Shown piece by piece: positions 1 through 64,000 of a stretch of 64,000 nucleotides of DNA. A model generated the notes under the pieces. It did not search any database and was not told where the DNA came from. It saw only the letters and a list, made by a program, of their open reading frames with translations. This DNA comes from a virus, in IMG/VR virus record IMGVR_UViG_3300020438_005037, positions 1-64,000 of that record. One strand, given 5' to 3'. How positions within the stretch are numbered: position 1 is the stretch's first letter; each line of letters begins with the position of its first letter. The translations under genes were made by a program, and so were the position numbers.

Positions 1-192
1 ATGGTTTGCAGTCCAAAAGATTTGAATATGATAAAAGGATTTATACCGGAAAGTGAATCATTAAAGAAAATATGTCCAGGTATAAGATCTGATGTTTACA
101 ATACACAGGATCAGATCAGGGTAGCAACTGCTGAACAAGCAATTAATGACGGTGCAGACTACCTAGTCATGGGAAGAAGTTTCTTTGCTTAA
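1..192 (+). CDS. pyrF: Orotidine 5'-phosphate decarboxylase, C-terminal part (cut by window edge)
   Basis: The last 63 codons of a PyrF-like TIM barrel, which converts OMP to UMP in the final step of de novo pyrimidine synthesis. What is visible is the C-terminal phosphate-binding end of the family: a CSP segment near the start, a PGIR motif, then a DQIRVAT segment and GADYLVMGRS, matching the family pattern PGIRP...DQxR..TP..A...GADYLVxGR. The ATG at base 1 is almost certainly an internal Met, because the family is normally 210-240 residues and its catalytic Lys/Asp motifs would lie upstream of the window. The next gene overlaps the stop. With pyrD at 11.9 kb this gives the phage two late steps of UMP synthesis. 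Confidence 0.85.
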   Translation: MVCSPKDLNMIKGFIPESESLKKICPGIRSDVYNTQDQIRVATAEQAINDGADYLVMGRSFFA

Positions 193-631
193 ATTAGAAA
201 AACAACCAATATCAAAAAAACAATCTATGTTGTACGACGAGAAAATTGATCGAATGTTAAATCTTACACAACACGTCTGTACAAAAATACAGGAAGAGCA
301 AGGTGTAATAGAACCTGCTGACAAAGAGTATATCAAGGATTTAATTACTTTTGAAGATATACCAGAAATTGAAGATCTAAGGACTAGGGCTAACAAGCTT
401 GTAGATGTGTGTAGACAAGAACAAGTAAAATTTGCATTAGTAGCAGGTGCATCTTTTTGGTTAATTGTGCTTGAATTCTATCTGCGATTGCACGGGATTA
501 CACCATTGCACAGTTTTAGCAAAAGGATTGCTTATGATCATAAAAATGACGATGGCACTGTACAATCTATTAAAACATTTGTGCATGCTGGTTGGATACA
601 AAGTCCAGAATACACATTACAATGGGAATAA
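185..631 (+). CDS. Conserved-looking hypothetical protein with one hydrophobic segment
   Basis: 148 codons from a TTG start that overlaps the pyrF stop by 8 bases, with a purine-rich GGAAGAAG sequence about 7 bases upstream. The alternative ATG at 227 lacks a good ribosome-binding site. The N-terminal two thirds is charged and probably helical. Around residues 85-103 there is a hydrophobic run (FALVAGASFWLIVLEFYLRL) that could be a membrane segment or a buried helix, followed by a polar, possibly beta-rich C-terminal tail. I do not recognise the family. It ends directly against the start of the SbmA-like gene, so the two are probably co-translated. Confidence 0.7.
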   Translation: MLKLEKQPISKKQSMLYDEKIDRMLNLTQHVCTKIQEEQGVIEPADKEYIKDLITFEDIPEIEDLRTRANKLVDVCRQEQVKFALVAGASFWLIVLEFYLRLHGITPLHSFSKRIAYDHKNDDGTVQSIKTFVHAGWIQSPEYTLQWE

Positions 632-1603
632 ATGTTTGAATTTTTCGTCCGTAAACAGTATTGGCATTGGTCAATATTAGGTACACTGCTGATCTTTTCA
701 GCAGTTTGGTATAGCGTACAATTAGATGTACAAATTAATGAATGGTTTGGAGAATTTTATGATTTACTACAAAAAGCACTAGCAGAACCAGGCGCGGTTA
801 GCTTACAAGAATATTATGCACAGTTGTTTACATTTTTCCAAATTGCTGCTATTTATATAGCCGTTAATGTTGCAATTAATGGATTTTTTGTAAATCATTG
901 GACGTTCCGTTGGCGTAAAAGCATTGCTGATTATTATCAAAAAAATTGGCACAACGCACGAACTATAGAAGGAGCTAGCCAACGTGTACAGGAAGATACA
1001 TTAAAATTTGCAAGATTAGTTGAAGACATTGGTGTTGGACTGTTAGAATCAGTATTAATGCTAATTGCTTTTGCCCCCATACTATATGGCTTGAGTAAGA
1101 GCATAATCGAAGTACCAATTATTGGAGAATTAGATCACAGCCTTGTATGGATATCATTTATCACAGCCCTAGGCGGTACATTAGTGCTTACCTTGGTTGG
1201 GATTAAACTTCCAGGGATTGAATATGATATTCAAAAGTATGAAGCAAGTTATAGGAAAGAACTTGTGCACGGAGAGGATAATATAACACGGGCTGTTGAC
1301 ACTGACATAAATAATCTATTTTACAATGTTCAAAAAATACACTTTAAATCCTATTTACACTATTTTTATTTTAACATAGCCAAATGGAGTTACCTGCAAG
1401 GCATGGTTTTAGTGCCTTATGCAGCACTAGGTCCTACCATAGTTGCAGGAGTAGTGACACTTGGGGTAGTAAGCCAGACTGTTAGAGCATTTAGCAAAGT
1501 AGCAGAATCAATGCAGTATATTATACGAAGTTGGATGAAAATAGTTGAATTAATAAGTGTATGGAAGAGACTGAGTGAGTTTGAAAAACAATTTAAGGCG
1601 TAA
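632..1603 (+). CDS. sbmA: SbmA/BacA-family inner-membrane peptide transporter
   Basis: 323 residues closely resembling E. coli SbmA and rhizobial BacA, proton-driven inner-membrane importers of peptides such as microcin B17 and proline-rich antimicrobial peptides. Matching segments in order: YWHWSILGTLLI, an EFYDLLQKAL segment, FRWRKSIADYY, IEGASQRVQEDTLKFA, VGIKLPGIEYD, a YRKELVHGEDN segment, HYFYFNIAKW and the C-terminal IRSWMKIVELISVWKRL. It starts about 80 residues into the usual 400-residue protein, so the first transmembrane region of the standard form is missing. Upstream sequence codes in another frame, so this is not a start-site error. ATG abuts the previous stop. Family membership is secure; the substrate during infection is unknown. 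Confidence 0.9.
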   Translation: MFEFFVRKQYWHWSILGTLLIFSAVWYSVQLDVQINEWFGEFYDLLQKALAEPGAVSLQEYYAQLFTFFQIAAIYIAVNVAINGFFVNHWTFRWRKSIADYYQKNWHNARTIEGASQRVQEDTLKFARLVEDIGVGLLESVLMLIAFAPILYGLSKSIIEVPIIGELDHSLVWISFITALGGTLVLTLVGIKLPGIEYDIQKYEASYRKELVHGEDNITRAVDTDINNLFYNVQKIHFKSYLHYFYFNIAKWSYLQGMVLVPYAALGPTIVAGVVTLGVVSQTVRAFSKVAESMQYIIRSWMKIVELISVWKRLSEFEKQFKA

Positions 1604-2257
1604 GTGGCATATCTAGTACATAATTTACCATTAGTAGAAGTTTTCGTCAAAAAAGAATACCTATATGATCTTGAAAAAGGACACGGGGAGTTAGTGCCAG
1701 GTGTCTGGGTATCATGTAAAAGTGTAATGGGCAAGGCACTATATTTTGAAACATTACTCACAGATTATGGTGCATTGTTTGATAAACTGCCTATAAGTGC
1801 GTTTGTTTGGAAAAGAGACATACAGCAGGAAGAACAATTACCACTAGATGTGCTGCAACTTTGGGACTGTTTTGATTATAACATCACAGTGATTCGAAAG
1901 CCAATTTTATCTCGCTGTGAATTTTATGCTAAAGATAGGAAAATGTATCCTGGAGTATATATGTTCACAATAGATAATTGTCATAGTGAACATTCTACTA
2001 TTGACATCAATTACAGCGAACATGATCCTGAGCACAAAAGTTTCAACATAATACAGTTAGACAATGGGCAATTTGCAGCACAGCCAAACAATAGGATTAT
2101 ATGGCATGACAGCAGTTTAACCGCGGATACATTGAAGCAGCCTGACTTCAAAGTTTGCAGCCAAAATTACAGCGTAGAAACAGAAGCTAAGTGGAAAATT
2201 GGACACAGTAACGAATGGCAATATAAATCTCTTACTGAGCAAAGCAATGATCAATAG
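1604..2257 (+). CDS. Hypothetical protein of T4-like marine phage type
   Basis: 217 codons from a GTG directly after the transporter stop. It is a soluble protein rich in aromatic and acidic residues with no signal peptide or membrane segment. It contains short blocks such as GVWVSCKSVMGKALYFETLL and a C-terminal half rich in His and Asp. No catalytic motif was recognised. Its position between a transporter gene and nucleotide-synthesis genes does not suggest a function. I believe similar proteins occur in T4-like marine phages but cannot confirm that without a search. The 3' end overlaps the next gene. Confidence 0.75.
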   Translation: MAYLVHNLPLVEVFVKKEYLYDLEKGHGELVPGVWVSCKSVMGKALYFETLLTDYGALFDKLPISAFVWKRDIQQEEQLPLDVLQLWDCFDYNITVIRKPILSRCEFYAKDRKMYPGVYMFTIDNCHSEHSTIDINYSEHDPEHKSFNIIQLDNGQFAAQPNNRIIWHDSSLTADTLKQPDFKVCSQNYSVETEAKWKIGHSNEWQYKSLTEQSNDQ

Positions 2258-2570
2258 ATTAGCTAGGCAATTTTTAGTGCATAGTTTTTTATACTATAGA
2301 TTAGACGAAACTCTTATAGATGATACTGAATATGATGAAATTTGTAAAAATTTAAATTTGCAGCGCAAAGAAAGCAATGAATATGTGTATAAAGATATCA
2401 TAGAAAAATCTTTAGGCACAGAAGCAAGTGGGTATACAATACGTAAATATCCGCCTGAAATAATAAGCACAGCTTTACATTTGCTATATCAAACAAAATA
2501 TAAAGATACTAAAACCTTAGACATGTTCTGTAAATCTTATGGATATAATATCAAAAAAAGGACAACATGA
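2247..2570 (+). CDS. Small hypothetical protein with a DNA-ligase-Ia-like YYxLDxxxxDDxEYD motif
   Basis: 107 codons from ATG 2247, overlapping the previous stop by 11 bases; the frame stays open upstream to 2199. The N-terminal segment FLVHSFLYYRLDETLIDDTE, running into YDEI, resembles the Ia-domain signature of NAD-dependent DNA ligases (YYxxDxPxISDxEYDxL), which binds the NMN half of NAD. The adenylation and OB domains are absent, so this cannot be a ligase by itself. It is possibly an NMN- or NAD-related binding module. The rest is a charged alpha-helical tail. It ends 4 bases inside purA, suggesting coupling. Confidence 0.7.
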   Translation: MINRLARQFLVHSFLYYRLDETLIDDTEYDEICKNLNLQRKESNEYVYKDIIEKSLGTEASGYTIRKYPPEIISTALHLLYQTKYKDTKTLDMFCKSYGYNIKKRTT

Positions 2571-3835
2571 CCTGCACAGTGATAGTAGGAGCCCAATGGG
2601 GTGATGAAGGAAAAGGCAAGATTGTTGATTTATTAACAAATGAAGCAGACGCAGTAGTAAGATATCAAGGCGGTAATAATGCTGGACATACAGTGATGTA
2701 TGAAGACCAAAAAGTTGTCCTGCATCTTGTGCCGAGTGGTATTTTACAGGGGAAAGAGTGTATCCTTGGCAACGGAGTAGTGATAGAACCAAGTGCATTG
2801 CTGAAAGAAATTAAGGATTTAGAGTTTGCAGGATATGATGTAGCTAATAAGTTACGAGTAAGTTCTCAAGCCCATGTAATTTTAGATTATCATTTACTGC
2901 TAGATTCTGAAAAAGAAAAAGATCAAGCAAATCAAATAGGCACAACATGTAAAGGGATCGGACCAACTTATACTGATAAAATTTCTAGGACAGGTTTAAG
3001 GCTATGTGATTTAAAAAATGCAGAAAGTTTAAAAACTAGATTAGAATTTTTAGTGCCAAAAAAAGTAAATGATATAAAATATTATAGTGGAAATTGTGAT
3101 GATTTTGATATAGATAAAATGGTTGTAAAGTTGCAGACATACTACAACGAACTACAGCCATATCTAATTGATTCACCTGCAAGGATTAATTCTCTCATTC
3201 TTAATGAGAAAGACATTATTTTTGAGGGCGCACAAGGAACACTTCTAGATATAGATCATGGAACTTATCCATATGTAACAAGTTCAAATACACTAGCAGG
3301 CGCTGCATGTACAGGCAGCGGTATAGGACCTACTAAGATAAACAAAGTGCTAGGTGTAGTAAAAGCTTACACTACTCGTGTAGGCAACGGTCCATTTCCT
3401 ACAGAAATTACCACGGAAAAAGGAGAATATCTACGGCAGATGGGTGACGAATACGGAGCAACTACAGGTAGACCTCGTAGGTGCGGTTGGTTCGATGCAG
3501 TGTTAGTAAGACGTGCGGTTGAATTAAATGGTATTAGTGAATTAGCATTAATGAAATTGGACGTTTTAGACACATTTGACGAAATTAAAATATGTTCAGG
3601 GTATAATTGGATAGGCGGAGGACCGTGTGAAGAATTTCCTGTTAACAACTTAGACGAAGTGAAACCTTTTTATCATGTCATGCTTGGTTGGAAATGTAGT
3701 ACAAGGGGTTTAACAGATGTTAAGCAGGTACCTGAAAAAATGCGCTATTTTATAGAACAGATTGAATGGTATACAAAATGCAAAGTAGGCATATTATCCA
3801 CAGGACCTAAAAGGGAGGAGACAATGTCATGGTAA
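2567..3835 (+). CDS. purA: Adenylosuccinate synthetase
   Basis: 422 residues, full family length. PurA condenses IMP with aspartate using GTP to give adenylosuccinate, the first committed step to AMP. The P-loop-like signature GAQWGDEGKGK is at residues 8-18, with catalytic Asp13 and Lys16. GGNNAGHTV at 36-44 supplies His41. Later segments include CKGIGPTYTDKISRTGLR, FEGAQGTLLDIDHGTYPYV, TRVGNGPFPTE and GRPRRCGWFDAV. The C-terminus keeps the STGPKREET pattern. The gene overlaps its upstream neighbour by 4 bases and purT by 7. With guaC at 13.6 kb it could route GMP through IMP to AMP. Confidence 0.97.
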   Translation: MTCTVIVGAQWGDEGKGKIVDLLTNEADAVVRYQGGNNAGHTVMYEDQKVVLHLVPSGILQGKECILGNGVVIEPSALLKEIKDLEFAGYDVANKLRVSSQAHVILDYHLLLDSEKEKDQANQIGTTCKGIGPTYTDKISRTGLRLCDLKNAESLKTRLEFLVPKKVNDIKYYSGNCDDFDIDKMVVKLQTYYNELQPYLIDSPARINSLILNEKDIIFEGAQGTLLDIDHGTYPYVTSSNTLAGAACTGSGIGPTKINKVLGVVKAYTTRVGNGPFPTEITTEKGEYLRQMGDEYGATTGRPRRCGWFDAVLVRRAVELNGISELALMKLDVLDTFDEIKICSGYNWIGGGPCEEFPVNNLDEVKPFYHVMLGWKCSTRGLTDVKQVPEKMRYFIEQIEWYTKCKVGILSTGPKREETMSW

Positions 3836-4965
3836 AGAAAATTTTATTACTAGGCAGTGGCGAGCTTGGAAAAGAGCTTACTATTAGTTTGAAACGATTT
3901 GGACACTATGTCGTAGCATGTGATAGGTATCAAAATGCACCAGCTATGCAGGTAGCAGATCACAAGGTACATTTTGATATGCTGGATGCCGATCTTTTAA
4001 ATTTTGTAATTAGAGAACAGAAGCCAGATTTTATCGTACCAGAAGTAGAAGCAATCCAAACAGAAACACTGATAGAAGTTGAAGATAAAGGATATACTGT
4101 CATACCTACAGCAAGAGCTGTTAACCTTACAATGAATAGAGATCGTATTAGAAACAGAGCTACAGAACTGGGATTGCGTACTGCAAAATATTCGTATGCC
4201 AACAGCTTAGAAGAATTAAAAACAAAAGCTAAAGAGATAGGATATCCAGTTGTAATTAAACCAGTGATGAGTTCGAGCGGAAAAGGACAATCTGTTTGTG
4301 AAAATTCTTTTGCCTGTGTGGTTAGTTGGCAATCAGCTATGGAAGGAATGCGGGGTGACAGGAAACAGGTAATTGTAGAAGAGTTCATTGATTTCGATTA
4401 TGAAATAACTCTACTCACAGTGAAACAGCATCACGCAGATACTGTATTTTGTCCACCTATAGGTCACGTACAAAAAGATGGTGATTACAGATACAGTTGG
4501 CAACCTCAGGATATGTCTGATGCTGCTCTTAGATCTGCACAAGAAATGGCTAAAATTATTACTGATGATTTAGGAGGTGCTGGACTTTTTGGTGTAGAAT
4601 TTTTTATAAAAAATGACGAAGTTATTTTTAGTGAACTTAGTCCACGTCCGCATGATACTGGTATGGTAACTTTGTTTACACAAAATTTATCTGAATTTAA
4701 TTTACATGCTAGGGCACTACTTGGGTATCCAATCCCTCCTGTTGAATTAAAACATTATGGAGTCAGTCATGTAATCCTTGCTGATAATGAAAGTAATACT
4801 TTTGATATACTAGGAATAGAAAAAGCAATGGCAACTGCGGCTGATGTAAGGATCTTTGGAAAACCTACCACAAAGAAAAATAGGCGTATGGGTGTGGTGT
4901 TTGATAAAAACCTAGGAACTGCCGCATATGCAGCTTCACAAATAAATTTTAAATATAATACTTGA
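3829..4965 (+). CDS. purT: Formate-dependent phosphoribosylglycinamide formyltransferase
   Basis: 378-residue ATP-grasp enzyme that formylates GAR with formate and ATP, the third step of purine synthesis, without a folate cofactor. It has an N-terminal GSGELGKEL nucleotide-binding loop and VPEVEAI typical of PurT/PurK. The ATP-grasp core carries YPVVIKPVMSSSGKGQS and EEFIDFDYEITLLTV, and the metal-binding end reads FSELSPRPHDTGMVT. Length is close to the usual 390. A strong AGGGAGGAG site lies upstream of ATG 3829, which overlaps the purA stop by 7 bases. The stop codon overlaps the -35 box of the next promoter. Choosing PurT rather than folate-dependent PurN would spare folate for ThyX. Confidence 0.96.
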   Translation: MVKKILLLGSGELGKELTISLKRFGHYVVACDRYQNAPAMQVADHKVHFDMLDADLLNFVIREQKPDFIVPEVEAIQTETLIEVEDKGYTVIPTARAVNLTMNRDRIRNRATELGLRTAKYSYANSLEELKTKAKEIGYPVVIKPVMSSSGKGQSVCENSFACVVSWQSAMEGMRGDRKQVIVEEFIDFDYEITLLTVKQHHADTVFCPPIGHVQKDGDYRYSWQPQDMSDAALRSAQEMAKIITDDLGGAGLFGVEFFIKNDEVIFSELSPRPHDTGMVTLFTQNLSEFNLHARALLGYPIPPVELKHYGVSHVILADNESNTFDILGIEKAMATAADVRIFGKPTTKKNRRMGVVFDKNLGTAAYAASQINFKYNT

Positions 4966-4989
4966 CATATAGTTAAATCTTGCTATACT
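4962..4989 (+). promoter_or_regulatory. Sigma70-type promoter
   Basis: Perfect TTGACA at 4962-4967, 16-bp spacer, TATACT at 4984-4989, placed 28 bases before the ATG at 5017. The -35 box overlaps the purT stop codon. It would drive the 5017 gene and possibly the RNA/tRNA block behind it. Confidence 0.8.
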
Positions 4990-5016
4990 TGAATAATAAC
5001 ACTTAGAGGAGCACGT

Positions 5017-5601
5017 ATGGAACTGTCACTACGCAAAGCAAATGCACTACAAGAAGCAATCAATGAGCTGGTTGATAATGGGTTCGATGGCATTGATGAG
5101 AGTGTAGACGCTATGCTGGTTAACGACTGGCAACAGACTACTGCTGCTTTGCGATCTGAGCATCGAGGACAACTAGATGATAAGCTGAGCCTTGTTAATA
5201 CACGTTACATGATTCGCAGTTTGATCGGTAAGGCTAATGCCCTTAATGAAATTTCTACGATTCTAGGGCATATAGCTAATAATGATGCACAGATCAATTT
5301 ACTTAACAGGCAGTTACGTAATCTAGATATACAAAAAGACATTGCTATCTACGATCGTAAGATCGAGCTTAAAAAACAAGAACTTGTAAAATCAGAAAGA
5401 TCCTCATTCTCACGTGATAGTGTCACAATACCTGTATACACTAGAGAATACAAGAAAGATATTGAGAAGCAAGTCCGTGTGCTTGAAAAAATGAATGTAC
5501 GATTGAAGGATAGACTGTTAGAAAAGAATATTACTACAAAAGTGATGCTACCTCATTCGGTGATCGACTTGCTAGCCAAGTACGACTTGCTGGACGAGTA
5601 G
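5017..5601 (+). CDS. Hypothetical coiled-coil protein behind a strong promoter
   Basis: 194 residues, soluble and almost entirely charged and alpha-helical. Heptad-like stretches lie around residues 60-125 and 145-180 (for example KKDIEKQVRVLEKMNVRLKD). No enzyme motif is visible. AGAGGA sits 6 bases before the ATG. By hand count the first part of the gene is about 47% GC, clearly above the mid-30s of the neighbours, so it may have a different recent history or be selected for high expression. Its own sigma70-like promoter suggests an early gene. I have the impression that similar proteins occur in T4-like marine phages; function unknown. Confidence 0.8.
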   Translation: MELSLRKANALQEAINELVDNGFDGIDESVDAMLVNDWQQTTAALRSEHRGQLDDKLSLVNTRYMIRSLIGKANALNEISTILGHIANNDAQINLLNRQLRNLDIQKDIAIYDRKIELKKQELVKSERSSFSRDSVTIPVYTREYKKDIEKQVRVLEKMNVRLKDRLLEKNITTKVMLPHSVIDLLAKYDLLDE

Positions 5602-5607
5602 TGTCTA

Positions 5608-5820
5608 GGGATGGATGATAAGCAAAATTCTGTATTGGAAGTTTCGACTTTCTATTATAGAAACCCAACTACTCCGGCATGAATAGCCACCTGACACTTA
5701 TGCACCCTGAAAGCTAGTTCAATTGTTTATTGTTAGGTTACTAGCACCTATTGCTACAGGGAAACTCCTATTGCAAGTTGCAGATTGTTTATTGTAGTTT
5801 GTCTAGCTTTGAACCATCCC
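5608..5820 (+). ncRNA. Candidate structured non-coding RNA upstream of the tRNAs
   Basis: A 213-base gene-free block whose ends are complementary: GGGATGG (5608-5614) and CCATCCC (5814-5820). Internal helices can be drawn: AAGT-TTCG-ACTT near 5639-5650 with a UUCG tetraloop; TTTCTA/TAGAAA (5649-5654 with 5658-5663), which would compete for two bases; TAGGT/ACCTA with a 7-base loop around 5733-5750; TGCA-AGT-TGCA near 5772; and AAAGCTAG (5710-5717) with CTAGCTTT (5803-5810). No open reading frame of note. It does not match RNase P, tmRNA or SRP RNA as I know them. The pairing is visible, but that it is a functional RNA is inference. Confidence 0.4.
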
Positions 5821-5825
5821 ACTCC

Positions 5826-5900
5826 GCCGGATTAGCTGAGTTGGTTTAGCAGCTGATTTGTAATCAGCAGACGGGGGTTCGAATCCCTCATCCGGCTCCA
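5826..5900 (+). tRNA. tRNA-Thr (anticodon TGT)
   Basis: Complete cloverleaf. Acceptor GCCGGAT (5826-5832) pairs with ATCCGGC (5890-5896), discriminator T, and CCA is encoded (5898-5900). The anticodon arm is GCTGA-TTTGTAA-TCAGC, giving anticodon TGT (reads ACA). The T-arm is GGGGG-TTCGAAT-CCCTC. Seven bases separate it from the next tRNA. ACA is a frequent Thr codon in this AT-rich genome, which fits the usual idea that phage tRNAs supplement host decoding. Confidence 0.96.
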
Positions 5901-5907
5901 AAAAATT

Positions 5908-5984
5908 CTGCGTATAGTTCAGTTTGGTAGAACGCTCCGTTTGGGACGGAGAGGCCGGTGGTTCGAGTCCATCTACGCAGACCA
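5908..5984 (+). tRNA. tRNA-Pro (anticodon TGG)
   Basis: Acceptor CTGCGTA (5908-5914) pairs with TACGCAG (5974-5980), followed by discriminator A and encoded CCA. The anticodon arm CTCCG-TTTGGGA-CGGAG gives anticodon TGG, reading CCA and by wobble other Pro codons. The T-arm is GGTGG-TTCGAGT-CCATC with one G-U pair. It probably shares a transcript with the upstream tRNA-Thr and perhaps the structured block before it. Bases 5985-6077 contain no gene, only the leader of the next gene. Confidence 0.95.
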
Positions 5985-6049
5985 TCCAAACTATTCTTCC
6001 ATAGAGTTTCTTTAGCTATTACACTAAAATTTATTAGCGTAATTGCATT

Positions 6050-6077
6050 TAGCTCTATATATTACTAAAAGGAAAAT
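6050..6077 (+). promoter_or_regulatory. Leader of the BMP-family gene, similar to the leader of the clpA-like gene
   Basis: The leader begins TAGCTCTATATATTACT and continues into an AAAAGGAAAAT ribosome-binding stretch immediately before the ATG at 6078. The clpA-like gene at 63069 has a near match (TAGCTCTATTACTTAAAGG, from 63041). TATATA-like bases here may also include a -10 element, but no convincing -35 is visible. Confidence 0.4.
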
Positions 6078-7133
6078 ATGAATAAATTTTGTTTGTTACT
6101 TGTGTCATTTATTGCATATGCATTTGTAAACTTAGGTTATGCAGATACTCCAAGAGTAGCTTTTGTATATGTAGGACCAGTAGGGGACGGTGGTTGGACT
6201 TATGCGCACGATCTAGGTCGAAAAGAGTTGGAGAGCATGGGTGTAGAAACTACATATGTTGAGAGTGTGCCAGAAACTGATGCAGCTCGAGTGATTCGTA
6301 ATTTAGCAAGACGCGACTATGATATTATCTTTACCACAAGTTTTGGATATATGGAAGATACTTTGAAAATTGCAAAGCAGTTTCCAGACACTGTTTTTAT
6401 GCACTGCAGTGGTTTTAAATTGTCAGATAACATGGGTAATTATTTTGCAAGGATGTATCAAGCAAGATATCTCGTTGGAATGGTTGCAGGGTTGACAACC
6501 AAGACAGATAGAATTGGTGTTATTGGTAGTTTTCCAATTCCTGAAATTATTAGGCATATCAACGCTTTCACACTTGGTGCTAGGAGTGTGAATAAAAATG
6601 CTGAAGTGCAAGTATTGTGGGTGAATTCATGGTTTGATCCCAGTAAGGAAGGCGCTGCTGCAAATACATTATTTGACAACGGCGCAGATGTAGTAACAAT
6701 TACAACCGATAGTGCGGCTGCTACCCAAACGGCAGCTAAGAGGGGTCTCTATGCAATTGGCAACGACAGTGATATGAGTTTGTATGGACCTGATGCTCAT
6801 TTGACTGCAAATGTTTACAATTGGGGAACATATTACAAGCATGTTTGGACACAAGTGAGAGAAGGTAAATGGACATCAAGCAGCGACTGGTGGCATATGA
6901 ATACTGGCATTGTGGATATTAGTCCATTTGGTGACATGGTCCCACAGTCTACTCAAGATGTTGTTAACAGTGTAAAAGCTGATATTAACAGAGGTCGTTT
7001 TAATGTTTTTGCAGGACCAATTTACAATCGAGATGGAACTCTTGCAGTTAAAGTCGGGCAAGCGCCTACAGACCAAGAATTGCTGAGTATGGATTATTTT
7101 GTTGAAGGTGTTTTGGGGGATCTACCTAAATAA
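6078..7133 (+). CDS. BMP-family periplasmic nucleoside-binding protein
   Basis: 351 residues with a Sec signal peptide (MNKFCLLLVSFIAYAFVNLG, cleavage probably after YA near residue 22). The mature part matches the BMP/PnrA family of ABC-transporter solute-binding proteins, which bind purine and other nucleosides. Visible features are VAFVYVGPVGDGGWTYAHDL at the start, YDIIFTTSFGYMED, YFARMYQARYLVGMVAGL, the IGVIGSFPIPEI core, then DVVTITTDSAAA and YAIGNDSDM in the second lobe. No lipobox Cys is obvious, so it is probably soluble in the periplasm. No permease or ATPase genes adjoin it, so it would have to load a host ABC transporter. This is an uncommon cargo for a phage and is consistent with nucleoside scavenging. 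Confidence 0.88.
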   Translation: MNKFCLLLVSFIAYAFVNLGYADTPRVAFVYVGPVGDGGWTYAHDLGRKELESMGVETTYVESVPETDAARVIRNLARRDYDIIFTTSFGYMEDTLKIAKQFPDTVFMHCSGFKLSDNMGNYFARMYQARYLVGMVAGLTTKTDRIGVIGSFPIPEIIRHINAFTLGARSVNKNAEVQVLWVNSWFDPSKEGAAANTLFDNGADVVTITTDSAAATQTAAKRGLYAIGNDSDMSLYGPDAHLTANVYNWGTYYKHVWTQVREGKWTSSSDWWHMNTGIVDISPFGDMVPQSTQDVVNSVKADINRGRFNVFAGPIYNRDGTLAVKVGQAPTDQELLSMDYFVEGVLGDLPK

Positions 7134-7139
7134 TGTTTT

Positions 7140-7166
7140 TATAGAGAGATATTATCTCTCTCTATA
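7140..7166 (+). repeat. Perfect 10-bp hairpin between the BMP and 7194 genes
   Basis: TATAGAGAGA (7140-7149), 7-base loop, TCTCTCTATA (7157-7166), 7 bases after the upstream stop. No T-run follows, so it is a poor intrinsic terminator. It may protect the 3' end of the upstream mRNA or attenuate transcription between two envelope genes. Confidence 0.55.
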
Positions 7167-7193
7167 AGTTTAATCTAAATTAAGTAAATATCT

Positions 7194-7502
7194 ATGAAAA
7201 TGCTTACAACCTTATTAACAGCATTTTTAATATCATCTGTAACATATGCCGATAACAAGACTGATAATCTTAGTGTTACCTTTGAGACTGAAGAAGAATT
7301 TTTTGAACATCTGATACATAGGAGCATAGATTTATACGTTCCTAAGACAAAAGTGAATGTTGGTTTACAGGATTTATTTTATCAAGAACAGTTATCTATC
7401 ACAGTGAATTTGAAAGACGCACAGATTAAATTTTATGCTCCGTTTGGCGTTTTACAAGAAGAATTTAACGGATCATTTTTTGCATTTGAGTTTAAATTTT
7501 AA
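7194..7502 (+). CDS. Small exported protein of unknown function
   Basis: 102 residues with a clear signal peptide (MKMLTTLLTAFLISSVTYAD, cleavage after YA). The mature part of about 83 residues is acidic and predicted beta-rich, ending FFAFEFKF, with no cysteines. The aromatic C-terminus resembles the last strand of some outer-membrane proteins, but the protein is too short for a barrel. It lies between the nucleoside-binding protein and the phosphate permease and ends 11 bases before the latter, so it may share the envelope or uptake theme. Function unknown. Confidence 0.7.
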   Translation: MKMLTTLLTAFLISSVTYADNKTDNLSVTFETEEEFFEHLIHRSIDLYVPKTKVNVGLQDLFYQEQLSITVNLKDAQIKFYAPFGVLQEEFNGSFFAFEFKF

Positions 7503-7513
7503 AGGAGAGACTA

Positions 7514-8479
7514 ATGGATGCAACATTACTCTATACAATTGTTGGATTTACGCTTGCAAGTTACTCGGTTATCGCTAACGATTCCGTTCAGACATTGGGT
7601 ACTTGGATAGCTTCAAATTCTAACAAATTTAAATGGTATTACATGTGGATGGCAGCAAGTTTAGTGCTGTTATTTACACTATGGTATGGTTGGTTTGTTA
7701 ATAACGGTGACATATCATACGGCAGACTAACAAAAATTCCTTACCAAACAGTAGAATGGTATCATGCGGTAGCACCTATGATACTTGTAGCACTAACTAG
7801 ATTTGGTGTTCCTGTATCAACTACATTTTTAGTGCTATCTGCTTTTGCAAGTACAGTTGTTTTGGAAAAAGTGCTGTTGAAATCAGCCATGGGATATATG
7901 GTTGCTGCAGCGGCCGCATATTTGATCTGGTTAGCAGTATCTAAATTTTGGGAAACTAAAAAAGAAATACCCGAGTCACATGAAAAATGGTGGAGGGTTG
8001 CACAGTGGTGTACAACAGGTTGGTTGTGGTTTACATGGTTAAGTCATGATATGGCAAACATTGCTGTCTTTTTACCGAGACAGATATCTGTTGAAATTAT
8101 GTTGCTAATTAGTGGAGTATTCGTAATAGGATTAGCATATATGTTTCATGAAAAGGGTGGTAAGATACAGGAAATTGTGCTTAGTAAAACAAATGTAAGT
8201 TATGTACGGTCTGCTACTTTGGTAGATTTAATTTACTCAATAATATTATGGTATTTTAAAGGATATAATAACATTCCTATGTCAACAACTTGGGTTTTTG
8301 TGGGGTTACTAGCAGGGAGGGAACTTGCATTTGCGACAATAAATGGAAAATACAAGTTTAAGACTGTTTTTCCTTTAGTAGGCCGTGACTTTTTTAAAAT
8401 GATGATAGGATTGGCTCTGTCAGTTGCAATTGTTCTTGCTATCCATGGATTTGCATTTGACGGATTTGCTAACTACTAA
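7514..8479 (+). CDS. pit: PiT-family inorganic phosphate permease
   Basis: 321 residues, very hydrophobic, about 8-10 membrane spans. The duplicated PiT signature is present in both halves: ANDSVQTLGTWIA near residues 21-33 and SHDMANIAVFLPR near 179-191, matching the GANDxxNxxGT and SHGxNDxxN family patterns. A later GYNNIPMSTTWVFVGLLAGR segment matches the conserved PxSTT region; a second PVSTTF lies near residue 97. It is shorter than bacterial Pit (about 420-500) because the central loop is small. A GGAGAG site precedes ATG 7514. Likely role: phosphate import by the infected cell to support nucleotide synthesis. Confidence 0.9.
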   Translation: MDATLLYTIVGFTLASYSVIANDSVQTLGTWIASNSNKFKWYYMWMAASLVLLFTLWYGWFVNNGDISYGRLTKIPYQTVEWYHAVAPMILVALTRFGVPVSTTFLVLSAFASTVVLEKVLLKSAMGYMVAAAAAYLIWLAVSKFWETKKEIPESHEKWWRVAQWCTTGWLWFTWLSHDMANIAVFLPRQISVEIMLLISGVFVIGLAYMFHEKGGKIQEIVLSKTNVSYVRSATLVDLIYSIILWYFKGYNNIPMSTTWVFVGLLAGRELAFATINGKYKFKTVFPLVGRDFFKMMIGLALSVAIVLAIHGFAFDGFANY

Positions 8480-8493
8480 ATTTCAAGTTGGTT

Positions 8494-8520
8494 GGGAGTT
8501 CTAACTCCCCTTATGGTATA
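8494..8520 (+). terminator. Possible weak terminator after the phosphate permease
   Basis: GGGAGT (8494-8499), loop TCTA, ACTCCC (8504-8509), the only GC-rich hairpin in the neighbourhood and 15 bases after the permease stop. The following sequence is T-rich but interrupted, so it may be leaky. A late-type promoter follows at 8536. Confidence 0.45.
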
Positions 8521-8535
8521 TATTTTTGCAAATTT

Positions 8536-8543
8536 TATAAATA
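8536..8543 (+). promoter_or_regulatory. T4-type late promoter motif TATAAATA
   Basis: Exact T4 late-promoter octamer, 59 bases ahead of the first tiny membrane-protein gene and directly after a hairpin, which is a plausible transcription-unit boundary. Confidence 0.55.
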
Positions 8544-8601
8544 CATCACTACACTTATTTTAACAAGTTTAGTTACAATTATCACTTTTTAATGGGAAAA
8601 A

Positions 8602-8697
8602 ATGAAATATTTAGTTGTGTTTCTTTTGCTGATTGCCGTAGGTTTTATAACAGTAAGAGAAAAAATAAAGCCACGGAAAATTAGCAATAATGATTGA
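8602..8697 (+). CDS. 31-residue single-pass membrane peptide
   Basis: Translation starts MKYLVVFLLLIAVGFITVRE and then has a short basic tail ending KISNND. It consists of one hydrophobic helix (residues 3-17) and a cytoplasmic-type basic end. The purine-rich GGGAAAA lies just upstream of the ATG. The stop overlaps the start of the next small gene, suggesting both are real and coupled. The function is not recognisable; the size and layout resemble T4-like phage membrane peptides. Confidence 0.5.
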   Translation: MKYLVVFLLLIAVGFITVREKIKPRKISNND

Positions 8698-8785
8698 AAT
8701 TTTATTCTTACTTGCCTTCAATATACTGCTGGGTATAAGTGCTCTAGCAGCTTACATATTAGTATTTGACGAAATCAACAATTAA
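8690..8785 (+). CDS. 31-residue membrane peptide overlapping the previous one
   Basis: Starts MIEILFLLAFNILLGISALA and ends VFDEINN. It is almost entirely one hydrophobic helix. Its ATG lies 8 bases inside the previous small gene in another frame, a classic translational-coupling layout. No recognisable family. Listed because three consecutive tiny frames in this stretch all encode membrane helices. Confidence 0.45.
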   Translation: MIEILFLLAFNILLGISALAAYILVFDEINN

Positions 8786-8799
8786 TCCATAAAGGTTAT

Positions 8800-8976
8800 G
8801 TGTTTAACATAGTGTTTGGTGGTTTATTATTTTTAGTAGTAGGTTTAGGTATTTGTCTTGTACTTACTTTTTTTGTGTTATGGCCTATGAGACAAAAACA
8901 TTTACATGACTATTGGTGCCATCGCAGCAACATTCCGATTGGGGAGGATCATGGCAATCAAGAACCGCATGTATAA
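8800..8976 (+). CDS. 58-residue membrane peptide with a polar tail
   Basis: GTG start preceded by AAAGG. The first 30 residues form one long hydrophobic helix (MFNIVFGGLLFLVVGLGICL then VLTFFVLW). The C-terminal 28 residues are polar and His/Asp-rich. The tail overlaps the next gene out of frame by 26 bases. Unknown function; holin-like size and topology are possible but unproven. Confidence 0.45.
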   Translation: MFNIVFGGLLFLVVGLGICLVLTFFVLWPMRQKHLHDYWCHRSNIPIGEDHGNQEPHV

Positions 8977-9163
8977 TTTTGTTGATTCATGTATGCATAG
9001 ATTGCCATGCACGATCTATGTCAAACCAATCATAAGGAAAGTCCTAGTGATTTTATTTTTCTGGGGTGCTCTTTTGAATGCTGTAGTGTTCATGCTGTTA
9101 TACATAACACTTTATTATGGATATGATATTTTTGGGCTTAAAGAATTTATAAAACATACATGA
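8951..9163 (+). CDS. Small membrane protein
   Basis: 70 residues from ATG 8951, with GGGGAGG just ahead (spacing short, 3 bases); the frame is open from 8906 if an upstream ATG without a ribosome-binding site is used. A basic N-terminal region of about 33 residues with two cysteines is followed by one hydrophobic helix (VLVILFFWGALLNAVVFMLL) and a short polar tail. Function unknown. Part of a run of small membrane genes between the phosphate permease and the DUF2061 gene. Confidence 0.5.
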   Translation: MAIKNRMYNFVDSCMHRLPCTIYVKPIIRKVLVILFFWGALLNAVVFMLLYITLYYGYDIFGLKEFIKHT

Positions 9164-9178
9164 TTTTCCAAGGTAAAT

Positions 9179-9385
9179 ATGTTTGATAATCCCGAAATGA
9201 TGCTTGGTTTTGGATGGGCCTTAGGTATAGTTGCTGGTATCAACATTGCTCGATTTTGTTGGCCAGACGAAGGCACTTGGTTAGGCGAATTAAGGCAGAA
9301 AGAAAAAGATCTTTGGATGAGAATCCGAGAATTAGAACAGAGAGAACACACACTTACACATGGAAAAAAAGAAAGAAAATCATAA
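9179..9385 (+). CDS. Small membrane-anchored coiled-coil protein
   Basis: 68 residues: one N-terminal hydrophobic helix (MLGFGWALGIVAGINIARF, residues 8-26), then a charged helix with heptad-like spacing (LGELRQKEKDLWMRIREL) and a basic end. CAAGG precedes the ATG. The topology resembles a small i-spanin or a membrane scaffold. It overlaps the following DUF2061 gene by 26 bases. Unknown function. Confidence 0.6.
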   Translation: MFDNPEMMLGFGWALGIVAGINIARFCWPDEGTWLGELRQKEKDLWMRIRELEQREHTLTHGKKERKS

Positions 9386-9803
9386 CAGACTGTTTATCCG
9401 CACTATCACATATCAAATATGTGTGATGACCACTTTAGGAATAACAGGCGTTATAGTGAATGTATCTAAAGAACAGATATTACTAATGATTTTATCTGGT
9501 TTGATAGTTGGTTGGCTTATGTATTTTGTACATGAAGGCATATGGAATCAGATAAATTGGCAGAGAGGCAAAGACAAAGATTCTAAAATTAGATCAATTA
9601 CTAAAATTTTCACTTGGAGAATTATTACTATAGGTACAGTTTTTGTAAGTGCAATTTTATTTAATATGACAACATCAGAGAGCACTAGCTATACCGTGTT
9701 ATTTAACATAACAATTATTTTAGTACAATATGTACATGAAAGAGTTTGGAATAATTTTACCTGGGGTAAAATCAAGATAAATATCGAAAAGGAGAACATA
9801 TGA
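9360..9803 (+). CDS. Membrane protein with two DUF2061-like units
   Basis: 147 residues. The second half (ITKIFTWRIITIGTVFVSAI, then a YVHERVWNNFTWG end) fits DUF2061: a K-x-xWR start, two membrane helices and a closing HERVWxxxxWG box. The first half repeats the plan with RTITYQICVMTTLGITGVIV and a closing FVHEGIWNQINW, so the protein looks like a tandem duplication giving four helices. DUF2061 proteins are small bacterial membrane proteins of unknown function, sometimes near sulfate-assimilation genes. The internal duplication is seen directly; the family name is by recall. It overlaps the next start by 4 bases. Confidence 0.7.
   Translation: MEKKKENHNRLFIRTITYQICVMTTLGITGVIVNVSKEQILLMILSGLIVGWLMYFVHEGIWNQINWQRGKDKDSKIRSITKIFTWRIITIGTVFVSAILFNMTTSESTSYTVLFNITIILVQYVHERVWNNFTWGKIKINIEKENI
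9776..9783 (+). promoter_or_regulatory. Late-type motif GATAAATA
   Basis: ATAAATA core 16 bases before the ATG at 9800, inside the end of the DUF2061 gene. Spacing matches the other late-type motifs in the window. Confidence 0.4.
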
Positions 9804-10222
9804 CGATTATGCAACGTCCGGACAAAATACCTGCAGGTCCGACCGAAGGCAGATTTTTTGCTTTATTTGCGATAGGTGGATTTGACGTACAATCATATCC
9901 TAACTACCAGCACTTCGTAGTAAGATTTTTCCTAGTCAAATACAATAAATGGTATGGTTCATTGTTTGAATTACATTGCACAAAAAAAGACAATGCTGTC
10001 AAATGCAACTACTTTGATTTTTTGTTTTTAAATTATTATTACAAGAAGATACATAACGATTCTGCACTTAGTGCTATGGTTATGAAATTATTTATTCCAT
10101 GGACACTTTTAGATAAAGCCTGTGCAAATTTTACATCTAGTAGTTTTTGGAAAAAACTTGATACTATCTTCCCTTCTGCATATAAACGTAAAAAACATAA
10201 TACAGGTAAAAAAAGTATATAA
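9800..10222 (+). CDS. Hypothetical protein
   Basis: 140 residues, basic, rich in Phe, Tyr and Lys, with no signal peptide and no clear membrane span. A good AAAAGGAG site precedes the ATG. Aromatic-rich core blocks FFALFAIGGFDV and FVVRFFLVKYNKWY suggest a beta-rich folded domain, followed by a Lys-rich tail. I do not recognise it. It overlaps the DUF2061 stop by 4 bases, so it is probably co-translated with that gene. Confidence 0.65.
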   Translation: MTIMQRPDKIPAGPTEGRFFALFAIGGFDVQSYPNYQHFVVRFFLVKYNKWYGSLFELHCTKKDNAVKCNYFDFLFLNYYYKKIHNDSALSAMVMKLFIPWTLLDKACANFTSSSFWKKLDTIFPSAYKRKKHNTGKKSI

Positions 10223-10401
10223 TGGACAATCTTCAAAAAACACTATACGAAGTAAAAGAATTATTAAATAGCATAAATTATCCAAAAAAGGAATATGAAA
10301 AATCTAGTTCTATTGTTGGTTATAGCAATAAGTCTTACCATGTGCAACACTCCCAGCCCTGCACAACACATGTGGCCCCCATACGAAAAACAAAATTTTA
10401 A
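10222..10401 (+). CDS. Doubtful 59-residue reading frame
   Basis: Its ATG overlaps the preceding stop by one base. It begins MDNLQKTLYEVKELLNSINY, a plausible amphipathic helix, but the second half lies over the signal-peptide region of the next gene in another frame and has no obvious structure. The first 24 codons are the only coding explanation of 10223-10294. Real protein or leader peptide is undecided. Confidence 0.3.
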   Translation: MDNLQKTLYEVKELLNSINYPKKEYEKSSSIVGYSNKSYHVQHSQPCTTHVAPIRKTKF

Positions 10402-10630
10402 AGAACAGTGTTTGAATGGGTTGAAAGATGATGTATCTTTGCGATCAGCATTTACTTATAATATGTTACGTGAGATCTGTAATTGTGCTGCTGATCAATG
10501 GGAATCAAAATACGACTGGGAATCATTTGCTCAAATTTCAACACCGCCCTTGAGTAAAGAAGCAGAAGAACACTTCTTCAACACGTCATATGCCTGTGCT
10601 TTACAGACTTTACATAAATTCAAAGTATAA
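10295..10630 (+). CDS. Small secreted cysteine-containing protein (paralogue of the 10694 gene)
   Basis: 111 residues. The signal peptide MKNLVLLLVIAISLTMCNTP may be Sec type I (cleavage after PSPA) or, less likely, a lipoprotein signal using Cys17. The mature part has Cys in LREICNCAADQWESKYDWES and in YACALQTL. The block C-x-x-AADQWESKYDWESF, then a Ser/Pro stretch, then ACALQTL is recognisably shared with the next gene (CIGDYYETNYTFEEW ... ICLLKALD). AAAAGGA precedes the ATG. Probably periplasmic, perhaps disulfide-bonded; function unknown. Confidence 0.7.
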   Translation: MKNLVLLLVIAISLTMCNTPSPAQHMWPPYEKQNFKEQCLNGLKDDVSLRSAFTYNMLREICNCAADQWESKYDWESFAQISTPPLSKEAEEHFFNTSYACALQTLHKFKV

Positions 10631-10635
10631 GTTTA

Positions 10636-10664
10636 TTGACATTTAAAAAAATATCTGTTATAGT
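10636..10664 (+). promoter_or_regulatory. Sigma70-type promoter
   Basis: TTGACA at 10636-10641, 17-bp spacer, TATAGT at 10659-10664, in the short gap before the 10694 gene. It would drive that gene and the purC-pyrD-purM-guaC cluster behind it. Confidence 0.75.
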
Positions 10665-10693
10665 ATATTATCACCCAAGCCCTAATGGTATAT

Positions 10694-11035
10694 ATGAAGA
10701 AATTTATCTGTAGTCTTGCAGCAAGTGTGATTGCGTTTACCACATACGCTGCCTGGAGTCCTATTGAAAGGAATACATACTTTGAAGACATGTTCCATGT
10801 AACAATTGAGTATGATACTTACGGAACCTTTCTAGATACTATAGGGACTATCGACGCAATTAATTGCATTGGGGATTATTATGAAACAAATTATACTTTT
10901 GAGGAATGGCATTTTATTTTTAATACAGGCACTGATAATACCCTAGAAGAGTATTATACTGCTGAGAATATTTGTTTATTAAAAGCTTTAGATTTACAGG
11001 ATGTTCGACGAAATAAATTAAAGGAAAATATATGA
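10694..11035 (+). CDS. Small secreted protein, paralogue of the 10295 gene
   Basis: 113 residues from ATG 10694 (an ATG at 10685 in frame is the alternative). Signal peptide MKKFICSLAASVIAFTTYAA, cleavage after YA or AA. The mature part is acidic and aromatic, with CIGDYYETNYTFEEW and ICLLKALDLQ aligning with the corresponding blocks of the preceding gene, including the two Cys positions. First gene behind a strong promoter; it overlaps purC by 4 bases (ATGA). Unknown function. Two paralogues side by side suggest an exported factor acting on the host envelope, but that is inference. Confidence 0.7.
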   Translation: MKKFICSLAASVIAFTTYAAWSPIERNTYFEDMFHVTIEYDTYGTFLDTIGTIDAINCIGDYYETNYTFEEWHFIFNTGTDNTLEEYYTAENICLLKALDLQDVRRNKLKENI

Positions 11036-11949
11036 TCACAGAGGGAAAAACAAAAACACTTACAAAATTAACAACTGAACAGGCCGGCGCTATTTGGCAA
11101 GCAAAAGAACCGCCTTATCCCTATCTAATTAACATAGAAACCAAAAACAGATTAACAGCAAATGATGCAGCTATAGATACCACAGCAGATGTTGCACACT
11201 ACAAAACAAATCAAACTTGTGATATTTTTAGGTTATTAGAGCAAAAAGACATAAAAACTGCTTTTATCTCACAGAAAAATGATAACAACTTTATCGCAAG
11301 AGAATGTGAGATGCTACCTTATGAATGTGTAACAAGACGCATTGCTTTTGGCAGTTTTTTGAAGAGGAACCCAAATATACAGTCTGGTTTTAGATTTGAT
11401 GACCTATACAGTGAATTTTTTTATAAACTTGCTGTAGTTCCAACAAGTGACAAACCAGAAATTATAGATGAATCAAAAGCTAGAGAATTGTATCTACGTG
11501 ATGGACAATGGACACAGCCTGTGTATACTGATCCTTACATTGAGTTTGAAAGCACAGTGACAAATCCTAGTGGATATAATCTATTGTTGCATGATGCAAA
11601 AAGTGTACCAGACGAATCAAAAATTTTAGCATCTGTGCCTTCTTTGATATCCCCATTTGACAAAGAACACATTTTAAAAACTATGCAGAAAGTATTCACA
11701 GTGATAGAAGATGCATGGAAAAATTTTAATGTTGCTCTAGTAGATATGAAAATCGAGTTTGGTAAATGTAAATCAACAGGCAATATATTAGTAGCTGACG
11801 TTATTGACAATGACAGTTGGCGTATATGGCCTGAGGGCGATCCTAACAAACAACTAGACAAACAAAGTTTTAGAGATGGTGAAAATCTGGATACAGTAAC
11901 TGCAAAATATTATACGGTTTCAGAATACACTAAGCAATTTGCTCAATGA
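11032..11949 (+). CDS. purC: SAICAR synthetase of the PAICS-like (animal-type) subgroup
   Basis: 305 residues. PurC ligates aspartate to CAIR with ATP to give SAICAR. The N-terminal GKTKTL and RLTANDAAI match the family. The middle and end look much more like the SAICAR domain of animal PAICS than like typical bacterial PurC: CEMLPYECVTRRIAFGSFLK followed by RNPNIQSGFRF, and later VDMKIEFG with ADVIDNDSWRIWPEGD and KQSFRD (human: RRIATGSFLKRNP, LVDMKIEFG, ADVIDNDSWRLWPSGD, KQSYRD). The AIR carboxylase domain fused in animals is absent. Length suits this longer subgroup (E. coli PurC is 237). Overlaps pyrD by 4 bases. Confidence 0.93.
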   Translation: MITEGKTKTLTKLTTEQAGAIWQAKEPPYPYLINIETKNRLTANDAAIDTTADVAHYKTNQTCDIFRLLEQKDIKTAFISQKNDNNFIARECEMLPYECVTRRIAFGSFLKRNPNIQSGFRFDDLYSEFFYKLAVVPTSDKPEIIDESKARELYLRDGQWTQPVYTDPYIEFESTVTNPSGYNLLLHDAKSVPDESKILASVPSLISPFDKEHILKTMQKVFTVIEDAWKNFNVALVDMKIEFGKCKSTGNILVADVIDNDSWRIWPEGDPNKQLDKQSFRDGENLDTVTAKYYTVSEYTKQFAQ

Positions 11950-12647
11950 CTTATTACATAGCGGCGCCTTTTGGTAATTATTTAAAAACAAAAAAAACCA
12001 GAAGTGTTGTAGGCAGTTTTACTTTAGAACGGCGAACAGGTTTACTAAAGCAAATTGCAAGCACACTAAGATATAGAAATGGTATCTGGTATAATGCTTT
12101 AGGATTAAGAAATCCTGGTATAGAGTTTGGGTTGAAGTATTATTACAGAAGTAAGAACGATGTATTGTCATTGGCTGCTGTAGAACCTAAAGACTGGATA
12201 GAACTAAGTAAAATTGTGCCTCCAGATATTGATTTAGAAATTAATATCAGCTGTCCTAATATTGAGCACTTTGATGATTACACACAAGGTGTTGAAAATT
12301 TTATAAATGGTAAAAGAAAAGTAATTGCTAAACTTGCTCCTGGTACAGAAATTGCCACCGTAGGAGCTTTAATAGATCTTGGATTTACTAGTTTTCATTG
12401 TTGCAATACTTTGCCGACAGAACATGGAGGCATGAGCGGTAGGAAACTTCGTCCGTATGTTGTAAATTTATGCACCGTGATAAAATCTCTAGCACCAGAT
12501 GCAGAAATTATTGCAGGAGGAGGTATCTATGATACACATGACGTTATCCATTATAAAAACTTCGGTGCAACCAGTTACAGTTTAGGCACAGTATGTTTCC
12601 ATCCTATAAAATTCTATAAATTAATAAAGGATATACGTGAATTATAA
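11946..12647 (+). CDS. pyrD: Dihydroorotate dehydrogenase-like protein, short form
   Basis: 233 residues against 300-340 for usual enzymes. DHODH oxidises dihydroorotate to orotate using FMN. Recognisable parts are INISCPN (orotate/FMN-binding region), KVIAKLAPGTE (the K-x-P strand), FHCCNTL, GGMSGRKLRP and the FMN phosphate-binding end IIAGGGIYDTHDV ... GATSYSLGTVCF. The usual N-terminal 60-80 residues are compressed, yet the start overlaps purC (ATGA), so no coding sequence has been missed. Whether it retains activity, and with which electron acceptor, cannot be judged. Overlaps purM by 11 bases. Confidence 0.8.
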   Translation: MTYYIAAPFGNYLKTKKTRSVVGSFTLERRTGLLKQIASTLRYRNGIWYNALGLRNPGIEFGLKYYYRSKNDVLSLAAVEPKDWIELSKIVPPDIDLEINISCPNIEHFDDYTQGVENFINGKRKVIAKLAPGTEIATVGALIDLGFTSFHCCNTLPTEHGGMSGRKLRPYVVNLCTVIKSLAPDAEIIAGGGIYDTHDVIHYKNFGATSYSLGTVCFHPIKFYKLIKDIREL

Positions 12648-13572
12648 AACAGCAGGCGTAAATATAGACTTAGCAGATAGTTTAATTAATAAAATTAGTT
12701 CAAAATCAGATCAGATAGGAAAATTTGCTGCTAATTTTACCTTGGACAAAAAATTAAACAGAGAGTTAGTTGCAAGTTGTGACGGCGTCGGCACAAAGAT
12801 CTTACTGGCTTTAGAAGCTAAAAGGAAGTACAATCGTAGTTTGAAAAGCATAGGTCAAGATTGTGTTGCAATGGTAATAAATGACATACTTTGTGAAAAT
12901 GCTGAACCATTATTTTTTATGGATTATCTAAGCACTAGCAAATTAAATGAATCTGATTATTTGGATATCATACAAGGTATCCAGGATGCCTGTGAATATG
13001 TAGATATTCCACTAATAGGTGGCGAAACGGCTGAACTTCCGGGCATGTTTACCGAAGGTAGTGTTGATGTTTGTGGTTTTGCAGTAGGCACCAAACATTT
13101 CCTTGATTTTTCTAAAGTTGAATTAGGTGACATAGTAATAGGCATTCACAGCACCGGTGTGCACAGTAATGGCTTTAGTTTGGTGAGAAAGTTGCTTCAA
13201 GAATATCCAGTCTGTGATGAACACATGGAACAACTTCTAGAGCCTACACAATTATATCATAATCATATTAAGATGTTACGGTCAAATTTTGTTGATATAA
13301 AAGCTATTGCACATATCACTGGCGGTGGGTTTAGTAATATCAATAGAGTATTGTCCAAGTTAGTCACAGTTCAATATACAAATACTGATCCATTTTACGA
13401 GCATGAAGAGATATTCAAATGGATCCAAAATAAAAGTCAATTATCTAACATTGAAATGCAAAATACTTTTAATTGTGGGATAGGCATGATGGTTGTAATA
13501 CCTGCAACTAGACTTAAAGATATACCATTTTCAGATTATTCTGTACTTGGCAAAATAATACCTTGTTCATAG
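12637..13572 (+). CDS. purM: Phosphoribosylformylglycinamidine cyclo-ligase (AIR synthetase)
   Basis: 311 residues from a GTG inside the pyrD end. PurM closes the imidazole ring of FGAM with ATP to give AIR, step 5 of purine synthesis. Conserved pieces in order: YKTAGVNIDLAD, SCDGVGTKI, the GQDCVAMVINDILC segment, PLFFMDYL, PLIGGETAELPGM, VIGIHSTGVHSNGFSLVRKL, IAHITGGGF and a C-terminal FNCGIGMMVV. The family is about 340-350 residues; the slightly short C-terminus is the main deviation. AGGAGA after the stop serves guaC 9 bases on. Confidence 0.95.
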   Translation: MNYKTAGVNIDLADSLINKISSKSDQIGKFAANFTLDKKLNRELVASCDGVGTKILLALEAKRKYNRSLKSIGQDCVAMVINDILCENAEPLFFMDYLSTSKLNESDYLDIIQGIQDACEYVDIPLIGGETAELPGMFTEGSVDVCGFAVGTKHFLDFSKVELGDIVIGIHSTGVHSNGFSLVRKLLQEYPVCDEHMEQLLEPTQLYHNHIKMLRSNFVDIKAIAHITGGGFSNINRVLSKLVTVQYTNTDPFYEHEEIFKWIQNKSQLSNIEMQNTFNCGIGMMVVIPATRLKDIPFSDYSVLGKIIPCS

Positions 13573-13581
13573 GAGACCTTA

Positions 13582-14634
13582 ATGCGTATTGAAGAAGATA
13601 GAAAATTAGATTTCCAGGATGTTTTACTTAAACCAAAACGCTCAAAATTAACTTCAAGGAAAGATGTAGATCTTACCCGTGAATTTAAATTTGCTAGTAA
13701 TGCTAAATGGTCTGGTGTACCCGTAATTGCAAGCAACATGGACGGAGTTGGTACGTTTAGCATGGCTAAAATACTGCAACAGTTCAAAATGCTTACAGTG
13801 CTACGAAAGCATTACACAATTGATGATTGGACTAATGCTATGGAAAACGGCGTACAGAGTGAGTATGTGAGTGTTTGTGTCGGCACTGGCCGTATATGGG
13901 ACAAAGATGCTGACGATTGGAAAACACTGCAAGCAGTATTGGCGAAATACCCGACCATTCCGTTTATCTGTGTTGATGTAGCAAATGGCTATCATGAAAA
14001 TTATTCGCAGTTTGTAAGTCGTCTAAGAGACAAATATCCTAGCAAAATAATCATTGCTGGTAACGTAATTACTAGCGAGATGACAGAAGAATTAATTATA
14101 CGTGGAGCAGATATAGTTAAGTGCGGAATTGGTCCCGGAAGTGTTTGCACAACTAGAATTATGACAGGAGTAGGTGTACCGCAACTGTCTGGCATTATAG
14201 AATGTGCTGATGCTGCAAATGGAGTCGGCGGACATATTATTGCAGACGGAGGCTGTATATATCCAGGTGATGTAGCAAAGGCATTTGCTGCTGGTGCACA
14301 TTTTGTGATGCTTGGCGGTATGCTAGCAGGACATGATGAATCTGAAATTGAAACAAAAGAAAACAAGATTCAATTCTATGGTATGAGTTCGGACACTGCA
14401 ATGGAAAGATATGGATCTCGAAAAGATGGCTATAGGGGAGCGGAAGGGAAAATAGTTACACTTCCTTATAGAGGTCCAGTCGCAAGGACTGTTGAAGAAA
14501 TATTAGGTGGTGTACGGAGTGCTGCTACTTATATCGGTGCGCAACGAATTAAAGATATGCCTAAATGTGCTACCTTTGTAAAAGTTCATAATGTAGTGAA
14601 TCGCGTGTTTGATAATTTTGAAAACAATGTATAG
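13582..14634 (+). CDS. guaC: GMP reductase
   Basis: 350 residues, the size of E. coli GuaC (347) and without the CBS domains of IMP dehydrogenase. It reduces GMP to IMP and ammonia with NADPH. The FMN-oxidoreductase-like barrel shows LDFQDVLLKPKRS at the start, VPVIASNMDGVGTF, ADIVKCGIGPGSVCTTRIMT with catalytic Cys189, IIADGGCIYPGDVAKA, GGMLAGHDESE and YGMSSDTAMERYG, which fit GuaC rather than GuaB. It follows purM by 9 bases. Together with PurA it could send guanylate back toward adenylate, an arrangement that suits an AT-rich genome. Confidence 0.93.
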   Translation: MRIEEDRKLDFQDVLLKPKRSKLTSRKDVDLTREFKFASNAKWSGVPVIASNMDGVGTFSMAKILQQFKMLTVLRKHYTIDDWTNAMENGVQSEYVSVCVGTGRIWDKDADDWKTLQAVLAKYPTIPFICVDVANGYHENYSQFVSRLRDKYPSKIIIAGNVITSEMTEELIIRGADIVKCGIGPGSVCTTRIMTGVGVPQLSGIIECADAANGVGGHIIADGGCIYPGDVAKAFAAGAHFVMLGGMLAGHDESEIETKENKIQFYGMSSDTAMERYGSRKDGYRGAEGKIVTLPYRGPVARTVEEILGGVRSAATYIGAQRIKDMPKCATFVKVHNVVNRVFDNFENNV

Positions 14635-14851
14635 TATATTAGAATTTAACAGCAATGAAAAAATCATCGGTTGTGTAAATTTTGATAAACTTAACGCTGA
14701 TTCTGCATTAGAAATGTATTGGAATTATAAACTTCCTGATAATATAAATAAGTTTAATATAGATTATATATCAACAAAAAAAATTTATTACAATTTATCA
14801 AATAAGTTCCCTGCAAGAACATTTGAAATAAAACCATTATTGCCAAGGTAG
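14627..14851 (+). CDS. Hypothetical protein
   Basis: 74 residues from ATG 14627, whose ATGTATAG overlaps the guaC stop; the frame is open from 14609. Soluble, Asn/Lys/Tyr-rich, no signal or membrane segment, no recognised motif. It carries a longer-than-usual stretch of A/T-ending codons. Probably translated by coupling with guaC. Unknown function. Confidence 0.55.
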   Translation: MYSILEFNSNEKIIGCVNFDKLNADSALEMYWNYKLPDNINKFNIDYISTKKIYYNLSNKFPARTFEIKPLLPR

Positions 14852-14855
14852 TGCT

Positions 14856-15053
14856 ATGAAAAATAGACAAGTAAGTAAAATAATTTATTTGCAAGCTAAA
14901 AATCTTAAAGGAATACCAAAAGATCATATAGTTTACATACATTGGAAAGACAATTATCCACTAGTCTTACCAAAGAAAGAATCTGGTTTTGAATGGATAA
15001 ACTCAGTAAAATTGTCCTCAATTTTAGAAAAAAGATATATATTAGCTGCATAA
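14856..15053 (+). CDS. Small hypothetical protein
   Basis: 65 residues, basic, with AAGG 7 bases before the ATG. The run YLQAKNLKGIPKDHIVYIHW followed by KDNYPLVLPKKES suggests a compact beta fold such as an SH3- or OB-like module, but no family can be named. It lies 4 bases after the previous gene and in the same direction as the following tiny gene. Confidence 0.55.
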   Translation: MKNRQVSKIIYLQAKNLKGIPKDHIVYIHWKDNYPLVLPKKESGFEWINSVKLSSILEKRYILAA

Positions 15054-15063
15054 TTAGATAAAC

Positions 15064-15213
15064 ATGGAAGAAACAATTTCAGATTGCATTTTAATCAAAC
15101 TCCAATCAGCCCGGAAGAGATATGACTGGACGGCATATTATCAGTATCTCCATGACTACTGTGTCTTTCAAATAAACCAAAGAAAAAAAATTATTGACAA
15201 TAAGATCAATTGA
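15064..15213 (+). CDS. 49-residue hypothetical protein
   Basis: Reading frame from ATG 15064: MEETISDCILIKLQSARKRY, then an aromatic stretch (DWTAYYQYLHDYCVFQ) and a basic tail. It fills an otherwise empty gap, and the composition resembles a real helical protein, with no hydrophobic segment. Its 3' end carries the -35 box of the next promoter. Unknown. Confidence 0.5.
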   Translation: MEETISDCILIKLQSARKRYDWTAYYQYLHDYCVFQINQRKKIIDNKIN

Positions 15214-15222
15214 TGTTATACT
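15194..15222 (+). promoter_or_regulatory. Sigma70-type promoter
   Basis: TTGACA at 15194-15199, 17-bp spacer, TATACT at 15217-15222, 28 bases before the ATG at 15251. Confidence 0.8.
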
Positions 15223-15250
15223 AGTTGTACAATCATATACATAGGTGCTC

Positions 15251-15622
15251 ATGCGACGAAAATTGCGACTCAAAGAATCAAAACAACAAAAGCTCATGAA
15301 TGAACACAAGAAATATAATTTAGAAATGCGTCAGATCGGCTGTCATAAACAACAAAAGACCTTTGACCAATATGTGGCATGGAAGTATGGTTATTACAAA
15401 CCCAGAGAACAAAAGATTACAATAAAAGAAGAATCTATTTATCGTAGAGCAGAATTTACTGCACCCAGTTTAAACAGTGGCATCCTTAATCAATGTGTAA
15501 AGGCTAAAGAGCGAGTCTACACAGGTACATTGGTTACCGGTGTTGCTACTATGCACAAAAGTAATGCTGTGCCTATTATCAATAAAGATCAGGCATCGGA
15601 TTTAGCAACAATGCGGAGATAA
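15251..15622 (+). CDS. Conserved hypothetical phage protein ending in an ATMHKSN...DLATMRR block
   Basis: 123 residues from ATG 15251 (GTG at 15245 is the alternative). Strongly basic N-terminal helix (RRKLRLKESKQQKLMNEHKK), a central TFDQYVAWKYGYYKPR, and a C-terminal block VYTGTLVTGVATMHKSNAVP ending DQASDLATMRR. I recall this C-terminal block as typical of proteins in T4-like cyanophages, with unknown function. Basic charge would suit nucleic-acid binding. It has its own strong promoter and is followed 4 bases on by the HAD gene. Confidence 0.75.
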   Translation: MRRKLRLKESKQQKLMNEHKKYNLEMRQIGCHKQQKTFDQYVAWKYGYYKPREQKITIKEESIYRRAEFTAPSLNSGILNQCVKAKERVYTGTLVTGVATMHKSNAVPIINKDQASDLATMRR

Positions 15623-15626
15623 AGAG

Positions 15627-15995
15627 ATGATTTTGTATGTTGATGTTGATGGAACTATATGTAATGAAGTGGTTGATACAGCTATCGGTACTTCTGCAGA
15701 AAATATTGAAGTAAAGAAAAATTATATGGCTGCTACACCTTATTTAGATCGAATTGCGTATATTAACAAGTTGTATGACCAAGGTAATAGTATATACTAT
15801 TGGACTGCTAGAGGTGCACGATCAAAAATCAATTGGTTCCTAAAGACACAAGAACAACTAGATTCTTGGGGGTGCAAATATCACGGGTTGAGCGTTGGAA
15901 CCAAACCACATTTTGACGCATACATATGCGATAAAAGTTTCAACGCCGATAGTTGGTTTTTACACCAGACAATCCATAAAGATTTGATGATCTAA
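15627..15995 (+). CDS. HAD-superfamily phosphatase-like protein
   Basis: 122 residues. Motif I is YVDVDGTIC at residues 4-12 (nucleophile Asp6, general acid Asp8). Motif II is the YYWTARG segment, and the C-terminal YICDKSFNADSWF supplies the acidic motif. The TQEQLDSWGCKYHGLSVGTK stretch is typical of small capless HAD proteins found in phages and in polysaccharide gene clusters. Substrate unknown: a sugar phosphate or nucleotide is possible. AGAG lies just upstream of the ATG. Confidence 0.85.
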   Translation: MILYVDVDGTICNEVVDTAIGTSAENIEVKKNYMAATPYLDRIAYINKLYDQGNSIYYWTARGARSKINWFLKTQEQLDSWGCKYHGLSVGTKPHFDAYICDKSFNADSWFLHQTIHKDLMI

Positions 15996-16004
15996 AAAAT
16001 CCTC

Positions 16005-16032
16005 TTGACTTTTTAGTATTAGATGCTATAAT
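16005..16032 (+). promoter_or_regulatory. Sigma70-type promoter
   Basis: TTGACT at 16005-16010, 16-bp spacer, perfect TATAAT at 16027-16032, 37 bases before the ATG at 16069, which has an AGGAGA ribosome-binding site. Confidence 0.8.
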
Positions 16033-16068
16033 ATATTTAATTGTTCATAACACTAACAGGAGATTACT

Positions 16069-17376
16069 ATGGCTATTGCAAAGAAGAGAAGAAACACACG
16101 ACAAGGCAATGCAGGCATTGCGGCCAAGTCAATTGTCCGTAACAAAAATATTGAACCAGTTTGGACCGGTTGGGAGAGTATGACAGGTGAACAATTTTAT
16201 AATCATAAAAAAGTAAGCATCCGATATTATTACACAACTTTTAAACTACCTGAACTTGTTACCAATGTATTTGAGTGGATGAAAGTCAATGATTACTCTA
16301 AAGATGACATTAAGTATGCTCGTGCTGCAGGACCTGGAATTATTACAGCGGTAGCAGCAATACATGCACGTATGCTAGCCAACGGTATGCCAGATTTCAA
16401 TCAGAAAGAACAAAATTATTATGAAACTATGCCAGGGTTAGGTGATACAGTAACTCCTGTTTCAGATTACATCCGTGCCAAGGTCAAACTTGCTATATCA
16501 AATGGAAAAATTATATTAGCAATGAAAAAAGAATTAGAGCCAGTAGAACAGTATCCAAAACCTTATGTGCCAACAATCCAAGAACGAATTTCTGAACAAG
16601 CGGGTACAATGTCTGAGGATATAGATGAGTGGTTAGAAGGATTTTTATCAGACAAAAAAAGTTTTGATCCTAAAGGATTTAATTTTAAAAAGCACTTTGC
16701 AGCAAAAGGAGTGACACAAGCTCACGCACGTAAATTAAAGAAATTTTACGACGAACAATTGATGGATTTTATTGAGCTAGAGCAAATGCCTAGTGCAGGA
16801 CAATTGAAAAAATTATCTGAATTCGATGCAGATCAATGGCTACAATTAAAAGAAGGATACAATCATTTAACAAAAAATGACATAAAAAAATATAGAAGTG
16901 CTATTGAGGGTGTGATTGAAGCTTTAAATTTTGTAATAGAAGCAAGTAAAGCACAACGGAAGCCTCGTAAGGCAAAGCCGAAGAGTGCAACAAAACTAGT
17001 CGAAAAGTTAAAATTTTGCGTTAAGGATGATCGATTCCAATTAGCTAGTATTGCAGCAGAGAACATTGTTGGAGCTAATGAACTTTGGGTTTTTAATGTA
17101 AAATATCGTAAACTGGGTAAGTATATTGCTAAAAACATTGATACTACAGGACAAGGAAGAGAAGGGTCGGGCTTATCGGTTAAAGGTGCAAGTATTATAG
17201 ATTTTGATCCACAATTAAGTGTACAAAAAACACTTAGGAAGCCATTGGATCAATTGAAAGAATTTAAAGCAGCAGGCAAAGTTAAATTACGCAAATTTTT
17301 AGATGAAGTCCCAACTACAGATACATTACTTAACGGTCGTTGTAATAACGATACAATTCTTTTAAAAGTGCAATAA
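16069..17376 (+). CDS. Large conserved hypothetical phage protein
   Basis: 435 residues, basic at the N-terminus (AIAKKRRNTRQGNAG), mostly alpha-helical, with a Lys-rich linker near residues 295-310 (RKPRKAKPKSATKL) separating an N-terminal from a C-terminal domain. The last third contains a GANELWVFNVKYRKLGKYIA block and ends with a short beta-like tail. No enzymatic motif is visible. I recall homologous proteins in cyanophage genomes without known role. Own strong promoter and good ribosome-binding site suggest abundant early or middle expression, and the basic regions suggest nucleic-acid contact. Overlaps the next gene by 1 base. Confidence 0.8.
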   Translation: MAIAKKRRNTRQGNAGIAAKSIVRNKNIEPVWTGWESMTGEQFYNHKKVSIRYYYTTFKLPELVTNVFEWMKVNDYSKDDIKYARAAGPGIITAVAAIHARMLANGMPDFNQKEQNYYETMPGLGDTVTPVSDYIRAKVKLAISNGKIILAMKKELEPVEQYPKPYVPTIQERISEQAGTMSEDIDEWLEGFLSDKKSFDPKGFNFKKHFAAKGVTQAHARKLKKFYDEQLMDFIELEQMPSAGQLKKLSEFDADQWLQLKEGYNHLTKNDIKKYRSAIEGVIEALNFVIEASKAQRKPRKAKPKSATKLVEKLKFCVKDDRFQLASIAAENIVGANELWVFNVKYRKLGKYIAKNIDTTGQGREGSGLSVKGASIIDFDPQLSVQKTLRKPLDQLKEFKAAGKVKLRKFLDEVPTTDTLLNGRCNNDTILLKVQ

Positions 17377-17858
17377 TGGCAAAATTTATTTCAACAAAAA
17401 CATACGGGAACGATCAAGGATTAAGTTGTTGCTTTCGACAATGGGCAGCCGGCCATTCTCATTGCTCCTTGTTACATGGATACAGCATAGGAGTAAAGTT
17501 GACATTCGAATGTGATCACCTAGATGATCGCAACTGGGTGCAAGATTTTGGCGGACTTAAAAAATTCAAAGAATGGTTGAAATATATGTTTGACCATACA
17601 TTGTTAGTGGCAGAGGATGATCCTCTGTTAGATAAATTCATTGAATTAGACAAAGTCCAAGGTGGTTGGCAAGACAAAGGTATAATGGATCTTCGGATAG
17701 TTCCAGGAGTAGGCTGTGAAAAGTTTGCAGAATTAATACATAACACTTTGTCTGAAATGTTGCATGCAAATAGAAACACTTCATTGAACAAAAGTGTTAA
17801 CCTAAAATCTGTAGAAGTATTTGAACATAGTGCAAACAGTGCTATATATGAGGTATAG
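17376..17858 (+). CDS. queD: QueD/PTPS-family 6-carboxy-tetrahydropterin synthase-like protein
   Basis: 160 residues. The family uses a zinc site of three His and a catalytic Cys to make 6-carboxytetrahydropterin (queuosine/7-deazaguanine path) or a related pterin. Here CCFRQWAAGHSHCSLLHGYS carries candidate His27/His29, Cys30 and His34, but the third expected zinc His of the HGH motif is Tyr36. Conserved DRNWVQDFGGLKKFKEWL, FDHTLLVAEDDP and a C-terminal VEVFEHSANSAIYEV follow. The HGY variant is, as far as I recall, common in phage members. No other queuosine genes are in this window, so it may serve a host pathway or DNA base modification encoded elsewhere. Confidence 0.85.
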   Translation: MAKFISTKTYGNDQGLSCCFRQWAAGHSHCSLLHGYSIGVKLTFECDHLDDRNWVQDFGGLKKFKEWLKYMFDHTLLVAEDDPLLDKFIELDKVQGGWQDKGIMDLRIVPGVGCEKFAELIHNTLSEMLHANRNTSLNKSVNLKSVEVFEHSANSAIYEV

Positions 17859-17863
17859 TATAA

Positions 17864-18682
17864 GTGAAATTAGACAAGACACACTATAGCAAAGAAGAAT
17901 TTCAAAATATACTGGCAGAACGACGCCTAGATAAAAGAAATAAAAAATTGCATGACTCAATCGAAGATAGTGTGCCTACAGAACGTAACTACTTGTGTTT
18001 AAAACATGGAAATAAATATTCAGCTGATTATGTAAATATCCTATTCAGCATGTGTAAAAGACACAGTAAATTTGATTTTAATTTTTATTGCTTAACTGAA
18101 AATAGTAAAGGAATCGACCCCAATATAAAAATTTTACCTTTACCTATTTCTAATCTTACCGGTTGGTGGTACAAACCTTATATTTTTTCCGCAGAAATAC
18201 CTATCAAAGGCACTATTCTATACCTTGATTTAGACGTAGTAATTTCAAATGATGTGGAAAAAATTTGGAATTTCCATCCGGTTAAACTATGTGTATTACG
18301 AGACTTTATAAGAACAGTAAGACCTAGTTGGAACAGGATAAACTCTAGTGTGATAAAGTTCCAATGCGGCAAATATGACTTCATCTGGAATCAATTTATT
18401 AACAATAGTGCTGATTACATGCGTAAATATCATGGGGATCAGGATTATTTATACGAAACAGCAAGGAACATAGCACATTTCTTTCCTGATGATTGGATAA
18501 GAAGTTGGAAATGGGAGATTAGGAAAAGCAAACATGTAAACATTACTGCTCCTAAAGGTACAAGAAAATTTTTACACACAGAAACTGTAGAACCAGATCC
18601 TGGATGCTGTATACAAGTATTTCATGGAGATCCTAATCCTCATATATGTGAGGATCCTTTTATAATAAGACACTGGAAATGA
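17864..18682 (+). CDS. Glycosyltransferase-like protein (GT-A fold)
   Basis: 272 residues from GTG 17864. The first 45 residues are a charged helix; then the Rossmann-like core begins at YLCLKHGNKYSADYVNILFS. ILYLDLDVVISNDVEK carries the DxD metal/sugar-nucleotide motif, FQCGKYDFIWNQF follows, then the HGDQDYLYE acceptor-side motif and a C-terminal IQVFHGDPNPHICEDPFI. This order fits GT8-like and phage glycosyltransferases. Possible targets are phage DNA bases or host surface sugars. Stop overlaps the uvsE start (ATGA). Confidence 0.8.
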   Translation: MKLDKTHYSKEEFQNILAERRLDKRNKKLHDSIEDSVPTERNYLCLKHGNKYSADYVNILFSMCKRHSKFDFNFYCLTENSKGIDPNIKILPLPISNLTGWWYKPYIFSAEIPIKGTILYLDLDVVISNDVEKIWNFHPVKLCVLRDFIRTVRPSWNRINSSVIKFQCGKYDFIWNQFINNSADYMRKYHGDQDYLYETARNIAHFFPDDWIRSWKWEIRKSKHVNITAPKGTRKFLHTETVEPDPGCCIQVFHGDPNPHICEDPFIIRHWK

Positions 18683-19761
18683 AAAAACGAATTGGTTTTG
18701 CATGTAAATATATGCACTATAACCAAAATCAAAAGAAAAAACTTTTAGAAGAAATACAAAGACCTTTCAATACAAAATGTACTACAGTTGCATGGTTGAA
18801 TAGGCAAAATAAAGAGACTGCAGAAAACAGACTGTGGGATATAATGGTTCATAACATACAAAGTTATGTACAACTGATTAAATATGTTTCAACATTACCA
18901 GAAACTCTACATATGGTTAGATTAGGTAGTGATGTACTGCCTGTATATACAGAATCAACTTGGAGTTATTACTGGCAAAAAGCAGAAGTTAGAGCATATT
19001 GTGAAAGAGAGCTAGGCATTGCCGGTGCTATTGCTAGAGACAAAGATATAAAATTATCTATGCATCCTGGACAATTTACTGTGCTTGCAAGTGATAATGA
19101 TGAAATTGTACAACGCTCTATAGAGGAGTTCGAATACCATGTGGATATCGCACGTTGGATGGGCTACGGCAAACAGTTCCAAGATTTCAAGATCAACGTA
19201 CACATCGCGGGTCGAAAAGGTCCAGAAGGCATCAAAGCAGTATTGCCAAAACTTACCCCAGAGGCACGTAACACAATCACGATCGAGAATGATGAAACAA
19301 AATGGGGACTTGACGCAAGCCTCCAACTTGAAAATGACCTCGCATTGGTACTTGACATACACCATCACTGGGTTAACAGTGGAGAATACATTCAACCCAC
19401 CGATGATAGATATCAGCGTGTAGTAGATAGCTGGCGAGGTGTACGTCCTACTATCCATTATTCATACAGTAGGAACGAACACTTACCACCAGACTTCCAA
19501 CATAATTGTTTTCCCAATATGCAAATGCTTTTGGAAAATGGATACAAAAAACAAAAACTTAGAGCACATAGTGATTTTTATCCAAATTCAAGCGTCAACA
19601 ATTGGGCACTTTCATTCTTGGATTCTACAGATATTATGTGTGAATCTAAGTGCAAGAATCTAGCCAGTATTGAATTGTATGAATATTATCTTAAAAATAA
19701 AAAATTTCTTTGTCCTGAGCTATCAAACCAGCAAAACAGCTTTTTGGCTAGAGTTGCTTGA
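18679..19761 (+). CDS. uvsE: UV damage endonuclease UvsE/UVDE
   Basis: 360-residue TIM-barrel endonuclease that nicks 5' to UV photoproducts. Visible family segments are RIGFACKYMHYN, the MVRLGSDVLPV strand, SMHPGQFTVLAS (metal ligand His), an INVHIAGRKGPEG strand, TIENDETKWGLD (metal-binding Glu), LVLDIHHHWVN (His cluster) and PTIHYSYSR; the closing acid is in the AHSDFYP segment. Codons 155-260 (about 19140-19460) are distinctly GC-richer, near 48% by hand count of 19141-19320, and favour atc and cgt, unlike the gene ends, suggesting a recombined patch. Confidence 0.94.
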   Translation: MKKRIGFACKYMHYNQNQKKKLLEEIQRPFNTKCTTVAWLNRQNKETAENRLWDIMVHNIQSYVQLIKYVSTLPETLHMVRLGSDVLPVYTESTWSYYWQKAEVRAYCERELGIAGAIARDKDIKLSMHPGQFTVLASDNDEIVQRSIEEFEYHVDIARWMGYGKQFQDFKINVHIAGRKGPEGIKAVLPKLTPEARNTITIENDETKWGLDASLQLENDLALVLDIHHHWVNSGEYIQPTDDRYQRVVDSWRGVRPTIHYSYSRNEHLPPDFQHNCFPNMQMLLENGYKKQKLRAHSDFYPNSSVNNWALSFLDSTDIMCESKCKNLASIELYEYYLKNKKFLCPELSNQQNSFLARVA

Positions 19762-19966
19762 GGCTGTTTTCCTTATCGCAGCAAGCGCAATTTTAAGTTT
19801 TACTATTTTAGATCCCGCCACAAAAATCTTCATTCCGTTATATTTAATTGGCAGCATTGCTAGTGTAATAAGCACATACCTTAGAAGCAGCACCGCAATC
19901 GTGCTGTGCCTATGGTTCACTGCAATGAATTCCTGGGCCTTCGTACAGCTTTTCTTTTTAGAATAA
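19679..19966 (+). CDS. Small integral membrane protein
   Basis: About 95 residues if ATG 19679 is used; TTG 19670 or a TTG near 19754 are alternatives, and the last would remove the long overlap with uvsE. Three hydrophobic helices: LLEAVFLIAASAILSFTIL, IFIPLYLIGSIASVISTYL and AIVLCLWFTAMNSWAFVQLF. No family recognised. The part beyond the uvsE stop is convincing membrane protein; the upstream part may be non-coding. Unknown function. Confidence 0.55.
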   Translation: MNIILKIKNFFVLSYQTSKTAFWLELLEAVFLIAASAILSFTILDPATKIFIPLYLIGSIASVISTYLRSSTAIVLCLWFTAMNSWAFVQLFFLE

Positions 19967-19969
19967 ATA
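19962..19969 (+). promoter_or_regulatory. Late-type motif AATAAATA
   Basis: ATAAATA core 22 bases before the ATG at 19992, at the start of the Fe-S carrier/tail-fibre block. Confidence 0.45.
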
Positions 19970-19991
19970 CACGATAGCCGGAGCGTAGTCC

Positions 19992-21392
19992 ATGCTGTTG
20001 AGACAAATTTATGAACAAAAATTAATAGAAGCACAATTAAGTGATATTACTATTGGCTTCGAAATAGAATGTATTATTGATGGGAATAAAAAACCTACCT
20101 TCATAGAACTTGCTAAAAAATACAATGCTGTGGGAGTAGACGACACTAGCATTACACCTACTCGTGTATTTGGAAACGAGATAGGAATTGAGTATCGTCT
20201 TGGAGCTCTTGCACAAGGCGGTCAAATGGTTGCAAGTCCTGCAAATATTGTTACTTGTGCTAATTTTGTCCACGATTTGTTTCAACAAGGTGCTTATACC
20301 AACAAATCATGTGGTATGCATGCACATTTTGGTTTGGGAGCTATAACTAGATTAAGTAATCTAGAAACAGGATGGATTACCATAATGATGCTGCAATCAA
20401 AATTGTTTGAAACGTATGCAACATATAAAGGTCAAATGTTGTTTGATAACGATTACGCAAGTATACATGCAGTAAAGGAAAGTGTACAAGAAATAGTTGA
20501 TTATGCTACTGAGATAGCAGAAGAAGAAGATAAAGATGCGGTCATAAAATACCTGTTTGAAAACTTACTTAGCAAACGTGAATTTACAAAATATTCGGCT
20601 CTTTTTCCGCATGGACAAGGCACTCTTGAATGGAGAGGATTAAGAGGAATATTAGATGCGCCTCGGCAAAATATTAATTATCAAACAGTGCTAGGTTTTT
20701 TTAAACTTGCACTAAACTTTGCTGTGACTATCCGGCAGTTAATGAATAAATTCCAAAAATTTACAATAGCAGGTGTAGCACTTAAAGATATACAATCCTA
20801 CGCTGCTAAAGGAGGATATAAAAGTGCAATAGGAGGAAAAGGTAAAATTATGGATCTGATTAAAAAGTCGGATCTTAATAAAGATATGCAAAGGATATTT
20901 TCTCGTGCGCTTGGCCCAAGGATGAGTAGTAAAGATTTAAAATTACAATATTGGGACAGGATCAGTAATATAGTTGAAGATAGATTGCCAGCAGCTACAA
21001 AACCACTTAATCACATTTATGATATGTTTGGACAGTATGATCTATCATTACATGAAAAAATGATATCAGAATATTTTGAAATTCAAGCAAAAACACCAAT
21101 TAATAACATAGACATCATCATTGATGAAAATTTTACTACTGCAATAGACAAACGAATAGTTTTACAAATGTTTTTTAAACGCTGTAATTTAATTGCCAAA
21201 GATATAAAATTCTTTGAAAACCATGGTTATCTTTTGAGAAAAAGCCCTCAATTCCACCGTAGTAATAAAATAGTAGTAAAAGACGAAAAAGATAAGAAAA
21301 AAATTCAAGTATATCTAGAAGTAGTAAATAGATTTAATTTAAAATTTCACCTTATAAAAGACAATATAGAAATTGATCCTAGTAAATTTTAA
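19992..21392 (+). CDS. Putative amidoligase (COOH-NH2 ligase, glutamine-synthetase fold)
   Basis: 466 residues. The start TIGFEIECII is the first acidic strand of amidoligase/GCS-like enzymes, and GNEIGIEYRL gives the second acidic strand. YTNKSCGMHAHFGLGAITRL corresponds to the hallmark cGxHvH motif, and TLEWRGLRGI supplies a later Glu/Arg block. Such enzymes form amide or peptide bonds with ATP and occur in phages, where modification of capsid, host peptidoglycan or small peptides has been suggested. The C-terminal 200 residues are Lys-rich helices of no recognised family. A late-type motif precedes it, which suggests structural-phase expression. Confidence 0.7.
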   Translation: MLLRQIYEQKLIEAQLSDITIGFEIECIIDGNKKPTFIELAKKYNAVGVDDTSITPTRVFGNEIGIEYRLGALAQGGQMVASPANIVTCANFVHDLFQQGAYTNKSCGMHAHFGLGAITRLSNLETGWITIMMLQSKLFETYATYKGQMLFDNDYASIHAVKESVQEIVDYATEIAEEEDKDAVIKYLFENLLSKREFTKYSALFPHGQGTLEWRGLRGILDAPRQNINYQTVLGFFKLALNFAVTIRQLMNKFQKFTIAGVALKDIQSYAAKGGYKSAIGGKGKIMDLIKKSDLNKDMQRIFSRALGPRMSSKDLKLQYWDRISNIVEDRLPAATKPLNHIYDMFGQYDLSLHEKMISEYFEIQAKTPINNIDIIIDENFTTAIDKRIVLQMFFKRCNLIAKDIKFFENHGYLLRKSPQFHRSNKIVVKDEKDKKKIQVYLEVVNRFNLKFHLIKDNIEIDPSKF

Positions 21393-21414
21393 AACTATAC
21401 TAATAAAATAATAT

Positions 21415-21422
21415 CATAAATA
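21415..21422 (+). promoter_or_regulatory. Late-type motif CATAAATA
   Basis: ATAAATA core 17 bases before the ATG at 21440, in the 47-base gap behind the amidoligase-like gene. Confidence 0.5.
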
Positions 21423-21439
21423 CACTAAAGAGAGAAAAC

Positions 21440-21814
21440 ATGTCATTTGTTGTAGTCACGGATCGCGCCAAGAATAAAATTAATGAATTATGTAAAGAGA
21501 ACGAAGTTTTTGCCGTTACACTTAGTTTAAAAGGTGGCGGATGCGCAGGATATCAATATGATTGGGGAGTGACTGATAAACCAGAAAAAAGGGATGAAAT
21601 TATAGCAGCAGGTGAAGGACATTTAGCAATTGATAGGAAAAGCATGCTATTTTTAATGGGAACAGAAATTGATTACGTAAGTACAATTGTTGGATCTAAT
21701 TTTGAAATTAAGAATCCTAATGCAAAAAGCAGTTGCGGTTGCGGAACAAGTGTTAGTTTTGATGTAAGCACAATGCCTAGCCAAGAGAAGCCAGTGTTTA
21801 CTCCAACATGGTAA
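21440..21814 (+). CDS. A-type iron-sulfur carrier (IscA/ErpA/HesB-like)
   Basis: 124 residues. The family holds or transfers Fe-S clusters using three cysteines, all present: Cys35 in KGGGCAGYQY and Cys99/Cys101 in SSCGCGTSVSF. VTDRAKNKINEL at the start is the usual first helix. The tail after SVSFDV is about 18 residues longer than in bacterial IscA (TMPSQEKPVFTPTW). It lies 21 bases before the giant fibre gene with a late-type promoter, so it would be made with virion proteins. A role in metallating a virion or host protein is inference. Confidence 0.93.
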   Translation: MSFVVVTDRAKNKINELCKENEVFAVTLSLKGGGCAGYQYDWGVTDKPEKRDEIIAAGEGHLAIDRKSMLFLMGTEIDYVSTIVGSNFEIKNPNAKSSCGCGTSVSFDVSTMPSQEKPVFTPTW

Positions 21815-21835
21815 GAAATATCGGAGTTATAAAAA

Positions 21836-24800
21836 ATGCCAAGACAAGAAGTTAATATAGGTGTTGAAGGAAATGACGGTACTGGTGATAGTATTAGGGC
21901 ATCGTTCAATAAAGTAAACGAAAATTTTATAGAATTGTACGCAGTTTTTGGAATTGGTGGTCAAATTAAATTCACAAGTTTAAGTGACACTCCTGACACA
22001 CTCACAGCAAACACAATACCTTTAGTAAACAGTGCTGGCACAGCAGTAAATTTAGTGCAATTAGCTAGCAATAGTGCTGTTGATGCAAATGCACAAGATA
22101 GTGTAAATTTCAGTTTTGATACTGCAGGAAAATTAGTTATTACTAGTGGGTTTGGTCAAGTAGCAGATGACTTATCCCCAACATTAGGAGGCCCGTTAGA
22201 TGCAGGTAATAGAGGAATTGCTAATGTAGCAATAAGTGATGCTGCTGCAAGCAACATGAACGCACAACATAGTGCGCTGTCAAATATTACTATTGATGAT
22301 TTAGTAATTACAAAAGGCTATGCAGATCAAAGATATGTAACTTCTGCTGTACCTGTCAGGGTAGATGACCAAGCCACTGGGACCGGTCATTACACATGGA
22401 ATATTGAAACCTATGTTAGCAATCAAATTAATATTATAAAACATACAACTGCAGCACAAGTTGACGTAGCTACAGGACATGGATTAAATGCTGCCTATAA
22501 CGGTACATTAATGGTGTTTAATGCTGCGATAAGTGATTCTGGTGTCACAGGGTTAACATCTGGAGAAAAATATTATATTCGTATCTTTACAAACACGAAT
22601 TTAAAATTATTCAAATATGATTCTACCAAGGCAAAGACTGAGGATCCAGGGTACATTGCTGCCACACAAGTTTCTGATACTGCCGCTTTAGCATATACAG
22701 ATAGTAACGGAAATCCTGTGGCTATAGATGTAGTAGGATCAAAACCTTCAGACAGTGGCGATGTACACACACTGACATTAGCAAGTTTTGATAGCACATT
22801 AAGTGGGACATACTTGGCAGATCAAGCACTTCCAAGAAAAGAAGTAGTCATGCGTAGTGGAGACACTATGACTGGCTCACTTTTCCTGGATGATCATCCA
22901 GGAGATTTTGCAGGTATAACACGATCCCCTAATACAGAAGATTACAGAGCTGCTACAAAATTTTATGTTGATAATTCAGGATACAGTAGTCCCGAAGTAC
23001 TATATGTCAGCACAAAAGGTGACGACTTGATGCGCAATGCTCCAAGCGGTAAAGAAGGTACATCTAAGAGCTATGCATTTAAAACTATTAATGCAGCCGC
23101 ACAACGGGCTGAAGACCTAATTAGGACAGCTCCTATAAGGCCAGGACCTTATACGCAAACGTTAACGCACACTGCTGGAGGCACAACTTCTGCAGCACAG
23201 ATAATGCGTGGAGCATTTAAAGATGGTGTGTTTTTTAATGCAAGACGTTTGCTAGAGCGTAATAAAGAATATATACAAAAAGAAACCACAGCATACATCA
23301 ATAAGACATATCCTAATTACACTTATGACGAAGCAAGATGTCAGAAAGATCTAGGATTAATTATTGATTCTATAGCATTTGATCTTAATAAAGGTGTTAG
23401 TTCTAATAGTTTAACTAGGATAGCAGGCGAAAGATATTACAGCTCTGTAAGTGGCAGGCGTGCAATTACAGCGCAAATAACATATACAGAAGCTGCTTTT
23501 AATTTTGCAAAGACACTATCAACTGATATTTTACGAAATCAATTAAATGACGAAATCACAATTACAGGTATATCAACGGCAGCGATAGGAGTTGTTACTA
23601 CGCAAGCTAACTCTCATCCATATTCAGATGGAGATATAATCGTTTTTAAAGATATACCAGGTATGACCCAATTAGAAGGGAAAACTGCGTATATTAAAAC
23701 ATTGTCAGCTACGCCTAACCAATTCCAATTATATCAAAATTCGGCACTAACAGTAGGTTTAAACACAACAAGCTTTACTGCTTTTACAGCATCTAGCACT
23801 GGAAAAGTTGGTACCAGATATCAACTTTTTGAATCACAGATATTTGATGTAGCAGAAGTAGTAATTGCTGCTGTTGATACTACAAAAATTCCTGTAGTAA
23901 TTACCACTGTTGGTAATCACTTCCTAGATGATAACGAAAATATCACAATAGCAGGTTCTACTGGCATTACTGGAATAAATGGCAGCACAAACAGATATGT
24001 AAGGCGTCTAAATGACACACAATTTAGATTATACAGCAACACATTTAATGTAAAAAATATAAGCAGTGCTGATACAACAACCGATGTAGTGATAACAAGC
24101 TTTGGACATGGCTTGCAAAATAATTCTACAGCGATTGTATTTACTGATGTTACAGCTACTAGTGGAAAAACTACTTTAGAAAATACTCTATATTATGTAG
24201 GAGATAGGACAGATGACACTTTTACAGTATACACCGATGCAGCTAGGACACCGTCAACAAAATTAAGTAACTCCGGCATTAGTGGAATTACTGGAGGTAC
24301 TATTACTTTGAATGCTGTGGCAGCAGATAGCTCTGCAGCATGGACAGGATCTTACACTGCTAACTCCGGTAAAATAACAAAGCCTTCTAGCAGTCCTGAC
24401 ACACAAGTAAATGCAGTGCAATCAAAATGGAATTTGATAGTTGATATAATTAAATTAGGAATAGATAGCGGCAGTGCAGTAAATTTTGGAAAACCCTATC
24501 AAATTGTAGTATCAAATGGAAATCAAAATCAAGGAGAAGTTGATCAAACTGATGCTGACAATAAGGATGCACTTGCAGGTAAAGTAATACGAGGCAAAAG
24601 ATCTAATGCGCTTGGATTAATTACTAAAGTTACAAACAACGTTACTATTGAAGGCACAACTAATTTTGAAAATAATGCAGAAGAAAGACCAACCGTATTC
24701 GAAATGAATCTACTAGAAGCTAGAGATTTTGAAGTTGGTGAAGAAATAGAGTTTGGAAACAGAAATGTTAACAAGCAAGTATTAATTGAAGTAGAAGCCG

Positions 24801-27800
24801 GTGCTTACAAAGAAGATTATCCAATAAGGATTACAAAAAATGTAAGTTTAAAAGGAGACGAATTCCGGAGAGTTGTAATATCACCTGCTACAGAGGCAAA
24901 TGGAAATGTAGCAAGAGTATCACAAAGCAAATATGCACAAACTTATTTCTACAGAGATTCACAATTTGACGGCATGAATATCATAACAGGCGGAAGTGCT
25001 GATTTTTATAATCAAGATCAATATGATAATTCAGGACAGCCAACTGGTACGGCTCAAGGAAAATTTGGTTACCATTACCTCCAAGATCCAGCAAATCCTA
25101 TTAACATAGACAATGCAGGTGCGATAACTGTGACAAACGCTGGTTTATTCAGTGTTGCAGAAAGTATACTCAAAGCTAACAGAGATTACATTACTGCAGA
25201 AATGAATAATTATCTATCAGTGCAAGAAACAGAGACAGGAGCCACATTTATATACTCTGGAAATGATAGACAAGATGATTTGAAATTAATAATTGACGCA
25301 TTACGTAATGATCTTCTAATAGGTGGTAAAGAAAAAAGCTTGGAAATACAGGGATTTTTAGATGGCAGGAATTTTAACCCAAATACCACTACTGCTGTGA
25401 CTGCTATGCTAAATTATCTTAGCACACTTGTTGTAGCACTTTTAGGAGCTAACACTCTAACTGCTGCTGTTGCCATAGGCGCTAGCACATACACTCCTGG
25501 CACCCAAACCACAGAAACTGTGGTAATATTAAAAAACGCAAATAATATTTCTATAACAGGCGAGACTGGCAGCACCACTGCAGCACAGAATTTATTATCA
25601 TTAATTACCTTTGGAATTGCCAGTGGTTTCAAACCTCCTAAACGGAATGACCAACTTGATGTGTTCATGCTTGATGATACTACTGTGATTAGGAATGTTA
25701 GTTGCAGGGGACATGGCGGATTTATGGGAGTTCTTGACCCGGATGGTCAGATATTAACAAAATCACCATATATACAAAATTCCACTAGTTTTTCAAAAAG
25801 TATCAATGCAAAAACTTTCGCAGGAGGTATGTACATTGATGCTTATACTGGTAATTTGCCAGTAAACATTGTAAACGGTGAACCTTCGAGTCAAAAAGTA
25901 GTAAATTCTGTTGTTGGGTTTGATCAAATAAGGGTAAACAGTGCTACTGGACAAGGATTATATCGTAGAGCACCTCAGTTACCTTGTCCTTTTTACATAG
26001 ACGGCATAAGACATACAGTTACAGCAATTACAGAATACGATAAAGGTAACGGAACTGCCTTATTAAGTTTAGATCCAAATACAAACAGTGGAAGGGGATA
26101 CACACCTTCACAATACACCGACACAACTTCCGGCACCACAGGTAATAGCACTAGAGCAATAGCACTGCAGACTGCTGGTAACAGATCAATGTTGGCAAAT
26201 GGGTTTACACAGGTAAATGATCTAGGATATGGTACCATAGCTACAAATGGTGGTACATCTGAGCAGGTATCACAATTTTCCTATTATACCCAAGCTGCAA
26301 TGTATGCAAATAATGGATCAGAAATACGTGCGTTGAATTGCTCTAGTGGTTATGGAAATTTTGGTTTAGTAGCGGAAGGTGCTGATCCTAATGAAATTCC
26401 TGATCAAGTTACGTTAAAACATAACATGACCATGCCTATTAGGGCGTACACAAACACCAGTAACACAAGTGCAACCTATACCAATAATTTAAACCAAACA
26501 ACAGTGGTGGTTTATCAAACCACCAGAGTGCCAGCAGCACAAAGCCAAATAACAATCAATCATACTGTTGCAGGTAGATTAAATTATAAAGTATCAAGTG
26601 TACAAAACCTAGCCGATGATGCTACGTCTGGACAAGTTTCAGGTTTTATTGAGTCAGCTCAAGGAAAAAGCCTATACAGATTAACACTTCAGGTTGATAA
26701 TGTATCTGCTACTGATTATTTTGGCGATCTGCAGGAAGCACTTGCACATGATACTTTGATAGAATATCGAGATGATCAACAATTCATATATGAAAATGTA
26801 AGGTCACCCGCTACACTGCAAACTAGACCTAGTACAGCGATAAATTTTGATGAATCAGACGATGTCACTTATAGGACTCTAGATTTTGCAGAAACTGATT
26901 CTATAGGCACTGCGTTATCAAACACCCAAGTAAAAACCACACTGGAAGTTGGCTATGACCATATAAGATGTATAAGCACAGATTGGCAAGGTCTTAAAAA
27001 TCAATCAGGACAGGCATATATTATTGTAAAACCGTTGACTACAAGTGGTAGTTATCCAGAAACTACACGGTTGAATAACATGCTTTTCAGCTGGGCTGGA
27101 AGATTACACAAGATAACATCAGTGCGTCCATTGACCACATTAGCAATAGGCAGTTCTGTCAGTGTAAACGATGGTGACACAATTACACAGGTAGTTAACA
27201 GCGTGACAGTTACCGGCACGGCTGCATTACAACATTCAGGCTCAATATTGCATGTATATAATGTTACAGGTGGTAGTTTTCAAACTGGTACTACAATTAG
27301 TGTAAATGGCAGTAACAGTGGCTCTCCAACCGCAGTATATACTGGCAATAGCAGTGCTGTGTTGCTGAATATAGAAAAACTCAGTGGGTCAACTGATGTT
27401 GCTTCTGTAACAGGTTCATCCGGCCTTAGTGAAAATTTACCCAGTATTACGTTAACATTTCCTAATAACTTGCCTACTATTGCAGTGAATACAACACTTA
27501 CACAAGGCAGTGGCATTACAGCTGACGTAGCACACGCAGTAGTATCAGGTACGACAAAAAAACTGCAACTTTATAATGTGCAAGGTACTTGGACAAACAC
27601 AGCAAATATAGAGTTTGATACAAATTCAGCTAATGACCAAATACCGGCAACAGTTGATAGCACAGGAACAACATTATTTGCTGGTTTAGCTGCTACAAGC
27701 ACTGCAGAAATAACTGTAAAGATCAGCATCACCAGGGCAAGTAATCATGACTTTACACAGATAGGTACAGGCAGTTTCAATCAAAGTAACTATCCAAGCA

Positions 27801-30214
27801 GCATCTTTGGTGATCCAGTAAAGCCAGATCTTGCAGGATTTTACACAGATGCCCCAAGTGCTACAGAAGCACAAGTTTATGAAAAACGCAAAGGGCGTGT
27901 ATTCTTTGTAAGCACTGATCAATTTGGATTCTTCCGTGTTGGAAAATTCTTTAATGTTGACCAAGGTACTGGAAAAATTACTTTTGCGGGTGATTTAGGG
28001 ATATCAAACGCAGATGCATTAGGCTTTAAAAAAGGTGTTGTAGTAGAAGAATTTTCACCAGATGATGCAATGACTGATGGTTCTGATAGTGCGGTACCAA
28101 CAGAAAAAGCTGTAAAATCATACATAAAACGTGTTCTTGGATACGATCCTGGACCTCCGGCACAGACTATTCCAGTAGGATCAAGGATAGGCCCAGGTTT
28201 CCTTCCTCTGACTGGTGTAACACCTATGGAAGGTGTGTTAAACATGGGAGGCACTGGTGGCCCATATAAAATAGAAAATCTTGCTGCTCCTACCAGTGCT
28301 ACAGACGCTGCAAATAAAGCATATGTTGATCAGAACAGTTCTGCTTTTGCTCAAATTGCAACTTCACGTGACTTTGGCCATGCTCAATACACATCAGGTG
28401 CCAATGCTGGTGATATAATACCACCTGCTGCAAACGAGCTATTAGTGAGCACTGGCAACAAAATTCTGATTGTTAACAATATCAGTGGGACATTTGCAGA
28501 TAACGAACAGATCGGTAACAGCTACAGTAGTAGCACGACTGCAGGTGCTAGCAAGCGAGGCACAACAGTACAAACAACCACATACACAGATCAAGTGTTT
28601 GGTGGAAGTGTAACTAAGATAATTTACACAGAAGACACTGCATCTTCTCCATTTGTATCAAGTGATAAAGGTACTACCCTGTATGCAGACGGTGGAGCTA
28701 CTGCTACGATTTTATCCGATGGACCATTTGAAGAGTTTACAAATGCAAAAGAAGCAACTGGATCAGATATTGCGATTACAATCACAAGGACTCAACCAGA
28801 AACAAGCATTAATTTCCAATACAAATCTGAAACTATAGTCAATGCTGATGTAGCAGCAAACGCAGCTATAGCACAGACTAAATTAGACCTAACTGTAGCA
28901 AGTACTGCTGCAGATACCACTGGATTAACAAAAGCTGATCTTGGCGTGGCTAAATTTAACAGTGGTGAATTTACATCAACTGGCACTACAAATACCGGAA
29001 ATGCAGGCTTTATATCATTAGCTGACAGCGGAATTGCAGCTACAAAATTAGCAAACATTGGAGCCAACAAAGTCTTAGGCAATGCAACTAGCTCAGCAGG
29101 CGCTGTGACAGCTATTGACATAAGTGCACTTGGTGGATTATTGCCAAGTGATTTTGCACAGTCAAGCGATTTTACTAGCCCAAACGTAGGAAAACAATAC
29201 GGCTTGACAGTAACTTCATTGGACGGTACTAACAGCACTGACTTTAATAAAACAGAATTGACCAGTGCACCCACTGTGTCTACTATACCTCTAAGAGATA
29301 CAGCTGGAAATATACGAGCTACTGGGTTTGTCTTAGGTGGTGATGCAACTTATCAAGTAATCACAGGCACAGGTACAGCACTGCAAATAAAAACTCCGCA
29401 GGGTAGGAATATTTTCTCAGCAAGTGGATCTAGCAGTACTGAATCTACTCCACAATTTTTAGATAATCTAGCTGTAGGTGCTGATCATACTGCACCTACA
29501 AGAAGCACAGTTCAAGATGGGTTAACTGCGGGCAATACTTATGAATCAGATGGAGCTTTATTTAGTAATTGGACCTATACAAAAGCTATCCAAAATATCG
29601 ATCACGGTACAAATAATAATTGCGGTATTTTATTTGGTGATGCAGGTGCAGGCGGATTCAGTGGTCAAGCAAATGATTCAATGATTATTTTTCACAGTGC
29701 AACTGAATCTTATAAGATTGATTCAACTAGTATATCACCGTTAGTAAACAACTCGAAAAACTTAGGCACATCTACATTAACATGGAATACTGTGTATGCT
29801 GGTGTTTTTAATGGCACAGCTCTACAAGCTAAATATGCAGATTTAGCTGAAAATTATCTAGCTGATGACAAATACGAAGTAGGCACTGTGCTTGTGTTTG
29901 GTGGTCCAGATGAGCTTACTGTTTCAACAAAAAAAGATGACACCAGGATAGCAGGTGTAGTGTCTGAAAAACCAGCTTATCTAATGAATACAGATTTACA
30001 AGGTGAAAATGTTACTGCATTGGCTTTGCAAGGTAGGGTAAAATGCATGGTCATAGGAAAGATAGCCAAAGGTGACATGTTAGTCGCAAGTGCAGTCAAA
30101 GGACACGCAATGAGTAACAACAATCCAAGACTTGGTGCTGTAATTGGCAAAGCTGTAGAAAATAAAACCGATACAGGTAAAGGAATAATTGAAATAGTAG
30201 TAGGAAGGGTATAA
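21836..30214 (+). CDS. Giant tail-fibre protein (2792 residues)
   Basis: The largest gene of the window. The N-terminal module NIGVEGNDGTGDSIRASFNK is shared with three other fibre genes here. Residues about 380-560 contain a conserved fibre segment (VLYVSTKGDDL ... YDEARCQKDLGLIIDSIAFD). Residues 950-1500 look like a right-handed beta-helix (PIRITKNVSLKGDEF, TVIRNVSCRGHGGFMGVLD). Then come FFVSTDQFGFFRVGKFFNVD, the MEGVLNMGG...DAANKAYVDQ fibre repeat near 2130-2170, and a C-terminal domain (KYADLAENYLADDKYEVGTV ... GIIEIVVGRV) resembling Peptidase_G2/intramolecular-chaperone ends of phage fibres. It matches cyanophage long fibres as I recall them. Stop overlaps the next ATG. Confidence 0.88.
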   Translation: MPRQEVNIGVEGNDGTGDSIRASFNKVNENFIELYAVFGIGGQIKFTSLSDTPDTLTANTIPLVNSAGTAVNLVQLASNSAVDANAQDSVNFSFDTAGKLVITSGFGQVADDLSPTLGGPLDAGNRGIANVAISDAAASNMNAQHSALSNITIDDLVITKGYADQRYVTSAVPVRVDDQATGTGHYTWNIETYVSNQINIIKHTTAAQVDVATGHGLNAAYNGTLMVFNAAISDSGVTGLTSGEKYYIRIFTNTNLKLFKYDSTKAKTEDPGYIAATQVSDTAALAYTDSNGNPVAIDVVGSKPSDSGDVHTLTLASFDSTLSGTYLADQALPRKEVVMRSGDTMTGSLFLDDHPGDFAGITRSPNTEDYRAATKFYVDNSGYSSPEVLYVSTKGDDLMRNAPSGKEGTSKSYAFKTINAAAQRAEDLIRTAPIRPGPYTQTLTHTAGGTTSAAQIMRGAFKDGVFFNARRLLERNKEYIQKETTAYINKTYPNYTYDEARCQKDLGLIIDSIAFDLNKGVSSNSLTRIAGERYYSSVSGRRAITAQITYTEAAFNFAKTLSTDILRNQLNDEITITGISTAAIGVVTTQANSHPYSDGDIIVFKDIPGMTQLEGKTAYIKTLSATPNQFQLYQNSALTVGLNTTSFTAFTASSTGKVGTRYQLFESQIFDVAEVVIAAVDTTKIPVVITTVGNHFLDDNENITIAGSTGITGINGSTNRYVRRLNDTQFRLYSNTFNVKNISSADTTTDVVITSFGHGLQNNSTAIVFTDVTATSGKTTLENTLYYVGDRTDDTFTVYTDAARTPSTKLSNSGISGITGGTITLNAVAADSSAAWTGSYTANSGKITKPSSSPDTQVNAVQSKWNLIVDIIKLGIDSGSAVNFGKPYQIVVSNGNQNQGEVDQTDADNKDALAGKVIRGKRSNALGLITKVTNNVTIEGTTNFENNAEERPTVFEMNLLEARDFEVGEEIEFGNRNVNKQVLIEVEAGAYKEDYPIRITKNVSLKGDEFRRVVISPATEANGNVARVSQSKYAQTYFYRDSQFDGMNIITGGSADFYNQDQYDNSGQPTGTAQGKFGYHYLQDPANPINIDNAGAITVTNAGLFSVAESILKANRDYITAEMNNYLSVQETETGATFIYSGNDRQDDLKLIIDALRNDLLIGGKEKSLEIQGFLDGRNFNPNTTTAVTAMLNYLSTLVVALLGANTLTAAVAIGASTYTPGTQTTETVVILKNANNISITGETGSTTAAQNLLSLITFGIASGFKPPKRNDQLDVFMLDDTTVIRNVSCRGHGGFMGVLDPDGQILTKSPYIQNSTSFSKSINAKTFAGGMYIDAYTGNLPVNIVNGEPSSQKVVNSVVGFDQIRVNSATGQGLYRRAPQLPCPFYIDGIRHTVTAITEYDKGNGTALLSLDPNTNSGRGYTPSQYTDTTSGTTGNSTRAIALQTAGNRSMLANGFTQVNDLGYGTIATNGGTSEQVSQFSYYTQAAMYANNGSEIRALNCSSGYGNFGLVAEGADPNEIPDQVTLKHNMTMPIRAYTNTSNTSATYTNNLNQTTVVVYQTTRVPAAQSQITINHTVAGRLNYKVSSVQNLADDATSGQVSGFIESAQGKSLYRLTLQVDNVSATDYFGDLQEALAHDTLIEYRDDQQFIYENVRSPATLQTRPSTAINFDESDDVTYRTLDFAETDSIGTALSNTQVKTTLEVGYDHIRCISTDWQGLKNQSGQAYIIVKPLTTSGSYPETTRLNNMLFSWAGRLHKITSVRPLTTLAIGSSVSVNDGDTITQVVNSVTVTGTAALQHSGSILHVYNVTGGSFQTGTTISVNGSNSGSPTAVYTGNSSAVLLNIEKLSGSTDVASVTGSSGLSENLPSITLTFPNNLPTIAVNTTLTQGSGITADVAHAVVSGTTKKLQLYNVQGTWTNTANIEFDTNSANDQIPATVDSTGTTLFAGLAATSTAEITVKISITRASNHDFTQIGTGSFNQSNYPSSIFGDPVKPDLAGFYTDAPSATEAQVYEKRKGRVFFVSTDQFGFFRVGKFFNVDQGTGKITFAGDLGISNADALGFKKGVVVEEFSPDDAMTDGSDSAVPTEKAVKSYIKRVLGYDPGPPAQTIPVGSRIGPGFLPLTGVTPMEGVLNMGGTGGPYKIENLAAPTSATDAANKAYVDQNSSAFAQIATSRDFGHAQYTSGANAGDIIPPAANELLVSTGNKILIVNNISGTFADNEQIGNSYSSSTTAGASKRGTTVQTTTYTDQVFGGSVTKIIYTEDTASSPFVSSDKGTTLYADGGATATILSDGPFEEFTNAKEATGSDIAITITRTQPETSINFQYKSETIVNADVAANAAIAQTKLDLTVASTAADTTGLTKADLGVAKFNSGEFTSTGTTNTGNAGFISLADSGIAATKLANIGANKVLGNATSSAGAVTAIDISALGGLLPSDFAQSSDFTSPNVGKQYGLTVTSLDGTNSTDFNKTELTSAPTVSTIPLRDTAGNIRATGFVLGGDATYQVITGTGTALQIKTPQGRNIFSASGSSSTESTPQFLDNLAVGADHTAPTRSTVQDGLTAGNTYESDGALFSNWTYTKAIQNIDHGTNNNCGILFGDAGAGGFSGQANDSMIIFHSATESYKIDSTSISPLVNNSKNLGTSTLTWNTVYAGVFNGTALQAKYADLAENYLADDKYEVGTVLVFGGPDELTVSTKKDDTRIAGVVSEKPAYLMNTDLQGENVTALALQGRVKCMVIGKIAKGDMLVASAVKGHAMSNNNPRLGAVIGKAVENKTDTGKGIIEIVVGRV

Positions 30215-30471
30215 TGGCAAAACAAACTATTAATATTGGTACTAGTGAAAATAAAGGCGATGGTGATCCATTACGTACTGCTTTCACTAAAGGAAATGCA
30301 AATTTTACTGAACTATATAACAAAACAACCAGTCTAGATGCAAACGGCGTACTTGCGTATACTGCTACAACTGCTGGTGATTGGAATGGTACAGCACCGA
30401 CCACAGTTGGAGCAGCTATAGACAGACTTGCAGCTCTTGTAAAAACATTAAATAGCGGCACTGGCGCATAA
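30214..30471 (+). CDS. Short fibre-associated protein with the shared N-terminal module
   Basis: 85 residues. It begins INIGTSENKGDGDPLRTAF, the same module as the giant fibre, then a Thr/Ala-rich spacer and a closing helix (VGAAIDRLAALVKTLNSG). It is essentially the attachment module plus a possible trimerising helix without a receptor domain, so it may be a fibre connector or a remnant. TaATG overlap with the upstream stop; a 13-base gap to the next fibre. Confidence 0.75.
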   Translation: MAKQTINIGTSENKGDGDPLRTAFTKGNANFTELYNKTTSLDANGVLAYTATTAGDWNGTAPTTVGAAIDRLAALVKTLNSGTGA

Positions 30472-30484
30472 AATAGGAACATGA

Positions 30485-33400
30485 ATGGCAACACGATATC
30501 CATTAATTATTGACTCAACAACAAATAATAAAATAAAAGAACTACCATCAGGTGACGATTTAAATCTAAGTGGTAGCAGCATTGTAAATGTTATTAATGC
30601 AACTGCGAGTGGTACAGTCACAGCAAATGCTGTAGAAGTTACCAGTAACACTTTTAGTGTAGCAGGAAACAGTTTGAATCAAGTTGCTTTCACAGGTAAT
30701 TATAATGATTTATCAAATACTCCTACAGTGTTTAATGGCAATTATGACAATTTAACCAACAAGCCTACACTTAAAACCACAATAGAAAGTCTAGATAATG
30801 TAAGCACCACTGCCCCTGCTGATAACCAAGTATTGCAATATGATAGTAGCAGTAGCACTTATAAACCATCAAGCATAGTATCTGTGAGTTCAAGCAGCAT
30901 TGATGCACTGCTGGATGTCAATGTTAGCAATATTGCTTCGGCTGCAGGGCAGATACTCAAATGGGACGGGAGTGCATGGATCCGCGGTAACGCAAGTTCA
31001 GGTAGTGATGCAGATACACTGGATAGTTTTGAAGGCACTTATTACCTTAATGCAAACAATTTTACAAATTATAAAGTTATTACCAGTGTAGCAGGAGACA
31101 CAGGAAGTTTTACAACCAGCACATCATCTGATACAGTAAATATCCAAGGTGGCACAGGTATTAGCACTGCTGTAACAAGTAATACTTTAACAATCACAAA
31201 TGATTCACCTGATCAGACTGTTGTGTTTACAAATGGCACAAATATCACAGTCACAGGTACCTATCCTAATTTTACTATAGCAACAGACGCTGTAAGTGCA
31301 ACACTAAGCACAATCTCAGTAGCATCAAATAGTTCGCCCAGCGGCAGCGGCAGCATAGCTTTTAATCAATCTACTGGAGCAATAACTTTTACACCACCAG
31401 ATCTTAGCAGCTACTTGACAAGTGTAGGAGTCTTAAGTTCACACACTGACGTTGATGCAACCACTCCTACTTCTGGTCAAGTATTAAAATGGAATGGCAC
31501 TGCGTGGGCACCTGCAGCTGACGGTGGAGGTGGTGGTGGTGGAGGCAGTGGTGATATAGAAGCTGTAACCGCAGGTACAGGTTTAACAGGTGGAGGCACT
31601 GTTGGATCAGTCACACTTAATGTTGATGTTGGTACCACTGCTAACAAAATTGTACAGCTAGATTCAACTGGAAAACTTCCTGCAATAGACGGATCTCAAT
31701 TAACAAATGTTTCCGGCGGAGGAGGAGGTACACAGAATTTATTTTCAACAATTGCAGTGTCTGGACAAAATAATGTAGTGGCTGATGCCACTACAGACAC
31801 ACTTACACTGGTCGCTGGAACAAATATCAGCATCACAACTGACGCTACAAATGACACTATAACATTTGCTAGCTCTGGCGGAGGAGGCACACAGAATGTG
31901 TTTAGTGCAATTGCAGTAGTAGGGCAAAACAGTGTGGTCGCAGATACTACCACTGATATACTAACACTAGCAGAAGGTGGTGGGATCAACATAACTACCA
32001 ATGACACTACCGACACTGTAACGCTTGCAACTTATCTACATTCAGCCACAGCAGGCACTGTAAATAAACTAGACAGTATTGCATTCATAGACGCAGATGA
32101 TAATAGCACAAAAAAAGCCACAATAACCAGTCTAATAACTGAGATTGCAGGAACCAATCTAGCAGTGAGTGGTAATCAATTAAATGCTACTGTTGGATTG
32201 ACAAACATAGTAGAAGACGCATCACCACAACTAGGTGGCGATCTTGATATGAATGGCAAACAAATTCAATATACATTTAACATCACAGCATCTGGAGTTG
32301 ACCATTACGTGTTCAATGATGGCGGGAATGTATTCTTTGCCAGTGGCGGAGTGAATGATCCTACTTTGTATCTTAAACGGGGTGAAATATATGTGTTTAA
32401 CAACACAACTGGAGGGCATCCACTAAGGATACAATCTACACCAGGCGTCAGCGGTACTGCATATAACACAGGCGTTACCAATAATGGAAACACCGGTGCG
32501 GTCACATTTAAAGTGCCTAATGACGCACCTCACCAACTTTACTATCAATGTACTTCACATGGCAACATGCGTGGAGTGATTTATATTGATGCTGTGGATC
32601 TAGACAGTGTAAGTCAATCAGCGATTACTACAGGATCAGACAGCATCGTGTTTATTGATAGCAGTGATGAGAATAAAACCAAAAAAGAACCTATATCAGC
32701 TTTCTTAACAGACATTGCAGGCACTGGTATAACAGTTACAAGTGATCAATTAACAGCAGCAGATACATTTGTTGCGTTATCAGATACACCTGCTAATTTC
32801 ACCAGCGCCGGTGGAAAGATTGTTAAAGTAAATAGTGGCGCTAGCGCATTAGAATTTGCAGATAACAACATTGTCAGCCAACTTAATTCATATGTTACAG
32901 TAACTGATACGGGTACAGATGGTACAGTAACATTACACACTGATGGCACTGACAGATGGAAAGTTACCAGTGGTGGACATCTCATACCGCAGTCTGATGC
33001 GGCATACGATATTGGATCCGCATCGAATAAGATAAGACATATTTTTATAAGTGATAACAGTATCAAATTTGGAGCTGCTGAACTAGCTATGACTGTGACT
33101 GCGAGTAGATTGCACTTTAACAGCAACAAATTGATGATAAATGTGTCTGATGATAGCACTCCTACACTGGCAGGAAATTTAGATGTAGCAACACATAATA
33201 TAGTATCCACAACTAATCAAGATATTACACTAGCACCACACGGCACTGGTAAAGTTAATGTGTCAAGTATCTTAAATATCACAGGAAATCTACAAGGTCC
33301 AAGTAGTTTTACAATAGATCCTGCAGCATATGGTGACAATACTGGTACAGTAATCATCGCAGGCAACTTACAGGTTGACGGCACAACCACCACGATAAAT

Positions 33401-33637
33401 AGTACGACACTTGACATTGATGATATTAATATTACAGTCGCAAAGGGTGCAGCAGATGCCGCTGCAGCTAACGGTGCTGGACTAACAGTAGACGGTGCTT
33501 CAGCTACATTTACATATGCAAGCAGCGGTGACAGATGGGAATCCAATAAAACTATTTGGGTTAACGGATCACAACTCGGAGCTGGTGGAGGCAATACTAC
33601 AGGAAAAGCAATTGCGATGGCAATGGTTTTTGGATAA
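30485..33637 (+). CDS. Tail-fibre protein with a cupredoxin-like domain
   Basis: 1050 residues of low-complexity Ser/Thr/Asn/Gly fibre sequence. Paired GNYNDLSNTP/GNYDNLTNKP units lie near residues 77-97; GQILKWDGSAW and GQVLKWNGTAW units follow; a poly-Gly linker is near residue 350. Two repeats start GGGGTQNLFS/GGGGTQNVFS (about 415 and 470). Residues about 600-705 form a distinct domain: GEIYVFNNTTGGHPLRIQ and LYYQCTSHGNMRGVIYID, with His645, Cys689, His692 and Met695 in type-1 copper spacing (H...C-x2-H-x2-M). Then SDTPANFTSAGGKIVKV, AYDIGSASNKIRHIF and a C-terminal fibre tip. Whether copper binds is unknown. Confidence 0.85.
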   Translation: MATRYPLIIDSTTNNKIKELPSGDDLNLSGSSIVNVINATASGTVTANAVEVTSNTFSVAGNSLNQVAFTGNYNDLSNTPTVFNGNYDNLTNKPTLKTTIESLDNVSTTAPADNQVLQYDSSSSTYKPSSIVSVSSSSIDALLDVNVSNIASAAGQILKWDGSAWIRGNASSGSDADTLDSFEGTYYLNANNFTNYKVITSVAGDTGSFTTSTSSDTVNIQGGTGISTAVTSNTLTITNDSPDQTVVFTNGTNITVTGTYPNFTIATDAVSATLSTISVASNSSPSGSGSIAFNQSTGAITFTPPDLSSYLTSVGVLSSHTDVDATTPTSGQVLKWNGTAWAPAADGGGGGGGGSGDIEAVTAGTGLTGGGTVGSVTLNVDVGTTANKIVQLDSTGKLPAIDGSQLTNVSGGGGGTQNLFSTIAVSGQNNVVADATTDTLTLVAGTNISITTDATNDTITFASSGGGGTQNVFSAIAVVGQNSVVADTTTDILTLAEGGGINITTNDTTDTVTLATYLHSATAGTVNKLDSIAFIDADDNSTKKATITSLITEIAGTNLAVSGNQLNATVGLTNIVEDASPQLGGDLDMNGKQIQYTFNITASGVDHYVFNDGGNVFFASGGVNDPTLYLKRGEIYVFNNTTGGHPLRIQSTPGVSGTAYNTGVTNNGNTGAVTFKVPNDAPHQLYYQCTSHGNMRGVIYIDAVDLDSVSQSAITTGSDSIVFIDSSDENKTKKEPISAFLTDIAGTGITVTSDQLTAADTFVALSDTPANFTSAGGKIVKVNSGASALEFADNNIVSQLNSYVTVTDTGTDGTVTLHTDGTDRWKVTSGGHLIPQSDAAYDIGSASNKIRHIFISDNSIKFGAAELAMTVTASRLHFNSNKLMINVSDDSTPTLAGNLDVATHNIVSTTNQDITLAPHGTGKVNVSSILNITGNLQGPSSFTIDPAAYGDNTGTVIIAGNLQVDGTTTTINSTTLDIDDINITVAKGAADAAAANGAGLTVDGASATFTYASSGDRWESNKTIWVNGSQLGAGGGNTTGKAIAMAMVFG

Positions 33638-33659
33638 TAATACATAAGGGAAAAGCAAA

Positions 33660-34037
33660 ATGGCAGAAGCTAATATCGTAGCAGTTACTAGTATATATGG
33701 TTATACTAAAACTTATGCTATAACTACAGCTGGTGTGGTTGTTGCAAATAACACTGCATCTTCCAACAAGCTGTATAAAATAAATTTACTCAGTATCAGT
33801 AACGTTGATGGTGTCAACGATGCTACTGTTACAGTGCAGATTAGGACAGCAGTAGCTAGTAGTCCGGTGGCAAGACATTTAGTCAAAACTGTTACGGTGC
33901 CAGCAGATAGTACTTTAATAGTAATTGATAAAAACACAAGTTTATATCTAGAAGAAGACATGGATATAAAAGTTCTTGCAAGTACTGCAGGTGACCTTGA
34001 AGCTATCTGTAGCTATGATGTAATAGATGATGCGTAA
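33660..34037 (+). CDS. Virion-associated beta-sandwich protein
   Basis: 125 residues, beta-rich, no cysteines except one near the end (EAICSYDVIDD). Order: IVAVTSIYGYTKTYAITTAG, KLYKINLLSISNVDG, ATVTVQIRTAV, TVTVPADSTLIVIDKNTSLY, LEEDMDIKVLAST. This strand pattern is that of small phage decoration or fibre-collar proteins, and I recall similar structural proteins in cyanophages. It lies between two fibre genes, with AGGGAAAAG before the ATG. The exact structural role is inferred from position. Confidence 0.7.
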   Translation: MAEANIVAVTSIYGYTKTYAITTAGVVVANNTASSNKLYKINLLSISNVDGVNDATVTVQIRTAVASSPVARHLVKTVTVPADSTLIVIDKNTSLYLEEDMDIKVLASTAGDLEAICSYDVIDDA

Positions 34038-34039
34038 AT

Positions 34040-37000
34040 ATGAAATCAACCCGTTTTATAGGCAACGCCGCTGATCGCACCAGCGGTGTGTACAATCTCA
34101 GTGAAATAAATGAAAAAATACAGGACCAAACCTATCCCACAAACTATGAGATAGAAAATAGTTTACGATTTGACGGAAGCAGCTACCTTAGTAGACCTTT
34201 TACAGCAGGTAATCGGCGAACTCATACGTTGTCTTTTTGGCTAAAAAAATCTGAGAATGTTGATTCTGCCCACCGGTACTTTTTTGACGTAACAGTAGAT
34301 TCTTCTAACTATGCACAAATGTATTTTTACGATAATCAATTAGTTTCGACAGATTACACTTCTGGAAACGATGGTAATTTACATACTAATCGTAAATTTA
34401 GAGATGTCAGTGCATGGTATCACATCGTTCTAGTTAATAATTTAACATCATCTACAAATACTTTAACTGGAACATCGACAGACAGAATACAATTATATGT
34501 AAACGGTGTGCAAGAAACGTCATTTTTAGGTTTTAATATCCCAGCTATAAACTCCACAACTTATATTAATTCGGCTAATACGCATATAATTGGCTGGAAT
34601 ACAGCTAATACTGCTGGTAAAGCGTTTAGTGGATATATGGCAGACATACATTTTGTTGATGGTTCTGCACTAGATCCTACACATTTTGCACACTCACATC
34701 CATCAACCGGACGTTGGTCACCAAAACGATATCGGGGAACCTATGGTAACAACGGTTTCCATTTAGAATTTAAAAACACAGGCACCCATACTGGCGTGGG
34801 CGGAATAGGAGAAGACACCAGTGGCAATGCTAATCACTGGGCGGTCACTGGCTTAACAGTGCATGATATAGTGCCGGATTCTCCCGGCAACAATTTTGTC
34901 ACATGGAATCCTGTATCAAAAAGTGGAGGAACCACTACAACTCTGCATACCATAGCTCAAGGAGCATTACAACTTACTCACATTACAAATGCAGCATGGC
35001 AAGCTCTTTCTGCTACTTTTGGTGCATCAACAGGTAAGTTTTATTATGAAATCCACACTATATCAATATCTAATACCACAAATGACCATGGTTTTGGATT
35101 TGTAACACAGGAAGATATAGATGAAAAGCTATATTATGGTGAATCTAAAACAGTGTTATATACTTTAGATGGCGGCACTTCAAGCATCGCTATAGGTGTT
35201 GGCGGTACATCAGATAGCGGTATAGGCAGGCAAGCTGTAGCATCTAGCATGCCTAAACCTACTAACGGGGATACCATGCAGTGTGTTATAGATTTGGATA
35301 AACGAACAGTTCAATTTGGATTGAACGGAACATTTTATGAAACTGCAAATATCCATTTTGATTACACCACAATGATTCCTGTGTTTAGTTCTTACAAATA
35401 TCAAAATAATGCTACTGCAGCTGATATTGTTGCGAATTTTGGTCAAGATCCTACATTTTCAGGAAACAAAACGGTTACTAAATCCTACACGGATGCTAAC
35501 AATCGTGGACAGTTCTATTATCCACCACCTGCAGGCGCACTGGCTCTGTGCGAAAAGAATCTCGTTCAACCACAAGATTCTGTCAGTGAATATAGAGTAG
35601 ACGATACCGACACCAAAGCATTAACCTACACAGGCAATGTTGAAATATCAAAATTCACACCATATGCACAGGATGGGTACAGCATATATTTGCCGGAATC
35701 AACCAGCGATTATTTAACTGTAAGTCATAATGCTGTACTGAATTTGCCAGCAAATTTTACAATTGATTTTTGGTTGTACGCTATCCAGGTACCGCATAGC
35801 AGTTATTATAATATGGTTGTTCATAAATGGGGTGCTGATGCAGATAAAGAATTCGTTATCCAATATGAGGCAGATGGAAAGTTAAAATTTACTGTAGCAT
35901 CTAATAATACCGGAACATACAATACTCATGCAACTTCTGCAGGGCGTATACAATTTAATACAAAATGGCAGCATGTAGCAATAGTTGGTGATATTACAAA
36001 CACGGCAATAACAAAAATTTACATTGACGGTGTTTTAGATAGTTCTAAAATAGATTGGCCTATGCCCTACTATAATAGTAGCACAGCAAATTTAAGATTT
36101 GGAGAATATGGTTCAAGCACAAATTATACAGATAATCATTATATCAGTGACTTTAGAATAATAAAAGGCACACAGTTGTATTCTGGAAGTAGTTACACTG
36201 TGCCAACTGCTCCTGTTAGTACTACAGATAATAGTCCTTCATTGGTCTTATCAACTAACAGTAAAACTTTTAAGGATAGCAGTGCAAACAATTTAACTGT
36301 CACGCTAACCGGCGCTCCTTCAATAGAAGCGTTCAGTCCTTACACACCAAAAGACAGTGTTCCTGATCACAGTGTGCATGGTGGGAGTTTTTACTTTAAT
36401 GATTCAAATAAAAGAATAGAATTCAACTATGCTAATGCAATCAGCTCACAAGATTATCGTATGGAATTTTGGGTAAATCTTGAATATAAATCTGGCAAAA
36501 CATACTCACATTTGTTTGACCAAAGGGAGGATTCAGATGATACAAGTGGATATGGAATGTGTTGCAATTTCCAATGGTATACTGATGATGGTATCTATGC
36601 TAAAATTTATTTTCTCAGAGGCACCGACCAAAGTATAGCTAATACCACAAAACTACGTCCAAATCAATGGCATCATATTGTTTTAATTAGAAGCTATGCT
36701 GCATTTTTCAAGGTATATATTGATACCGTAGAACAAACTTCATGGTCAAGCGAAACTGCAAAAAATGGTTATTGGGGACAGATTGGTTTCGGTAGAACAC
36801 TCCAACCTATTGGATATACAGCAACAGATACTTCTCTTTATTATATTGGTTATCTAGCAGACGTCAAAATTGATGTTGGCAATAGTGGTACTGACCTTAA
36901 TGCTCCTACTGCTAATCCAACTTCAAAAAAATCTACTGATGCAAACACTAAATTATTACTTCAACCTTACCATACTGCACCTGCACACGGAGCTTTAGAA

Positions 37001-38869
37001 ACACTAGATGCATACAACACAGACGAAACGGGAAAACAAATAACATATCATAAACAAGCAAACGTGGTTAGTGCTAATCCTTTTACTGATGTAAAAATAG
37101 GTAGTGTTAGCATAGGAGGTGCAGTAGGTGATGGAATCGAAATTCCTTCGACAACAGATTTTACGTTTAGCACAGGAGAATTTACAGTAGAAATGTGGGT
37201 TAGACCTACAAATACTACAAGTGCTATTGGAAGAAGAACTCTTATCTCACATAGAAATGCTAACCAATCAGGAACAGATACAACACAATGGGCATGGTTT
37301 ATAAATGATAATAATTTTGAAGTACATGATATAGGCGCTATTAAAGTTAGTGGAGGTGGAGAATTTGGATCAAGTGGAAGTTCTTTAAATAAATGGCATC
37401 ATGTCGTTTGGTGTAGAGATAGTACTAGTATGCGGTTCTATGTTAACGGAATTCTTAAAACTACAATTGCTTATGCTAGTTATAATCCTAATTACTCTAC
37501 AGATCGTCAACTTATAATTGGTAGTGATACTCTTGTAGATTCAACGTTGGACGGATTTATTACAGATGTTCGTATAGTTAAAGGTCAAGCACTTTATGTA
37601 AACGCATTTACAACACCAGCATATCCTTTGTCAAGCACCCATTATACAACAGATGGTACCGATCCTACGACATCTAGCACAAAACAAACTATATCCGGAA
37701 CAGTTAGTTTATTCCTACAACCTGGCAAGACCACATCCAACACACTGGCAGCAGAAAATCCTGAGAAATTTTATAAAGCAATAACTTTTGATGGTACAGG
37801 ACAAACCCAGGCTATATCAGGACTGGCCTTCCAACCAGATCTAGTGTGGATGAAAAATAGGGACACAGCCCAATCTCATGCTTTAGTTGATTCTGTTAGG
37901 ACTAGATCCAAGGTATTATTTTCTGACAGTACTGGTGCTCAACAAACATCGGGATCAACAGAAGATTTAATATCTTTTGATAGTAACGGATTCTCGGTAG
38001 GAACACCTGCAAGAGCAGGATCAACTAATAACTCAGGTAGTTCTATTGTAGCTTGGTCATGGCGAGCCGGTGGGGCACCAAGTGCTGATGGAAAAGCAAT
38101 GATAGATGGCGTAGAAAAAACTATCACAGGTGATGCTATATTAGATGCTGGAACAATTACTCCTACGAAGATAAGTGCAAATACACGAGCAGGTTTTAGT
38201 ATTGTAAAATACACTTCTCCTAATGATAGTAGCGATCAAACTGTGCCACACGGTCTATCTTCGTCCCCAAATTGGATCATAATAAAAAATCTTGACAATA
38301 CTTATAATTGGGATATATATCATTCAAGCGTTAGCAATTCTGGAATCTTTACCACTGCTGCGATAGACAGTCGCAGTGCTTTTGGCACAGTGAACAATAA
38401 TATATTCACAACCAAAATTAATTTTACACACTATAGCACAAATAATTATATTGCCTACTGCTGGCACTCAGTGCCTGGCTATTCTGCATTTGGGAACTAC
38501 ACCGGAGTAGTATCAGGAAAACCATTCATATACACTGGATTTAAACCTGCCTGGGTCATGATTAAAGGAACTGATGTCGCTTATAGTGGTTCAACCAATT
38601 TAGGTTCATATCAAGGATGGTCAATTTTTGATACTGCTAGGGATGATTATAATCCTTCCAAATTGCCACTTTACGCAAATGCAGCTTATAGTGAAGGACT
38701 TGCTGGTAATGGTAGTGGAACTGCTGGTGCATCTGTTGGAGGAATTGATATTGTTTCCAATGGATTTAGAATTTTAGATGGCTCTGCATCCTATAGTGGC
38801 ATTGCTAATATAAACCATATTTACATAGCATTTGCTGAACAACCATTCACAAGGAATCGAGCACGATGA
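34040..38869 (+). CDS. Giant adhesin/tail fibre with LamG, SPRY-like and DUF7483-like domains
   Basis: 1609 residues. Four laminin-G/concanavalin-like units are visible: about 42-235 (SLRFDGSSYLS ... GYMADIHFVDGSALDPTHF), 544-745 (LPANFTIDFWLYA ... IYIDGVLDSS), 781-965 (RMEFWVNLEYKSG ... WHHIVLIRSY) and 1030-1205 (GEFTVEMWVRPTN ... LNKWHHVVWCRDS). Between the first two, about 327-475, sits a SPRY-like sandwich (STGKFYYEIHT ... VQFGLNGTFYE ... IVANFGQDPTF). From about 1243 a DUF7483-like region follows (FQPDLVWMKNRDTAQSHALV, then SIVAWSWRAGGAP, YIAYCWHSVPGYSAFGNYTG). LamG units usually bind glycans, so this is a strong receptor-binding candidate. Confidence 0.85.
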   Translation: MKSTRFIGNAADRTSGVYNLSEINEKIQDQTYPTNYEIENSLRFDGSSYLSRPFTAGNRRTHTLSFWLKKSENVDSAHRYFFDVTVDSSNYAQMYFYDNQLVSTDYTSGNDGNLHTNRKFRDVSAWYHIVLVNNLTSSTNTLTGTSTDRIQLYVNGVQETSFLGFNIPAINSTTYINSANTHIIGWNTANTAGKAFSGYMADIHFVDGSALDPTHFAHSHPSTGRWSPKRYRGTYGNNGFHLEFKNTGTHTGVGGIGEDTSGNANHWAVTGLTVHDIVPDSPGNNFVTWNPVSKSGGTTTTLHTIAQGALQLTHITNAAWQALSATFGASTGKFYYEIHTISISNTTNDHGFGFVTQEDIDEKLYYGESKTVLYTLDGGTSSIAIGVGGTSDSGIGRQAVASSMPKPTNGDTMQCVIDLDKRTVQFGLNGTFYETANIHFDYTTMIPVFSSYKYQNNATAADIVANFGQDPTFSGNKTVTKSYTDANNRGQFYYPPPAGALALCEKNLVQPQDSVSEYRVDDTDTKALTYTGNVEISKFTPYAQDGYSIYLPESTSDYLTVSHNAVLNLPANFTIDFWLYAIQVPHSSYYNMVVHKWGADADKEFVIQYEADGKLKFTVASNNTGTYNTHATSAGRIQFNTKWQHVAIVGDITNTAITKIYIDGVLDSSKIDWPMPYYNSSTANLRFGEYGSSTNYTDNHYISDFRIIKGTQLYSGSSYTVPTAPVSTTDNSPSLVLSTNSKTFKDSSANNLTVTLTGAPSIEAFSPYTPKDSVPDHSVHGGSFYFNDSNKRIEFNYANAISSQDYRMEFWVNLEYKSGKTYSHLFDQREDSDDTSGYGMCCNFQWYTDDGIYAKIYFLRGTDQSIANTTKLRPNQWHHIVLIRSYAAFFKVYIDTVEQTSWSSETAKNGYWGQIGFGRTLQPIGYTATDTSLYYIGYLADVKIDVGNSGTDLNAPTANPTSKKSTDANTKLLLQPYHTAPAHGALETLDAYNTDETGKQITYHKQANVVSANPFTDVKIGSVSIGGAVGDGIEIPSTTDFTFSTGEFTVEMWVRPTNTTSAIGRRTLISHRNANQSGTDTTQWAWFINDNNFEVHDIGAIKVSGGGEFGSSGSSLNKWHHVVWCRDSTSMRFYVNGILKTTIAYASYNPNYSTDRQLIIGSDTLVDSTLDGFITDVRIVKGQALYVNAFTTPAYPLSSTHYTTDGTDPTTSSTKQTISGTVSLFLQPGKTTSNTLAAENPEKFYKAITFDGTGQTQAISGLAFQPDLVWMKNRDTAQSHALVDSVRTRSKVLFSDSTGAQQTSGSTEDLISFDSNGFSVGTPARAGSTNNSGSSIVAWSWRAGGAPSADGKAMIDGVEKTITGDAILDAGTITPTKISANTRAGFSIVKYTSPNDSSDQTVPHGLSSSPNWIIIKNLDNTYNWDIYHSSVSNSGIFTTAAIDSRSAFGTVNNNIFTTKINFTHYSTNNYIAYCWHSVPGYSAFGNYTGVVSGKPFIYTGFKPAWVMIKGTDVAYSGSTNLGSYQGWSIFDTARDDYNPSKLPLYANAAYSEGLAGNGSGTAGASVGGIDIVSNGFRILDGSASYSGIANINHIYIAFAEQPFTRNRAR

Positions 38870-38884
38870 TTAAAGGAATATTAA

Positions 38885-41416
38885 ATGCCTAAACGCATAG
38901 GAAACACACAAACACCTAGTACTGCTGGACTTACAGATATAATTAATCTAAAACAACATAAAAACTTTGTTGAACAAGGTATATTTCCTAGTACAGACAA
39001 TCATGTTGTAAACAGTTTACGATTTGATGGCAGTAGTTATTTGAGTTTTACCCCCTCCAGCACTGGCAACAGTGATATTTGGACAATTAGTGCTTGGGTC
39101 AAACAGTCAACAGTGCCTGGAGGAGTAATTTTTAACAGTGGTACTTCTACTAGATTTTTATTAGGGCCATATAGCACAAATGGATTTTATGTTTTACGAT
39201 ATCCAAGTTATCCAATAAATGCTTATACAAAGGAAAAACATCGAGATGTAAACGCATGGTATCATTTCGTTGTCGAGGTAAACACTACACAGTCATCGTT
39301 GGCAAGTGCATTTAAAATATATCAAAACGGTGTTTTATTGTCATTTGCTACTACTACATATTCAATTACCACATTAAACACTAATACTTCTGGCGTTCCG
39401 ATGTATATTGGTCAAGACGGTAATTCTACTAATCGGTGGAATGGATACATGGCTGAAGTAAATTTTATTGATGGGCAGGCATTATCGCCTACACATTTTG
39501 GTTATTACAATAGAAGTACTGGTCAATGGAAGTCAAAAAAGTACACAGGCACATATGGTGCAAATGGTTTCCTATTAGAATTCAAAGATAGTAGTAATGT
39601 AGGTAAAGATACAAGTGGAAATGGCAACGATTGGAATGGTACAGGCTTTGCAAGTTCAGATTTTGTATCAGATTCACCACATAATAATCATTCTGTCTGG
39701 AATGTTTTAGCTGGAAGAAATAAAAACAGCATTTTGCCGTTTATACAGCCGACTTTTAGTGAAGGAAACACAAAGTTAACAGGGCATTCAACTGATGTCG
39801 TACACGCAATTGGTACGATTAGTTCAAGCGGAAAACATTATGCTGAATTTGTTGTAAGTGGAGGAACATCAGTAATCACTGGTGTTGGGGTAATTAGTAG
39901 CGAATGGGATAAATCTAATCTACAGTCATATATTTATAATTTTGGAGGAGCAATATACGCTGCAGTTGGAACTTTATATAGCTCATCAACTACTGATACA
40001 AACCCAGATCCAATAACAACTTCGTTTAGAATTGCAATTGAAGTTGATTTTAATGCGAATACTGTCAACTTTTTTAAAGTTGAGACTGATGGAAGTGGTG
40101 GTTATACAAAAACACCACAAGGTGCAGAACTAACATCTACAAATGGTATTGATTTTAAAGGTTCAGGTTCATTTGCAGCGACACTTCATTCTACTTCTCA
40201 TTATGTGGAAGCATATTTTGATGCAGATGAATGGTGGGGAACGCCAAGTGCGGGCTTTACTGCATTATGTACACAGGATATTCCAACACCTGCAACAGAA
40301 AATCCTCAAGATTATTTTAAATGTGTAAAATATACCTTGCCTGGATTGAATAACACTGCATTTAATGTTCCGGTTGGATTTGATGCTGATCTACATTGGG
40401 TAAAATGCACTGATGCAGGTGAACAGCACTACTTATTTGATACTGTCAGAAACACTGGCACTACCTACAATAAATTTTTAAACAGTGACAGTAATAACAG
40501 TGAATCTGCAGCAGATAATAATATAACGAACGCACAGGTAACAAAAATATCTAATGGATTTAGCGTACAAACTCCAGATCAAACAAGTGGTGAATTATAT
40601 TTTGGCACAAGAACTTATATCGCATGGAACTGGCGAGCAGGAGGTTCTCCCACAGCAAATGACAAAGCAATGATTGATGGTGTAGAAAAGACTATCACAG
40701 GTGATGCTGTATTAGATGCTGGTACAATTACTCCTACGAAGATAAGTGCAAATACAAAAGCAGGTTTTAGTATAATACAGTATGTTGGCACTCGAACTAG
40801 CACTGCTTCTGATACGATGTCACATGGATTATCTAGTGCTCCTGAATTACTTTTAATGAAAAACTTAGACAAAAATGCTCACTGGAGTGCTTACACTATT
40901 CATGCTGCTGGAGGTGGTTATTTGAGTCTCACTGACGCATGGGGGACATCTAGAGCAACTTGGATGGTAAATGATCAAAATCCTACAAATTCTCTTATTA
41001 CTGTAGGGTGGAATGCGGATAATGTGAATCAAAATGGAGACAACCACCTTATATATGCTTGGCACTCAGTACCTGGCTATTCTGCATTTGGTTCGTATAA
41101 GGGTAATAATACTGACAATGACGGAGTTTTTGTATACACCGGATTTAAGCCAGCAGTTTTGATACTACGCAGCTCAGACGCTAGTACAGGTCGAGACTGG
41201 ATAATAGTCGATAACGCAAGATCACCTCATAACCCAATTGATCATGTGTTAATGCCAAATACTAGTGGCGTAGAAAATACACTCTACGATAATCCAGTAG
41301 ATTTTTTATCCAACGGATTTAAGCTAAAAACAAATGAAGCAAATTTTAATGCTGCTGAAACACACATATATGCAGCTTTTGCCGAGCAACCAACAAACTT
41401 CACCACAGCTAGATAA
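38885..41416 (+). CDS. Second LamG/SPRY/DUF7483-like adhesin
   Basis: 843 residues, a shorter relative of the preceding gene: one LamG unit at about 47-225 (NSLRFDGSSYLSFTP ... GYMAEVNFIDGQALSPTHFG), a SPRY-like unit about 290-420 (ISSSGKHYAEFVVSGG ... IAIEVDFNANTVNFF), and a DUF7483-like C-terminal part from 476 (VGFDADLHWVKCTDAGEQHY ... IYAWHSVPGYSAFGSYKGN). A block around residues 593-625 is nearly identical to the previous gene at DNA level (40665-40757 against 38094-38186). The N-termini differ, so the two fibres may attach differently or be alternative adhesins. Confidence 0.82.
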   Translation: MPKRIGNTQTPSTAGLTDIINLKQHKNFVEQGIFPSTDNHVVNSLRFDGSSYLSFTPSSTGNSDIWTISAWVKQSTVPGGVIFNSGTSTRFLLGPYSTNGFYVLRYPSYPINAYTKEKHRDVNAWYHFVVEVNTTQSSLASAFKIYQNGVLLSFATTTYSITTLNTNTSGVPMYIGQDGNSTNRWNGYMAEVNFIDGQALSPTHFGYYNRSTGQWKSKKYTGTYGANGFLLEFKDSSNVGKDTSGNGNDWNGTGFASSDFVSDSPHNNHSVWNVLAGRNKNSILPFIQPTFSEGNTKLTGHSTDVVHAIGTISSSGKHYAEFVVSGGTSVITGVGVISSEWDKSNLQSYIYNFGGAIYAAVGTLYSSSTTDTNPDPITTSFRIAIEVDFNANTVNFFKVETDGSGGYTKTPQGAELTSTNGIDFKGSGSFAATLHSTSHYVEAYFDADEWWGTPSAGFTALCTQDIPTPATENPQDYFKCVKYTLPGLNNTAFNVPVGFDADLHWVKCTDAGEQHYLFDTVRNTGTTYNKFLNSDSNNSESAADNNITNAQVTKISNGFSVQTPDQTSGELYFGTRTYIAWNWRAGGSPTANDKAMIDGVEKTITGDAVLDAGTITPTKISANTKAGFSIIQYVGTRTSTASDTMSHGLSSAPELLLMKNLDKNAHWSAYTIHAAGGGYLSLTDAWGTSRATWMVNDQNPTNSLITVGWNADNVNQNGDNHLIYAWHSVPGYSAFGSYKGNNTDNDGVFVYTGFKPAVLILRSSDASTGRDWIIVDNARSPHNPIDHVLMPNTSGVENTLYDNPVDFLSNGFKLKTNEANFNAAETHIYAAFAEQPTNFTTAR

Positions 41417-41424
41417 TTGTTACC

Positions 41425-41432
41425 GATAAATA
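41425..41432 (+). promoter_or_regulatory. Late-type motif GATAAATA
   Basis: ATAAATA core 15 bases before the ATG at 41448, in the 31-base gap between adhesin genes. Confidence 0.5.
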
Positions 41433-41447
41433 TTGTAAAGGATATTT

Positions 41448-42569
41448 ATGAAATACATACGTAAAGAAATTATCAAAGGCATAGAACCAATCGCAGATCA
41501 AGATCTTAGCGTAGACGGAAACCTTGCGGTTGCTGGTAATATTGCGGTTACTGGCACAGGCTTACCAACAAAGTCTACAATAGGTTTGGAATACAACGAT
41601 ACATTTTATGAAGATGTAACAAACAGTCTAAATGCATATTCAAATGCTCAAAATCTTAGCGACGGGTCCAGAAATTGGAGACTGGTTGTAAATGATGCAG
41701 TGGTAGCTAGTGTTACCAGCACAACGAGCACAGCAGTATCAGCGACACATCCTTTGTGGACCTACAACGGTAACACATATGGTATGTATAACTTTGCCAC
41801 GAGTTCGCAAACCCTGAAAGGCAACAACTCTATTGACCATCGTGTGTACAAAATAAATCATCTTCCAGGTGATGTGTTAGAATTCGATCAAACCACAGAA
41901 AAATTCAAGCCAAAAAGATACGATACCCTGTGGGACGCAAAAGCCAGTGGCACAGGTGCAGCCGTTTTAACTAGCAATTTAGTTAACAGTGTCAATGGTC
42001 AAACTGGTGCAGTTACCATATCGACTGGTGGTGCAGTAAAACAACACAGTCATCATTTTTATAGTCAAAGTGCAACTGCTTTAACTTTAGGAGGTTCATC
42101 ACCCTATTATCCACAGGATTATGATCTAGTCAATGGTTCTACAGGTATTACCATAACAAAACAAGATAGTGCTACTAAATTATCCGCAGTTACCCACTTC
42201 AGTGTTACACTTACTCCTGGAAGTGGCAATGCGAAATACTTAGGTTCTGTAGGATTCGAAGAAGCCTTTACTCGAACTATAGGTAATAGTTCTAACCTTT
42301 TTTGGTTTGGTCCTGCTTCCGTTGTAGATAGTCCTACACATAATGTATTAACAGATGGATTCCACACAGGCAATGGGCAATCTAAGATTACTAGGATGGG
42401 TAATTTTATAAATTACCTTGAACTAGACACTGGCGGACAATATGCAGCGAACACAACTTGGACAAGTTTTAGAATAATCGCTAGACTCCAGCCATTTTCA
42501 TATTGGGCTAGTAATTCATCAGGTGTATTCGCAGCTATTACAGCAATAACAACAATACTTGAAAGTTAA
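41448..42569 (+). CDS. Tail-fibre protein with MKYIRKE N-terminal module (copy 1)
   Basis: 373 residues. The first 20 residues, MKYIRKEIIKGIEPIADQDL, recur at the start of the genes at 42575 and 48420. Then come SVDGNLAVAGNIAVTGTG (beta-strand repeats of fibre shafts), a globular part (residues 45-130), VNSVNGQTGAVTIS (a common phage fibre motif) and a C-terminal domain with GGAVKQHSHHFYSQSATALT and an aromatic-rich end. The conserved start is probably the attachment point to the baseplate or another fibre. Receptor specificity unknown. Confidence 0.78.
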   Translation: MKYIRKEIIKGIEPIADQDLSVDGNLAVAGNIAVTGTGLPTKSTIGLEYNDTFYEDVTNSLNAYSNAQNLSDGSRNWRLVVNDAVVASVTSTTSTAVSATHPLWTYNGNTYGMYNFATSSQTLKGNNSIDHRVYKINHLPGDVLEFDQTTEKFKPKRYDTLWDAKASGTGAAVLTSNLVNSVNGQTGAVTISTGGAVKQHSHHFYSQSATALTLGGSSPYYPQDYDLVNGSTGITITKQDSATKLSAVTHFSVTLTPGSGNAKYLGSVGFEEAFTRTIGNSSNLFWFGPASVVDSPTHNVLTDGFHTGNGQSKITRMGNFINYLELDTGGQYAANTTWTSFRIIARLQPFSYWASNSSGVFAAITAITTILES

Positions 42570-42574
42570 TTTAT

Positions 42575-43495
42575 ATGAAATATATACGTAAAGAAATATC
42601 AAAAGGTGTAAAACCAATTGCAGATCAAGACTTTAAAATTACAGGTGATATAGATATCACGGGCAATTATTTGCAAAACGGTTCTCCATTCAGTAGTTTT
42701 GATGCTACTGCCAGCAACACATTTACTGCAGGCCAAAAGGTAGATGTTACAGACAACACTAACCCTGCTTTTAAAATTACACAAAAAGGTACTGGGCTTA
42801 CACTTATTGTGCAGGACGAAACAGAAACTTTTACAGATGTATCAACCACAAACACATATGTCGAGAGGTTGAATCTATCCTCTACATATTGGCAGTACAA
42901 ATTCAACATAAATGGAGTGTATGTTGGTAGTACCACAACTGGTATAAATGACGCTCCTACAGTAGCAAATACAACATTTACACATAACGGTGAAAATTAC
43001 AGTCCTTTTAATTCTACCACTAGCGGCATCGTAGGTTATGCAGATCCAGGAACTCCTTCCACATATAGAATCTATAAGTATTATCCTCCATTTGTCATAA
43101 AGGCAGATGGAAAAGTCGGTATTGGTAAAACCGCGCCTACACAACCTTTAGATGTGGTAGGAAATATAAATACCACTGGAAATTATCTTGTGAATGGTAG
43201 TCCATTATCTACTAACATCACAAAACAAGAAAATAAAATAGTCGCAACAAGTGATGCACAAACTGTGTTTACATTTAGTACAGCCTTTATCGGGTATGAT
43301 TCAACCACACCTGCAAACAGTGATCTAGATGTATATTGGAATGGTGCAAGATTAATATATGGCACTAACAATGATTATACAATAACTGCTAACAATGCAA
43401 TTACACTTACCAGTGGCACTGGTGTGCAGACTGGCGATATTATTTACATAAACAGTCGTAATAATATTATTCTAGATCGAGATTATACACCATGA
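42575..43495 (+). CDS. Tail-fibre protein with MKYIRKE N-terminal module (copy 2)
   Basis: 306 residues. Starts MKYIRKEISKGVKPIADQDF followed by KITGDIDITGNYLQNGSP. A second shaft-like unit near residues 190-240 repeats the theme (KVGIGKTAPTQPLDVVGNIN, TTGNYLVNGSPL). The C-terminal 80 residues (VFTFSTAFIGYDSTTPANSD ... TGVQTGDIIYINSRNNIIL) form a compact beta domain seen in other phage tail proteins. Its stop overlaps the first propeller gene by 4 bases. Confidence 0.78.
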   Translation: MKYIRKEISKGVKPIADQDFKITGDIDITGNYLQNGSPFSSFDATASNTFTAGQKVDVTDNTNPAFKITQKGTGLTLIVQDETETFTDVSTTNTYVERLNLSSTYWQYKFNINGVYVGSTTTGINDAPTVANTTFTHNGENYSPFNSTTSGIVGYADPGTPSTYRIYKYYPPFVIKADGKVGIGKTAPTQPLDVVGNINTTGNYLVNGSPLSTNITKQENKIVATSDAQTVFTFSTAFIGYDSTTPANSDLDVYWNGARLIYGTNNDYTITANNAITLTSGTGVQTGDIIYINSRNNIILDRDYTP

Positions 43496-44721
43496 GTGTA
43501 AAAAATAAGATACTTCCTAAAATAACGATTACAAATCTGACTAACAATTTTACTCAAACAAAAAAAATACAAGCTAGTGATAGACCTGGTTGGTATGCAC
43601 AATTTGGAACTGCAGTAGATGTTTCTGCCAACCATATAATAGTAGGTGCTTATCAGGATCCCAGCTATATTAGTAAAGGTGCTGCATACTTATTTGGCAT
43701 CGATGGCGGTGAAATTGTTAAATTACTACCTAGTGATTCGGCTCAAAATGATAGATTTTCTACACAAAATAATCATGGAGTTGCTATAACAAAAAGGCGA
43801 GTCTATGTCGGAACTAGCGACAAAGATTCTGGTAAAGGTGCTGTTTACTTTTTTGATTTAACCGGCACTCAGTTAATGAAGTTACAACCTAGTGATTTAG
43901 CTAATTATAATAGTTTTGGTATGAGTATGGCTGCTACAGAGTCTAGACTTGTGGTAGCTGCTCCTCAGCAAACTATTACAAATACATATGAGGGATCTGC
44001 TTATATATTTGATATTGACGGTAATCAGCTAGGTAAGATAGCAGCAGGTGATCCTCAAAATTACAAGCTTTTTGGTCGTTCAATTGCTTTGTCTGATACT
44101 AGGATTGTTGTAGGTGGCACGAAAGATAATGTTAAAGGAACTGATGCAGGAGCTGCATATGTGTTTGACATACATGGCACTCAGTTAGCTAAGTTATATG
44201 CTCCAGATGCTCAAGCATATGATTATTTTGGTCGTTCAATTGCCGTGTCTGATACTAGGATTGTTGTAGGAACGAACTGGGACTCTCATGAGGGAGGTGA
44301 GCCGGAAAACAACCCCCATAATAATCTTAAAGGAGCTGCTTACATTTATGACAAAGACGGTACTTTTATAAAAAGGCTTCAGCCTAATGACTTATCAGCC
44401 GCAGACAGTGAAGGTTTCGGTGGTTCAAAATTTGGATATTCGGTTGATTGTTCAAATAGCAGGATTGTAGTAAGTTGTAAGGACGGTAGTAGTGTTTACA
44501 TATTTAACAACAATGGCGATCAGTTAGCTAAAATTATTTCCAGTGATCATAGTAGTAATGATAATTTTGGCTATGGACTTGCTGTATCAGATACAAATAT
44601 TATAGTAGGTGCTCCACAAAACTCTACAGCTGGATCAGCATATATTTTTAAAAATTTTTACAATCACATACCTAGTATAAATTTTGATAAACTACGAAGT
44701 CATTTTACAGGAAAAATCTGA
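43492..44721 (+). CDS. FG-GAP seven-bladed beta-propeller protein, type A (copy 1)
   Basis: 409 residues with seven FG-GAP-like blades. Markers are FGTAVDVS, a diverged FSTQNNHGVAIT, FGMSMAAT, FGRSIALS, FGRSIAVS, FGYSVDCS and FGYGLAVS, each followed by a RIVVG-like strand and usually a GAAYxFDxxGxQL strand. FG-GAP propellers resemble the integrin-alpha head and often bind proteins or glycans. The C-terminal tail INFDKLRSHFTGKI is shared with the third gene of the set but not the second or fourth. No signal peptide. Most likely a virion-surface adhesin or fibre tip. ATG overlaps the preceding fibre stop. Confidence 0.82.
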   Translation: MSVKNKILPKITITNLTNNFTQTKKIQASDRPGWYAQFGTAVDVSANHIIVGAYQDPSYISKGAAYLFGIDGGEIVKLLPSDSAQNDRFSTQNNHGVAITKRRVYVGTSDKDSGKGAVYFFDLTGTQLMKLQPSDLANYNSFGMSMAATESRLVVAAPQQTITNTYEGSAYIFDIDGNQLGKIAAGDPQNYKLFGRSIALSDTRIVVGGTKDNVKGTDAGAAYVFDIHGTQLAKLYAPDAQAYDYFGRSIAVSDTRIVVGTNWDSHEGGEPENNPHNNLKGAAYIYDKDGTFIKRLQPNDLSAADSEGFGGSKFGYSVDCSNSRIVVSCKDGSSVYIFNNNGDQLAKIISSDHSSNDNFGYGLAVSDTNIIVGAPQNSTAGSAYIFKNFYNHIPSINFDKLRSHFTGKI

Positions 44722-46002
44722 ATGAAAAATATTTTCCAAGATACTACTACTGAAACTTTAACAGCAGCTACCTTAGACAAACTCGAGGAACACAGATCAA
44801 TTGGTCAATATATAAGGAAAATCCAAGCTAGTGATAAAGCAGCAGATGATGGTTTTGGTTATTCAGTGGCTGTATCAAATTCAAGGATTATTATAGGTGC
44901 TCCTTATGAAGACACAGGAGCAAGCAATGCCGGTGCTGCCTATTTATTTGACATAGATGGAAATGAAATCAAAAAAATCACACCGTCTTATGCAGAATCA
45001 GATGCTAATTTTGGTTATGCAGTTGCTATCTCTGACAGGTGGATAGCCATTGGTGAACCTGGTGCTAATGCTGGAGCTGATCGTACAGGTAATGTTAGTA
45101 TTTACGATATAGATGGTAATGTGAAGGGTTATGGTGCTTCTGAGGCTGAGGATGACAGTTATTTTGGTCAAGCAGTTTCAATAACTAATAACAGGCTGGC
45201 AGTGGGCGTACCACTTCACTACGATAACGTTGCAAACGTAGGAGCGGTATTTGTATACAGAATACAAGAAAATGGTAACTGTACATATCTTTCAAAGTTG
45301 CAAGCTAGTGATAAAACAGGCGGAGATAAGTTTGGATACTCAGTCGCAATTTCTGATACCTGTATAGTGGCAGGTGCTCCTTATGCTACTGAGTCAGGCG
45401 GTTACTATTATGGTGCAGCATATATTTTTGACATGAATTTTGCACAAACAGCTATTATTACAAATAGTGGGATACATCTTGGTGATCATTTTGGTTGGTC
45501 AGTGGCAGCATCTAACTCAAAGATTGTTGTTGGTGCTATTGGGGCTAATGGACCTGCTGATTCAGGAAGGGCATATATCTTTGACACAAGTGGCACACAA
45601 CTAGCTACTCTTGCAGCAAGTGACGCAAGCACTAGTGACGAATTTGGATACTCGGTAGCTATATCCAACAACAGGATTTTAGTAGGCGCACGATACGAAG
45701 ATTTGGACGGTACTGCATCGCAACAGAAGGGTTCTGCGTATATATTTGATTTAAACGGAACACAAATAAAAAAGATATCCGCAAGAGATCCTGAAAATGC
45801 TGATGAATTTGGAAGACGTGTTGCAATATCCGATACTAAGATAGTAGTTGGTACGAATCTCGAAGACACTGGTGGAAGTAATGCAGGCGCTGCCTATATT
45901 TACGATGCTGGATTTTCACCGTTAGGAGATCTCTGTGCGTTTTATAATTTAGGAAATCCAACTAGTATAGATTCAAATTTCCTGTGGAGTAATTATACGT
46001 GA
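44722..46002 (+). CDS. FG-GAP seven-bladed beta-propeller protein, type B (copy 1)
   Basis: 426 residues. A 35-residue N-terminal helix region (TLDKLEEHRSIGQYIRKIQA) is followed by seven blades (FGYSVAVS, FGYAVAIS, FGQAVSIT, FGYSVAIS, FGWSVAAS, FGYSVAIS, FGRRVAIS). The C-terminal cap GFSPLGDLCAFYNLGNPTSI, running on to a LWSNYT end, recurs only in the fourth propeller gene. It starts directly after the type A stop and ends in a GTGA overlap with the next gene. Type A and type B proteins may assemble together as a pair. Confidence 0.82.
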   Translation: MKNIFQDTTTETLTAATLDKLEEHRSIGQYIRKIQASDKAADDGFGYSVAVSNSRIIIGAPYEDTGASNAGAAYLFDIDGNEIKKITPSYAESDANFGYAVAISDRWIAIGEPGANAGADRTGNVSIYDIDGNVKGYGASEAEDDSYFGQAVSITNNRLAVGVPLHYDNVANVGAVFVYRIQENGNCTYLSKLQASDKTGGDKFGYSVAISDTCIVAGAPYATESGGYYYGAAYIFDMNFAQTAIITNSGIHLGDHFGWSVAASNSKIVVGAIGANGPADSGRAYIFDTSGTQLATLAASDASTSDEFGYSVAISNNRILVGARYEDLDGTASQQKGSAYIFDLNGTQIKKISARDPENADEFGRRVAISDTKIVVGTNLEDTGGSNAGAAYIYDAGFSPLGDLCAFYNLGNPTSIDSNFLWSNYT

Positions 46003-47168
46003 GTATTAAAGCAAAAATAATAGAAAGATTTGTGTCTGTAAATAAAAAAAAATACCTAGGGTCTAATACTTTTACAGAAATAAAAAAAATGCAATCACAT
46101 GATATAACTACAGGTGATAAATTTGGCTGGTCAGTAGCAGCAAGTGACACAAGGATAGTAGTAGGTGCTCCTGAAGAAGACACTGGTGGGAGTAATGCTG
46201 GTAGTGCCTATATATTTGATATGGATGGAACTCAGATTGCAAAAATACAAGCAGGCGATAAAGCAGCAGGAGATCAATTTGGTTTCTCAGTAGCAGTGTC
46301 AAGTAATAGGATAGTGATTGGTGCTCCTCTAGAAGGCACTGGTGGCAGTGCATATATATTTGATATTCATGGTAATCAACTAACAAAGATTACTGCTAAT
46401 GACGCTGAAGCTAGTGATGCATTTGGAATATCAGTAGCAGCAAGTGATACAAAAATAGTAGTAGGTGCTTGGTCAGAAGATACTGGGGGTAGTTCAGCAG
46501 GTGCGGCATACATCTATAATATAGACGGTTCCCAAATTTCTAAAATACAAGCAAGCGATAAGGCTACATTAAATCAATTTGGTTGGTCAGTGGCTGCATC
46601 AAATAACAGGATAGTGGTTGGGGCTAGAAAAGCAGGTACTGGAGGTGCTGTATATATATTTGATGTAAGCGGTACCCAATTAACAAAGATCACTGCTAGT
46701 GACGCTGAAGCTGATGATCAGTTTGGATATGCAGTAGCAGCATCTGATACAAATATTATAGTAGGCGCTCCTTTGGAAGATACCGGCGGCAGTTATGCAG
46801 GAGCAGCATATATATACGACCTAGATGGCAATCAAATTTCAAAAATTACTGCCAGTGATGCTGCGGGTAATGATAATTTTGGTTGGTCAGTTGGTGTTAC
46901 AAACACACATGTTATTGTCGGCGCATATGTAGGATCTGCTGCATATGTGTTTGATTTAAAAGGCAATCAACTGTCTATAATAACTGCCAGTGACGGTGCT
47001 GGTGGTTGGTATGGTTATTCGGTTGATATAAGCAGTAGTAGGATGGTTATAGGAGCTCCGACAGTGGCTAGTAGTGCAGGAGCAGCATATGTTAATAGGA
47101 GATATGTTAACAGCTACAATGAAATACCTTGGGATAAAATTAGATTGCAATTTACAGGAAAAGTATAA
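45999..47168 (+). CDS. FG-GAP seven-bladed beta-propeller protein, type A (copy 2)
   Basis: 389 residues from a GTG overlapping the previous stop by 4 bases. Seven blades (FGWSVAAS, FGFSVAVS, FGISVAAS, FGWSVAAS, FGYAVAAS, FGWSVGVT, YGYSVDIS) with regular RIVVGAPEEDTGGSNAGSAY-type repeats. It ends in the type A tail (NEIPWDKIRLQFTGKV). The N-terminus MSIKAKIIERFVSVNKKK resembles that of copy 1 (MSVKNKILPKITITN). More regular than copy 1, so either it is younger or it has been homogenised. Confidence 0.82.
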   Translation: MSIKAKIIERFVSVNKKKYLGSNTFTEIKKMQSHDITTGDKFGWSVAASDTRIVVGAPEEDTGGSNAGSAYIFDMDGTQIAKIQAGDKAAGDQFGFSVAVSSNRIVIGAPLEGTGGSAYIFDIHGNQLTKITANDAEASDAFGISVAASDTKIVVGAWSEDTGGSSAGAAYIYNIDGSQISKIQASDKATLNQFGWSVAASNNRIVVGARKAGTGGAVYIFDVSGTQLTKITASDAEADDQFGYAVAASDTNIIVGAPLEDTGGSYAGAAYIYDLDGNQISKITASDAAGNDNFGWSVGVTNTHVIVGAYVGSAAYVFDLKGNQLSIITASDGAGGWYGYSVDISSSRMVIGAPTVASSAGAAYVNRRYVNSYNEIPWDKIRLQFTGKV

Positions 47169-48362
47169 ATGACAGCTGATGATTTGAAAAAAAAATATGG
47201 ATATGAGCCTGTTGGGCAACAAATTAAAAAAATACAAGCTAGTGCACAAGCCGATGATAATTTTGGTCTTTCAGTAGCAGCGTCAAGTAGTAGGATAGTA
47301 GTTGGTGCTCCTTTTGAAGATACTACTGCTAGCAATGCTGGTAGTGCATACATATTTGATATAAATGGTAAACAGTTTAGAAAAATACAAGCCAATGATG
47401 CTGCAGCAAATGACTATTTTGGTTCTGCCGTTGCAGTGTCAGATACTAGAATTGTAGTTGGTGCTTATGGAGAAGATACTACTGCTAGTGATGCTGGTAG
47501 TGCTTATATATTTGACATATATGGGAACCAGTTAGCCAAGATACAAGCCAATGATGCTGAAGCTAGTGATAATTTTGGTACTGCTGTTGCAGTGTCAGAT
47601 TCACGTATTGTGGTAGGAGCTCGGTATGAAGATGCTGGTGCCAGCCAGGCTGGCGCAGCATATATTTTCGATATACACGGCAATCAGTTAGCCAAGATTA
47701 CTGCGAGTGATGCTGAAGCTAGTGATAATTTTGGTTATGCTGTTGCATGTTCAGATTCACGTATTGTGGTAGGTGCAGATGGGGAAGATACTGGTGGCAT
47801 TCTTGCTGGTGCTGCTTACATATTTGACATAAATGGTACCGAACTAGCAAAAATACAAGCCAATGATGCAGCAGCTAATGATAGTTTTGGTTTTTCAGTA
47901 GCTGCATCAAATTCAATGATTGTGGCCGGAGCACATAGGAATAGCAGTAATGCTGGTGCTGCTTACATATTTGACATAAATGGTACTCAACTAGCAAAAA
48001 TACAAGCCGGTGATGTAGGCAATAGTAACTTTGGTTTTTCAGTAGCAGTGTCAAATAAATGGATTGTGATAGGTGCTCCTTATACAAATGCTGGTAGTGT
48101 TTACATATTTGACATAAACCGCAATCAAATAACTAAGCTACAAGCTAGTGATGCACAAACTGATGACCATTTTGGTAGATTCGTTGCGGTTTCCGATAAC
48201 CGGATTGTGGTAGGTGCTCCGACTTCGGACGATGCAGGCACTATTGGTAGTGCTTACATATTTTCTTCTGGTTTTTCGCCCTTTGGTGACCTGTGTGCAT
48301 ATTATGATTTAGGAGATCCTACAACGTTAGATACAACTTTCTCATGGAGTGATTACAAATAG
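47169..48362 (+). CDS. FG-GAP seven-bladed beta-propeller protein, type B (copy 2)
   Basis: 397 residues. Short N-terminal helix (TADDLKKKYGYEPVGQQIKK), then seven blades at regular 49-52-residue spacing (FGLSVAAS, FGSAVAVS, FGTAVAVS, FGYAVACS, FGFSVAAS, FGFSVAVS, FGRFVAVS), closed by the type B cap GFSPFGDLCAYYDLGDPTTL. Blades 3 and 4 are nearly identical in DNA over about 27 bases (47553 and 47709 onward) and similar beyond. It is the last of four consecutive propeller genes and is followed by 57 non-coding bases. Confidence 0.82.
   Translation: MTADDLKKKYGYEPVGQQIKKIQASAQADDNFGLSVAASSSRIVVGAPFEDTTASNAGSAYIFDINGKQFRKIQANDAAANDYFGSAVAVSDTRIVVGAYGEDTTASDAGSAYIFDIYGNQLAKIQANDAEASDNFGTAVAVSDSRIVVGARYEDAGASQAGAAYIFDIHGNQLAKITASDAEASDNFGYAVACSDSRIVVGADGEDTGGILAGAAYIFDINGTELAKIQANDAAANDSFGFSVAASNSMIVAGAHRNSSNAGAAYIFDINGTQLAKIQAGDVGNSNFGFSVAVSNKWIVIGAPYTNAGSVYIFDINRNQITKLQASDAQTDDHFGRFVAVSDNRIVVGAPTSDDAGTIGSAYIFSSGFSPFGDLCAYYDLGDPTTLDTTFSWSDYK
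47553..47735 (+). repeat. 156-bp direct repeat within the fourth propeller gene
   Basis: A 27-base identical block at 47553-47579 and 47709-47735, with nearly matching flanks such as CAGATTCACGTATTGTGGTA downstream in both. The period is 52 codons, one propeller blade, so slippage or recombination here would add or remove whole blades without a frameshift. Confidence 0.7.
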
Positions 48363-48419
48363 ATTATTTTTTTAAATAATTACTTTTAAAATATTAATCC
48401 AGTTTATAGGAACAATAAA

Positions 48420-48581
48420 ATGAAATACATACGAAAAGAAATTATCAAGGGCATAGAACCAATTGCAGATCAAGACTTCAAAATCACAGGTGATATTGAT
48501 ATTACTGGTAGTTACTTACAAACCGAACCTGGAGGTGGTATTAAATGGATACATAACAGCACAGATGCTGCGCATAAATAA
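48420..48581 (+). CDS. Orphan 53-residue fibre N-terminal module (MKYIRKE copy 3)
   Basis: Reads MKYIRKEIIKGIEPIADQDF, then KITGDIDITGSYLQ and a short unrelated end with GGGIKWIHNSTDAAHK. The first 34 residues match the starts of the fibres at 41448 and 42575, but the protein stops where their shafts begin. TATAGGAAC lies ahead of the ATG. Either a truncated fibre left after module exchange or a deliberately short attachment plug. The 57 bases before it contain an A/T-only hairpin (48363-48380) and no gene. Confidence 0.65.
   Translation: MKYIRKEIIKGIEPIADQDFKITGDIDITGSYLQTEPGGGIKWIHNSTDAAHK
48573..48580 (+). promoter_or_regulatory. Late-type motif CATAAATA
   Basis: ATAAATA core 18 bases before the ATG at 48599, overlapping the last codons of the orphan module. 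Confidence 0.5.
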
Positions 48582-48598
48582 TGTAACAAGGAAATATT

Positions 48599-49297
48599 AT
48601 GAGTATAGAAACTATTAACATAGGGAATATTGCTAATGATGGTACTGGTGACGATCTTAGACAAGCATTTATAAAAGTTAATAACAATTTCACTGATTTG
48701 AACAGTATGATTAATTCAACTGCGATAACTGGTGAAAATTTAGGATCAGAAACAGGTGTGTTTGCACAAAAATCAGACACAACTCTACAATTTAAGAGTC
48801 TAAGAGCAGGTACTGGAGTAACATTAAGTAATAATGGTACCAGTATTACTATAACTGGCAATCCCGGATTAGAACAACTTATCACAGTAAGTGATAACGG
48901 AAGCATTATTTCTCCCGGAGGCAATCAAACTATAGCAATCCAAGGTGGGACAAATATTTCTACTCGTGTAGCTGGCACTGTTTTAAATATTGATGTGACT
49001 GGTTCAAATTTAGTTGCCTTGGATACTTCGCCAAAATTAACTGGTGCACTTAATGCTAATAATCAAAGTATAAATTCAGTTGATAAAATTACAGCAGTTG
49101 ATTTCATAGGAAATGTCACAGGTCTTGTGCATGGAATAGATGTAAGGAATATAAGTGACAAACTAGTTGATGTAGATTTAGGCTCCTTCGAAACTGTAAC
49201 AAACATATTAGATTTAATTTTAATAAATTATGATTTTGATCTTGGTTCATTTGCTAGTCCTTCCAGTGTGGTGATAGATGGCGGCTTCCTAGTTTAA
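48599..49297 (+). CDS. Tail-fibre protein with INIG...NDGTGD N-terminal module
   Basis: 232 residues. Begins TINIGNIANDGTGDDLRQAF followed by IKVNNNFTDLN, the module of the giant fibre at 21836. The middle has fibre-shaft beta repeats (LRAGTGVTLSNNGTSITITG, GGNQTIAIQGGTNISTRVAG). The C-terminus LGSFASPSSVVIDGGFLV looks like a small closing domain. It is much shorter than other fibres and may be a connector or a short tail fibre. AAGGAAATATT precedes the ATG. Confidence 0.75.
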   Translation: MSIETINIGNIANDGTGDDLRQAFIKVNNNFTDLNSMINSTAITGENLGSETGVFAQKSDTTLQFKSLRAGTGVTLSNNGTSITITGNPGLEQLITVSDNGSIISPGGNQTIAIQGGTNISTRVAGTVLNIDVTGSNLVALDTSPKLTGALNANNQSINSVDKITAVDFIGNVTGLVHGIDVRNISDKLVDVDLGSFETVTNILDLILINYDFDLGSFASPSSVVIDGGFLV

Positions 49298-49305
49298 ACT
49301 AAATA
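49298..49305 (+). promoter_or_regulatory. Weak late-type motif ACTAAATA
   Basis: One mismatch from the ATAAATA core, about 19 bases before the ATG at 49325, at a spacing shared by the other late-type motifs. Confidence 0.3.
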
Positions 49306-49324
49306 CTAGTGAAGGAAAATATGC

Positions 49325-51862
49325 ATGGCTGATTATTGGAATAAAACATCAAATACCACTCTTACCATACTTGAGGAAAGGAAAGTAGCAAGCCACACCT
49401 TACCTTTAAAATCTGAATACGTATCAGACGTAGGCATCGATATGACTGTCAGCGTTATCAGCGGATCAATTCCAGCTGGCTTAACACTAAATGGCATCAC
49501 ACTGACTGGATCACCTTTTGAAGTACCAATTGATACTGTGTATAATTTTGTTGTAAGAGCAACACTGAATGGCATATCTGACGATAGAACTTTTAAAATA
49601 ATTGTTGTAGGACCTGATAGTCCTGAATGGATAACACCTGCTAACAGCCTGCCTGTAGGAGCAAATGCCACATACTTTATCTTAGATAGTGCAATTATAG
49701 ACTTCCAACTGCAAGCCACAGATACTGACACTTTATCCGGACAAAATCTAGAATACTTTATGAACGAGGGAGATGGCATATTACCTCCAGGAATCACTCT
49801 GACAAAGGACGGAAGATTAGCTGGCACCGTTGATCCAATCTTAGCGTTAGAGAAAATTGCAGGATCAGGACAATATGATAGCAACAAATACGGAGAATTT
49901 CCTTTTGATTTTAGCGTAAGACCTGATAATGGTTACAGCAGTTTCTTTTATGATGTTGCTAATTATGATATTTCAATTCCTTCTAAAAGTCCAAAGAAAT
50001 TAAATAGATATTATCAATTTTACGTAAATGTTACAGATTACACCACAGTAGTAAGGAGAAAATTTGAAATTTATGTTGTCGGAGACGATTTTTTAAGGGC
50101 AGACAATACTGTTATGCAGGTGTCAAATGGCATTTTCACAGCAGATAATACCTTTGTCAGGGTACCAATCTGGTTAACTCCTGGCAATTTAGGTGTACGC
50201 AGAGCAAATAACTATGTAACAATATTCCTTGATGTGATAGATCCTGCATCACTTACAGGTATTATCAACTACAGCCTTCAAACAACAAATCCAGACGGTA
50301 CGACTAGTGCCTTACCGGACGGCATGACATTGGATCAAAGTAATGGTGAGATTGCAGGTAGAGTACCGTATCAAGCTCTTGTTACTCGTGATTATCAATT
50401 CACTATAAGAGCAAAAAGATTAGTACCTAACATAACAGAAGAAGCATATAAAGATAAAACTTTTACATTAAAGCTTTTAGGAGAAGTAAACAGCACAATC
50501 ACATGGACCACACCAAGTGATCTTGGAACAGTAGCCAGTAATTACAGTAGTGTGCTGAAAGTTGAAGCTTCAAGCAATGTGCCTCTTGCAACATTATTGT
50601 ACACCCTCAAATCGGGTAAATTACCACAAGGTTTATCTTTAAGCTTAACTGGTGAAATACTAGGTACTATTAGGAGCTATGGTACAACATCAAATCCTGG
50701 AGTGACAATATTTGACAACAGGACCTTTACTTTAGATAATAATGCCACGACAATCGATCGAAATTTTACATTTACAGTATCAGCTAGAGATCATTTTGGT
50801 TATAGTGTAGTTGATAGACAATTTACTTTAAAAATTAAAGATCCTGATGGAAAACTTTACAGCAATGTTTACTTCCAACCAATGTTAAAAAATACGGAAA
50901 GAAGTGCTTTTGAGAGTATCATAACAAATAACACGCTTTTTCAAACAGATTTTATATACCGCCCAAATGATCCAAAATTTGGAGTGCAAAGAACCATGCG
51001 CATGCTGGTTTATGCTGGAATAGAATCAAAATCAGTAGCTGAATTTGTAGCAGCAAGTGCTAAAAATCATAGGAAAAAACGCTATAGATTAGGAGCTATA
51101 AGATCTGCTGTGGCTAAAACCCCAGGTACTCAATCTATTGTATACGAAGTAGTGTATGTTGAGGTGATTGATCCTGCGGAAAAATCTACGAAAACAAGGA
51201 CCAACTTTAGGATAAAAAATAAGAAAAAAATCACAGTTGACCAATCTTTTTACGATTACGGCAATACTAGTAGCAAGTCTAGTGTAGAAAATTTAGACCC
51301 TAATGGAATTGAGATAGAAACACAGAGTGGCAATGTAAAATACAAATTTTACCCTAACTTTTTAGTAGGCACTCGCACAGGAGATAAAATTTTAACCACA
51401 AGACCTATAACAATAGGAGTAAGAAGTGGCACTGATGTAATAGTTGCAGAATCAATAGGATCTACAGATCCTATGCGTTTCCGTGCAATTCCTATTAATA
51501 CTTTGAAGACAGATTTCAGTGGAATAACTATAGATGGAGATACACTTGGTATAAAATATATATCTAATGTATCTAACATGAGAGATAATATAAAAAAAAT
51601 CGGTACTACCGACATAAGTTATCTTCCACTATGGATGCAAACTTCTCAAATTGGTAATGTAAACATCCTTGGATATACAAAAGCTATTCCTTTGTGCTAC
51701 TGTAAGCCAGGAAAGAGTGTTGAAGTACTACAGGCTTTGGCTAAAGCAAACATTACATTCAATCAATTTAATTTTGATATAGACAGATATGTTGTTGATC
51801 AAACATTAGGCAACTCTGCTGAACAATATATCTTATTTCACAACTATGCAGTAAATGTTTGA
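49325..51862 (+). CDS. Virion structural protein with Ig-like (He_PIG-type) repeats
   Basis: 845 residues. Four cadherin/Ig-like units show the He_PIG signature: GSIPAGLTLNGITLTGSP, GILPPGITLTKDGRLAGTV, ALPDGMTLDQSNGEIAGRV and GKLPQGLSLSLTGEILGTI, spaced through residues 45-450. From about 500 the sequence changes to a different, Lys/Arg-richer domain (MRMLVYAGIESKSVAEFVAA ...) and a C-terminal end SAEQYILFHNYAVNV. Likely a long baseplate or fibre component with an elongated Ig-like stalk and a globular end; I recall related proteins annotated as virion structural in cyanophages. An ATG at 49321 is out of frame. Confidence 0.78.
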   Translation: MADYWNKTSNTTLTILEERKVASHTLPLKSEYVSDVGIDMTVSVISGSIPAGLTLNGITLTGSPFEVPIDTVYNFVVRATLNGISDDRTFKIIVVGPDSPEWITPANSLPVGANATYFILDSAIIDFQLQATDTDTLSGQNLEYFMNEGDGILPPGITLTKDGRLAGTVDPILALEKIAGSGQYDSNKYGEFPFDFSVRPDNGYSSFFYDVANYDISIPSKSPKKLNRYYQFYVNVTDYTTVVRRKFEIYVVGDDFLRADNTVMQVSNGIFTADNTFVRVPIWLTPGNLGVRRANNYVTIFLDVIDPASLTGIINYSLQTTNPDGTTSALPDGMTLDQSNGEIAGRVPYQALVTRDYQFTIRAKRLVPNITEEAYKDKTFTLKLLGEVNSTITWTTPSDLGTVASNYSSVLKVEASSNVPLATLLYTLKSGKLPQGLSLSLTGEILGTIRSYGTTSNPGVTIFDNRTFTLDNNATTIDRNFTFTVSARDHFGYSVVDRQFTLKIKDPDGKLYSNVYFQPMLKNTERSAFESIITNNTLFQTDFIYRPNDPKFGVQRTMRMLVYAGIESKSVAEFVAASAKNHRKKRYRLGAIRSAVAKTPGTQSIVYEVVYVEVIDPAEKSTKTRTNFRIKNKKKITVDQSFYDYGNTSSKSSVENLDPNGIEIETQSGNVKYKFYPNFLVGTRTGDKILTTRPITIGVRSGTDVIVAESIGSTDPMRFRAIPINTLKTDFSGITIDGDTLGIKYISNVSNMRDNIKKIGTTDISYLPLWMQTSQIGNVNILGYTKAIPLCYCKPGKSVEVLQALAKANITFNQFNFDIDRYVVDQTLGNSAEQYILFHNYAVNV

Positions 51863-51866
51863 AAAA

Positions 51867-51874
51867 AATAAATA
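51867..51874 (+). promoter_or_regulatory. Late-type motif AATAAATA
   Basis: ATAAATA core 25 bases before the ATG at 51900, in the 37-base gap after the Ig-repeat gene. Confidence 0.45.
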
Positions 51875-51899
51875 TTTAGAAATATAATGGAGATAATAG

Positions 51900-52472
51900 A
51901 TGGCTAGTAACATAGTTTCAACAACAATTAATGAAAATTACCCTATTGCTGGTCAAGACAACGATAGTCAAGGTTTTAGAGATAATTTTTCTGTCATAAA
52001 AACAAGTTTAGCAACTGCTAACACTGAAATAACCGCAATACAAGCTAATGCAAGTTATTTAAACGCCACAAATGATTTCAACGGAAATGTAATTAGAGAG
52101 GCTGATTTTGTAGCTACAACTAGTACTGTGTACAATATAGGAAATGCTGTAGCAAACATAAACGTCAATTGGAGCAATGGACATTATCAAACAATACAAG
52201 TTGGTGCAGATATTACAATAACCTTAACTGCATGGCCAGCAACAGGAAAATATGGAATCCTGCGTTTAGTAGTCACTGGAGATGGCACTGCATCTACAGA
52301 TACAATCCGTAACATCACTTGGGCAGCCACCGGAGGCAATAATATACGTAAAGATAATAACTTTCCCACAGCTACACAAGTCCAACTTACAACTAAAGCA
52401 AAAATTTTCGATTTTTGGACAAGTGATGCCGGTACCACTGTGTATGCTAGATATATTGGTGAATATAGTTAA
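51900..52472 (+). CDS. Virion structural protein with a diverged shared N-terminus
   Basis: 190 residues. The start (TTINENYPIAGQDNDSQGFR then DNFSVIKTSLATAN) is a diverged version of the N-terminal module of the other fibres, with the conserved Gly/Asp turn and DNF helix. The C-terminal half is beta-rich (YQTIQVGADITITLTAWPAT, GILRLVVTGDGTAST, TTVYARYIGEYS). I recall this as a common small structural protein of T4-like cyanophages. It is the last gene of the fibre block and overlaps the next by 1 base. Confidence 0.75.
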   Translation: MASNIVSTTINENYPIAGQDNDSQGFRDNFSVIKTSLATANTEITAIQANASYLNATNDFNGNVIREADFVATTSTVYNIGNAVANINVNWSNGHYQTIQVGADITITLTAWPATGKYGILRLVVTGDGTASTDTIRNITWAATGGNNIRKDNNFPTATQVQLTTKAKIFDFWTSDAGTTVYARYIGEYS

Positions 52473-52690
52473 TGCATCCATTAATAAATAATCTATCTCA
52501 ATACACAGATGAAGAATTATTGAAAAAGATTGATACATTAACAAATAATTATTGGCGTATTTCAAATAATGATTTGCGTGACCAAATTGTATTGACATTA
52601 GATACGTTTAACATAGAGCTCCAATCAAGACAGCAAAAAAACAAATTAGAAGATAACAAAGAACTTGACAATCTAATCAATATCAGTTAA
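52472..52690 (+). CDS. Small helical conserved hypothetical protein
   Basis: 72 residues. The pattern LSQYTDEELLKKIDTLTNNY, then RDQIVLTLDTFNIELQSRQQ and a DNLINIS end is, as I recall, a conserved small protein in T4-like marine phages. Two amphipathic helices suggest a coiled-coil hairpin. Its start overlaps the preceding structural gene, but it is followed by replication and metabolism genes, so which group it belongs to is unclear. Confidence 0.7.
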   Translation: MHPLINNLSQYTDEELLKKIDTLTNNYWRISNNDLRDQIVLTLDTFNIELQSRQQKNKLEDNKELDNLINIS

Positions 52691-52699
52691 TATAATAGG

Positions 52700-53215
52700 A
52701 TGTATTATGACTCACTTTCTATTCCTATCTATGAAGATGAAGATATTATTGATTTGTTATACAAGCATCCTGATTTTAATTTAGAAAACATTATTGCATG
52801 TAATAGCACAGATATAAAACATTACAATCAATATGCTACTGAGTTTTACTTAGATAAACTTGTTATATATCAACAACTAGATTTAGACATTCCTGAATTT
52901 GATAACTTGTGTCAACAAAACTGGTTGATGCCAACTGAATATAAAAAAATTGATATTAAAACATATTTGCTAAGTAAATGCACTACACAAATAGAAAAAA
53001 ACAGAGTAGTTGAAGAATTATCTGCTTTTGCAGAAAAAAACCTATTTAATTTGTTACGCTATCTTATATTCCTTGTGGATCATTTGAGACAAAAGCAATA
53101 TCTATGGGGTGTAGGTAGAGGTAGCAGTGTTGCCAGTTATGTTTTATACTTGATAGGCGTACATAGGATAAATTCTTTAAAATTTAATTTAGACTGGCAG
53201 GAATTTTTACGTTAA
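52700..53215 (+). CDS. Fragment-like relative of bacterial DNA polymerase III alpha
   Basis: 171 residues. The C-terminal WGVGRGSSVASYVLYLIGVH followed by RINSLKFNLDWQEFL matches the GPGRGSAAGSLVAYxLGIT...P..F.L.FERFL segment of DnaE/PolC. The protein ends just before the PDFDxD catalytic aspartates would appear, and the PHP domain is absent, so it cannot polymerise. Proteins of this kind are, by my recollection, conserved in T4-like cyanophages, implying selection for the remaining part. It might mimic or inhibit the host replicase. Alternative: coincidental retention of a nucleotide-binding loop. Confidence 0.75.
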   Translation: MYYDSLSIPIYEDEDIIDLLYKHPDFNLENIIACNSTDIKHYNQYATEFYLDKLVIYQQLDLDIPEFDNLCQQNWLMPTEYKKIDIKTYLLSKCTTQIEKNRVVEELSAFAEKNLFNLLRYLIFLVDHLRQKQYLWGVGRGSSVASYVLYLIGVHRINSLKFNLDWQEFLR

Positions 53216-53226
53216 AGGAGAACAAC

Positions 53227-53592
53227 ATGCCAATGAAACAACAGGGAAGAAAAATTTATAAAACAGCTCAAGGAAAAATGATCGATATGGACTTGCTAAG
53301 ACAAAGAAACGAACTTGTTCCTGCAGTTGGAAATGCTAAAGTAAATGCTCGTGGTGATGAATTAGGTCCTGGCGGTATCATTATTAGGAAACGCGAAGAT
53401 GTTTTGAAAGAATACTACGAATCTAGTGAGGGCATGCCAATTGAAGAAGCTGTTATCGCCACCGATGAACCAATTGTAGCTGCAAAAAAACCCACAGTGA
53501 AGAAAAAGCCACAAAAACTTGAAGAAGAAGTTATTGTGCCACAGGAGAAATGGGTAGAAGATGAAGAAGGTAATTTCTACAAAAAGGAATAA
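53227..53592 (+). CDS. Conserved hypothetical protein with a disordered acidic tail
   Basis: 121 residues with a strong AAAGGAGAA site. The N-terminal half (KIYKTAQGKMIDMDLLRQRN, ELVPAVGNAKVNARGDELGP) is a block I recall from T4-like cyanophages. Residues 60-110 are a low-complexity Lys/Pro/Glu region, and the end is WVEDEEGNFYKKE. Unknown role; the composition suggests a linker or scaffold-type virion or assembly factor rather than an enzyme. Confidence 0.72.
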   Translation: MPMKQQGRKIYKTAQGKMIDMDLLRQRNELVPAVGNAKVNARGDELGPGGIIIRKREDVLKEYYESSEGMPIEEAVIATDEPIVAAKKPTVKKKPQKLEEEVIVPQEKWVEDEEGNFYKKE

Positions 53593-53598
53593 AATTAA

Positions 53599-53808
53599 AT
53601 GAAAAGATTTTTTGTGTATAAAATTACAAAAAAAATTACGTTAGAAATAGAATTTTTGCAGAAAAATACATCCATAGGATGGTTTCCTATATTTAATCAT
53701 TCTTTAGATGTTAAATTTAAGGGTTCACAACAAGGATTTTATTGGAGTATTTTAATACTAGGAATAAAATTATTTGAGATAGATATTTACAAAAACACAC
53801 AACAATAA
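53599..53808 (+). CDS. Small hypothetical protein
   Basis: 69 residues, basic and aromatic, with beta-like alternation (FFVYKITKKITLEIEFLQKN ... FYWSILILGIKLFEIDIYKN). The hydrophobic run near residues 49-60 is too short and interrupted to be a sure membrane segment. Six bases after the previous gene, 7 before the co-chaperonin. No family recognised. Confidence 0.55.
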   Translation: MKRFFVYKITKKITLEIEFLQKNTSIGWFPIFNHSLDVKFKGSQQGFYWSILILGIKLFEIDIYKNTQQ

Positions 53809-53815
53809 AGGATAC

Positions 53816-54160
53816 ATGTACAACATTGTAAAAGGCAACTTGCGACCGATTAAAGATAAAGTAATTGTCACTGACATGCACTTTGGTGAACAGACAACCC
53901 AAGCTGGTATCATTATCAAAGATGACGATGGAACAAATCAAGGCATACACCCTCGTTGGGCGAAAGTTTGGGCCAAGGGACCTAAAAATGAAGATGATTT
54001 CCAAGTAGGTGACTGGGTTTTGATAGCTCATGGACGTTGGACCAGAGGAATAAAACTAGAAACTGCAGACGGTGAAATTATTGTACGCATGATAGATAAC
54101 AATGATATTTTAATGGCTAATCACGAAAAACCTAATGATGCATGGGTCGGCACGGAATGA
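53816..54160 (+). CDS. GroES/gp31-like co-chaperonin
   Basis: 114 residues. The GroES fold starts with LRPIKDKVIVTDMHFGEQTT, followed by QAGIIIKDDDGTNQGIHPRW (the mobile-loop region), AKVWAKGPKNEDDFQVGDWV and HGRWTRGI, matching the RPLxDRVxV...G.II...KGP......VGDxV pattern. T4 gp31 replaces host GroES for capsid-protein folding by GroEL; a similar role is likely. It overlaps the MazG gene by 4 bases (ATGA). Confidence 0.87.
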   Translation: MYNIVKGNLRPIKDKVIVTDMHFGEQTTQAGIIIKDDDGTNQGIHPRWAKVWAKGPKNEDDFQVGDWVLIAHGRWTRGIKLETADGEIIVRMIDNNDILMANHEKPNDAWVGTE

Positions 54161-54567
54161 AACAAATTGATTTACAAAAATATAAAGATTTTGTAGAAGC
54201 TGTTACATCAGATCAATCTAATGACACTGAAAGTCTATGTAACAGATTACAAAAATTAGAACATGAAACTAATGTAAACATATCTCTCTTATTAACAGGC
54301 GCAATAGGATTATCATCAGAAGGAGGAGAATTTGCAGAAATTGTTAAAAAATGTATTTTCCAAGGCAAGCCATTGGATAAAGATACTAGATTCCATATCA
54401 AAAGAGAACTTGGCGATATATTGTGGTATTGGATCAATAGTGTTCGTTCACTCGGATTGGATCCAAACTCAGTTATAGAAGAAAATATTGATAAATTAAA
54501 ATCACGCTATCCTGGTGGGGAATTTAATCCATACTACAGTGAGAATAGAAAAGAAAACGATTTATAA
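54157..54567 (+). CDS. mazG: MazG-like nucleotide pyrophosphohydrolase
   Basis: 136 residues from ATG 54157, overlapping the co-chaperonin stop. The all-alpha MazG core is visible: GLSSEGGEFAEIVKKCIFQG with the first ExxE metal site, then KRELGDILWYWINSVRSLG with the second (ELGD). It hydrolyses NTPs or dNTPs, and in cyanophages MazG has been linked to nucleotide pools or (p)ppGpp, although direct evidence is disputed. Here it stands next to replication and dTMP genes. Confidence 0.85.
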   Translation: MKQIDLQKYKDFVEAVTSDQSNDTESLCNRLQKLEHETNVNISLLLTGAIGLSSEGGEFAEIVKKCIFQGKPLDKDTRFHIKRELGDILWYWINSVRSLGLDPNSVIEENIDKLKSRYPGGEFNPYYSENRKENDL

Positions 54568-54584
54568 GACAAAATAATACACTC

Positions 54585-54613
54585 TTGACAAATATTTACT
54601 TTTGCAGTATAAT
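54585..54613 (+). promoter_or_regulatory. Sigma70-type promoter
   Basis: Perfect TTGACA (54585-54590), 17-bp spacer, perfect TATAAT (54608-54613), 28 bases before the clamp-loader ATG at 54642. The best match to consensus in the window. Confidence 0.85.
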
Positions 54614-54641
54614 AAGATAATAAACCTAATTAGGATCGTGC

Positions 54642-55556
54642 ATGGAAACATTATGGGTAGAAAAATACAGACCAAAAGAAATTGATGACTATGTATTTGT
54701 TGATAAATCACAAAAAAAGTTGGTTGAAACATGGATAAAAGATAAATCTATTCCTCATATACTCCTAGGTGGCCATGCTGGTATAGGTAAAACTACACTA
54801 GCTAGACTCCTTATTGAAAAGTTAGATACACATCCAGCAGACGTATTAGACATAAATGCAAGCAATGTAAATGGTGTAGAACATGTCAGGACTACTATTA
54901 CAAACTTTGTTCAAATGATCCCATTTGGTGATTTCAAGATTGTATTATTCGACGAAGCTGACTTTTTATCACTCTCTGCACAAGCTACTCTTAGGAGTAT
55001 TTTTGAAGAATATCATGAATTTGCAAGATTTATTTTAACTTGCAACGATCTATATAAAGTAATGCCAGCTTTACAAAGTAGATGCCACACAATTGATATA
55101 CAAAAAACAGATAAGACAGAATTTACTGCTCGGGTAGCTACAGTTTTAATGAGAGAAGGCATTACACCAGATCTTGATGTTTTAGATACGTATGTTAGAT
55201 TATCATTTCCTGATCTCAGGAAATGCCTTAACACAGTACAACAAAATATTGAAGATAACTCATTGATTCCACTAGATGACTCATCTGCATATGTACAAGA
55301 CTGGAAGCTAATAGCCCTTGATCTTTTCAGAGAAAATAAAATATTAGAAGGCAGGAAGACGCTGTGTAAAAATATGCGTAGAGAAGAAATGCATCAATTT
55401 TATGGATTTTTATTCGAAAATATTGAAATTTTCGGCGACGAAGAACAACAATTCAAAGCCATTCATCTGTTACGTAAAGCAACAGTTGATCACACAATAT
55501 GCATAGATCCGGAAATAAATCTTACATCCTGCCTTATACATTTATCAGAATTATGA
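54642..55556 (+). CDS. Sliding-clamp loader ATPase subunit (T4 gp44/RFC-small type)
   Basis: 304-residue AAA+ ATPase. Starts with the clamp-loader signature [15 protein letters not shown]. Walker A is [10 protein letters not shown] at residues 43-52, Walker B is [12 protein letters not shown], sensor 1 lies in the [20 protein letters not shown] region with the SRC arginine-finger motif, and the lid contains [16 protein letters not shown]4 gp44 loads the gp45 clamp with gp62; those genes are not in the window. The stop overlaps the ferredoxin start (ATGA). Placing gp44 ahead of ferredoxin and thyX differs from the T4 order. Confidence 0.95.
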
Positions 55557-55921
55557 CTTATATTGTAAACGACGGCTGTATCAAATGTAAACATATGGAT
55601 TGTGTAGAAGTATGTCCGGTTGATTGTTTTTATGAAGGAGCAAATATTTTAGTAATAAATCCACAAGAGTGCATAGATTGTGGTGTTTGTCAACCTGAAT
55701 GTCCAGTGGATGCTATTTTACCAGAAAACAAAGTACCAGAAGGAGAAAGACAGTTTTGGATAGATTTTAATCAAAAATGGTCAGATATATGGCCTAATAT
55801 TACCCAGAAAAGATCTGAAGATGTGCCAAAAGACCATGCTAAATGGCAGTATCGGCCGGATAAACTAAACTTACTAGACGAAAACCCTGGCAAAGGGGAT
55901 CCACCAGAGGAGGACGAGTGA
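55553..55921 (+). CDS. fdxA: 7Fe (FdxA-type) ferredoxin
   Basis: 122 residues from ATG 55553, overlapping the clamp-loader stop. [20 protein letters not shown] and [12 protein letters not shown] place Cys at 9, 12, 17, 21, 25, 40, 43, 46 and 50, the same spacing as Azotobacter ferredoxin I. In that scheme 9/17/50 hold a 3Fe-4S and 21/40/43/46 a 4Fe-4S cluster. [18 protein letters not shown] and the C-terminal tail also fit FdxA. It is a low-potential electron carrier. The immediate neighbour ThyX needs reduced flavin, so the ferredoxin may donate electrons for nucleotide synthesis or to a host enzyme. The GTG of thyX overlaps its end. Confidence 0.92.
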
Positions 55922-56610
55922 AAGTAAAATTAATAAGTTATTCTCAAGCTGTTGATTTTCAAAACTATGGTATTGTAGATCAACAAGAAGAAGACATCAC
56001 TGCACAAGACCTAGTGGCTTTTTGTGCTCGAGTGTCTAATCCAAGTAACCAGATGAATACGCAAACCAGTGAGCGATTATTGAAATACTTGATTAGACAC
56101 AAGCACTGGTCACCATTTGAAATGGTTAGTGCCTGCCTTGAAATTGAAACTACTCGCGATATTGCACACCAAATTGTCCGACACAGAAGTTTTGCCTTCC
56201 AGGAATTTAGTCAACGCTACGCAAATCCTGCGGAATTTGGTGAACAATTTGTAGTAAGAGATGCTAGACTACAAGACGAAAAAAATAGGCAGAACAGCAT
56301 AGACACAGATGATCCTGAACTCGCAGCACATTGGATCCATAAACAAAAAACAGTAATTGAAACTGCTAAAGCTGCATACGAATGGGCAATAGACAACGGC
56401 ATAGCAAAAGAACAAGCAAGAGTGGTTTTGCCCGAAGGCTGTACAAAAACTAGATTATACATGAATGGGTCTTTGCGAAGTTGGATACATTATATTGAAC
56501 TAAGAGGTGCAAACGGTACACAAAAAGAACACATGGATATTGCCCATGAATGTGCAAAAGTTGTAGCAAAAATTTTTCCAAATATAATGAATTTTGTTAA
56601 TGAAGGATAA
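55918..56610 (+). CDS. thyX: Flavin-dependent thymidylate synthase ThyX
   Basis: 230 residues from GTG 55918. It makes dTMP from dUMP with methylene-tetrahydrofolate and FAD. The ThyX motif lies at residues 88-101 as [14 protein letters not shown] (family RHRxxSxNxxSxRY; here the first Ser is Ala). Upstream [20 protein letters not shown] and downstream [20 protein letters not shown] with the active-site Ser and Arg are intact. It overlaps ferredoxin upstream and dCMP deaminase downstream, an obvious dTMP-supply operon. Confidence 0.96.
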
Positions 56611-57085
56611 ATTTGTACAAGCTTACATGGATGTTGCTAAACGATTTTCTTTACTTTCTACAGCTAAAAGACTACAAGTAGGAGCTATCATTGTCAAAGA
56701 CGACCGTATCATATCAATAGGATACAACGGAATGCCAAGCGGATGGGATAATAATTGTGAAAATACACTGTTTATAACAAAAGATGAAGCCCAAGGGTAT
56801 AACATGGAGGGCCAAGGATTTACAAAAACTAAAAATGGTAATTGGACAAAATTAAAATCTAAACCTGAAGTGTTACATGCTGAAAGTAATGCTATAGCTA
56901 AATTAGCACGTAGTAGTGAAAGTGGGAAAGATGCTGCAATTTTTGTGACTCATCAGCCCTGCTTGGAATGTGCAAAATTGATATTCCAAGCAGGTATTAG
57001 CAGTGTGTATTATTCAACCGAATACAGATTAACAAACGGTGTTGATTTTTTAAACACTGCAGGTGTTTTAATTGTTAAAGTTTAA
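56600..57085 (+). CDS. dCMP deaminase
   Basis: 162 residues from ATG 56600, 11 bases inside thyX (frame open from 56594). Zinc-dependent cytidine-deaminase fold: KRLQVGAIIVKDDRIISIGY, NGMPSG, zinc His and catalytic Glu in HAE at 93-95, second zinc site PCLECAK at 120-126. It converts dCMP to dUMP, the substrate of ThyX, and so shifts pyrimidine deoxynucleotides toward T. Its stop codon lies in TTTAA, sharing bases with the stop of the convergent phoH. Confidence 0.94.
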   Translation: MKDKFVQAYMDVAKRFSLLSTAKRLQVGAIIVKDDRIISIGYNGMPSGWDNNCENTLFITKDEAQGYNMEGQGFTKTKNGNWTKLKSKPEVLHAESNAIAKLARSSESGKDAAIFVTHQPCLECAKLIFQAGISSVYYSTEYRLTNGVDFLNTAGVLIVKV

Positions 57086-57810
57086 ATTGAATTTACATCT
57101 CCATAAATGTTAAGAACTTCTTTTACTGCTTCGTGTCTCTCAATATCTGTGTGCGTGAACCTTACTACATCAATACGTGTAAGATTTTTGTGATCAATAT
57201 GTCTAATAAAATTTACTAAACCATTATCATTTATCCTATCAGCTTGCTCTAAATCTCCTGTTACAACCATTTTTGAGTCATCTCCTATCCGAGTTAATAA
57301 CATTTTCATTTGGTTAGGAGTTGCATTTTGCATTTCATCGGCTAAAATAAATGATTTTTTAAATGTTCTTCCTCTCATATATGCTAGAGGCGCTATTTCG
57401 ATTATTCCTTCATCAATCATTGTAGAAATTTCTCTTGAATGAAAGTAATCTCTTATCACATCGAAAATTGGTTTAGTCCAAGGAGCCATTTTCTGTTCCA
57501 ATGTCCCTGGCAAGAATCCTAAATCTTCGTCAACACTTACAGCAGGTCTAGTTATTATAATTCTGTTTATTTCTCCTTGTTTCAATAACTTTACTGCTAT
57601 TTGCACTGCAATTAATGTTTTACCTGTCCCTGCAGGACCAACTCCAAATACAATATCTTTAGTCTGATCTAAAAGTTTGATCATATATGTTTCTTGATTT
57701 TGATTCCTTGGTAACACATACACTTGTCTTTTCTTTTTTTGAAAATCAAAGTTAACAACATTAGTAGGTTCTTGATATCTCGGCTTGCGAACCGATCTTT
57801 TTGCACTCAT
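57082..57810 (-). CDS. phoH: PhoH-like ATPase
   Basis: 242 residues, the only gene on the minus strand. PhoH family P-loop ATPase: Walker A GPAGTGKTLIAVQIAVKLL, RIIITRPAVSVDEDLGFLPG, then a Walker B-like ILADEMQNATPNQMKMLLTR and GDLEQADR. The first 30 residues are basic (SAKRSVRKPRYQEPT). Start chosen at the Met preceded by AAAGGAGAAC rather than the upstream frame extension to 57882. Role in phage is debated (phosphate stress, RNA metabolism). A perfect inverted repeat sits in the leader at 57827-57845. Confidence 0.94.
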   Translation of the reverse strand: MSAKRSVRKPRYQEPTNVVNFDFQKKKRQVYVLPRNQNQETYMIKLLDQTKDIVFGVGPAGTGKTLIAVQIAVKLLKQGEINRIIITRPAVSVDEDLGFLPGTLEQKMAPWTKPIFDVIRDYFHSREISTMIDEGIIEIAPLAYMRGRTFKKSFILADEMQNATPNQMKMLLTRIGDDSKMVVTGDLEQADRINDNGLVNFIRHIDHKNLTRIDVVRFTHTDIERHEAVKEVLNIYGDVNSI

Positions 57811-57826
57811 TAAGTTCTCCTTTAAT

Positions 57827-57845
57827 GTGTAGGTAATGCCTACAC
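57827..57845 (-). promoter_or_regulatory. Inverted repeat in the phoH leader (operator or RNA hairpin)
   Basis: GTGTAGG (57827-57833), 5-base spacer, CCTACAC (57839-57845), 17 bases upstream of the phoH start on the minus strand. A TTGACG on that strand (57860-57865) may be its -35. The position is right for a repressor site or a translational hairpin. Confidence 0.4.
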
Positions 57846-57891
57846 TAATATTTATGAACGTCAACAAATCATTAAACTGCACTGTATATGC

Positions 57892-57912
57892 GATAAATAA
57901 ATATAATAAATA
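57892..57912 (+). promoter_or_regulatory. Two tandem late-type ATAAATA motifs
   Basis: GATAAATA (57892-57899) and AATAAATA (57905-57912), the second 12 bases before the ATG at 57925. The only promoter candidate for the following + strand genes in the divergent gap with phoH. Confidence 0.5.
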
Positions 57913-57924
57913 CTAGGATAAATT

Positions 57925-58506
57925 ATGCAGGATATATATGATATTATAAAAAATATCGAACGCATTTACGATAGCACAACAAATTTTAAAATATTAAAAG
58001 ATTTTGAAAGAGTTTTAGATGAATTAAATGTATATGTATACGACAATTGGATGGACGGTGAATTAGCAGAAGGACCTATTGTTGATAGACATTGGATTAC
58101 CTGTAAATTCTTTTGGCTACGTAAGAATATGCCTGATCCGGAAGGTGGCAAACGCTTATTAGACTACAATTGTAAAGTAACGTATCAAAAAGAATTTTTA
58201 ATCAAACCAAGAAAAATAAGAACACCTGATGATATTCGACCAGGCACTAAAAAAGGCAAATTGGACAGAGAAACAATATGGATTGTATCTATAACAATGC
58301 CAAAAAAATTAATAGCAGATATATATAGAAATTACAAAAATGATTGGGACTGGGAAACAGAACCAAATGAGGATATAGGAGATAGTGCTACTTCACAACC
58401 AGCAGATATGGCAGTTGATCCTGGAATGGCTGATCCTGGTATTGATCCAGCTCTACCTGCAGATGCTGTACCAGCTGAGCCACCTGCAGCAGGAGGTACT
58501 GAATGA
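57925..58506 (+). CDS. Conserved hypothetical phage protein, Pro/Ala-rich tail
   Basis: 193 residues. The N-terminal 140 residues are well folded (DIIKNIERIYDSTTNFKILK, DFERVLDELNVYVYDNWMDG, KRLLDYNCKVTYQKEFLIKP). The block is familiar from T4-like cyanophages, where its role is unknown. The last 45 residues are disordered, rich in Asp, Pro and Ala. A late-type promoter and a position before the lysis genes suggest a structural or assembly function, by inference only. Stop overlaps the next ATG by 4 bases. Confidence 0.75.
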   Translation: MQDIYDIIKNIERIYDSTTNFKILKDFERVLDELNVYVYDNWMDGELAEGPIVDRHWITCKFFWLRKNMPDPEGGKRLLDYNCKVTYQKEFLIKPRKIRTPDDIRPGTKKGKLDRETIWIVSITMPKKLIADIYRNYKNDWDWETEPNEDIGDSATSQPADMAVDPGMADPGIDPALPADAVPAEPPAAGGTE

Positions 58507-59219
58507 GTTTAAGACAAAATGATTTAAAATATTTTGTAGACAGTATTTTTGAAATAGATAGTTTCTCTTCTAAGATGGGAAATGATAGTGATATTGTTAC
58601 TGTAAGTTTTTCTTTAAAAGAAAAACAACCAGCTGACGACTTAGTTGATTTTTTAGAAAAAGGATATAATTTTATATTAGATGCAGATGTATCACCTGGT
58701 GAGTTAGAAAATTCAAATTTTAAAGTATTTGTAGAAATAGAACGTGATAAAGATATTGGCAAAAATATCTATGAGATGATTCAAGGTGTAACAAAATTAA
58801 GTGGTGTTGATAATTGGAAATATAGATATTATAAAAATTTCCAAAGCAAAACAGCAACTTTGGAAAATTTTGAGATTGATATTCCAAAGGATTCCGACTC
58901 TTATGCATTGAACAAAGATCAAGTCACTATGGAAAATTATAAAAATTTCTTTAAGAATAGTTACTTAGAATCAGTTGAAATGATTAATGACACAATAATT
59001 TTACATAAACCTTTTAGCGACAAATTGAATTTAAAATTTAATGCAATAGGAAAAACAGATAAAATACTTGCCAATATTAAGGAAAGCTTTAATCCTTGGG
59101 AATTTGCAGAAATAATATATCTCACAAAATACATTGGTGATTACAATATAACCAAATATGGTCAAAAATTAACTTTTGAAAATGAAGGACATACCTTAGT
59201 AGCAGAAAGGATGTGTTAA
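58503..59219 (+). CDS. Conserved hypothetical phage protein
   Basis: 238 residues, acidic, Asn/Lys/Phe-rich, soluble. It begins MSLRQNDLKYFVDSIFEIDS with a likely helix, then beta-rich blocks (DIVTVSFSLKEKQPADDLVD, NFKVFVEIERDKDIGKNIYE). No enzymatic motif. It overlaps both neighbours (ATGA upstream, taATG downstream), so it sits in one operon with the 57925 gene and the endolysin. Function unknown; probably virion-related by context. Confidence 0.7.
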   Translation: MSLRQNDLKYFVDSIFEIDSFSSKMGNDSDIVTVSFSLKEKQPADDLVDFLEKGYNFILDADVSPGELENSNFKVFVEIERDKDIGKNIYEMIQGVTKLSGVDNWKYRYYKNFQSKTATLENFEIDIPKDSDSYALNKDQVTMENYKNFFKNSYLESVEMINDTIILHKPFSDKLNLKFNAIGKTDKILANIKESFNPWEFAEIIYLTKYIGDYNITKYGQKLTFENEGHTLVAERMC

Positions 59220-60073
59220 TGGCAAAAGAACATTTTGCATTTGAATTTACAAAAGATATGGCACATGAGCTTTTACAAGGAAACAGTGAATGGCAAGAAT
59301 GGTATGAATCAATGTGTGAAATCTTGCCTCTTTGGAATATTAATACTGTAGAACGAGTAGCTGGATTTATTGCACAATGCGGACATGAATCAAGAAATTT
59401 TATTGTGCTAACAGAAAATTTAAATTACAGTGCTGCAGCTTTAAATAAAATTTTTCCAAAGTATTTTATACGAGCAGGCAAAAATGCACAAGATTATCAT
59501 CGTAAACCTGAAAAAATAGCTAATGTTATATATGCTAGTAGAATGAATAATGGTCCTGAAGATAGCGGAGACGGTTGGAAGTATCGGGGAGGCGGAATCT
59601 TGCAGTTGACTGGCAAATATAATTACAGCGCATTTGCAAAAGAAGTAAAAATGACTGCTGAACAAGCTGTAGATTACGTAAGGACAAAAAAAGGAGCATT
59701 AGACAGTGCATGCTGGTTCTGGGACACAAATAAGCTTAATACCTACTGTGATAATCAGGATGTGGTTGGTATGTCAAAAAGAATCAATGGTGGCACTATT
59801 GGTTTAGATGATAGGAAAAAACATTACATCCATGCACTTGATGTTTTAGGGGGCGATTATGAAACTCCTGAACCTGATTACAATACTGTGCTAAAAAAAG
59901 GATCACGAGGCACGCTTGTTGCAGAAATGCAAGAGATATTAGGAATAATGCCAGCTGATGGAATATTTGGTCCTGGTACAGAAAAAATTATAAAAAATTG
60001 GCAGTCAATGCATGGACTCTCTCCAGACGGAATAGTAGGTCCAAACACAATAGCTAAATTATTTAATAAATGA
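59219..60073 (+). CDS. Endolysin: GH19 chitinase-like lysozyme with C-terminal peptidoglycan-binding domain
   Basis: 284 residues from ATG 59219 (1 base overlap). GH19-like catalytic domain residues 1-205: RVAGFIAQCGHESRNFIVLT with the catalytic Glu, then YRGGGILQLTGKYNYSAFAK (the typical GRGxIQLTGRxNY segment) and SACWFWDTNKL. Residues 215-284 are a PG_binding_1 domain (LKKGSRGTLVAEMQEILGIM, ADGIFGPGTEKIIKNWQ, LSPDGIVGPNTIAKLF). No signal peptide, so release requires a holin. It cleaves the glycan strands of peptidoglycan. The stop overlaps the i-spanin start. Confidence 0.93.
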   Translation: MAKEHFAFEFTKDMAHELLQGNSEWQEWYESMCEILPLWNINTVERVAGFIAQCGHESRNFIVLTENLNYSAAALNKIFPKYFIRAGKNAQDYHRKPEKIANVIYASRMNNGPEDSGDGWKYRGGGILQLTGKYNYSAFAKEVKMTAEQAVDYVRTKKGALDSACWFWDTNKLNTYCDNQDVVGMSKRINGGTIGLDDRKKHYIHALDVLGGDYETPEPDYNTVLKKGSRGTLVAEMQEILGIMPADGIFGPGTEKIIKNWQSMHGLSPDGIVGPNTIAKLFNK

Positions 60074-60579
60074 TGTTTCTGTCATTTAAGTTAGTGTTTC
60101 TTGGTATAGTAGTTTCAACAATTACTGGAGCATATATTTACATTACCGATTTACAGAATACACTAGAAAAAACCACAATAAATCTCGCCACGTCTACTTT
60201 AAATCAAGCTACCCTTGAAAAAGATATCATTGCGCAAAAGAATGTAATTGCTACACAAGTAGAAGACTTTAAAAAAATTTCTAAGGCACATTCTACACTC
60301 ACTGAACAAAATAAAAAATTAAAAAATGAAATTTCTGTTTTAGATAAAAAATTCAATAAAATAAATGCTAGTGGCAAAAAAAGAGACATAGGAAATTTAG
60401 CTATTGCAAGAACAAAAGCTATTGAAAAAGTAATTAACAGAGCAAGCAATAATGCAATGCGATGTTTAGAAATAGCAAGTGGTTCCCCTTTAACAAATGA
60501 AGAAAAAAATGCTACTAAGAAAAGCCAGATCAATAGTGAATGTCCTAGTATTGCTAATCCCAATTATATTATTTACTAA
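60070..60579 (+). CDS. Inner-membrane spanin (Rz-like)
   Basis: 169 residues. One N-terminal membrane anchor (FLSFKLVFLGIVVSTITGAY, residues 3-22), then about 90 residues of coiled coil (NTLEKTTINLATSTLNQATL ... KISKAHSTLTEQNKKLKNEI) and a C-terminal part with Cys residues. The size, topology and out-of-frame overlap with a lipoprotein gene are those of i-spanins, which with the o-spanin fuse inner and outer membranes in the final lysis step. Identification is from architecture, not sequence similarity. Confidence 0.8.
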   Translation: MMFLSFKLVFLGIVVSTITGAYIYITDLQNTLEKTTINLATSTLNQATLEKDIIAQKNVIATQVEDFKKISKAHSTLTEQNKKLKNEISVLDKKFNKINASGKKRDIGNLAIARTKAIEKVINRASNNAMRCLEIASGSPLTNEEKNATKKSQINSECPSIANPNYIIY

Positions 60580-60892
60580 TAGTTGTACTAGCAAAGCCAA
60601 AGACATAACGCCAATTAAAAAAATCGAAACAATTAGAACTCCCGTAAAAAAAATACCATTAAATTTAGCCCACCCATCAGTAATTGAATTAGATAAAATA
60701 AATTGGATTATTATTACAAAAGATAATGCTGCTGAAACTTTTGATGTATTGACTACTAAGGACACAGATGCAGTGTTATTTGGACTAACAGATGATAATT
60801 ATGAAATCTTATCTAAAAATTTTGCTCATATCCGTGCACATATTATACAACAACGACAAATAATTAATCAATATAAAGAATATTACGAGTAA
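60497..60892 (+). CDS. Outer-membrane lipoprotein spanin (Rz1-like)
   Basis: 131 residues beginning 83 bases inside the i-spanin gene in another frame. Lipoprotein signal: basic MKKKMLLRKAR, hydrophobic VNVLVLLIPIILF, lipobox-like TNSC with Cys about residue 30. The mature part begins TSKAKDITPIKK, then holds a block INWIIITKDNAAETFDVLTT and an end with a QQRQIINQYKEYYE helix. It is longer than lambda Rz1 and has a folded C-terminal domain that I recall from other phage spanin-region proteins. Gram-negative host implied. A possible hairpin (AAGTAC/GTACTT) lies at 60893-60920. Confidence 0.8.
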   Translation: MKKKMLLRKARSIVNVLVLLIPIILFTNSCTSKAKDITPIKKIETIRTPVKKIPLNLAHPSVIELDKINWIIITKDNAAETFDVLTTKDTDAVLFGLTDDNYEILSKNFAHIRAHIIQQRQIINQYKEYYE

Positions 60893-60945
60893 AAGTACAG
60901 TATTTCGACCTTGAGTACTTGGTAAATAATGTACGGGGGTGAAAG

Positions 60946-61383
60946 ATGGATATGAAATTATTTGATAGTTTTGGTATGACCATGACTGACATGTTGGTTC
61001 CATGGATAACTGTTTTGATAAGTATTGCTGCTGCATTTTGGTTTAAGGAATTTGCACAAAATCTTGTTGCAGGATTGTCCTTTAAATGGGGCGGAAATTT
61101 TCGAGAGGGAGATCAAGTAATTCTAGACGGCCATGATGCTATGGTAATAAAAATTGGCACAAAAGAAACTGTTTTTGGCAGATATACAGAAAATGGTTAT
61201 ACATGGCAATATGTGCCCAATGAAAAACTAGAGTTCCATAATTTAGAAAAAATTGTACATAGGGATTTACACTTGGATACAGATATAGAAAAAGGACAAC
61301 GAGTAATTGAACTTATGGAAAAAGCAAAAGGAGCATATAAAGCTCCAATGAAAGTAGATCATCATGCCTCGGGCGAATCCTGA
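60946..61383 (+). CDS. MscS-like membrane protein
   Basis: 145 residues. One hydrophobic helix (ITVLISIAAAFWFKEFAQNL, about 21-40) is followed by VAGLSFKWGGNFREGDQVIL and a YVPNEKLEFHNLEKIV strand. This matches TM3 plus the beta domain of MscS mechanosensitive channels (sNLxAGxxixxxxxfrxGDxVxxxg...vPNxxl). The first two MscS helices and the cytoplasmic alpha/beta cage are missing, so it is a minimal pore-lining unit. A GGGGGTGAAAG site precedes the ATG. Lying between spanins and a holin-like gene, it may act in lysis timing or osmotic protection. Confidence 0.8.
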   Translation: MDMKLFDSFGMTMTDMLVPWITVLISIAAAFWFKEFAQNLVAGLSFKWGGNFREGDQVILDGHDAMVIKIGTKETVFGRYTENGYTWQYVPNEKLEFHNLEKIVHRDLHLDTDIEKGQRVIELMEKAKGAYKAPMKVDHHASGES

Positions 61384-61726
61384 GGATCTTAGCAGAGCAG
61401 ACTCTACTGTTAAATATGATGCAAAAATTTCTGCTCCTGCTACAGACAAAACGACAAAAAAAGTTAAATTAGATCTTGAAGTAGACACTAGTGCTAAAGA
61501 CCTTGGTCCTAATCCATTCAGGAATTGGATACATTTAGCACGTGCCGTTGATGCGTGGAGAATTTTTCCACGTATTTTTATCACTACATATATCATTTTG
61601 CTATACAAAAGTGTAATTTGGTTTATGGATTTACCAGATCCAACTTTAGAACAATCAGGACTCATCAGTATTGTGGTTGGTGCAGGAGCAGCTTGGTTCG
61701 GTCTATATGCAGGAAGTAAAAAATAA
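61364..61726 (+). CDS. Putative holin: small protein with two membrane helices
   Basis: 120 residues, overlapping the MscS-like gene by 20 bases. A soluble charged N-terminal half (residues 1-50) is followed by a conserved-looking block WRIFPRIFITTYIILLYKSV, a short PDPTLEQ turn, and a second helix (SGLISIVVGAGAAWFGLYAG) with a basic KK end. This block is one I recall from T4-like phage proteins in lysis regions. Two-helix topology and position make it the best holin candidate. An alternative is an anti-holin or simple membrane anchor. Confidence 0.65.
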   Translation: MPRANPEDLSRADSTVKYDAKISAPATDKTTKKVKLDLEVDTSAKDLGPNPFRNWIHLARAVDAWRIFPRIFITTYIILLYKSVIWFMDLPDPTLEQSGLISIVVGAGAAWFGLYAGSKK

Positions 61727-62160
61727 TGTATGAATACAATTCCGTCATAAGGAAAATCGTTGACGGCGACACCATTGATGTAGATATAGATTTAGGTTTT
61801 GGTGTTTGGTTAAAAGATCAAAGAATAAGACTACATGGAATAGATACACCAGAATGCAGAACAAGAGACGCTGAAGAAAAAATTTTTGGACTTGCAGCTA
61901 AGAACTTTGTAATTTCAAGTTTACCAGTAGGTTCTAATCAAATTTTAAAAACTGTGATTAATAAAGACGGAGAAGATGTCCGTGGTAAATTTGGCAGGAT
62001 TCTGGGCGACTTTACTTTAACTGACAACGCTACACTTGTTGAAACTATGATTGGAAAAGGATATGGCGTTGAATATAAAGGCCAAAGTAAGGATTTAATC
62101 GAACAAGCACACTTAGCAGCAAGAAAACGTCTCATTAGCGCAGGCATAGTTACAATATAA
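61726..62160 (+). CDS. Staphylococcal-nuclease-like (thermonuclease) protein
   Basis: 144 residues. SNase OB-fold: IRKIVDGDTIDVDIDLGFGV supplies metal-binding Asp residues, QRIRLHGIDTPECRTRDAEE gives the catalytic Arg and further acid, GKFGRILGDF the second Arg region, and LVETMIGKGYGVEYKGQS the C-terminal family end. No signal peptide, so it acts in the cytoplasm. Possible roles are host DNA degradation or nucleotide recycling. Start overlaps the preceding stop (taATG). Confidence 0.9.
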   Translation: MYEYNSVIRKIVDGDTIDVDIDLGFGVWLKDQRIRLHGIDTPECRTRDAEEKIFGLAAKNFVISSLPVGSNQILKTVINKDGEDVRGKFGRILGDFTLTDNATLVETMIGKGYGVEYKGQSKDLIEQAHLAARKRLISAGIVTI

Positions 62161-62172
62161 CTAAGTAGTTAT

Positions 62173-63009
62173 ATGGACTACTATCAAATACTAGGAATTA
62201 ACAAATCAGCATCTGCAGAAGAAATAAAATCTGCGTATAAGAAAAAAGCTATGCAGCATCATCCTGATAAAGGAGGTGACGCAGATACTTTTAAAAGAAT
62301 TAATGAAGCTTATCAAATATTAAATGATCAAAATAAAAAACAAAATTATGATCAATTTGGAACACCAGATGATCAACAATATAGATATACTTCACAGAAT
62401 TTTTCAAACCCTGATTTTCATAGTATTTTTGAGAATTTCGGATTTAATGGAAATTTCGGTAATGGATTTCATCAACAAGCACAACGCAATAGAGACATAA
62501 AATTTAATTACGTTATAGAGTTACAAGACATATTTTTTGGCAAGACGGATACTATTGTATTCAAACTTCCAAATGGTGTTGAAGAGATAATTGTTGTAAA
62601 AATTCCTGTTGGAATAAGAGATGGCAACACTATACAGTTTCAAGGACAAGGTGACAATACGCATCGTGGATTACCAAGAGGAGATTTGCTTGTACAAGTT
62701 AGAGTAAAAGATCATCCGTATTATCGAATAGCAGGACATAACATCCATTACAATATAAAATTATCCGCTTTTGATTTACTCTTGGGCACTATGCAAGAAA
62801 TTATAACACCGGAAGGCAAGACAATAAATTTAACTATTCCTCGAGGAACTAATCCAAACACAAAGTTCACTATTCCGCAACATGGATTGCCAACTATCAA
62901 TAGTCATGCTCGCGGACAAATGATTGTTGAACTTGCGTGTTCGGTTCCTAAATTGTCAGATAAACAAGCCCAACAATTACAAAATTTACAAAAAAATTTT
63001 AATTTGTGA
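62173..63009 (+). CDS. DnaJ/CbpA-type J-domain co-chaperone without zinc finger
   Basis: 278 residues. The J-domain at 1-65 has the HPD signature at 30-32 (KKKAMQHHPDKGGDADTFKR). Next is a Gly/Phe/Asn/Gln linker (HSIFENFGFNGNFGNGFHQQ), then two C-terminal beta domains (IPVGIRDGNTIQFQGQGDNT; LLGTMQEIITPEGKTINLTI, PRGTN). The cysteine-rich zinc finger of true DnaJ is absent, as in CbpA. It would recruit host DnaK. It precedes the ClpA-type gene, from which it is separated by a promoter. Confidence 0.94.
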   Translation: MDYYQILGINKSASAEEIKSAYKKKAMQHHPDKGGDADTFKRINEAYQILNDQNKKQNYDQFGTPDDQQYRYTSQNFSNPDFHSIFENFGFNGNFGNGFHQQAQRNRDIKFNYVIELQDIFFGKTDTIVFKLPNGVEEIIVVKIPVGIRDGNTIQFQGQGDNTHRGLPRGDLLVQVRVKDHPYYRIAGHNIHYNIKLSAFDLLLGTMQEIITPEGKTINLTIPRGTNPNTKFTIPQHGLPTINSHARGQMIVELACSVPKLSDKQAQQLQNLQKNFNL

Positions 63010-63038
63010 TTGACATATTCCATCAATCATGTTATACT
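63010..63038 (+). promoter_or_regulatory. Sigma70-type promoter
   Basis: TTGACA (63010-63015; its first T is shared with the preceding TGATTG right after the J-protein stop), 17-bp spacer, TATACT (63033-63038), 30 bases before the ATG at 63069. Confidence 0.8.
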
Positions 63039-63068
63039 TATAGCTCTATTACTTAAAGGAAAATTGTT

Positions 63069-64000
63069 ATGGTCGAACCTAGTGAAGATTTAGTTTTAGT
63101 TTTTAATAAAGCAGTAGCAGATGCAAAACAATTGAACCATGAATATGTTACAATTGAACATTTATTATTTGCTGCACTTTGCACTGAAAGTTTAGATAAA
63201 TTACTTACAGCGTTTGGATCTGATGTGGCTGCTTTAAAGAATGCATTAGAAAATTATCTGAAAACAGAATGCAATGATATTGTTACAAATGAGAAAAAAT
63301 ATAAACCAAAGAAAACAATAAGTGTAGAACGTGTTCTTAATCGAGCTTTTACACAAACTTTATTTAGTGGTGGAAATAATATTGAACTTCCAGATATTAT
63401 CCTAAGTATACTTGCTGAAAAAAGAAGTATCGGACAGTATATTTTACAACAACATGGTGTAACAAAACAAAAATTAAGTGATTATTTGGTTAATGAAGTA
63501 GAAGAACCAGAAAGTGAACAAGAAGAAAACCAAGGACAGATTGCCCGTGCATTAAAAAAATACACAACAAATTTAAATGCAGAAGCTACAAAAAATAAAA
63601 TTGATCCGGTTATTGGCCGTGATAGCATATTAGAAAGTATAGCCTTAGCACTTGGTAGGCGTAATAAAAATAATGTTCTACTTGTAGGTGATCCAGGAGT
63701 TGGTAAAACTGCAGTAATCGAAGGATTAGCTTTTAAAATCACACGGAAACAAGTGCCTGAATTTTTAAACGAATACGAAGTTTTCAGTCTTGATATAGGA
63801 TCATTACTTGCTGGAACAAAATATCGTGGAGACTTTGAGGAAAGATTAAAAATGATCCTAGCTGGATTGAAAAAGAAAGGTAAGACAATTCTTTTCATTG
63901 ACGAAGCACATATGATAAATGGTGCAGGAGGCGGTGGTGGCAAAGATTCTAATGACTTAGCAAATATGCTTAAACCCGCATTGAGCAAGGGAAATATTAA
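63069..64000 (+). CDS. clpA: ClpA/ClpC-type AAA+ unfoldase, N-terminal part (runs off window)
   Basis: 310 codons visible, no stop. The N domain (residues 1-140) has the repeat starting FNKAVADAKQLNHEYVTIEH and its second copy (SVERVLNRAFTQTLFSGG). A linker rich in Glu (EVEEPESEQEENQG) follows, then the first AAA module: NKIDPVIGRD, Walker A VGDPGVGKTA, the LLAGTKYRGDFEERLK pore-loop segment and Walker B ILFIDEAHMI. ClpA-type proteins feed substrates to ClpP; an IGF loop, if any, would lie beyond the window. AAAGGA precedes ATG 63069, and a strong promoter suggests high or early expression. ClpB is less likely: the sequence visible so far has no room for the long M-domain, but that would come later. 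Confidence 0.88.
   Translation, partial: MVEPSEDLVLVFNKAVADAKQLNHEYVTIEHLLFAALCTESLDKLLTAFGSDVAALKNALENYLKTECNDIVTNEKKYKPKKTISVERVLNRAFTQTLFSGGNNIELPDIILSILAEKRSIGQYILQQHGVTKQKLSDYLVNEVEEPESEQEENQGQIARALKKYTTNLNAEATKNKIDPVIGRDSILESIALALGRRNKNNVLLVGDPGVGKTAVIEGLAFKITRKQVPEFLNEYEVFSLDIGSLLAGTKYRGDFEERLKMILAGLKKKGKTILFIDEAHMINGAGGGGGKDSNDLANMLKPALSKGNI

Follow-up and report, generated by a model that had tools for sequence, protein, structure and literature searches.

The FG-GAP propeller is a classic fold by which animal cell-adhesion receptors bind their ligands, and the integrin alpha propeller (PDB 3v4v, 5ffg and others) shares with the phage proteins described here the same seven-bladed fold (Z 38–41.5 over ~340 residues, 20–23% identity) and, on one face, D-A and B-C loops that vary. 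The phage propellers differ from it in consisting of FG-GAP_2 rather than FG-GAP repeats and in bearing short type-specific heads and tails. The integrin calcium motif DxDxDGxxD was present in none of the eleven phage propellers tested, and neither thigh or calf leg domains nor a beta subunit were named among the proteins scanned in the window, i.e., the whole 64,000-nucleotide stretch of viral DNA analysed here.

The receptor-binding propeller of Staphylococcus phage phi11 has five blades and takes cell-wall sugars as its ligand, and we know of no FG-GAP repeats in that protein. It provides a case of a phage tail device that recognises its host through a beta-propeller (PMC4901313), but it is a different protein from those in the sets described below, with stem and platform domains and encoded by a single gene. 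In cyanophage S-TIM5, one protein of ~400 aa (AEZ65754, H6WG31) forms a single propeller, is labelled a virion structural protein in its record, and shares 35.7% identity with the last propeller of the window, B2 (83% covered); unlike the window proteins, it comes from an unpaired gene that lies apart from any tail cassette, and it has no A or B ends. Two other phages carry two or three seven-bladed FG-GAP propellers together, as the sets do, but in a single chain and not as separate genes with typed ends: a 3692-aa protein of the 469-kb Sinorhizobium phage Phosso opens with 21 blades (3 × 7) followed by a glycine-rich stretch, and C48C1 has 14 blades (2 × 7). The first-pass annotation of the window, made from its sequence, knew of no described equivalent of its four-gene arrangement, and none was found in the literature searched, a body in which subscription papers were scarcely represented.

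Four seven-bladed propeller genes in a tail module

The window comes from an IMG/VR virus record of 70,009 bases, whose clamp loader, PhoH, gp9-like baseplate connector and large tail fibres are T4-like signatures. The clamp loader was closest (47%) to those of PA5oct-like Pseudomonas phages, and the record is therefore probably a fragment of a larger genome. The four propeller genes lie in a tail module, between tail-fibre/baseplate genes (Table 1).

Table 1. Positions of the propeller genes and their neighbours in the window
Feature	Position	Strand	Basis
Baseplate wedge/tail-fibre connector, gp9-like (phrog_677); marks the baseplate-tail module	30485..33637	+	
Two large virion/tail-fibre proteins (phrog_19943, phrog_24898; DUF7483 in the second)	34040..41416	+	
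Upstream gene, 4-base overlap with A1	42575..43495	+	
A1, seven-bladed FG-GAP_2 propeller, 409 aa, A-type tail INFDKLRSHFTGKI	43492..44721	+	Pfam + blade HMM
B1, seven-bladed FG-GAP_2 propeller, 426 aa, B-type tail GFSPLGDLCAFYNLGNPTSIDSNFLWSNYT	44722..46002	+	Pfam + blade HMM
A2, seven-bladed FG-GAP_2 propeller, 389 aa, GTG start, A-type tail IPWDKIRLQFTGKV	45999..47168	+	Pfam + blade HMM
B2, seven-bladed FG-GAP_2 propeller, 397 aa, B-type tail GFSPFGDLCAYYDLGDPTTLDTTFSWSDYK	47169..48362	+	Pfam + blade HMM
Gene with N-terminus like baseplate/tail-fibre connector (phrog_677; weak T4_gp9_10_N)	48599..49297	+	

The FG-GAP_2 family (PF14312) matched A1, B1, A2, and B2 with E-values of 4e-63 to 9e-96 in 6, 7, 7, and 7 stretches, respectively, and with 210–314 bits per protein, above the curated cut-off of 23 bits. 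Across the whole record, Pfam detected 27 blades; the 28th is the degenerate blade 6 of A1 (residues 293–338), which was recovered with 25 bits by an HMM built from the blades of this window, so that the count became 7, 7, 7, and 7, exactly as had been read from the sequence. The proteins consist almost entirely of these repeats and end 20–35 residues past blade 7. The genes are as tightly packed as first described, with 4-base overlaps of the ATGA/GTGA type at 43492 and 45999 and direct stop-start abutment at 44722 and 47169. Both A-B pairs of the window thus have a stop followed by an in-frame ATG; stop-codon read-through fusing A to B was considered and rejected, because the corresponding junctions in a related contig (L010, see below) overlap out of frame, which makes the window junctions ordinary tight packing and no conserved fusion.

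The genes fall into two alternating classes by their ends. The A tail of genes 1 and 3 follows the pattern I-[NP]-[FW]-D-K-[IL]-R-x-x-F-T-G-K and the B tail of genes 2 and 4 the pattern GFSPxGDLCAxYxLGxPT. The scores for A1-A2 and B1-B2 tails were 57 and 124, respectively, neither of which was reached in 5000 shuffles, and cross-class pairs scored 11–23, at or near the chance level given by the shuffles; the A-B-A-B pattern and the tail sequences quoted for it in the first-pass annotation were therefore correct. The matching N-terminal types proposed at the same time are real, but on the window alone the similarity of the heads is weak (97 and 20 of 5000 shuffles for A1-A2 and B1-B2, respectively), and it was L010 that made the B heads clear.

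An N-terminus of the form MKYIRKEI(I/S)KG(I/V)(E/K)PIADQD occurs in three copies in this region (41448–41500, 42575–42630, and 48421–48580). The third copy, just past the propeller cassette, stops at ~50 residues, as would a cut-off duplicate of the fibre genes upstream, and is perhaps a scar of cassette exchange.

Ordered propeller sets in other viral contigs

The IMG/VR contig L010 (IMGVR_UViG_3300021425_003324) carries four seven-bladed genes in the same A-B-A-B order as the window, and directly upstream of its A1 counterpart lies a gene that ends like the one preceding A1 in the window (C-terminal region). The ends of the two quartets correspond (Table 1 names; L010 genes marked b): the tails scored 62 for A1-A1b, 79 for A2-A2b, and 164 for B2-B2b, with the B1 tails hardly discriminating (128 versus 126), and the heads scored 44 for B1-B1b and 69 for B2-B2b. 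The blades of the two phages, on the other hand, shared 51.1% identity within the same class versus 51.3% with the other class. The A/B difference is thus confined to the short heads and tails, the blades carrying no type signal. Because the same set with one-to-one matching ends is present in both phages, the A-B unit, whose duplication had been suggested from the window, was duplicated before they diverged, and all four genes have been retained since.

The two quartets also differ. In L010, B2 is extended beyond its B tail by Gly_rich_2 (PF21722, E 1.6e-22), a domain known from phage tail proteins, whereas B2 of the window stops at the B tail. The blades of L010 are homogenised (mean DNA identity 78%, up to 88%), with a nearly fixed scaffold and seven strongly variable positions, and those of the window are much less so (56%). 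The types of gene junction differ between the two phages as well.

The searches covered IMG/VR, GenBank phages, and, in one scan, GTDB genomes. The survey of viral metagenomes for A-B pairs that had been proposed as a check yielded the full quartet in one further IMG/VR contig, and the A/B type as defined here comprises two phages; pattern searches of IMG/VR with the A and B tails gave no genuine relative beyond the L010 contig, which implies either a rare type or rapid divergence of its tails. An apparent B-tail relative from the viral contig search, L014, proved to be an antisense chance match in unrelated genes, and a 19-residue match in Arthrobacter from the GTDB scan was likewise taken as chance.

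A scan with the three-gene set of another contig, L015, returned 44 loci; in many of them three seven-bladed genes lie side by side, with ends of three types, here named X, Y, and Z. The genes of L015 were at first read as A'-B'-A', a reading abandoned for X-Y-Z once more relatives had been compared. We distinguished eight X/Y/Z arrays, two of them close variants of others, from approximately six lineages (L046/L050, L053, L054/L075, L063, L065, and L077); contigs from shared metagenomes are not fully independent of one another. Each complete array consisted of one X, one Y, and one Z (8/8), in the order X-Y-Z in most arrays and Y-Z-X in L063 and L065. Typing by tails alone agreed with typing by heads alone, each giving a unique optimum among 7776 assignments for six arrays. 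The limits of the ends used here were set by eye following a first HMM cut, and it was from these ends that the types had initially been assigned. The triad blades again showed no type signal (58.2 and 58.1% identity for the same and other types, respectively). Several uncultured phage lineages, to judge from these arrays, keep ordered propeller sets with typed ends.

The X/Y/Z ends had no similarity to the A/B ends, and the two kinds of set therefore need not work alike. The triads adjoin tail-fibre genes with the Peptidase_S74 chaperone in four lineages (L015, L053, L065, and L077), with PHROGs tail-fibre matches too, and a gene bearing Gly_rich_2 lies downstream of the triad in L065. Incomplete arrays were apparently cut by contig ends, except in L083, where FG-GAP genes of only four and two blades (7884–9797) are apparently broken up and may belong to a decaying set. 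Upstream of the triad in L077, one protein (104–3490) has BNR/Sortilin-type repeats and an additional FG-GAP propeller of its own.

Propeller fold and its variable face

A PDB sequence search gave weak integrin matches only (E 0.04 or worse), so a fold comparison was needed. AlphaFold2 (AF2) models were all-beta, seven-repeat propellers and confident, although the underlying alignments were very shallow. The A2-B2 pair was modelled as an in-frame read-through, with TAA coded as Q solely for the purpose of modelling. Both propellers were confident (blocks mostly 70–95), with a pTM of 0.52 from 5 aligned sequences, and both tails had pLDDT <50. The model of B2b comprised one confident propeller, with the tail and the Gly_rich_2 part left unmodelled; its best solved neighbours were integrin alpha subunits (Z 41.5, rmsd 2.6 Å over 340 residues, 23% identity), in agreement with the integrin-like character first assigned to the window proteins.

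In ten arrays, with strands taken from the A2-B2 model, all eight blade positions with a mean entropy of at least 2 bits fell in the D-A and B-C loops. By the usual propeller convention, these loops form one face, which is the ligand face in integrins. Single propellers used as a control varied at the same positions as the sets, so the variable face supports a binding face for the family as a whole and is no hallmark of the sets; only the stronger homogenisation of the scaffold was typical of several of them. A diversity-generating retroelement is an unlikely source of this variation, as the variable positions hold residues such as W, Q, K, E, and M, which would not fit AAY-type mutagenesis.

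A candidate multi-propeller adhesin

The four window genes are best explained as integrin-alpha-like seven-bladed propellers in a tail-fibre/baseplate cassette of a T4-like phage. The short head and tail of each propeller would anchor it at one particular slot, of type A or B, with the two A-B pairs not identical; the docking site would be an adjacent propeller or else a component of the fibre or baseplate that the propellers share. The propellers would jointly form a hetero-multimeric adhesin, in which blades could be swapped from slot to slot and, in any one genome, would evolve in concert, and the D-A and B-C loop residues, free to vary on one face, would contact ligands on the host surface. 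The chances that the set is such an adhesin of exchangeable propellers, with end-tags assigning the slots, appear to us about even; the location in the virion, the physical association of A with B, and the binding of ligands are the steps we infer. The finding of X-Y-Z triads independently in other phages lends weight to the idea that A and B are partners. We suggest, more tentatively, that the quartets and triads could be an unrecognised kind of tail adhesin, a heteromer of fixed order (A-B-A-B or X-Y-Z) in which end-tags place the subunits and blades are exchanged to renew the variable binding face. The novelty lies in the organisation in sets, the kind of protein being already known and the hetero-oligomer a presumed one. 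Ordered sets with typed ends and interchangeable, variable blades point to a modular host-recognition device, and offer a testable model of how a phage binding face may be renewed without disturbing assembly.

The propellers might instead be independent decorations, each docking by its own tail at an unrelated virion site (fibre, baseplate, or head) and binding host ligands alone, with A and B never touching and their order kept by co-transcription alone. This is less likely in our view, although propellers do exist as stand-alone genes. The first-pass annotation had held that single propellers without partners in other phages would refute its pairing of A and B; such propellers were indeed found in the cultured phages S-TIM5 and Vibrio phage nt-1 and in several contigs, including L009, but the A and B tails were absent from the propellers of all three named examples. 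The AF2 model of A2-B2, with its pTM of 0.52 from few sequences, gives no confident A-B arrangement, and the differing junctions of the window and L010 mean that no one kind of translational coupling is conserved, both of which sit well with independent docking. Every complete triad, however, has one of each of the three types in a fixed cyclic order, and the full quartet is present in both A/B phages (2/2); such constancy of composition and order across loci that are unrelated speaks more for assembly together than for separate action, and the several propellers joined in one chain in other phages also suggest that neighbours belong together.

It is improbable that the copies serve mainly as a reservoir of diversity, letting blades recombine and refresh the binding face, with the ends serving as general anchors to the virion and the number of copies structurally irrelevant. 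The homogenisation of blades within arrays such as L010 and the lack of a type signal in them would fit such a role, but a set used in this way should survive the loss of a copy, whereas every type is retained in each complete array; moreover, the ends keep their one-to-one identity between phages, and the blades of the window are much less homogenised. Most improbable is a function outside the virion, with the proteins made in the infected cell and acting, for example, on the host surface. The FG-GAP gene of nt-1 would suit it, lying outside any annotated tail module, among small hypothetical genes and beside a nicotinate phosphoribosyltransferase gene. The window cassette lies between tail-fibre and baseplate genes, however, the triads adjoin S74 tail fibres, the homologue in S-TIM5 carries the annotation of a virion structural protein, and the N-termini of A1, B1, A2, and B2 showed, by inspection, no hydrophobic signal-like stretch.

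Elsewhere in the window, purine synthesis genes were observed at 2567–3835 and 11032–13572, encoding a PurA/PurZ-like adenylosuccinate synthetase (phrog_1211) and SAICAR synthetase-like and PurM-like proteins. The genes for tRNA-Thr(TGT) and tRNA-Pro(TGG) are adjacent at 5826–5984. The PhoH-like ATPase (57082–57882) is encoded on the minus strand, unlike almost every other plausible gene of the window.
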